From IMG/VR virus record IMGVR_UViG_3300033143_000901, positions 1 to 28,319 of that record: DNA of 28,319 nt, one strand, 5' to 3'. Below, piece by piece: positions 1-28,319 of this stretch. The position numbers and the translations under genes were made by a program. Each line of letters begins with the position of its first letter. The stretch's first letter is position 1. Source of the stretch: a virus. The notes under the pieces are model-generated. The model ran no database searches. It was not told where the DNA came from and saw only the letters and a program-made list of their open reading frames with translations.

Positions 1-560
1 CCTTACTACTGGTACTACCGTGGTTGCGCAATCAATTCTATGAATTTGAAGTTTGCAACTGGTTCTATTTTAAGTGGTTCTTTTGGTATAGTTGGTTTAA
101 CAGAAGAAACAAGAACGTCAATTCTTACTGGCGAAACTGCTGATATTCCAGTACCAGCTTATTCAATCTTAAACTCTGTAAGCAGCATTGGTGTTATTCG
201 AATTGGTGGAGTTACTTTAGGTACTTGTTCTTTTGCAAGTCTTGATTTAACAATTGATAACCAAATCAATGCAGCTAAAGCAATCGGTACTCTTGGAGCT
301 TGTGACCTTTCAGCATATAGCTTAATGGTTACTGGTAACACAGAAGTTTACTTCGCAAATCTCGATCATTCAGCGTTACTATCATCTTAAAAGATGGACT
401 TGGAAATACAATCGGTATTGATATGCCTAAATGCAAGTTTGAATCACTTGATACGCCTATTGCTGGTAAAGATTCATTCTTAATGCAATCTGGTTCATTC
501 AAAGCATTGCGAGATGCTACTAGTAACTATATGATTAAACTAACTCGAATAGACGTTTAA
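1..560 (+). pseudogene. Tail tube protein (Phage_tube_2-like), 5'-truncated and apparently frameshifted
   Basis: This is the 3' part of the gene for the major tail tube protein, whose stacked rings form the tail's inner channel. The start lies outside the window. Frame 1 is open from base 1 to a stop at 388-390 and reads RGCAINSM, SGSFGIVG, LTIDNQINAAKAIGTLGA and VTGNTEVYFANL, which fits the gpV-equivalent tube family I know as Phage_tube_2. The expected C-terminal part (SRSFSVTIILKDG, then GIDMPK and SGSFKALRDATSNYMIKLTRIDV) is present, but in frame 3, open from 339 and ending with TAA at 558-560. The two halves are therefore out of register by -1 (or +2) near 345-388. About ten residues that relatives carry between the two parts also seem to be missing, which suggests a small deletion rather than translational slippage. 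No canonical slippery heptamer is visible. A sequencing or assembly error is equally possible. The position before the chaperone genes fits a tail tube gene. Confidence 0.75.
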
Positions 561-567
561 TCGACAA

Positions 568-587
568 CTGCTTCGGTAGATTTATTT
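568..587 (+). terminator. UUCG-tetraloop hairpin followed by a T-rich run
   Basis: Directly after the tail tube stop, CTGC (568-571) pairs with GTAG (576-579) around a TTCG loop, an unusually stable tetraloop closed by C-G. A T-rich run ATTTATTT follows at 580-587. The stem is only 4 bp with one wobble, so it is at best a weak terminator or an mRNA 3'-end stabiliser for the abundant tube transcript. The function is inference. Confidence 0.35.
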
Positions 588-597
588 ACCTTAGATT

Positions 598-640
598 AGC
601 GAGACCTCTTATGCCTGTGTTGGGGGTCTTGCTTCTTATT
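598..640 (+). terminator. Long hairpin with T-rich tail, possible partial terminator
   Basis: Bases 598-606 pair with 625-633 (nine pairs, one G-T). The stem can be extended by 607-609 with 622-624 through one C-G and two wobble pairs, leaving a loop at 610-621. TTCTTATT follows at 633-640. Its place between a high-copy structural gene and low-copy assembly genes fits a leaky terminator. The loop also has complements downstream (see the regulatory entry at 599-672). Confidence 0.45.
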
Positions 641-672
641 ATTAATCACAGGCGACAGTTTAAAACACAGGA
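599..672 (+). promoter_or_regulatory. Candidate RNA pseudoknot / ribosome-site switch upstream of the chaperone gene
   Basis: The loop of the 598-633 hairpin carries GCCTGTG (613-619), an exact reverse complement of CACAGGC (647-653); together with the stem this would form an H-type pseudoknot. CCTGTGTT (614-621) is also an exact 8-base complement of AACACAGG (664-671), which contains most of the AGGA Shine-Dalgarno (669-672) placed eight bases before the ATG at 681. The two pairings exclude each other, and the second would hide the ribosome-binding site. The complementarity is directly visible; a switching role is inference. Confidence 0.4.
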
Positions 673-680
673 ATATTAAA

Positions 681-1067
681 ATGAAATTGACGCCAATTAA
701 TGGTAACACTGAAATAGAAGGTTCTGAATTTATTTATCGTGGCAATGTATTAATTGTTGCTCGTTCTGGAAATACTAAGTTTAAAAAAGTATTTCGTGAA
801 TTGATGAAACCTTTCAAGGAAGAATTTGATAGTGGTCGTATGAATGAAGACCAATCGAATGCTCTTATGATTGAATGCGTATCTCAGACTATTCTCGTTG
901 GCTGGAAAAAGTTTAAAGATGTAACTGGTAAAGAGTATGAATACTCAGAAGAAAATGCTAAAGAGTTACTAACTGACGATAAAGACGTATATGATGAGAT
1001 TATCAAGTTTAGTGAGAATATTGATAATTATCTAAAAATTACAGATGAGGCTTTAAAAGTAAAATAA
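681..1067 (+). CDS. Tail assembly chaperone, gpG-like
   Basis: This 128-residue protein is the short form of the tail assembly chaperone, which in lambda coats the tape measure during assembly and is absent from the virion. I call it from position (between tail tube and tape measure), size, an acidic helical composition, and the -1 slippery heptamer T TTA AAA at 1052-1058 three codons before its stop, the hallmark of the gpG/gpGT pair. The start has a good AGGA eight bases upstream. Part of that site could be masked by an upstream RNA pairing. Sequence alone gives only weak family similarity, as is usual for these chaperones. Confidence 0.85.
   Translation: MKLTPINGNTEIEGSEFIYRGNVLIVARSGNTKFKKVFRELMKPFKEEFDSGRMNEDQSNALMIECVSQTILVGWKKFKDVTGKEYEYSEENAKELLTDDKDVYDEIIKFSENIDNYLKITDEALKVK
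1052..1058 (+). promoter_or_regulatory. Programmed -1 ribosomal frameshift site (T TTA AAA)
   Basis: The heptamer TTTAAAA lies in the X XXY YYZ register of the upstream frame (codons TTA 1053-1055, AAA 1056-1058). Slipping back one base makes the next codon AGT at 1058, and that frame stays open to 1399. The downstream -1 ORF has no ribosome-binding site of its own. A clear stimulatory hairpin 3' of the site was not found. Confidence 0.88.
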
Positions 1068-1399
1068 TACGCCTACTGGAATGGAATCTAGAACATGGCG
1101 AATATATTGAGCATTATGAAAGTTTAAAAGGACAGGATACACCTTTAGACCATATACCAAAAATGGATTATTCTAATAATTGGTTTATGAATGCTTATAA
1201 TGTTTTATCGCATTCAAGCAATGAGAATGGTTTAATACCACTCTCGGAGCTTAAATGTTATGAGAAGTTTTTTGGTTTAATAGGTTCTTTTAATGAGTTT
1301 GTTATGATAATTTATGCTATGAGCGATGCCTATACTATGCATAGAGTAAATAAAGATAAACCTAAAAAGAATGCTATTAATGTAGAAGTTAAAACTTAG
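1058..1399 (+). CDS. gpT-like C-terminal extension of the tail assembly chaperone, made by -1 frameshift
   Basis: Read in the -1 frame from the slippery site, this region adds about 113 residues (starting SKIIRLLEWNLEHGEY) to the first 126 residues of the chaperone, giving a G-T fusion of about 239 residues. In lambda the rare GT form recruits the tail tube protein to the G-coated tape measure. The ATG at 1163 in the same frame lies in CAAAAATGG with no Shine-Dalgarno, so independent initiation is unlikely. The C-terminus has an aromatic/hydrophobic stretch (CYEKFFGLIGSFNEFVMIIYAM). It ends ten bases before the tape measure gene. Confidence 0.85.
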   Translation, partial: SKIIRLLEWNLEHGEYIEHYESLKGQDTPLDHIPKMDYSNNWFMNAYNVLSHSSNENGLIPLSELKCYEKFFGLIGSFNEFVMIIYAMSDAYTMHRVNKDKPKKNAINVEVKT

Positions 1400-1409
1400 G
1401 ATAATTTTA

Positions 1410-4400
1410 ATGATTGAATTCGGTGCATCAATAAAGTTAGACTCAGCATCAGCAACGGAGCAAATGAGAAAGTTTGCTACCCAAGCTACGTCTGCAAGTA
1501 AAGCCTTAAAGCAATTCCAAAAAGAAACAAAAGCCACCGCACAGGGTGGTGGCGCTAATGTTTTCAGAAGTTATATAAATTCTAGTCAAAAAGCTAATCA
1601 GCAAATTTTAAAATCTATTACTCTTATTCACGACCAGAGAAAAGCTTTCTCTAAACTGAATGATGAAGAGAAACAACATATTGCAACTGCCGATAGATTG
1701 AATCAGAAGTATGATGAATCCGCTAGAGTAGAAAGAAAGCTTGTTAATATAAGAAAAGAACTTCGTATAGTAACTGCTTCTGGTTTGAAAACTCAAAAAC
1801 AAGCTGATATTATTTTTAATAGAGAAGCAGAATCTTTAAAAAGGTCTACTCGTGCATATAAAGAAAATGCTATTGCAAAAAGAAAAGTAATTGAAATAGA
1901 AAAGAGAAATACTAGAGCTTTGCACGAAGCTAGAATGGCTCACGATAAGAAATATGCTATACAGCAAAAGGTTGCCGTCGTAGATAAACAATTAACCTTA
2001 TTGCTTAAAAATAAAATTATAAGCCAAAAACAGTATAACCGATTATTAACAGAGACTAGAATAAAAACAAAATTATTAGTTAACGAGAATCATAAGCTTA
2101 TATCTACTCAACAGAGAATGATTAAACTAGCTAGAGCAGTTAGTGTAGCTTCAAGAATACTTTTAGGTATTTATGCTGCCGTTAGAGCAGTAAGAATGTT
2201 TGTAGATTTTGAAAAGACAGCAGAAGCGGTAAAACTATTAGACCAAAAACTTACATTTTTAACTGGCGATTCTGGAGCATATAAAAAATTATTTGCTATG
2301 ACTCAAGAAGTTGGTGTCAAAATGGAATCGGCAAATAAAATCATAACTCGTTTTGCTGTTGTAACGAATAGAGCATTTAGCATTGAAACTATGGCTGAGT
2401 GGTCAGGTACACTTATCAAAAGTGCACGAGCTACTGGTACAAGCACCCAAGAAATGACCGGTGCTTTAATTCAGATTACTCAGGCTATGTCTGCTGGCCG
2501 ATTAATGGGTGATGAGTATCGTTCTGTTACAGAAAATTTACCTTTGCTTACAGTAGCTTTAAGAGATATATTTGGCAGAAGCACGTCATCATTAAAAGAG
2601 CTTTCTTCTCAAGGTCTAATTACTAATGAAGTGATGATTGAAGCATTCGGAAGAACTAAAGAATTATTACAAGGATTTCCAGATTCTACAGATACGATAG
2701 AAGCTGCAATGGGAAGAATGTCTTCATCATGGGATGATTTAATAGCTCATATATCTAATACTAATTGGGCTAAAAACGTTGCAAATAATCTTTCTAATAT
2801 TTTTATTGGCATTAAAGAGCTTTCTGTAGGAGATGAACTATTAGTAGCAGAAACGGCATTGCGTAAATTAAATAAAGAAATATTTAAAACTGAATCATTA
2901 TTAAGAAGCAATAAGAAAGATAGTTCAAATGGTTTCTTTAAGTCTATGGTGATAGAAGATGCAGAAAAATCTTTGATATTGCTAAACAAACAATATGCGG
3001 AAACAAAAGAAAATATATTAGTCATAAAAGGTATTTCAAAAGGCCAACTTGCTGAGAAAGCTGCCGATAAACTTCTTCAAGATATACGTAAACAAAATGA
3101 AGAATATAAACAGCAACAAATAACTTTACAGTTTATAGATAAACTGAACCGTGGTAAATCTATTTTTACTATAGAACAAAATGCTTTACTCGAAAGAAAT
3201 ATTTTACTTCAAAAACAAGATTTATTCAATAGAGGCGAAGCTGGTGGAATAAACCCAGAACAATTTTTTGATTTAGCAGATACTATTGATAGCAATAAAC
3301 AAACAGCAATTGATAAAGTTATTCAAAAGCAAATCGATTCTGAGTTAAGATTGAAAGGTTTTTCTACTAAAAATAATATTGAAAAAATTGAAGAAGAGTT
3401 AAAAGCTAGTGGTAAAATTGTAGCTATAAGAAAAAAATTAATCAAAGATATTAAAACAGTAGAATCTGCCGCAGAAGCAAGAAAACTTGGTTTGAGAAAA
3501 GGTCAAAACAAAGACCAGTTAGACGATACTACATCAGAAAAATCTAAAAGGTTAATAGATTCTCTAAAAGCTAAAGAGCTTAAAGATATAAGCGATCATA
3601 TTAATCTTATAACTTCTGGTATAAATAGCGTTGGTGCAGCGGCAGAAGCTAATACTGCTAAATTGAATGGCGATATTACTGCCGCCTTAGGATTTGATAA
3701 ATTATCTATACTGGCAAAATATGAGAAGAAACTAGAAGCATTAAATGTTAAAATAAAACAGCTTGGTGATTCAAATGTATTCCTAAAAAATACTGGTAAG
3801 GAATTAAATGAATATCGGAAAGAGCAAATAGAGTTACTTACGAAAGAAAAAGATGCTTTAATATTCAAAAGGGATGAAGATTTTGATTCTAAACTTGAAG
3901 GAAAGTTTGATGCCGGTGCTGCTGCTGTAAGAGTTTATAGAGATGAAGTAATAGCTTTAACCGCAGCAAAAGATAGATTAAATCTTTCTGAGTTTGAACA
4001 TAATAGACAGTTATTATTGCTGACTCATAATATGGAAAACCAAGTAAATCAGTCTAAAGCTTTAAGAGGCGAGCTTACTGGTTTTGAGCAAACTATGCTT
4101 GGTATGAACAAAGGAATGAATGATTTTGCCGATAGTGCAAAAACTGCATTTGAAACTGTTGCAGAATCTACTGATAGAATGCTTGAAGGTATGGTCGACG
4201 CAATATTGATAGGTGGTCAAGCAGGTCAAGATTCGTTCAGAAAGATGACTGAATCAATTCTAAAAGATTTAGAGCGTATGATAATAAAAGCTTTATTACT
4301 TAAAGCTATCAATGCAACTTTAGGATTGTTTGGTGGTAATGCAAGTGGTATATCAGGAGTTTTTGCAGGCTCTCAACAAGATAGTATGCTCGCTGCTCAA

Positions 4401-4781
4401 AATTCTGGTTTTGCTAAAGGTGGCGTTCAATCTGGAGCAGGAATATCCGCATATTCCAATACAGTAGTAAATAAACCAACTATATTCCCATTCGCTAAAG
4501 GTACTGGTTTAATGGGAGAGGATGGTGAAGAAGCTATTATGCCGTTAACAAGATTACCTAATGGTAATTTAGGAGTTGGCACTGTAAATGGTTCTGGACG
4601 TTCTGGCGATAATAACGTTACAATATCGGTTAGAATAGATAATGATGGAAAAGCAGAACAAAAAACCGAAAGCTCTGAAAATGATGGTTTTGATTTGGGT
4701 AACGTATTGGCTGGTGCGGTCAATGAACAATTGATAAAAGAAATGAGACCGGGTGGAATATTGAATAGGAGAGGTAGATAA
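1410..4781 (+). CDS. Tail tape measure protein, gpH-like
   Basis: This 1123-residue protein sets tail length and is ejected into the cell envelope during infection. Residues about 1-240 are long charged helices rich in Lys, Gln and Ala, likely coiled coil. A hydrophobic helix (ASRILLGIYAAVRAVRMFV) follows near 245-262. Residues about 270-450 match the N-terminal tape-measure domain (LTFLTGDSGAYKKLF, SAGRLMGDEYRSVTENLP, MSSSWDDLI). More coiled coil follows, then a second hydrophobic patch near 960-990. The last 120 residues resemble the lambda gpH C-terminus: FAKGGV, then PTIFPFAKGTGLMGEDGEEAIMPL. At the roughly 0.15 nm per residue known for siphoviruses, the tail would be near 170 nm. The stop overlaps the next start as TAATG. 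Confidence 0.95.
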   Translation: MIEFGASIKLDSASATEQMRKFATQATSASKALKQFQKETKATAQGGGANVFRSYINSSQKANQQILKSITLIHDQRKAFSKLNDEEKQHIATADRLNQKYDESARVERKLVNIRKELRIVTASGLKTQKQADIIFNREAESLKRSTRAYKENAIAKRKVIEIEKRNTRALHEARMAHDKKYAIQQKVAVVDKQLTLLLKNKIISQKQYNRLLTETRIKTKLLVNENHKLISTQQRMIKLARAVSVASRILLGIYAAVRAVRMFVDFEKTAEAVKLLDQKLTFLTGDSGAYKKLFAMTQEVGVKMESANKIITRFAVVTNRAFSIETMAEWSGTLIKSARATGTSTQEMTGALIQITQAMSAGRLMGDEYRSVTENLPLLTVALRDIFGRSTSSLKELSSQGLITNEVMIEAFGRTKELLQGFPDSTDTIEAAMGRMSSSWDDLIAHISNTNWAKNVANNLSNIFIGIKELSVGDELLVAETALRKLNKEIFKTESLLRSNKKDSSNGFFKSMVIEDAEKSLILLNKQYAETKENILVIKGISKGQLAEKAADKLLQDIRKQNEEYKQQQITLQFIDKLNRGKSIFTIEQNALLERNILLQKQDLFNRGEAGGINPEQFFDLADTIDSNKQTAIDKVIQKQIDSELRLKGFSTKNNIEKIEEELKASGKIVAIRKKLIKDIKTVESAAEARKLGLRKGQNKDQLDDTTSEKSKRLIDSLKAKELKDISDHINLITSGINSVGAAAEANTAKLNGDITAALGFDKLSILAKYEKKLEALNVKIKQLGDSNVFLKNTGKELNEYRKEQIELLTKEKDALIFKRDEDFDSKLEGKFDAGAAAVRVYRDEVIALTAAKDRLNLSEFEHNRQLLLLTHNMENQVNQSKALRGELTGFEQTMLGMNKGMNDFADSAKTAFETVAESTDRMLEGMVDAILIGGQAGQDSFRKMTESILKDLERMIIKALLLKAINATLGLFGGNASGISGVFAGSQQDSMLAAQNSGFAKGGVQSGAGISAYSNTVVNKPTIFPFAKGTGLMGEDGEEAIMPLTRLPNGNLGVGTVNGSGRSGDNNVTISVRIDNDGKAEQKTESSENDGFDLGNVLAGAVNEQLIKEMRPGGILNRRGR

Positions 4782-5116
4782 TGGCTACTTTTACTCACAA
4801 GCCAAGCTATTCATCTAGCATTAACGTTAAGCCTAAAATATTAGAAGCAAAATTTGGTGATGGTTATGAACAAGCAATTGATGACGGCATAAACAATAAA
4901 CCTAGAGCCTATGCTTTACAGTTTAATAATTTAAACTCTACAAACGGTGATGCGATTGAAACGTTTTTTGATATAAATAATACTGCGACAACCCCATTTG
5001 ATTGGACTCCTCCAAATGGCTCTGCTGGGCGGTTTAAGTGTAGAAGTCATTCAAGAGTTTTTACATCTGGTTTAGCTTCAAATATATCTTGTAGTTTTGA
5101 AGAGGTATTCTTTTAA
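4781..5116 (+). CDS. Minor tail protein, gpM-like
   Basis: This 111-residue protein matches the phage minor tail protein family of lambda gpM, a distal tail ring component that joins the tube to the tip. Recognisable stretches are FGDGYEQAIDDGIN near residues 25-38, a central LNSTNGDAIETFFD, and the family pattern PFDWTPPNGSAGRFKC followed by a C-terminal SCSFEEVF. Length is normal for the family. The start codon shares one base with the tape measure stop and its own stop shares one base with the next start (TAATG), so expression is probably by translational coupling. Confidence 0.93.
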   Translation: MATFTHKPSYSSSINVKPKILEAKFGDGYEQAIDDGINNKPRAYALQFNNLNSTNGDAIETFFDINNTATTPFDWTPPNGSAGRFKCRSHSRVFTSGLASNISCSFEEVFF

Positions 5117-5811
5117 TGTCAATTTCAAATGATGTACAAGAGTTATCACCCGGTGCAATAATACATTTTGTTGAAATTGATTTAACATCGTTAGGCGATA
5201 ACATTTATAGATTTCATAATGGTACTAATGAATTAAAAACTGCGGTAATATGGCAAGGAAATACATACACTCAATTCCCTGTTGAGCTTACAGGATTTGA
5301 AACTAGCACTCAAGGTTCGCTTAACAGACCATTGCTAAAAATTGCTAATGTTAGTGGTTTGATTGTTTCTTTGTTAAAAGGTCTTGATGATTTAGTTGGC
5401 GGTAAAGTAACAAGAAAAAGAACAATGGTTAAATATCTTGATGCTGTAAATTTTATTGGCGGAACTAATCCTACAGCAGACCCAGCCGTTTATTTTCAAG
5501 ATGATATATACTTCATAGATAGGAAAGTTGCAGAAAATAAAGTTTTCGTTGAGTTTGAACTTATATCTTCACTAGATTTGAATGGTATAAAACTTCCTCG
5601 TAGACAGATAATACAAAATTCTTGCACTTGGATTTATAGGTCTGGTGAATGTACTTATGCAGGTGGCGCTGTTGCTGATGTGAATGATAATCCTACATCT
5701 GACCCTGATTTAGACGTCTGTGGTAAAAGACTTTCTAGCTGCCAATTAAGATTTGGAACTATTGCAGTTTTACCTTATGGTGGTTTTCCCGGCACAGGAC
5801 TATTAAGTTAA
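5116..5811 (+). CDS. Minor tail protein, gpL-like, with four-cysteine cluster site
   Basis: This 231-residue protein corresponds to lambda gpL, a tail tip protein whose C-terminal domain binds an iron-sulfur cluster through four cysteines. The same arrangement is visible: Cys170 and Cys179 in SCTWIYRSGEC, Cys202 in DVCGKR and Cys209 in SSCQLRFG. It ends in LPYGGFPG, also typical. The N-terminal half (NDVQELSPGAIIHFVEIDL, VELTGFETSTQGSLNRP) fits the family. Metal binding is inferred from the lambda protein. It overlaps its neighbours by one base on each side. Confidence 0.94.
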   Translation: MSISNDVQELSPGAIIHFVEIDLTSLGDNIYRFHNGTNELKTAVIWQGNTYTQFPVELTGFETSTQGSLNRPLLKIANVSGLIVSLLKGLDDLVGGKVTRKRTMVKYLDAVNFIGGTNPTADPAVYFQDDIYFIDRKVAENKVFVEFELISSLDLNGIKLPRRQIIQNSCTWIYRSGECTYAGGAVADVNDNPTSDPDLDVCGKRLSSCQLRFGTIAVLPYGGFPGTGLLS

Positions 5812-6527
5812 TGAAAGATGCAATAAAACAAGCAATAGAACATGCAAAATCAAAATGCCCAGAAGAAACTTGTGGTTTGATTGGCGTTGTGAAAGGTAAA
5901 ATAAAATATGTTGAATGTGAAAATGTTTCTGATGAAAAAGAAAAATATTTTATTATGTCCGCAATTGACTATGCTAAAGCCGAAGATAGTATGGAAATTA
6001 CGTATATAGTGCATTCGCATCCTAATATTAATCCTGAACCTTCACAAGCTGACCTAGTAGCCATAGAAAAAGGTGTGTTACCTTGGGTAATAGTTAATCC
6101 TAGAACCTCACAGCATACTATAACTAAGCCTAGTGGCTATAAAGCTCCTATGGTTGGTAGAGAATTTTCGTTTGGTATCCTCGATTGTTATAGCATTATA
6201 AAAGACCATTACGAATCAGTATTGGGTATAGACATGCCTGACCCAATTAGAACAGATAAATTTTGGGAGAGAGGCGAAAATTTATATGTAGATAATTTTG
6301 AAAAGGCTGGATTTAAAAGAGTTACTTTTGATAGTGTTCGCGACCTTAAAATTAATGATGTTATTTTGATAATGGCATCGTCATCAATACCAAATCATGC
6401 AGCAGTTTATCTTGGCGATGGTAAAATAATACATCATGTACAAGGTAGACTCAGCAGCATAGATATGTATGGTGGTTATTGGCTAAAACATACTTGGGGC
6501 ATTCTACGCCATAAGGATTTATTATGA
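5811..6527 (+). CDS. Tail assembly protein, gpK-like, JAMM peptidase plus NlpC/P60 domain
   Basis: This 238-residue protein has the two-domain plan of lambda gpK. Residues about 1-105 form an MPN/JAMM metalloprotease fold: CPEETCGLIG with Glu18/19, then HSHPNINPEPSQAD giving His68, His70, Ser78 and Asp81. Residues about 118-238 form an NlpC/P60 cysteine-peptidase domain with LDCYSII (Cys126) and PNHAAVYLGDGKIIHH (His196, second His 208/209). All expected catalytic and metal residues appear present. In the family the enzyme acts in tip assembly and may cut peptidoglycan during entry. Its stop overlaps the next start by four bases (ATGA). Confidence 0.94.
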   Translation: MKDAIKQAIEHAKSKCPEETCGLIGVVKGKIKYVECENVSDEKEKYFIMSAIDYAKAEDSMEITYIVHSHPNINPEPSQADLVAIEKGVLPWVIVNPRTSQHTITKPSGYKAPMVGREFSFGILDCYSIIKDHYESVLGIDMPDPIRTDKFWERGENLYVDNFEKAGFKRVTFDSVRDLKINDVILIMASSSIPNHAAVYLGDGKIIHHVQGRLSSIDMYGGYWLKHTWGILRHKDLL

Positions 6528-7117
6528 AAACTATATTGCTTTATGGAGCACTTGGTAAAAAGTTTGGTAAAAAACATACCTTTGATGTTAAAGACCCGGC
6601 AGAGGCTGTAAGAGCATTATCTGCTGTTATTGATGGTTTTAAAAATTATATGATTGATGATAAAGATACTGGTTATAAAATTTTTATAGGCACCGAAGAT
6701 ATATACATGGGTGAATTACATAATCCAATATCTGATAATGAATTTATTAGGATAGTTCCTATTATTTCTGGCGCAGGTAATAAAGGAAAAATAGTTGTTG
6801 GCGTAATACTTATTGCTATAGCTAGTTATTATTCAGGTGGTGCAGCAACAGAAGGAGCTACTACCGCAGTAGCAGAGGCCGGTATTTTCACAGCATCTAC
6901 TGTTGCGCAAATAGGTACTGTCCTTGTTTTACAAGGAATATCTGGTTTGATAATGGATTCCATGATTGAAGAACCTGAATTAGCAGACGATAATCCAAGT
7001 TATGTTTTTGATGGTATTGTAAATACGACTAGACAAGGTAACGCAGTTCCTGTAGGATATGGTAGGTTAAGAATTGGTTCACAAGTTATAAGTGCAGGAT
7101 TAACCGCATATGATTAA
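6524..7117 (+). CDS. Tail assembly protein, gpI-like
   Basis: This 197-residue protein belongs to the lambda gpI family needed for tail tip assembly and absent from mature lambda virions. The N-terminal 85 residues have a ubiquitin-like pattern (ILLYGALGKKFGKKHTFDV, PAEAVRALSAVIDGF). A glycine/alanine-rich hydrophobic region follows (GKIVVGVILIAIASYYSGG, then VAQIGTVLVLQGISGL). The end carries the family motif PVGYGRLRIGSQVISAGL. The start overlaps the K-like gene by four bases and the end overlaps the J-like gene by eight, as in lambda-type tail clusters. Confidence 0.92.
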   Translation: MKTILLYGALGKKFGKKHTFDVKDPAEAVRALSAVIDGFKNYMIDDKDTGYKIFIGTEDIYMGELHNPISDNEFIRIVPIISGAGNKGKIVVGVILIAIASYYSGGAATEGATTAVAEAGIFTASTVAQIGTVLVLQGISGLIMDSMIEEPELADDNPSYVFDGIVNTTRQGNAVPVGYGRLRIGSQVISAGLTAYD

Positions 7118-10100
7118 AAAAGATAATATTCAAATATCAGGTTTTGGTGGTGATAAAGGTGGCAGCGGACCTGTAGAATCACCAAATAGTTTAATATCGA
7201 ATCAGTATGCTCAAATAGTTGATTTGTTATGTGAAGGTGAAATTGAAGGTTTGGTAAATGGTGAACAATCAATTTATATTGATGCAACGCCATTACGTAA
7301 CTCTGATTTAAGTTATAATTTTGAAGGCGTTTTTGTCGATTGGAGGAATGGAACACAATCTCAATCTCCACTTATAGGTAACGATAATATTAGTTCTGAG
7401 GTTTCTGTTGGCGTTTTGATAAATCAATCAACCCCTATTATAAGACGGATAACTGATGCAGAACTTGATTCAATAAATGTAACGATATCTACTCCTAGAT
7501 TTACTGTTCAAGATACAAGTTCTGGAAATCTATCCGGTTCTTCTGTAAATTATCAAATTGAGTTACAATCTGATGGTGGCGGGTATGTTCTTGTAGATGA
7601 CTTGTTTATCACTGGTAAAGCAATAACGACATTTAAAAGAAGCACAAACGTTATCCTTGCTGGTTCTCCACCTTGGGATATAAGAATTACAAGGATTACA
7701 GAAGACGCACCAAATTCATCAATAAGTAATGAGATTTTCTTTAGTTCATATACCAAAATAATACATACTAAATTAAACTATCCTAATAGTGCATTGGTTG
7801 GTATTAGAATTAATGCTAAACAATTTAAGTCTATACCAAGTAGAGGTTACGATGTAAAATTATTAAAAATAAAAATACCTTCTAACTATGACCCTTTAAC
7901 TAGGATTTATACTGGTATATGGGATGGTACATTTATCGTTGCTTGGACTGATAATCCTGCTTGGTGTTTTTACGATCTTGTGACGAATGATAGATATGGT
8001 CTTGGGAAATTTGTAGACATTTCACTTACTGATAAATGGGCTTTATACGAAATAGCGCAATACTGTGATGAAGAAGTTAATAGTGGTTTTCTCGATGATT
8101 TGTTTAATCCTATATTAGAACCTAGATTTACATGTAACTTATATCTACAAAAAAGAAGTGAAGCTTATAGAGTTGTAAGAGATATGGCTTCAATCTTTAG
8201 GGCAATGATTTTTTGGAGTTCAAACGGTATAAGCGTTGTACAAGATAAACCAGAACAAGTTTTTTCTCAGTTTACAAATGCATCTGTTATAAATGGAACA
8301 TTTAACTATGAAGGTTCTTCATCGAGAGTTAGGCATACTACAGCAGTTATAACTTGGAATGACCCGGGCGATGCTTATAAACAAAAGTTAGAATACATAG
8401 AAGATGTAAACGGAATAGCAAAATTTGGTATAAATGAACTGCAAACTGTTGCTATTGGCTGTACCTCAAGAGGACAGGCACACAGACTAGGCAAATGGAT
8501 GTTATATGCTGAGAATGTAGAAACAGAGGTTATAAGCTTTAAGATTGGGTTAGAAGGTACTCAGCTTAGACCGGGAGTAATAATAAGAACTATTGATTCT
8601 AATCGAGCTGGTGCACGATATGGTGGTAGAATAAAGTCTGTATCTGGAACAGTTGTTGTTTTAGATACTGCAATTCAATTAGATTTCGGAACTGATTATA
8701 CAATAAGTTTTGTTCTTCCAGATGGAACCATATCCGATAAAACAATAACTACTTCAAAACCAGCAAACACTGATACTATTGATATAGATTCAGTTTTTTC
8801 CACAGACCCTATTGTTAATTCTGTTTGGGTCGTTTCTTCTTTGGATTTATCACCAGAAGAATGGCGAGTAATAAATGTAAAAGAAGATAGTGATGGTTTG
8901 TATTCAGTATCAGCGTTAGAATACAATTCATCTAAATATTCATTTACAGAAGATGGACTTGAGTTAGAAGAAAAACAATCAACTATATGGGATAATGTAT
9001 CAGAAGCGGCTTCTGGTCTTATATATGAAGAAAGTTTATATCAGATAAACTTTAAGACTTTTGGTACTAGAATACATCTTTCTTGGGATGGTGATATAAC
9101 ATCTACTAGATACCAATTAAGATGGCGTAGAGATAATGATAATTATAATTTTGCTCAGACAAATACTAATAGCATTGAATTATCTGACGTTGGATATGGT
9201 AACTTTGATTTTCAGGTTATTGCATATAATGCATTAGGCGTACCATCTCCACCAATTGAAATATTGGCTCAACCAATTGCCGGTATAACTGCTCCACCAG
9301 AAGATGTTATAAATTTTTTAATAAACGTTGTTGATGGGGTTGGTATATTTACTTGGGATTATATTACCGATTTAGATGCAAATTTATATGAAATTAGAAA
9401 AGGTACTGTTTGGGATTCAAGCCCAGTTGTGGGAACTACTGAATTAAATACTTATTCAATATCAAATTTATCTTTAGGTAATAATGACTATATGATAAAA
9501 GCTATTGATTTAAGTGGTAATTATTCAGTTAACGAAACATCTGCTAGCGTTAATATTACACTACCTACTATAGATTCTTTAATTTATAGTTTTAGTTTTG
9601 ACGATATAACTTTCTCATGGGCTTCTACTGCTGGAACTCATACAATAGTTGGTTACGAAATAAGAGAAAATGGTACAGATTGGGATAGTGCTTCTGTTTT
9701 GACGATTGTAGAAGGGAACACTTATACTGAACCAGCCGCTTGGTCTTCAAGAACTATAAGAATAAAAGCTATAGACGCTGCTGGTAATTATAGCTCATTA
9801 GCGTCTAGTATAACTGTAACGCTTGTAAACCCTGTACTAAGTGGCATGGTTACTGAACATACAAGTGATTCATTTGTAATGAAATGGGAAGCAATAATTG
9901 GATCGTTAGGCGTAGCTGGTTATATAATAAAATATGATGGAGCCGATTGGGATTCCGCTGTATATGTAGGTATGATTCAAGGCACAACATATCAACAATT
10001 AGTTGATTGGGATTCAAGAAATTATAGAGTTAGAGCAATAGATTCTAGGGGAAACCTTAGTAACGAATTAACTTCATCTTCGGTTGTTGGTTCTCCTGTA

Positions 10101-12107
10101 GCTCCTGTAGTTACCCATAGTTTTACTGTAAACCAGCTAACAATAAATTTCTCTTCTATTACTAACACACTAGCGATAAAAGAATATGAAATAAGAGAAG
10201 GCAGTTCAGATTGGGATACAGCAAATTTAGTTGCAGTTATTACAGGTTCAACGTATAATGAACTTATTGATAATACATTTACTACAAAAACGTTTAGAAT
10301 AAAAGCAAAAGATACATCAAATAATTATTCGCCAGAAGCTACTGAAATAGTTGCTGTAGTGGCGCCAACTGCACCAGTTATAACAGAATCATATGATGAG
10401 AAAACGCTGAATTTATCTTGGGTTTCTACAGTAGGAACTTTTGTGATAAGTCATTATGAGGTTAGAGCAGGTGGAACGACTTGGGCTAATTCGCCGTCTT
10501 TAGGTAACTTTGATTTATCTGCATTATCTATCTTGGTAGAATGGAGTTCAAGAAACTTCTTTATAAAAGCAATTGACGATGCAGGTTTTGAAAGCCTAAC
10601 AGGCTCTAAAACTATAAACATTACTAATTCTCAGATAAGTTCTGCAACAGCGCAAATAGTTGATAATAATGTATTGCTAAAATGGGTTGTTGATTTGGGA
10701 ACTTTACCTTCCGATCAAATAGAGCTTAGAAAAGGTGATGATTATGCCACAGCAGACATCATAGGAAACAAGACAGGAACGTTTACCATAGTATTTGAAT
10801 CTATTGGTGGATTGTTTAAGTATTGGCTAACCCCTATTGATTCAGCGGGCAATAGAGGTACAGCATATTCTATAGCTGCATTGGTTAGTTCTCCACCAGA
10901 TTATAAACTAAATCAAAATTGGTTTAGTGATTTTTCTGGCGATAAAACTAATGCATTGATAAATGGGCGTACTCATTTACAGAACGGTTTTGAGCCAAGT
11001 GAAATAGATGATTGGGTGGATGATTCACCGGCAGCAGAAGCTACAATAACGCCAAGTACAGATTTTTACTCAGGCACAAATTCTGCCTTAATCACTTATT
11101 CAGGACCGAGTATTCCTGCACTAGATAAAACTATATCTTTAGAGATTCCTGAACATATAGCGGTACATAGAAATGCTGCACAGACTATAAGGGTTAATGT
11201 TAGAGCCAAACAGCCAGCGACAAATGCAACTGCACAATTTGCAATAGGCTATAATACAAATGGTGCTGGTGATAGTGGATGGCGCTCTTTTGTACCGACA
11301 ACCTCTTGGCAGTTGTTTGAATTTACATATTCCGTACCGGCTGGTTCTGGAACAGATTTCTTATCTATATTAGGAGATGTAGCTCGTTCAGGTGATGGTG
11401 TGTTGATTGATGAACTAACTATATCTGTTGACGGTAATGATGGCTCATTCTCAAACACAGGCTCTTTGCTTGCCCCCATTATACTAGGCGATACTTTTGC
11501 AGAACATTTCGATAATAACTTATGGACTACAGTAGATGCTCAGATAGCCGCAAGTTATCCTTACTACTTACAGCCTACGCCAGACCCTGCGGAATATATT
11601 GAAGTTTTTGATTATGGCACAATATTAACAAGTTCTACAAAGATAAGTGCTATCTTGAATACCAATATAATAGCCGGAACCCCAACAATAGTGGTAACAA
11701 TATCAATTAGTGACGATAATATAACATATACTGACTACGTAGGCGTTACTGAGGTCATTGACAATAACTTTAGATATGTTAAGATAACACTTGATATAGA
11801 CCAAGCTGCTGACGATAAAGGTTTATTAGAAGTATTAAGTTTAGAGGTTTTATTAGACTCAAAAAGGATAAATGATGCAGGAACAGGGACGGCAGTAAGT
11901 ACAGATACAGGTGGTACAACCGTTACATTCAATGAAAGCTTTATAGATATTGAAGATATAAGTGTTACACCGTTAGGTACAGTTTTGATTACAGCAGTTG
12001 TAGACTTTACTGATGCGCCTAACCCTACAGATTTTAAAGTTTTATTGTTTGACTCTGCCGGAGATAGATATTCTGGTGATTTTACTTGGTCAGCTAGAGG
12101 TTATTAA
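7110..12107 (+). CDS. Tip attachment / host-specificity protein, gpJ-like
   Basis: This 1665-residue protein is the central tail tip fibre, which contacts the host receptor. The N-terminus has the family opening GSGPVESPNSLISNQYAQIVDLLCEGEIEG, and the core to about residue 600 matches gpJ (LKIKIPSNYDP, NPAWCFYDLVTNDRYGLG, YRVVRDMASIFRAMIFW). Residues about 643-735 are a fibronectin-III-like domain. Six related repeats follow, about 733-1263, each with YEIR, WDS/WDT and A(I/K)D..GNYS landmarks. Residues about 1265-1455 look like a carbohydrate-binding-module-type sandwich (ISLEIPE, QTIRVNVRAKQP, SWQLFEFTYSVP). The last 200 residues (AEHFDNNLWTTVDAQI to DFTWSARGY) are a typical tip C-terminus. 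It is longer than lambda gpJ (about 1130), mostly through the repeats and the inserted sandwich. Confidence 0.94.
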   Translation: MIKKDNIQISGFGGDKGGSGPVESPNSLISNQYAQIVDLLCEGEIEGLVNGEQSIYIDATPLRNSDLSYNFEGVFVDWRNGTQSQSPLIGNDNISSEVSVGVLINQSTPIIRRITDAELDSINVTISTPRFTVQDTSSGNLSGSSVNYQIELQSDGGGYVLVDDLFITGKAITTFKRSTNVILAGSPPWDIRITRITEDAPNSSISNEIFFSSYTKIIHTKLNYPNSALVGIRINAKQFKSIPSRGYDVKLLKIKIPSNYDPLTRIYTGIWDGTFIVAWTDNPAWCFYDLVTNDRYGLGKFVDISLTDKWALYEIAQYCDEEVNSGFLDDLFNPILEPRFTCNLYLQKRSEAYRVVRDMASIFRAMIFWSSNGISVVQDKPEQVFSQFTNASVINGTFNYEGSSSRVRHTTAVITWNDPGDAYKQKLEYIEDVNGIAKFGINELQTVAIGCTSRGQAHRLGKWMLYAENVETEVISFKIGLEGTQLRPGVIIRTIDSNRAGARYGGRIKSVSGTVVVLDTAIQLDFGTDYTISFVLPDGTISDKTITTSKPANTDTIDIDSVFSTDPIVNSVWVVSSLDLSPEEWRVINVKEDSDGLYSVSALEYNSSKYSFTEDGLELEEKQSTIWDNVSEAASGLIYEESLYQINFKTFGTRIHLSWDGDITSTRYQLRWRRDNDNYNFAQTNTNSIELSDVGYGNFDFQVIAYNALGVPSPPIEILAQPIAGITAPPEDVINFLINVVDGVGIFTWDYITDLDANLYEIRKGTVWDSSPVVGTTELNTYSISNLSLGNNDYMIKAIDLSGNYSVNETSASVNITLPTIDSLIYSFSFDDITFSWASTAGTHTIVGYEIRENGTDWDSASVLTIVEGNTYTEPAAWSSRTIRIKAIDAAGNYSSLASSITVTLVNPVLSGMVTEHTSDSFVMKWEAIIGSLGVAGYIIKYDGADWDSAVYVGMIQGTTYQQLVDWDSRNYRVRAIDSRGNLSNELTSSSVVGSPVAPVVTHSFTVNQLTINFSSITNTLAIKEYEIREGSSDWDTANLVAVITGSTYNELIDNTFTTKTFRIKAKDTSNNYSPEATEIVAVVAPTAPVITESYDEKTLNLSWVSTVGTFVISHYEVRAGGTTWANSPSLGNFDLSALSILVEWSSRNFFIKAIDDAGFESLTGSKTINITNSQISSATAQIVDNNVLLKWVVDLGTLPSDQIELRKGDDYATADIIGNKTGTFTIVFESIGGLFKYWLTPIDSAGNRGTAYSIAALVSSPPDYKLNQNWFSDFSGDKTNALINGRTHLQNGFEPSEIDDWVDDSPAAEATITPSTDFYSGTNSALITYSGPSIPALDKTISLEIPEHIAVHRNAAQTIRVNVRAKQPATNATAQFAIGYNTNGAGDSGWRSFVPTTSWQLFEFTYSVPAGSGTDFLSILGDVARSGDGVLIDELTISVDGNDGSFSNTGSLLAPIILGDTFAEHFDNNLWTTVDAQIAASYPYYLQPTPDPAEYIEVFDYGTILTSSTKISAILNTNIIAGTPTIVVTISISDDNITYTDYVGVTEVIDNNFRYVKITLDIDQAADDKGLLEVLSLEVLLDSKRINDAGTGTAVSTDTGGTTVTFNESFIDIEDISVTPLGTVLITAVVDFTDAPNPTDFKVLLFDSAGDRYSGDFTWSARGY
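9307..10900 (+). repeat. Six tandem FN3-like protein repeats inside the gpJ-like gene
   Basis: Repeat landmarks (the YEIR Tyr codon or its equivalent) fall at 9387, 9654, 9921, 10185, 10455 and 10719. Spacings are 267, 267, 264, 270 and 264 bases, so the period is 88-90 residues. Most copies carry YEIR then W-D-S/T about six residues later, and end with IKAIDxxGNYS or close to it. The copies are well diverged at DNA level, so this is an old amplification and not a fresh tandem duplication. Confidence 0.8.
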
Positions 12108-12109
12108 AA

Positions 12110-13621
12110 ATGTCAGATTGGAATTTACCAACAACGGCTAGTCTATATACTGATTTAGTAAATGGATTAAAAGATAGAGATTTAGATTTAGCAACAATGT
12201 TTGCAACATTACCAACTAACCCTGTAACGAATATGGTTAGATGGGTTTCTGCATCTAATAGATTCGAGATATATAACGGAGCTTCTTGGGTAGAGCTATC
12301 TACAGCTTATGCTATAAATGTAACGTCATTAAATGGTCAAGCTGCTGCTTTTTATCAAAACGCTGGCAATTTAACTGCTGGTATTCTTTTAGCCGCAAGA
12401 TTTAATGATACATCTCATGGTTCAAGGGGAGGTGGCACTACTCATTCAGACGTAGTTGCTGCTGGTGCTTCTGGTTTTATGACAGGTGGCGACAAGACAA
12501 AACTTAATGCTATAGAAAACTCTGCTACTGCTGACCAAACTGGCGCTGAAATTAAAACTGCTTATGAAGGAGAGGTCAATGCATTTACAGACGCTTTATT
12601 TACTAAGCTTGGTGGTATCGAAACAGGTGCTACTATAGACCAAACTGGTGCGGAAATAAAAACTGCATATGAAGGAGAAGTAAATGCGTTTACTGATGCA
12701 TTGTTTACAAAACTATCTAATATAGAAACGGCAGCAACTGCTGACCAAACTGCGTCAGAGATTTTAGCTTTATTATTAACTGTTGATGGTTCAGGCAGTT
12801 TATTAGATGCAGATTTATTAGACGGTTCAAATCTTGATGCAACAGCAAATGTAAACACAGTTGTAAAACGAGATGGTAGTGCAGATATAGTTGCTCGTAG
12901 ATTTCGCTCAGAAGAAGCAACAACAAATAGCTCTATTGGGTTTATGATGACTCAAGTGAACACTGGCGCTGATAATTTCCTACGACCATCTACTCCGGCT
13001 CAGATTAGAGCAGGGTTAAACGTTGAAGATGGTTCAACTGCCGATCAAACTAAATCAGATATAGATGGTTTAAATATTGTTGCTGCTACTATAGTTAGTC
13101 AAGGTGCTTTAGCTACTAAGAATACGGTTGACACAGTTGATATTGATAATGGTGCAATAACATTACCTAAATTTGATATTGTTGCATCACTTGATTTTCA
13201 TACATTGATTGACGCAAACCCATTTGGTAATAATAATCATGGTCTTAAAATAAAAAATGAAACTGTTGCAGATAATTCTTATACAAAAAGACTTGAGATT
13301 GTATGTCCAGCAGACGGCACTTATACATTAAAAACAAGCGTTGTTGACCTTTCAGGTAGTTATGGAATTGGCGGTAAAGTTACTTATATTCAAACATATA
13401 AAAATGGAGCATTTATTGGTACAGTATTACAAAATGTAGAAAATGGCCCGACAGTATACCTTGAGGAAGATTTTACCTTTGCTAAAGGGGATTTAATACA
13501 AGCGTACATGAAAAAAGATGCGGCTAGCACAAATGGAGTTGGAAGTTTAGAATTAGGAAGCACTTTCGGAAGAGTATTTAATGTAATAATAAACTTAGGT
13601 TCACTAACAGCACAAGCTTAG
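12110..13621 (+). CDS. Tail fibre protein
   Basis: This 503-residue protein follows the tip gene by two bases and has an AGAGG site nine bases before its ATG. The N-terminus (MSDWNLPTTASLYTDLVNGLKDRD, then NMVRWVSASNRFEIYNGASW) is a common opening for short siphovirus side-fibre proteins and probably anchors to the tip. Residues about 139-220 contain a 35-residue tandem repeat (ADQTGAEIKTAYEGEVNAF). GSLLDADLLDGSNLD near 230-243 and ATKNTVDTVDIDNGAITLPKF near 335 are triple-stranded-fibre features. The C-terminal 150 residues form a beta-rich domain (TIDANPFGNNNHGLKIKNE, GTYTLKTSVVDLSG) that may be the receptor-binding head. No chaperone domain or peptidase is seen. Confidence 0.85.
   Translation: MSDWNLPTTASLYTDLVNGLKDRDLDLATMFATLPTNPVTNMVRWVSASNRFEIYNGASWVELSTAYAINVTSLNGQAAAFYQNAGNLTAGILLAARFNDTSHGSRGGGTTHSDVVAAGASGFMTGGDKTKLNAIENSATADQTGAEIKTAYEGEVNAFTDALFTKLGGIETGATIDQTGAEIKTAYEGEVNAFTDALFTKLSNIETAATADQTASEILALLLTVDGSGSLLDADLLDGSNLDATANVNTVVKRDGSADIVARRFRSEEATTNSSIGFMMTQVNTGADNFLRPSTPAQIRAGLNVEDGSTADQTKSDIDGLNIVAATIVSQGALATKNTVDTVDIDNGAITLPKFDIVASLDFHTLIDANPFGNNNHGLKIKNETVADNSYTKRLEIVCPADGTYTLKTSVVDLSGSYGIGGKVTYIQTYKNGAFIGTVLQNVENGPTVYLEEDFTFAKGDLIQAYMKKDAASTNGVGSLELGSTFGRVFNVIINLGSLTAQA
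12524..12760 (+). repeat. 35-residue tandem repeats in the tail fibre
   Basis: Unit 1 (12524-12628) and unit 2 (12629-12733) encode nearly the same 35 residues, A-T-x-D-Q-T-G-A-E-I-K-T-A-Y-E-G-E-V-N followed by AFTDALFTKL and a closing I-E-T. A third, truncated unit starts at 12734 (ATADQTASEI), and a single STADQTKSDI recurs near 13040. The two full units differ at many silent sites while the protein is almost unchanged. Confidence 0.85.
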
Positions 13622-13634
13622 GAATTTTAATAAT

Positions 13635-14240
13635 ATGATAAATACAAAAACGTATGCGATACTAGACAATAAAAAATACATAGAAACAATTACGTTTGAT
13701 AATGTTGATGGTTCTATAGAAATACCAGAAGATATACAAGAAGAAATCTGTAAATCAAAGATTGGTCACGCAGGATACAAATTTTCAAATGGTTTATTTG
13801 GTTTAGATAAAGATTATCTAAAAGATTATGGTTTGGATGACGTTGTTGTAATAGAAGAAAAAACTACTGTGGATGACAAAGCTATATTATCTTTAGATGT
13901 AAGCAATCCTGACCCAAGTGAAATAGCTTATTTTGGGAATATATGGACAAGGAAAATGTTTTTCCCAAAGAAAGGTAATTTATATGAAGGGCATAAGCAC
14001 GACCACGATCATTTGTCACTTTTGCAAAGTGGTAAAGTTCTTGTTGAAATAGAAGGTTATGAACCGAAAATATTTACTGCTCCAACTTATATTGTCGTTA
14101 GGGCAGAGCATGAACATAAAATAACTGCATTAGAAGATGAAACTTTATGGTGGTGTATACACGCAAGTAGAGACGACAATGGTGAAGTTATAGAAGTTTT
14201 TGGAAAAGATAATGACCCTGCCGATAAAAAAAATGATTGA
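13635..14240 (+). CDS. Cupin-domain protein of unknown role, behind the tail fibre
   Basis: This 201-residue protein has two parts. Residues 1-75 (KTYAILDNKKYIETITFDN, GHAGYKFSNGLFGL) resemble no enzyme I know and could be a structural or tail-associated segment. Residues about 100-180 fit a single cupin barrel: motif 1 is G114 followed by HKHDHDH (His120, 122, 124, 126) ending at KVLVEIEG, and motif 2 is APTYIVVRAEHEH (His159, His161). These histidines would bind Fe, Mn or Ni. The ribosome site (AGGA, about 11-12 bases upstream) is rather distant. It overlaps the next gene, also a likely non-heme metal protein. The reaction is unknown; a sugar- or nucleotide-binding cupin without catalysis is also possible. 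Confidence 0.6.
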   Translation: MINTKTYAILDNKKYIETITFDNVDGSIEIPEDIQEEICKSKIGHAGYKFSNGLFGLDKDYLKDYGLDDVVVIEEKTTVDDKAILSLDVSNPDPSEIAYFGNIWTRKMFFPKKGNLYEGHKHDHDHLSLLQSGKVLVEIEGYEPKIFTAPTYIVVRAEHEHKITALEDETLWWCIHASRDDNGEVIEVFGKDNDPADKKND

Positions 14241-14733
14241 AGAATCATTTACACTATTAGGTAATATAAATATAGGTAATTTTAATATTGATAAACCTGA
14301 TTGGGACGTTTATACAAAGAGACAAGAAATATTTATTGCTCATAGACATACTAAAGCTATAATGCTACGTGAAGGCGATTTGGTGTATGATGGTATTAGA
14401 TTTAGTGACCATAAATTTTTAGAAAAATATATAGAAATATTTGATTTGATTTTGAAAGAAACGGGAATAAGATTAAATCAAATATACAATGCAATATTTG
14501 TTTTGATGCCTAGCAATACAGTTATAGAAGAACATATCGATGCAGGAGTTTTATTAGAAAATTTGACTAGAGTTCATGTACCAATAGTTACGAATGATAA
14601 AGTTATGTTTACTGTTGGCGATGAAACTATAAATATGAAAGAAGGCGAGATTTGGGCTATTGATAATTTAACTAAACATAGTGTGATTAACAATGGCTCC
14701 GATAGAATTCATTTAATATTTGATTATATATAG
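14212..14733 (+). CDS. Aspartyl/asparaginyl beta-hydroxylase-like Fe(II)/2-oxoglutarate dioxygenase
   Basis: This 173-residue protein fits the AspH-like group of 2-oxoglutarate oxygenases, which hydroxylate Asp or Asn side chains or related substrates. Visible landmarks in order: EEHIDAG giving His108 and Asp110 as two iron ligands; TRVHVPIVTN (Arg120, His122), a family pattern before the core; FTVGDETINMKEGEIWAIDN; KHSVINNGSDRIHLIFDY with His156 as third iron ligand and Arg165 placed to bind 2-oxoglutarate. The first 90 residues are less conserved. I prefer the ATG at 14212, which has GGA seven bases upstream. A TTG at 14200 and an ATG at 14233 are alternatives. It overlaps the cupin gene by 29 bases. 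The substrate is unknown; a tail or host protein is conceivable. Confidence 0.75.
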   Translation: MTLPIKKMIEESFTLLGNINIGNFNIDKPDWDVYTKRQEIFIAHRHTKAIMLREGDLVYDGIRFSDHKFLEKYIEIFDLILKETGIRLNQIYNAIFVLMPSNTVIEEHIDAGVLLENLTRVHVPIVTNDKVMFTVGDETINMKEGEIWAIDNLTKHSVINNGSDRIHLIFDYI

Positions 14734-14741
14734 GTTATGAT

Positions 14742-15212
14742 ATGACTATTCATAAAACGCATTTAACTGCTGGCGATAAATATGGGATACAAGTTCCTGA
14801 AATAATAGTCATGCACGCTATGGGTGAGTATATAGCTGGTAAACATGCTGTACCATTCTTAGCAGATATTGATTTATCAGCGCATTCATTGATTGATTCA
14901 GATGGTAATAATTATCGTTGCAGAGAAGATAATGAAGTTGCCTATCATGCAGCAGGTCATAACATTAATTCTCTTGGTTTAGAAACTTTAGTTAAAGGCG
15001 ATTTTATATACTCCACATTCCTTGAAGCTATGAAAACCGAATATGTTACTGATTCACAATATACAGAAATTTTAAGACAAGTTCGTGAGTGGTTAGATTT
15101 ATGGCCTATTAAGAAAATAGTGCGCCATAGTGACCTATCACCAGAAAGAAAGGTTGACCCCGGCGTTGGGTTTCCTTGGAAAGATTTTTTAAATGATGTG
15201 GGGATGGATTAA
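14742..15212 (+). CDS. Endolysin, N-acetylmuramoyl-L-alanine amidase (Amidase_2 type)
   Basis: This 156-residue zinc amidase cuts the bond between MurNAc and the L-Ala of the stem peptide, degrading the cell wall at the end of infection. Zinc ligands are visible: His25 in IIVMHAMGEY, His129 in IVRHSDLSPERK and Asp139 in KVDPG. The family pattern SAHSLIDSDGNNYRC then VAYHAAGH lies near residues 47-74. It is a single-domain enzyme of T7-lysozyme size, with no wall-binding domain, as expected for a Gram-negative host. No signal peptide is seen, so release by a holin is expected. Its TAA shares a base with the next ATG. Confidence 0.93.
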   Translation: MTIHKTHLTAGDKYGIQVPEIIVMHAMGEYIAGKHAVPFLADIDLSAHSLIDSDGNNYRCREDNEVAYHAAGHNINSLGLETLVKGDFIYSTFLEAMKTEYVTDSQYTEILRQVREWLDLWPIKKIVRHSDLSPERKVDPGVGFPWKDFLNDVGMD

Positions 15213-15556
15213 TGGTTGATAACGATGGCAAGAGAACAGATGATAAATTTCTACGTGGATTGGTTATTACATCTTTTGTATCGGCTGTGATTGGGGTTGG
15301 TGGCTGGATTTATACACTAATTTACGTTCAAGCTGATATTAATTTTTTAAAAGCCGAACAAAGAAGAACGTCTGAATTATACAGCTTGGTCATTGAATTA
15401 AAGACAGTGATTAAAGAACTAACGCCAGTCATCAAAGACACAAATGGTTTGGTTCGTGAGTTTGGTAAAGAGCAAGCAACAAGGACTAATACAATTAAAC
15501 GTTCCAATAAGCATATTGATAATACTAGGATTCATAGGTATAGATACGGTAAATAA
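15212..15556 (+). CDS. Small membrane protein of the lysis region, holin candidate
   Basis: This 114-residue protein has a short charged N-terminus and one clear membrane segment (about residues 16-38: GLVITSFVSAVIGVGGWIYTLIYV). A predicted coiled coil follows (FLKAEQRRTSELYSLVIELKTVIKELTPVI), and the tail is basic. Start overlaps the endolysin stop (TAATG). The position beside the endolysin suggests a holin or an accessory such as an antiholin, but one membrane segment and no recognised family leave this open. Confidence 0.55.
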   Translation: MVDNDGKRTDDKFLRGLVITSFVSAVIGVGGWIYTLIYVQADINFLKAEQRRTSELYSLVIELKTVIKELTPVIKDTNGLVREFGKEQATRTNTIKRSNKHIDNTRIHRYRYGK

Positions 15557-15569
15557 ATGGAGAAATGCA

Positions 15570-15986
15570 ATGAGTAAGTTTAAAGTAATGATAAAAGAAT
15601 GGTACGAAGGTTTAAGTCTTGAAAACAAACGATTGGTTTATATAATTCCAATTTCTATTCTAGCAGGCATTTTGCTTTGTTCATTTTCTTCTGGTGTAAG
15701 TGCTTCTGACCGATATTATCCAGAATCAATTGAATACAACGTTGACGATTATTCTGGTGCTGTAGTGGGTGCTGTTATAGGCGGCCAACAATTTGATTTA
15801 TCAAGTGACCGTTGGCAAGCATCAGCAACTTATGGAATGGTTGAAAGTAGTAAAGCTATTTCTATTGGTATCGCCAAAGGTTGGAATGGAACTTTGGTAA
15901 CTGGTTCTTATGCGGAAACAATAGATGAGAAATCAAATCAGGAAAAGGTACGTGCGGCTGTTGTCGGCGCAAATATTAAATTCTGA
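15570..15986 (+). CDS. Predicted exported protein, possible outer-membrane or YadA-anchor-like protein
   Basis: This 138-residue protein starts at 15570, where GGAG lies seven bases upstream. The frame is open further back to 15444, but that extension overlaps the previous gene and lacks this signal. Residues 21-40 form a hydrophobic segment (LVYIIPISILAGILLCSF), followed by GVSA-SDRYY, a plausible signal-peptidase site near residue 45. The mature part alternates polar and hydrophobic residues (WQASATYGMVESSKAISIGIAKGW) and ends in an aromatic residue (NIKF), both features of outer-membrane beta strands; AISIGIAKGWNG recalls YadA-type anchors. The similarity is weak and by eye. A lysis accessory, a superinfection-exclusion factor or an unassigned envelope protein are all possible. 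Confidence 0.5.
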   Translation: MSKFKVMIKEWYEGLSLENKRLVYIIPISILAGILLCSFSSGVSASDRYYPESIEYNVDDYSGAVVGAVIGGQQFDLSSDRWQASATYGMVESSKAISIGIAKGWNGTLVTGSYAETIDEKSNQEKVRAAVVGANIKF

Positions 15987-16294
15987 TGATTAAAATAATC
16001 AAGAAGACCATGAAAAGGTTAAAGTTTTTAGTTGACAGCATTAAAGTCGTTGTTGCTATATATACTTTTCTTGGTGGACTTACTGCTTATAACGCATATG
16101 CATCTTATGAAAAAGATAAAGAAATTGGCTATGCTGTAAAACAAGTTCACGAAGTTGCAAAAATGATTAAACCTGAATCATATGGTTATAAACCTAATGG
16201 TTATAAAACTAAACCTAAAACGATTGTGATAAACAATTGCGGCACTATTTGTGCTAAACTTGTATTAGAGCATTCTGAATCAAGGCAACACTAA
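15986..16294 (+). CDS. Small membrane protein of unknown function in the lysis region
   Basis: I do not recognise this 102-residue protein. A strongly basic N-terminus (MIKIIKKTMKRLKF) precedes one membrane segment (about residues 20-42: VVVAIYTFLGGLTAYNAYASY), then a charged helix and a Tyr/Lys/Gly-rich stretch (ESYGYKPNGYKTKPK). The C-terminus has two cysteines (NNCGTICAKL). The charge pattern suggests the N-terminus stays in the cytoplasm with the tail in the periplasm. TGATG and TAATG overlaps with both neighbours place it firmly in the lysis operon. A holin or antiholin role is possible. Confidence 0.5.
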   Translation: MIKIIKKTMKRLKFLVDSIKVVVAIYTFLGGLTAYNAYASYEKDKEIGYAVKQVHEVAKMIKPESYGYKPNGYKTKPKTIVINNCGTICAKLVLEHSESRQH

Positions 16295-16509
16295 TGAAGT
16301 TATTTCAATCAAGTACGTTTCAGTTTCTAATAGTTATATTAGCTATAGGATATTTCTTTGGTGTGAATGGTGAAGCTGTAGGCGATGTACCTTTACTTAC
16401 GTTTAAAGAATGGTGGTTAAGTTGTTTAGATGCTGCCAAGATATACGTTGCTAAAGAAATGGTAGTTTATGGCTCAGAAGCTTACAAAAGGAGCAAAGAA
16501 AATGATTAA
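16294..16509 (+). CDS. 71-residue single-span membrane protein, holin candidate
   Basis: I do not recognise the family. After a short N-terminus there is one membrane segment (about residues 10-27: FQFLIVILAIGYFFGVNG), then a soluble or amphipathic helix (FKEWWLSCLDAAKIYVAKEMV) and a charged C-terminus (KRSKEND). Size and topology fit a small holin. The start shares a base with the preceding stop, and the gene ends eight bases into the i-spanin gene, whose Shine-Dalgarno lies inside it. A holin call rests only on neighbourhood. Confidence 0.5.
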   Translation: MKLFQSSTFQFLIVILAIGYFFGVNGEAVGDVPLLTFKEWWLSCLDAAKIYVAKEMVVYGSEAYKRSKEND

Positions 16510-16828
16510 AGTTTTACTTGCGAAAGCCAAAATATATTTGATGATAGCAGTATTAGCTGGTGCGGTCATTGGAACTTGGAAAGTGCGTGGTTGGTATCAA
16601 GATGGTTTAGTCAATGATGCATTAATAGAACAAGCAAAAAAATATGAGGCTCTCGCTATAATCGATGATGAAGCATTGGTAAAAGCATTAGCTGAACAGG
16701 AACAGTTAAGAAACGCATATGAGGGTTTAAAAAGTGAAGCAAATAAAACTAAGCTTTGTGCTAATGGCGGTAATGATTTTCTCAGGTTGTTCAACCGGAG
16801 TGCCATTACCTCAAATAAAAAGAAGTAA
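16502..16828 (+). CDS. Inner membrane spanin, Rz-like
   Basis: This 108-residue protein has an N-terminal signal anchor (residues about 8-25: AKIYLMIAVLAGAVIGTW) and a periplasmic helical domain rich in Ala, Glu and Lys (ALIEQAKKYEALAI, KALAEQEQLRNAYEGLKSEA), the Rz pattern. Spanins link inner to outer membrane and fuse them in the last step of lysis. The start at 16502 has AGGAG eight bases upstream; the frame extends to 16469 without such support. The Rz1-like lipoprotein gene begins inside its 3' end in another frame, which supports the call more than sequence similarity does. Confidence 0.82.
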   Translation: MIKVLLAKAKIYLMIAVLAGAVIGTWKVRGWYQDGLVNDALIEQAKKYEALAIIDDEALVKALAEQEQLRNAYEGLKSEANKTKLCANGGNDFLRLFNRSAITSNKKK

Positions 16829-16982
16829 GCCAGTTACACATCTTGTAGATTTAAAAGAATACAAGATTGCTAAGACTGTCGACCATATTCCGTATATCTA
16901 TGTTATTAACATGGAGACAGCAGGGGTATGTCGCATCAGACTGAAAGGTTTACAGGACTGGGTAAACGAGTACTATAAATAA
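16734..16982 (+). CDS. Outer membrane spanin lipoprotein, Rz1-like
   Basis: This 82-residue protein has a lipoprotein signal peptide (MKQIKLSFVLMAVMIFSGC) with the lipidated Cys at residue 19, followed by a Pro-containing periplasmic stretch (PLPQIKRSKP). It would be anchored in the inner leaflet of the outer membrane and pair with the Rz-like protein. It starts with GTG at 16734; GAGG lies about nine bases upstream. The first 95 bases overlap the i-spanin gene in the +1 frame, the overlapped arrangement known for Rz/Rz1 pairs. The mature part, about 64 residues, is longer than lambda Rz1 and shows only one proline cluster. Confidence 0.82.
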   Translation: MKQIKLSFVLMAVMIFSGCSTGVPLPQIKRSKPVTHLVDLKEYKIAKTVDHIPYIYVINMETAGVCRIRLKGLQDWVNEYYK

Positions 16983-16995
16983 TTGGAGAATTGTT

Positions 16996-17376
16996 ATGGG
17001 TAATCTAACGAAAGATTTTAGTTCAAGTGATTTTAAATGCCCTTGTGGTTGTGGCGAAGTTAAGATGAATAAAAAGTTTATGGAACGTCTTCAAATATTC
17101 CGTGACGTAATTGGTTTAGATATTAAGATTGCAAAAGGTGGCGGTTATATATGTAAAGAATATGCCAATAGCAAAAGTGAAGAAATGCATACAACTGGTA
17201 GAGTTGCGATGATTAAGGTTAAAGGTGGAGTCATGTTTAAAGCTGTCAATATAGCTATGAGCATTGGTTTTACTGGTATTGGAGTTAAAAACAAGAACGG
17301 GTCAGTTCAACTACACCTTGATGATATCGAAGGTTTTGCTGGAAACCAACCACGTCCTTATCTATGGACTTACTAA
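16996..17376 (+). CDS. Peptidase M15-like protein with a missing metal ligand
   Basis: This 126-residue protein resembles the short M15 D,D-/L,D-carboxypeptidase-type domains found in phage endolysins. The opening DFKCPCGCGEVKMNKKFMERLQ, the segment GGGYICKEYANSKSEEMHTTGR and the end FTGIGVKNKNGSVQLHLDD follow the family order. His65 and His107 would be two zinc ligands. The third, normally the Asp in H-x2-G-x3-D, is Met72 here (HTTGRVAMIKV). Loss of that Asp predicts weak or no peptidase activity, so the protein may bind rather than cut peptidoglycan, or the change may be recent damage. GGAG lies nine bases before the ATG. The gene ends against the convergent thyX. Confidence 0.78.
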   Translation: MGNLTKDFSSSDFKCPCGCGEVKMNKKFMERLQIFRDVIGLDIKIAKGGGYICKEYANSKSEEMHTTGRVAMIKVKGGVMFKAVNIAMSIGFTGIGVKNKNGSVQLHLDDIEGFAGNQPRPYLWTY

Positions 17377-18059
17377 TCGGCCTTCTCTAAGCCTTTCTCA
17401 AAGACTTCTACACATACAGGGTATAGAGGTCTAATTAGCTCTAAAATGGCCTGTGCATACACCCTAATTTCATATTGTGCATGAGGATGAAGCCTTTCAG
17501 ACAGGAATCTAAATAGATTATGTAGGTTCATAGTCGCAAACATATGGCTATAAGTTCCTACTGGTAAGACTGAACGGGCAATCTCTCTAGGGCAACCAAG
17601 CTCAAGCATTTTATGATAAGTGAAAAATGATGAAGAGTTTTGAACTATAATCATTTCTGCAATTGCACTAGCATGAAAATTTTGCTCATCAGTTCGCATT
17701 TGTTTGTTGTCTTTCGACTGAGTGGTAATTTGTTCTAATTCAGGAACATAAAACTCTTCTGGCAATTCCTTGTAGCGAGCTGACAACTCATTATAACTTT
17801 GAGTCCTATGTCTATGCCACTGACGGAAAACAAAGATTGGTGCTTTGATTTCAAATGATACTGTAGCAGCTTCAAATGGTGTGTTATGACCATTATTATA
17901 TAAGTAACCAATAAGTTTTTTATCACTACCTTTATCTTCGCCTGCTCTCCATTCAGCATCATAAGATACTCGAGCATTTCTGACAATTGATAAGTCACTC
18001 CCCATATGGTCTACTAATCTTATCATGCCATGATTTAATACATTAATTGCTTCGTTCAT
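17373..18059 (-). CDS. thyX: Flavin-dependent thymidylate synthase ThyX
   Basis: This 228-residue enzyme makes dTMP from dUMP with FAD, NADPH and methylene-tetrahydrofolate. The ThyX signature is complete: RHRTQSYNELSARY, with Arg83, His84, Arg85, Ser88, Glu91, Ser93 and Arg95. N-terminal RNARVSYDAEW and NNGHNTPFEAATVSFEIKAPIFVFRQW fit, as does the C-terminal substrate segment NLHNLFRFLSERLHPHAQYEIRVYA. Length is normal. It is the last gene of the leftward operon and its stop overlaps the stop of the + strand M15-like gene by four bases. A second, altered ThyX-like protein lies about 1.1 kb upstream in the same operon. Supplying dTMP fits an AT-rich phage genome. Confidence 0.97.
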   Translation of the reverse strand: MNEAINVLNHGMIRLVDHMGSDLSIVRNARVSYDAEWRAGEDKGSDKKLIGYLYNNGHNTPFEAATVSFEIKAPIFVFRQWHRHRTQSYNELSARYKELPEEFYVPELEQITTQSKDNKQMRTDEQNFHASAIAEMIIVQNSSSFFTYHKMLELGCPREIARSVLPVGTYSHMFATMNLHNLFRFLSERLHPHAQYEIRVYAQAILELIRPLYPVCVEVFEKGLEKAD

Positions 18060-18083
18060 TTTATTCTCGCTTATAACAAATTG

Positions 18084-18659
18084 TTATTTATCTGCTCGAG
18101 CTATTGCTTGCTCATTAGAATAAGAGTGACCTTTATATCGCTCACCAAGTTTTGCTATGTTATGTTCAATTGTATCAATATGATGAATACCAAAAGATAG
18201 TCTTAACTCACGCATATGATTATTTATTTTAACCAAGCTATCTATAACAGAGTTTAGTTTTATGGGCTTCACATAGAACGCAGATTTCTTAACAAAATCT
18301 AGTAAGATAGAGCATTCGATATTAAGCTGTATTGACTGGTCTTTAACTCTGTCAAAAATAGACATATATGCCATCGACGTAGGTTCTAAATCAACTGTCT
18401 GGTTACGAGCTAACTGTAAACCTTGTCTTAAACCTTCAATATAAAATTCAAGATCGCCAAGCTCTTCAATGACATTTTCTTTGTCAATATACTCAAAATT
18501 TATTGACAGGTAAATTGCTTGACATAACTCACCAGCTTCGCCAGCAATACCTACTGCCATATGTAACAGATGAGCCGATTCTGGAGTTAGTTCTTCAATT
18601 ATAACTATGCCATCTTTTGCTAAACTTTTTACCATTTCTGGATGCGTAATCTCAGCCAT
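18084..18659 (-). CDS. MazG-like nucleoside triphosphate pyrophosphohydrolase
   Basis: This 191-residue protein has the all-alpha NTP pyrophosphatase motif EXXE...EXXD: GEAGEL with Glu41 and Glu44, then VIEELGDLEFYIEGL with Glu66 and Asp69, which coordinate magnesium. The end NIAKLGERYKGHSYSNEQAIARADK is also typical of phage MazG-like proteins. The middle 80 residues form a further helical region that short MazG domains lack. These enzymes hydrolyse dNTPs or non-canonical NTPs to NMPs; with ThyX and the kinase nearby, control of the nucleotide pool is the likely job. Its start overlaps the upstream stop by one base. Confidence 0.88.
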   Translation of the reverse strand: MAEITHPEMVKSLAKDGIVIIEELTPESAHLLHMAVGIAGEAGELCQAIYLSINFEYIDKENVIEELGDLEFYIEGLRQGLQLARNQTVDLEPTSMAYMSIFDRVKDQSIQLNIECSILLDFVKKSAFYVKPIKLNSVIDSLVKINNHMRELRLSFGIHHIDTIEHNIAKLGERYKGHSYSNEQAIARADK

Positions 18660-18952
18660 TATTTAATCTCCAATTTGTTTTTAAAAGCTTTCATCATGTT
18701 ACCGATTTTTAATAAAGATTCGGAGGAATCTTTATAAGCTTCAATTTTTTCATTTATGACAAGTTTAATAATACCATTTTTCATAAGGTCACGTGTACCA
18801 CTAAGCACCTTAATTTTTTCAATTATGATATTTATTTCGCTTTCTAGCATTTTTTCTGGTGTGAAAAAATTACCTTTTTCAGCGAGGATATGATTGTTCA
18901 CCATATTAAACCTTTCACTACCTTCTGTTAAGACTATCTTTTTCTTAGCCAT
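18659..18952 (-). CDS. Hypothetical protein, 97 residues
   Basis: I do not recognise this protein. It begins with a basic stretch (MAKKKIVLTEGSERFNMV) and is predicted mostly helical, with alternating charges (ESEINIIIEKIKVLSGTRDLM, LKIGNMMKAFKNKLEIK). No membrane segment, signal peptide or metal motif is visible. It overlaps the DUF3310 gene by eight bases upstream and the MazG-like gene by one base downstream, so it is translated with them. A small DNA- or protein-binding role is possible but unsupported. Confidence 0.75.
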   Translation of the reverse strand: MAKKKIVLTEGSERFNMVNNHILAEKGNFFTPEKMLESEINIIIEKIKVLSGTRDLMKNGIIKLVINEKIEAYKDSSESLLKIGNMMKAFKNKLEIK

Positions 18953-19190
18953 TTTTCTTCTCCATCAAAGTTTTTCTTCGTTTAATTTCTCTTTTGATAT
19001 AAAATATAGATTTCTCTAAGTCTTCTATATCATCAAGTTTTAAATCTTGGTCTGAACGCCATAAATACTTAACAGCATTACCAAGATTAAAACACATATG
19101 CTCAACAACTTGAATACACTCCACACCGCTAGGGTGTGAAGTATAATGAGGTGGATTATTTACCATATCCACGTTGGTTTTGTCAGTCAT
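18945..19190 (-). CDS. DUF3310 family protein
   Basis: This 81-residue protein matches the phage family DUF3310: VNNPPHYTSHPSGVECIQVVEHM at the N-terminus, then NLGNAVKYLWRSDQD and IEDLEKSIFYIKREIKRR. It is a small helical protein common in nucleotide-metabolism clusters of phages. Its function is not known; the recurring association with MazG-like and thymidylate synthase genes, also seen here, suggests a link to nucleotide pools. It overlaps the upstream ThyX-like gene by four bases. Confidence 0.92.
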   Translation of the reverse strand: MTDKTNVDMVNNPPHYTSHPSGVECIQVVEHMCFNLGNAVKYLWRSDQDLKLDDIEDLEKSIFYIKREIKRRKTLMEKKNG

Positions 19191-20086
19191 ATTGCGTCAA
19201 ACTCTTCAAGTAATTTATCACGCATTACAATGTAGTCTTGACCACCAACCATTTCTTGACGCATCTTCTCTCTCATAAACCAATCAAGACGATATTCATA
19301 AATATCATTCTTAGGTTCAGGTCTATAGAAGTTACTGCTGCGTCCACCTTTAGATGTTTCAATTGCAAACAAATCAGGTGAGCGCAAATCAATCTTTGTT
19401 TTAAGTTGTGGGAATCGTTTCACAACTTCTGTCCACAACTTGATAGCAAAGATGTTCATTGTTTCAGGTTCAATTGATTCATCTTTACGTTGACCTACAA
19501 ATGCTATGATAGCTTTTAAATCACCAGATACATAGTAGTAATTAGAAGTACATCTTGGCATAAACGTACGAGCATCAAGAATAGGCATATCAGGATCGTC
19601 AGTCACATCTGCATATAACTGTTTAGCGTCAGTCATAAGTTTTGCAAATCTTGACTGATATTTATCGTTACCTTGTATAGAAGGTTTTACTAATACAGCA
19701 TCATTGCGCATATCCCTGTCACCTGTACCTTGTGCAGAAAATGACAAAGTTCTATGGCGAATTAAGTGACATACATCAACCAAATCAATACCTTCAATAA
19801 TGAACGTCATTTTGATTGTTTCTAATGCAGTAGGCAAGATATAACCAGCAAATAAATCATCAACTACTTTTGCTCGCTCAACTACAGTAAAATTAGTTTT
19901 TGGTTTATCTTCCCAAGTTCCCGAAGCGAACTCAGGTATATAACTCATAAGCTCTGCATCACTTGGACAGTCAAGCATTCTGACGTTAACCGCATCTAAA
20001 GCATTTAAAAATGCAGTTTGTGGTTCTTGACCAATTTTCAGATTTACGAGTAATGGTCTTTCTTCAAGATTATCATTCTGTGGCAT
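19187..20086 (-). CDS. Divergent ThyX-family protein, altered signature
   Basis: This 299-residue protein has a ThyX-type fold signature that departs from true ThyX at catalytic positions. It keeps VCHLIRHRTLSFSAQ (Arg110, His111, Arg112, Ser115). Where ThyX has Glu, Ser and Arg in the rest of the motif there are Ala118, Gly120 and Gly122, followed by DRDMRND. The C-terminal half also follows ThyX order (DARTFMPRCTSNYYYVSGDLKAIIAFVGQR, then PETMNIFAIKLW), but the usual N..R....F..R....AQ.EIR set is changed. The N- and C-terminal extensions make it about 70 residues longer than the canonical ThyX here. With a complete ThyX in the same operon, a different substrate or reaction (for example another 5-substituted pyrimidine) is plausible, but this is inference. 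Confidence 0.8.
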   Translation of the reverse strand: MPQNDNLEERPLLVNLKIGQEPQTAFLNALDAVNVRMLDCPSDAELMSYIPEFASGTWEDKPKTNFTVVERAKVVDDLFAGYILPTALETIKMTFIIEGIDLVDVCHLIRHRTLSFSAQGTGDRDMRNDAVLVKPSIQGNDKYQSRFAKLMTDAKQLYADVTDDPDMPILDARTFMPRCTSNYYYVSGDLKAIIAFVGQRKDESIEPETMNIFAIKLWTEVVKRFPQLKTKIDLRSPDLFAIETSKGGRSSNFYRPEPKNDIYEYRLDWFMREKMRQEMVGGQDYIVMRDKLLEEFDAI

Positions 20087-20087
20087 T

Positions 20088-20516
20088 TTATTCTCCTAAT
20101 TTATTTACAATTAAATTTACACATTGTTCTACCGTTTTATTGGTAGTATCAATTTCTAATGAATTTGGATACTTTACTCTATGAAAATAATGTTTAATCA
20201 TAGCTTGATGTTCCAAAAACGATAAATCTCCAACCAAATCTGGTTCGTGATTTAATTTAAATCTTTTCTCTAATGCTTGAGGTTCACAAGTTAGCAATAC
20301 CGCTAAGTCAACCCCTTTTTTAAAATCTTCCATAAATCCAATATAGTCATCAACTTGTTCCATAGACTGTATTCTATCTTGAATATCACTAAGAGCCATA
20401 TAATTACTTGGGTCACGATCAACCAGATAATTTCTATATTTAGTTCTTTTCATATATGCATCTATGATAGAAGTTTTTCCAGACTTATCTATACCGCTTA
20501 CTGTAACAAATCTCAT
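20088..20516 (-). CDS. Small P-loop kinase, thymidylate-kinase-like
   Basis: This 142-residue protein has a Walker A loop GIDKSGKTS (residues 8-16) in the form used by dTMP kinases (GxDxSGKT), followed by YLVDRDPSNY, where kinases bind the acceptor nucleotide, and VDLAVLLTCEPQALEKRF, which fits the core strand and the helix before the lid. It is about 60 residues shorter than cellular dTMP kinase. The lid region is reduced to a short His/Asp-containing stretch. It sits two bases upstream of the ThyX-like gene, so a nucleoside monophosphate (possibly a ThyX-like product) is the likely acceptor. Specificity cannot be read from the sequence. Confidence 0.75.
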   Translation of the reverse strand: MRFVTVSGIDKSGKTSIIDAYMKRTKYRNYLVDRDPSNYMALSDIQDRIQSMEQVDDYIGFMEDFKKGVDLAVLLTCEPQALEKRFKLNHEPDLVGDLSFLEHQAMIKHYFHRVKYPNSLEIDTTNKTVEQCVNLIVNKLGE

Positions 20517-20528
20517 TCTTTTAAATCC

Positions 20529-20813
20529 TTATTGGTTATGATATTCCCATAGAACAGCATTACAATAGTTATGAACTGCGCCTATTGTCATTCCCGTATT
20601 GTGGTCATGGTGTAAATGTATAGGCCATTTGAAAAATCCTTTAGGAAACAGATTTTTATTTATCGGCCTATTTCTTTTTGCTTTTTCTGGAATAGGAAAT
20701 TTTAATGGTTGTTGGCAATATTGACATCTACCATCTTGCATTTTTATGTACTCTTCTCTAACAAGCCGTCTATCAGTAATACTAAGCTCATCATAATTTA
20801 CTGGAAGCTTCAT
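20529..20813 (-). CDS. HNH / endonuclease VII-like nuclease
   Basis: This 94-residue protein has the zinc-finger HNH layout: GRCQYC (Cys30, Cys33), then IHLHHDHNTGMTIGAVHNYCNAVLW with His68-His69-Asp70-His71, His81 and Cys84. The HHDHNTG segment is the catalytic beta-beta-alpha-metal part, as in phage T4 endonuclease VII and related recombination nucleases. One position of the zinc site appears to be His81 rather than Cys. It overlaps the DNA polymerase gene by four bases upstream, so resolving recombination or replication branches is a reasonable role. A homing-type HNH is less likely because the gene sits in the operon without disrupting anything. Confidence 0.88.
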   Translation of the reverse strand: MKLPVNYDELSITDRRLVREEYIKMQDGRCQYCQQPLKFPIPEKAKRNRPINKNLFPKGFFKWPIHLHHDHNTGMTIGAVHNYCNAVLWEYHNQ

Positions 20814-23626
20814 TCTCTTTGCTCCTCGGAATCATTCAACCCTATATCTCTATTCAGGTTAGCCACTTCTTTTACAAATAATATTTTAGCACCTGCCATT
20901 ACTTTGCCAATAACGCAAAACCAAGTATCTCCAACTTTCTCTCTAAGAAAATCTTGTGATAATTGCTCATATACAAATCTGTTTACAATACACATCATAA
21001 CGCCAGTATCATCTTCTAGTCTAACATGAACTTTCATATTTGGGCCGTCCAATACCTCACCACCCCTTTTAGCAATAGATTGTACATCATTAACATCGAC
21101 ATCATCCACATGAATCATTTTACCTATTATAGCATAATCTCTTGGCGATTCCACATCTTTTATATAGTCAATAGAATTTAACCCGTATTTTATAGGGTTT
21201 CTGTATAGCTCCCCCCAGTGGTGTTTAGCTGGATATAGTATGTCAAATGGGGTTTTAGGAGAGTTCATATGATTTTTCATGGCTGGCGTGAATGGTTTCT
21301 TGCCATTTCTCATACTTATAATATTCAAAGCTTTCGAAGTTCCAATACCTTTTATATTAGTAAGACCACCTAGCAATGTTCCGTCAACAATCTCCCAATT
21401 AGTTTTTGATTTCCAAGGGTCAACTGGTTTGAATATTAAATTTTCTGATTCATAAAATTCACGAAGTATCTTTAATGAACTATCATCATCTTTTGCATTG
21501 TTAAGAATCGATGCTATAAACTCTATCGGATGGTGAGCCTTCATGTAAGCACACCAGTAACTTATTTGACCATACACCACACTATGAGACTTGTTAAAGG
21601 CATATGACCCCATAGAACTTATATCAAGCCAAGCTTTGTTAGCTGTTTCTTCATCATAACCAGAAAGTGAACATGCACCTTCAACGAACTTAATTCTATA
21701 CTTATCAAAAAACTCTTCGCCTAAAGATTTAGACGCTGCTTTTCTCAAATCAGATACATCTTCCCAAGTCATGCCAGCAACGTTTTTGCATATCCACATC
21801 ATTTGTTCTTGATAGATAACAATACCGTATGTTTCTTCTGTTAGCTTCTTATGTTCAGGGCAATAATATAATGGCTCTCTAGTTCCATTTCTTAGCTGGA
21901 CGTATCTTGATGTACCACCTGATGATAATGCTCCCGGCCTTCCTAATGCACCAGCAGCAACTATATCAGTAAATTTTTCCATAGGCGCAGAATCATTAAT
22001 AGATTTCATTGCCTCACCTTCAAACTGAAAGATACCGTTAAGTCTTTTATTCTTGAATACTTTATAAGCTTTCTCGTCATCTAAAGGTAGCTTGTAATAT
22101 TCTCTATAATCCATTCCTATAGCTTTAGCACAATCTTGTAATACTGATAACGTTCTTAGTCCAAGTACATCAATCTTTAATAGATTAAGTTTCTCTGCAT
22201 CTTTCTTATCAAGCATTGCAGTTCCGTCTCTCATATCTATTCCGCAATATTCTACAATTGGTTCATTGCATACAATTACTCCGGCAGCATGTTTACCTTT
22301 CTGTTTAGAATGACCTTCTGCATATTTTACATTAATCATTTGAGGATATTTTGCTATGAACTCTTTGCCTACATCCGTTCCTAACAAAGTATCTTCTAAA
22401 CAGAATGATGCCCTTGCATCCCCACCGGCCCTCTCAATGATTACATCTTTTACTGCTTCTGTTTCAAACTTTGGAATTTCCATATGTTTAGCAAATTCGC
22501 CAATAGTAACTTTAGGTTTATATTTTGAAATAGTTGAAATAGTTTTTACATTATCTATTCCGTAAGTTTTCTCAAGATATTTTACAACCTTCTTTCTTGC
22601 TTTGTCTGGAAAATCTGTATCAACATCTGGCGGGTCATATCTATTAATATCAACAAAACGCTCAAATATCAATCCATGTACTAAAGGGTCAACCTCAGTA
22701 ATATCAAGTAAATAACAAACTAATGAGCCAGCACTTGAGCCACGACCTCCACCAACTAAACAGAATTTCTTAGATTCTTTTATTAAGTCTGCAACAACTA
22801 ATAAATAATCACCGTAGTCTTTATCTGCTAAAAGCTTTATCTCTCTATCAAATCTTGCTTTGTATATTGGGTCGTTTAAATCTATATCTTTTCTAACAGC
22901 ACCTTCTTTGCATAAATCTATGATATTACCTTTACCTTTATATCTAATATTTTCTGCTTTTTTAAGTTCTATAACTTCACATCCGTCAACAATCACTTGA
23001 AGATTATCAACGCATTCAGTTCCAAAATCACGAATCTCATCCCTGTATAGAACGTGTTGTGGGAACGTTTTATTATCTGTTTTGTTACCTGCCATTAATT
23101 CGTAGATTTTTCTCATTTCATTCTTTAAGAAATAATTATTTTCAATGTATAATTTTGGGTAATCGTAAGCTAATACTTTTGGCCTTGTCATATGGTTTAC
23201 ACCAATATAATCTAGACGGTTAGCTATTGGGTCTGTAGAAATGACGAATACATTCTGACTAAGATTATCTATATCAGTAACGCTTATATTACCTCTATAG
23301 TAAAAATTAGATTCACTTGATTGTATTTTGTAAAGCATAAAAATCTCTTGCAATCCAGAATAATTCTTCGCTATGATTATATATTCTTTACCAAATTGAC
23401 CTCTAGGTTTTACTTTCTCTAATGCATTTTTTACTACAGATACCCTCAAACCATATATCGCTTTCTTACCAGACTTCTTACACATTTCATAAAGTTTATA
23501 AAAACCAAGTGTGTTTGTATCTGCAATACCAATTACATTATTATGAGAATAATCATCGTGAATTTCTTTTAAGAAACTAAAAGTTTGTCCAAAACTATAT
23601 TCCGATTTTAATGTTAAATGATACAT
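20810..23626 (-). CDS. DNA polymerase III alpha subunit-like (family C) polymerase
   Basis: This 938-residue replicative polymerase is somewhat shorter than E. coli DnaE (1160). Its N-terminus has the PHP start HLTLKSEYSFGQ, where the second His of the usual H..VHS is Lys7, so the PHP metal site is probably dead. The palm has GGGRGSSAGSLVCYLL (292-306) and PDVDTDF (Asp334, Asp336), and the third catalytic Asp is Asp486 in LKIDVLGL. KGKHAAGVIVC, FQFEGEAMK, YQEQMM and FNKSHSVVYG match DnaE fingers and core. A shortened C-terminus with an OB-like region (VHVRLEDDTGVMMCIVNRF) remains; the cellular C-terminal tau-binding part seems reduced. It follows the exonuclease gene with a TAATG overlap, suggesting a two-subunit phage replicase. 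Confidence 0.97.
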   Translation of the reverse strand: MYHLTLKSEYSFGQTFSFLKEIHDDYSHNNVIGIADTNTLGFYKLYEMCKKSGKKAIYGLRVSVVKNALEKVKPRGQFGKEYIIIAKNYSGLQEIFMLYKIQSSESNFYYRGNISVTDIDNLSQNVFVISTDPIANRLDYIGVNHMTRPKVLAYDYPKLYIENNYFLKNEMRKIYELMAGNKTDNKTFPQHVLYRDEIRDFGTECVDNLQVIVDGCEVIELKKAENIRYKGKGNIIDLCKEGAVRKDIDLNDPIYKARFDREIKLLADKDYGDYLLVVADLIKESKKFCLVGGGRGSSAGSLVCYLLDITEVDPLVHGLIFERFVDINRYDPPDVDTDFPDKARKKVVKYLEKTYGIDNVKTISTISKYKPKVTIGEFAKHMEIPKFETEAVKDVIIERAGGDARASFCLEDTLLGTDVGKEFIAKYPQMINVKYAEGHSKQKGKHAAGVIVCNEPIVEYCGIDMRDGTAMLDKKDAEKLNLLKIDVLGLRTLSVLQDCAKAIGMDYREYYKLPLDDEKAYKVFKNKRLNGIFQFEGEAMKSINDSAPMEKFTDIVAAGALGRPGALSSGGTSRYVQLRNGTREPLYYCPEHKKLTEETYGIVIYQEQMMWICKNVAGMTWEDVSDLRKAASKSLGEEFFDKYRIKFVEGACSLSGYDEETANKAWLDISSMGSYAFNKSHSVVYGQISYWCAYMKAHHPIEFIASILNNAKDDDSSLKILREFYESENLIFKPVDPWKSKTNWEIVDGTLLGGLTNIKGIGTSKALNIISMRNGKKPFTPAMKNHMNSPKTPFDILYPAKHHWGELYRNPIKYGLNSIDYIKDVESPRDYAIIGKMIHVDDVDVNDVQSIAKRGGEVLDGPNMKVHVRLEDDTGVMMCIVNRFVYEQLSQDFLREKVGDTWFCVIGKVMAGAKILFVKEVANLNRDIGLNDSEEQRE

Positions 23627-24171
23627 TATAGTACAATATCTCCACGCTTAACTAATTCAATAAAACATCTTATAGTTGCCATTACATCAGATTTTGCTCT
23701 ATGAGCATCTTCAAAACCTTCACCAAATAAATACTCGTGAAGTTTTGCAAGGTTTAATCTTTTGTTTTCATAATGATAACTTGCCTCAATTGTACATACT
23801 TGTCTTTTTGGGTAGCAAAATTTCTTATCCCAATCATGACGAAGTAATTCATAATGGATTACACTTATATCGAAACTAATATTCTGACCAACTACTATAT
23901 CAGTACCTCGAAAGAAGTCATATAGACTAGGGTATACATCTGCAAAAGATGGCGCTCCAATCAATGTTTCATCAGATATGCCGGTAATTTTAGTTATCTC
24001 AGCAGATATTGGAATTGGTGGTTTTATAAGAGTTTCAAACTCTTCAATGAACTGAAAATTTTCATCAATCTTACACGCATATATTTCTGTTAAGAATGGT
24101 TGAAATTGAGAATCAGTTGGTATAGGTTTAGTTAAACCGGTGGTTTCAGTATCAGTTATAATTATTTTCAT
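23626..24171 (-). CDS. DnaQ-like 3'-5' exonuclease (DEDDh), proofreading subunit
   Basis: This 181-residue protein has the three exonuclease motifs: Exo I ITDTETTG (Asp7, Glu9), Exo II VVGQNISFDISV (Asp101) and Exo III DAHRAKSDVMAT (His157, Asp162), so it is a DEDDh enzyme. TEIYACKID and PPIPISAEITKITGISDE are typical of DnaQ/epsilon. Only the catalytic domain is present, with no evident alpha-binding tail. Direct coupling to the polymerase gene (TAATG) supports a proofreading role. Confidence 0.96.
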   Translation of the reverse strand: MKIIITDTETTGLTKPIPTDSQFQPFLTEIYACKIDENFQFIEEFETLIKPPIPISAEITKITGISDETLIGAPSFADVYPSLYDFFRGTDIVVGQNISFDISVIHYELLRHDWDKKFCYPKRQVCTIEASYHYENKRLNLAKLHEYLFGEGFEDAHRAKSDVMATIRCFIELVKRGDIVL

Positions 24172-24608
24172 TTTTGTTCAATCCTCAAACATGGTACGCC
24201 GTATTCCCCAAACACTGCACATATACTACCAACGTCATCAAGAGCAAAACTAATAACGTCTCTGTTAAGTGCAATATATTTTCTTTTAAATTCTAAATCT
24301 TCTTCACTTGCAGATTGCTTCATTATTAAAACGTCAAACTTAACTTCATATTTCCTTAACCACTCAGCTACCATGTTGCGATATCTTTCATGTTTGGCAG
24401 TAAGAATAACGATTGTGTGACCTTTCTTAGATAATGAATCAATAAACATTTTTACATTAACGTTTATATCATCATCAACAAAACTTTCTTGAAACTGTTT
24501 AATGTATTCTTTATTTTTATATTTTTCTGGAACTTTATTATATTCTAAAAGCCACATGCGATGTCTAGCATCAGATATCGTATTTTCTAAATCTACAACT
24601 ACTATCAT
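24168..24608 (-). CDS. HAD-superfamily phosphatase-like protein, altered motif I
   Basis: This 146-residue protein follows the HAD layout: motif I VVVDLENTISDARHR (Asp6, Thr10), motif II VILTAKHERYR (Thr), motif III FKRKY (Lys) and motif IV SFALDDV (Asp-Asp), ending with a short beta-strand close (VPCLRIEQ). The overall plan recalls the phosphatase half of phage polynucleotide kinase/phosphatases. The usual DxDxT reads D-L-E-N-T: the second Asp, the general acid/base, is Glu8. That could slow or change the reaction. It overlaps both neighbours by four bases. The substrate is unknown; nucleotide or DNA-end dephosphorylation are candidates. Confidence 0.78.
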   Translation of the reverse strand: MIVVVDLENTISDARHRMWLLEYNKVPEKYKNKEYIKQFQESFVDDDINVNVKMFIDSLSKKGHTIVILTAKHERYRNMVAEWLRKYEVKFDVLIMKQSASEEDLEFKRKYIALNRDVISFALDDVGSICAVFGEYGVPCLRIEQK

Positions 24609-25513
24609 AATGAATCCCTTCCCATAGTAGATATGCCATAAGAATCGTCAGCCATCATAGATTTTATAACTCTAATATCTTTAGCCACGTCATCAAGTAA
24701 AATGTTTTTATGTAAAGCAAATCTACCAAGACTGAATACGGCATGGTCATGGCTCATTTGATATATCATCATTCTGCGCTCACTGTCATTAACCCCTGAC
24801 AGCTTCCCCATTGGCTGAATATGGTTATCTAATACAATGTCATATGATGCAAAAGTAAGGCCAAGAGAGTTGAACACAGTCACTATATCATCATCTTCTA
24901 TTAGTCTTTTACCCTCAATTATTAAAGTTTGACCTGTAATAGATGCTCTATAAACCGATAACATTTCATCAGGATAATAAACTGTAGTATACATATCACA
25001 AGCGTGAATTGTAATTCTTGTTACATAGATGATATTTTTATTCTTACTGGTATCAAAATTGTAACCTAGCATTTTTGCATTGAAAGATAATGGTAGCGTA
25101 GAGATTATATCTTCATCAGTTTTATAACTTGCTTCATCAACTTCATACTCATAAAATATTCTATCTTCGCATTCTTTAACAAGCAACTCATGGAAATTAT
25201 CTGGAGCAACATATCGCTCAACTGTGTCTATATCCATTATAGAGCGGTTCTCATAATGCCCTGTATTCTTTCTGGAATACATAGCAACTAATCTTGGCGA
25301 TGGCTGGCATTCTTTACCTTCAAACCAAATAGACTTAATTACTTTTACTTTCTTAAACTTAATACCAGTCATATCGCTAACTGCCATTGTTCTAAATCTA
25401 AGTAACGCTTGATGACCTTTGACATCAGAAAATTTACTGCGTTCATAAATTTGTGCTCTAGGATTAGCGATACCTGCAATTAAACCTGATAGACCTCCTC
25501 CAAATATTTTCAT
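24605..25513 (-). CDS. FAD-type Rossmann oxidoreductase-like protein, UGM/amine-oxidase-like
   Basis: This 302-residue protein starts with a dinucleotide-binding motif, MKIFGGGLSGLIAG (glycines 5-7 and 10), then a strand ending in Glu (AQIYERS), where FAD ribose is usually bound. A second flavin-fold landmark is IISTLPLSFNAKML in the middle (about residues 138-150). Near the end, FSLGRFALHKNILLDDVAKDI resembles the GR.A.Y...D..I flavin-site segment of UDP-galactopyranose mutase and related amine-oxidase-fold proteins. At 302 residues it is short for that group. It is overlapped by the methyltransferase and HAD genes. The reaction is unknown; redox, isomerase or tRNA/DNA-base-directed roles are open. 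Confidence 0.6.
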   Translation of the reverse strand: MKIFGGGLSGLIAGIANPRAQIYERSKFSDVKGHQALLRFRTMAVSDMTGIKFKKVKVIKSIWFEGKECQPSPRLVAMYSRKNTGHYENRSIMDIDTVERYVAPDNFHELLVKECEDRIFYEYEVDEASYKTDEDIISTLPLSFNAKMLGYNFDTSKNKNIIYVTRITIHACDMYTTVYYPDEMLSVYRASITGQTLIIEGKRLIEDDDIVTVFNSLGLTFASYDIVLDNHIQPMGKLSGVNDSERRMMIYQMSHDHAVFSLGRFALHKNILLDDVAKDIRVIKSMMADDSYGISTMGRDSL

Positions 25514-26037
25514 ACCTTCACCAATTGAGTTAGTAGCGCAAGATTCTTTTCTTCAACGCCCATTATAAAAGTAGTGTGTACTTCTAACCTCCATTCCCCA
25601 GAACCGTTATCATATGAATATTGGTTGAAAAGGTTATCCCACGTTGATTCATTAAACATTGATTTATGGTCTAAACATTTAGCTTGTAAATGTGAGTTAT
25701 AATATGGAACAACTATATTAACGTAGCCTCCAACCTTTAACACTCTTTGAAACTCTAACAAAACTCTTACTGGGTCTGCCATATGTTCAAGAAAATGATA
25801 GCAATGAATAACGTCAACTGAACTAGACTCATAAGGCAAATGGTCTGTTCTAGCGTCCCATTCTGGATAGTCAATAGACTCTGCATTATGTAAAATTTTA
25901 TAAGTGCCGACACCAACATTAATTTGAAACCCACCGTTCATATTTAATAATTGTGGTATGTCGCGAGACATTCCAATCTTAAACAAATCTTGAATTGATT
26001 GCATCTGATTTGCGTTAACTTCAATCTTCGGTTTCAT
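25510..26037 (-). CDS. SAM-dependent methyltransferase-like protein (class I)
   Basis: This 175-residue protein has the class I methyltransferase order: a short motif I INVGVGTYKIL (about residues 39-49), an acidic strand end YPEWDARTDHLPY, motif IV SSSVDVIHCYHFLEH, and post motifs FQRVLKVGGYVNIVVPYYN. It resembles small-molecule or sugar methyltransferases (Methyltransf_11 group) more than base-specific DNA methylases; no DPPY, NPPY or PC motif is visible. N- and C-termini are short, so it may need a partner. It overlaps the FAD-type gene by four bases and the helicase gene by 17. The substrate is unknown. Confidence 0.72.
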   Translation of the reverse strand: MKPKIEVNANQMQSIQDLFKIGMSRDIPQLLNMNGGFQINVGVGTYKILHNAESIDYPEWDARTDHLPYESSSVDVIHCYHFLEHMADPVRVLLEFQRVLKVGGYVNIVVPYYNSHLQAKCLDHKSMFNESTWDNLFNQYSYDNGSGEWRLEVHTTFIMGVEEKNLALLTQLVKV

Positions 26038-27673
26038 TTTCTACTCCTATAAAATCTATATCTTCAACTTGAGGATAATTTTCAGTTTGGTCTACGTATA
26101 TTCTTTTTGGTACTTTAAAATCGTCTCTAACTTCTAATATATTTTCAACTGTAAATTCAAAATCTTCGGGAAAGTCATAAAACTTTGATAACACATATTT
26201 TGCAGATCGTGCCATATACCCAGAATTAGATTTAATAGCAGCCCATTGTGAGAATCTTCTAAGTCCGCATATATAATCAATTCTTATAGAATCAGGTTTA
26301 TGTATTTTCTTATGTTTGTTTATTGTTATTAGGTTAACGTTAACCCAACCTTTCTTTGTCTTCTTTAGAATATCTAATTCTGACGCTGTTTGAGCTATCT
26401 TAACTTTGAATTCAAATACGTGGCCACAAGCTTCACATATCTTTAATATTGGATGGCATATAGCCATACATGCAGGGCATTCTTTCGTTACTGGGTCACC
26501 ACTCTTTTTCTCGCCTTTCTGTCTTATATGAATATCATCAACAGGGCCGTGTCTAGCAACATTTCCGGCAAAGTCTAAGACTAAGCAATGGTCTTTACCA
26601 TCTGCCACCCTCAACCCCCTGCCTACTGACTGAGCATAGATAACAGGGCTTTGAGTAGGTCTGAGCATCACTATTAAATCAATTTCCTTTATGTCTAGTC
26701 CTGTTGTTAGAACATTTACATTTACCATAGCTCGATAAAATGGAGTCCTAAACCTGTCAAGCATTTCATCCCTATCTTCGCCAGTTTCTTTCATCTTTGA
26801 ATGAACTATACCAGTATTGATTCCTGCGTCATTTAGATAGTCCCTAATGGCCTCAGCGTGCTCAATTGATATGGCAAATATTAACCATTTCTTATAATTG
26901 TTTCCTATCTTAATAGTTTCGTCTAAAGCTATCTCTGTTACTTCTTCCGTATTAAATTTCTTAACCATCTGTTTAGTATTAAAATCTCCAGCTTGAGTTT
27001 TAATATCTGAGACGTCCATTTTAAGGTGTGTAGCTTTAGAGTAAAGTTTGCAAAGAAAACCTTCATCAATAAGACGTCTAAAGTTTGCAGATGAAGTTAA
27101 ATCGTAACATATATCTGTAAACAAAGCATTCTTAACAAGATGTAAATATCCACGAGGTCTAAATGGTGTTGCTGTCAAACCAATAAAATTACAATTAAAC
27201 TCAGCAAGAAAAGTTCTATACATTCCGTCATTATCATCAGTAACTAAATGACATTCATCAATAATGATAAGACCTACGTCACCAAATTCTATTGCTCTTT
27301 TATATACTGATTGAATTCCTGCGATAGTTACTCTTGCTATTTCTTTTGAATTAAGCATAGCAGAATAAAGCCCGACTGGTTCATTTGTATATTCTATAAT
27401 AGCATCATAATCTTGCTCAAGGATTTCTTTTACATGACTTAGAACTACGATATCGCGAGTCGGGTTCCTGTATAGGTAGCGATTTATTATCTTTCCTATA
27501 ATATGAGTTTTGCCGCCACCAGTAGGAACTGCGATTATAGGATGACGGTTTTTATCTTCAATAGCTTCAAGAGCAGCGACAGTTGCTTCTTCTTGATACC
27601 ATCTATCTTCAAAACCGGCAGGTATAAATTCACCTTCAATCGGCTTCTCAACAATCATTAAATCTTTATCCAT
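26021..27673 (-). CDS. SF2 DNA helicase with C-terminal zinc ribbon
   Basis: This 550-residue helicase has the DEAD/DEAH-like series: RWYQEEA (Q-like), Walker A VPTGGGKTH (Lys55), Walker B IIIDECH (139-142), motif III GLTATPFRP (165-173), motif V NVLTTGLDIKEI and motif VI YAQSVGRGLRVADGK (Arg352, Arg355), followed by HCLVLDFAGNVARHGP. Next is a zinc ribbon CPACMAICHPILKICEACGHVFEF (Cys399, 402, 413, 416). The C-terminal 120 residues (KGWVNVNLITINKHKK, IRIDYICGLRRFSQW) are a further domain common to phage relatives. It probably unwinds or remodels DNA in replication or recombination, with the nuclease just upstream (8-base overlap). Confidence 0.95.
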   Translation of the reverse strand: MDKDLMIVEKPIEGEFIPAGFEDRWYQEEATVAALEAIEDKNRHPIIAVPTGGGKTHIIGKIINRYLYRNPTRDIVVLSHVKEILEQDYDAIIEYTNEPVGLYSAMLNSKEIARVTIAGIQSVYKRAIEFGDVGLIIIDECHLVTDDNDGMYRTFLAEFNCNFIGLTATPFRPRGYLHLVKNALFTDICYDLTSSANFRRLIDEGFLCKLYSKATHLKMDVSDIKTQAGDFNTKQMVKKFNTEEVTEIALDETIKIGNNYKKWLIFAISIEHAEAIRDYLNDAGINTGIVHSKMKETGEDRDEMLDRFRTPFYRAMVNVNVLTTGLDIKEIDLIVMLRPTQSPVIYAQSVGRGLRVADGKDHCLVLDFAGNVARHGPVDDIHIRQKGEKKSGDPVTKECPACMAICHPILKICEACGHVFEFKVKIAQTASELDILKKTKKGWVNVNLITINKHKKIHKPDSIRIDYICGLRRFSQWAAIKSNSGYMARSAKYVLSKFYDFPEDFEFTVENILEVRDDFKVPKRIYVDQTENYPQVEDIDFIGVENETED

Positions 27674-28319
27674 TAAAACAACCTAGCATGTTATAATTTG
27701 GGCAAGCGTCAGCTTGTGCTTTGTTATCTAAAATCTTATCATTCTGAATCCCGCAGCCCCATTTGCCATCATCAAGCAAACTTACGCTTGTACAAGTTCT
27801 ACAGGTTTTTACAGGCATTGCATCATTATGACATAAATCAGAATAATCGCAAAATCTACATTTAAAGAATGAAGGTGAGCCATTGCCAATTTTTGAGAAT
27901 GCATTCACAGTTTCAGACGTGATTATATCTTCTGCTTTTCTTAGTAAATCTTTTGCATATGTGCTATCTGCTTTTACTCGTTCAGTATAATATGCAGATG
28001 TGTTTTTGTTATAAACCATGTATAAACCACGAGTAAGTTTAGGTTCACTCTTATGCATGTATAAAACCATTTGCGCATGATGAGTAGGTTTACTAGCCAT
28101 CAAACCTTTCTTTTCTAACTCTTTAAAATATTTATCTGAGCTAGTTTTGAACTCTAATAAATGGTCTGTCTTTTCTGCTCCGGGTATATTATTTGCAACT
28201 CCATCACCATGACCTTGACAATGACCACTCACGGCAGTAAATCCTGCTTGAGCATCTAAAGTATCCCAAGTCTTAACTCCGATACTTTCTAAATCTCTAA
28301 TCATATCAGCTTCCGCTTT
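27666..28319 (-). CDS. PD-(D/E)XK nuclease, Cas4/RecB-like, start outside the window
   Basis: The visible 217 codons hold a PD-(D/E)XK core: GHGDGVANNIPG (Asp), then DHLLEFKTSSDK (Glu-x-Lys), followed by THHAQMVLYMHKS, the QxxxY-like helix of Cas4/RecB nucleases. C-terminal cysteines FFKCRFCDYSDLCH recall the Fe-S or zinc cluster of Cas4-type proteins, and more cysteines follow (CRTCTSV, KWGCGI, ACPNYNMLGC). The ATG at 28304 lies inside an open frame that continues to the window end (encoding K-A-E-A-D before it), so the real start is probably upstream. It precedes and overlaps the helicase, which fits end-resection or replication-linked recombination. Confidence 0.85.
   Translation of the reverse strand, partial: KAEADMIRDLESIGVKTWDTLDAQAGFTAVSGHCQGHGDGVANNIPGAEKTDHLLEFKTSSDKYFKELEKKGLMASKPTHHAQMVLYMHKSEPKLTRGLYMVYNKNTSAYYTERVKADSTYAKDLLRKAEDIITSETVNAFSKIGNGSPSFFKCRFCDYSDLCHNDAMPVKTCRTCTSVSLLDDGKWGCGIQNDKILDNKAQADACPNYNMLGCFNG

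Follow-up and report, generated by a model that had tools for sequence, protein, structure and literature searches.

The window analysed in this work is the whole of the virus record IMGVR_UViG_3300033143_000901 (28,319 bases), which has the gene content of a lambda-like siphophage, including minor tail proteins, a J-type tip and a fibre. Between the fibre and the lysis genes we have found two overlapping genes, here called gene 1 and gene 2, in the following arrangement:

7110 to 12107, plus strand: J-type tail tip / host specificity protein (Pfam)
12110 to 13621, plus strand: tail fibre gene (PHROG 21412, 2e-40), ending 13 nt before gene 1
13635 to 14240, plus strand: gene 1, a phage cupin of 201 aa with an ATG start (PHROG, fold, relatives)
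14212 to 14733, plus strand: gene 2, a PF05118 Fe(II)/2OG hydroxylase of 173 aa from the ATG at 14212 (Pfam, motifs, model)
14212 to 14240, plus strand: overlap of gene 1 and gene 2, 29 nt when the ATG at 14212 is taken as start (sequence)
14742 to 15212, plus strand: Amidase_2 endolysin, first gene of the lysis cassette (Pfam)

An overlapping pair between the fibre and lysis genes had been proposed before any database search (the sequence-only reading), spanning 13635-14733, and these coordinates proved to be exact. Gene 2 has three in-frame starts, TTG at 14200 (the one in the ORF listing), ATG at 14212 and ATG at 14233; a GGAAAAGAT-like ribosome-binding stretch, read from the sequence, precedes the ATG at 14212, and the 29-nt overlap probably reflects translational coupling of the two genes. 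The neighbours of the pair in the window are tail, fibre and lysis genes with no metabolic genes adjoining it, and the host-type genes (ThyX, methyltransferase) stand away from it. The idea, also raised earlier, that these are auxiliary metabolic genes found no support in its classical form, as no recognisable host pathway lies beside the pair.

Gene 1 had been read as a cupin, and this identification holds, even though Pfam alone is insufficient for it: gene 1 misses the Cupin_2 cut-off (E=0.041, 14 bits against 27.2) and its relatives fall below it too. We consider it a cupin because it matches the cupins of PHROG 12032 and PHROG 24280 (2e-7 and 7e-4, respectively), because its model contains a barrel for which Foldseek returns single cupins (2gu9, HP0902, and KdgF), and because it is 49-59% identical to a large phage cupin family. 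The cupin domain occupies approximately aa 95-190 and is confidently modelled as a C-terminal barrel (mostly pLDDT 76-95), and the N-terminal ~95 aa lie outside recognised domains and are poorly modelled. The candidate metal ligands are H120-x-H122-x2-D125-H126 and H159/H161. At the usual place of the Glu of the canonical motif 1 (HxHx3-4E), this HxHx2DH motif has His/Asp, and the His of the second motif is present.

The second gene had been credited with a full H-x-D...H triad and a 2OG-binding Arg, and all of these residues were found (H108-x-D110, H156, and R165). Its match to PF05118 (Asp_Arg_Hydrox) has E=9e-16 and scores 58.5 bits, the cut-off being 22.6. H108, H156, and R165 are invariant in both alignments examined (A2 and A7), and D110 is invariant in A7 and absent from one distant row of A2. 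The AlphaFold (AF2) model (pLDDT 81.8, pTM 0.81) presents a double-stranded beta-helix oxygenase fold, and its best Foldseek matches are all of the PF05118 type: 4p7w (E=1.4e-8), 1e5r, 7v4f, and AspH (6yyu). According to this, gene 2 resembles the PF05118 hydroxylases, including the oxygenase domain of AspH, in profile match, H-x-D...H plus Arg motif and barrel fold. However, it is only 14-19% identical to the solved members and differs from them in having neither TPR nor membrane part, in being paired with a cupin and in being fused with a cupin in other phages. Its nearest solved relatives are the free-proline hydroxylases 4p7w (L-proline cis-4-hydroxylase) and 1e5r (proline 3-hydroxylase) and the nucleoside-antibiotic hydroxylase 7v4f; its best structural matches are free amino-acid hydroxylases, and the peptidyl Asp/Asn beta-hydroxylase proper acts on EGF-like peptides. 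The sole NCBIfam match, a weak one, is also to a nonproteinogenic amino acid hydroxylase.

A scan of single proteins with gene 1 recovered one locus, and the family was opened by profile scanning: a profile made of gene 1 and one relative retrieved 195 relatives in IMG/VR, and a second cupin profile retrieved 193, with 37 records new to the sample. Two pattern scans, which divergent copies may escape, found no relatives of the cupin family in 84,980 bacterial and archaeal GTDB genomes. Using tblastn, the cupins of gene 1, L022, and L241 had no match in cultured phages, and those of L005 and L209 gave weak matches only. Among the loci with at least 2.5 kb of upstream sequence, 61 of 64 have a fibre-cluster gene at most four genes upstream of the cupin; position -1 is usually taken by a small protein of the PHROG 7759 type, and the downstream side often carries lysis genes, lysozyme for instance. 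Purifying selection acts on the stand-alone cupins (dN/dS ~0.07), and HxHx2DH is present in 75/75 aligned copies, partly by construction as one search pattern spanned the motif. One locus (L206, 3740-4494) carries two cupins of the family in tandem with a 4-nt overlap.

PHROG 12032 and PHROG 24280 belong to the same broad cupin family as gene 1 and the N-terminus of the fusion described below. Unlike gene 1, the cultured members that we examined have lost metal ligands (most are gone in Dickeya phage Amaethon and Vibrio phage 1.036.O) and lie among P22/T7-like virion genes; when PF05118 was looked for in cultured phages with this wider family, none was found. These two groups go under the names 'short tail fiber protein' and 'tail fiber adhesin' although they are cupins, and the naming should be checked.

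The order seen in the window recurs. A scan with gene 2 as a single protein found three loci and one with a narrower hydroxylase alignment found four; L022 and L209 are two more phages in which a PF05118 gene lies directly downstream of the cupin and overlaps it (by 11 and 17 nt, respectively). L022, with a GC content of 51% against 34% in the window, presents a fibre gene, two other genes, a cupin with an N-terminal extension, the PF05118 gene and then small genes of no assigned function. The N-terminal 95 aa of gene 1 do not align with this extension, and the idea that the two match was dropped. In the window, L022, and L209 the pair has only structural and lysis genes beside it, with no biosynthetic partner. 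In L241 a probable oxygenase (+1) comes after the cupin, and PF05118 after that (+2). Reading the sequence of this record at 2273-7594, we noticed a carbamoyltransferase-like gene, the cupin, two or three oxygenase-like genes and an HAD-like gene, placed between fibre-like and neck-like genes.

The two domains are also found as a single gene:

L026, 2439 to 3323: fused cupin-PF05118 gene

This fusion, of 294 aa, is present in 34 contigs (L026, L027, and relatives) at 86-100% identity. Its cupin half is ~24% identical to gene 1 and belongs to the same PHROG families, and purifying selection acts on both parts of the protein (dN/dS 0.05 in the cupin, 0.15 in the 2OG domain). In 27/27 contigs with a readable next gene, a tail-fibre gene starts exactly 40 nt downstream of the fusion; this constant spacing is in part due to common descent because the 27 contigs represent one lineage. 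The fibre genes behind it share a conserved N-terminus and differ widely in length, from ~295 to 1154 aa, some being truncated where the contig ends. Because the same order recurs in L022 and L209 and as a fusion, the pair in the window is more than a chance arrangement. A weak tree groups L022 with L209 (85/86) and the fused L026 with L092 (100/99), and does not place the window.

Oxygenases of other 2OG families also lie beside the cupin. PF13640 genes follow it in L036/L061 and in L203, PF13640 is found at +2 behind another oxygenase-like gene in L081 and at -1 in L218, and PF13759 and then PF13640 come after it in L230. Viral prolyl 4-hydroxylases of the PF13640 family, whose action on collagen-like tail fibres has been suggested and whose role was called cryptic (PMC9301287), are 2OG enzymes near fibres, some of which follow the cupin family, although they belong to a different 2OG family from gene 2. 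Behind the fibres of L100 (3902-14565) a pair of sulfotransferase-like genes is found together with a series of P4H-like 2OG genes, and this record has two PF05118 matches.

Records with PF05118 or PF13640 amounted to 19 of the 117 cupin records (8/80, then 11/37) and to 0/42 controls (Fisher p=0.0019), the records being non-independent and the controls picked through a tail gene of the window with unmatched coverage of the fibre region. A test of position within the cupin records is safer, because a fibre region is missing from some of the controls: 2OG genes occupy 8 of the 78 slots at +1/+2 of the cupin against 5 of 321 elsewhere within six genes (39 lineages, p=0.0009), at +1 in five lineages (the window included) and at +2 in three. 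About four fifths of the cupin lineages have no detected 2OG gene directly downstream, and therefore the cupin can act alone. The cupin profile was also run against 46 virus or phage records, both controls and carriers of PF05118, and matched none of them; PF05118 can thus dispense with the cupin.

Phage PF05118 genes are already known. P-HM1 and P-HM2 carry asparaginyl beta-hydroxylases (PMC3037559), PF05118 belongs to the core of pelagimyophages (PMC7029224), and ORF8 of Limnohabitans phage DC33 is a PF05118 protein (PMC12195039); they are of the same family as gene 2 and, in the accessible text of these three sources, have no assigned function and, unlike the pair in the window, no described cupin partner or fibre linkage. 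In several cultured phages the stand-alone gene is not tied to fibres: in DC33 (L006, PQ492659.1) it lies by the terminase and an acetyltransferase, in PfAn1 by an acetyltransferase and internal virion proteins, in Itty13 in the replication region, and in a cyanophage near phoH. The conserved co-occurrence with the fibre that the sequence-only reading had proposed to check thus stands for the cupin (61/64) and for the fused gene (27/27), but not for these stand-alone genes. In two podovirus-like genomes PF05118 is followed by a GNAT-type acetyltransferase of PHROG 1249 (L006, 7755-8827; L007, 5722-6786). The DC33 record is labelled Inoviridae, yet its 39 kb encode a large terminase as well as a head-tail adaptor, and its taxonomy line looks wrong.

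Literature searches for a cupin-2OG pair found no description of one, the nearest being a remark on the jumbo cyanophage S-SSM6a, in which a 10-gene cluster includes 2OGFeDO, cupin-like DSBH, carbamoyltransferase, and HAD genes and was read by Iyer and colleagues as serving metabolite or capsule decoration (PMC7824862). The window likewise joins a 2OG oxygenase and a cupin in one phage locus, but unlike that biosynthetic cluster it holds the pair only, at the fibre-lysis boundary; L241 looks like the S-SSM6a kind, having a carbamoyltransferase-like gene next to its cupin. Neither the fibre-linked pair nor the fusion was found described in the literature searched.

We tentatively favour, at somewhat less than an even chance, that the two overlapping genes form an oxidation module that is late and linked to the tail fibre. 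In this view gene 2 would be a catalytically active member of the PF05118 superfamily of Fe(II)/2-oxoglutarate hydroxylases, its catalysis being predicted, and gene 1 a phage-specific metal-binding cupin working with it, presumably in physical contact, either as a partner for docking or for presenting the substrate or as a further enzyme acting on the substrate of gene 2. The likeliest substrate would be a residue on the fibre or on another tail-tip protein, which would be hydroxylated inside the host cell while virions are assembled if the genes are, as we infer, expressed late. The families, intact motifs, overlap, recurrence, fusion, fibre linkage and purifying selection are the steps that can be read directly from the sequences. 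A functional link between the cupin and the 2OG oxygenase is quite probable, as the overlap, the fusion and the positional statistics support this association, and the linkage of the module to fibres is well supported. The substrate is the least certain step: a fibre or tip protein is our best single guess, which may well be wrong. Hydroxylation of the fibre by the module is plausible judging from these sequences, and it can reasonably be proposed rather than concluded because PF05118 in other phages is not tied to fibres. The favoured module also has to contend with the many cupin lineages that have no 2OG neighbour, with the loss of ligands in cultured relatives of the cupin, and with nearest solved enzymes that act on free proline or in a nucleoside-antibiotic pathway.

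A more ambitious version of the module, which we regard as possible though doubtful, is a dedicated phage system in which the cupin, itself specific to viruses, would bind the fibre or its small partner protein and present it to the oxygenases. These would be interchangeable (PF05118, PF13640, or PF13759) and would hydroxylate the receptor-binding fibre or tip of the phage itself, a side-chain chemistry of fibres that is not described for tailed phages in the literature searched.

The main rival, which we consider rather unlikely, is that the cupin and the 2OG enzyme act on a free amino acid, nucleotide or sugar and not on a protein residue. Such a small molecule could be made by the phage or the host and could, for example, decorate a surface polysaccharide or fibre-bound glycans. 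The free-proline and nucleoside-antibiotic hydroxylases nearest to the fold of gene 2 and its only NCBIfam match, weak as it is, point in this direction, as do the resemblance of gene 1 to KdgF and other small-molecule cupins, the carbamoyltransferase-like and HAD-like genes beside cupin and PF05118 in L241 (compare the cyanophage cluster of PMC7824862), and the GNAT-type acetyltransferase adjoining PF05118 in DC33 and PfAn1. However, the lack of a biosynthetic partner around the pair in the window, L022, and L209 and the locking of the fusion to a fibre gene argue against it.

Less likely again, the cupin could be a non-catalytic protein of fibre assembly or structure (a chaperone or small tail component), with the 2OG gene as a mere passenger that has no relation to it and was inserted where the fibre-lysis boundary tolerates insertions. 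This would account for the many cupin lineages without any 2OG gene, for the PHROGs labels of the wider family as tail fiber adhesin and short tail fiber, and for the loss of metal ligands in some relatives, but hardly for two domains fused in 34 contigs under purifying selection, a gene overlap in three phages or the clustering of several 2OG families at +1/+2; moreover, the metal ligands are intact in the cupin subfamily of the window, a result partly conditioned by the search pattern. Finally, it is very improbable that the hydroxylase alters a host protein or surface lipid and in this way the receptor or defence state, since, although other phages also have PF05118 among their early or replication genes, a late position is compatible with a host target and LpxO-type lipid hydroxylases offer a parallel (a lead only), the late structural position, the fibre linkage and the make-up of gene 2 (173 aa, with no evident membrane segment when read by eye) speak against it.

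Returning to the module that we favour, 2OG oxygenases are frequent in aquatic phages, where their presence is unexplained; the roles proposed in the accessible text of the reports on them are DNA repair, nitrogen sensing and modification of tail collagen (PMC9146016, PMC3037559, PMC9301287). A recurrent cupin-2OG cassette and a fibre-locked fusion narrow the guess to one place and to a compact, expressible enzyme, and a pair that recurs, or is fused, beside fibres in other uncultured phages suggests that the part of the virion which binds the host is associated with an as yet undescribed step of chemical modification. If fibres are indeed modified, this would represent a chemical layer of control of host recognition that is invisible to genome-based host prediction.

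Two further features of the window were observed away from the pair. This small phage genome has two ThyX (PF02511) genes, at 17373-18059 (5.5e-51) and 19187-20086 (1.6e-15), the second of which is longer and diverged; and a 302-aa gene at 24605-25513 strongly matches PHROG 4828 (3e-74), a family with no assigned function, and has an oxidoreductase-like motif at its start.
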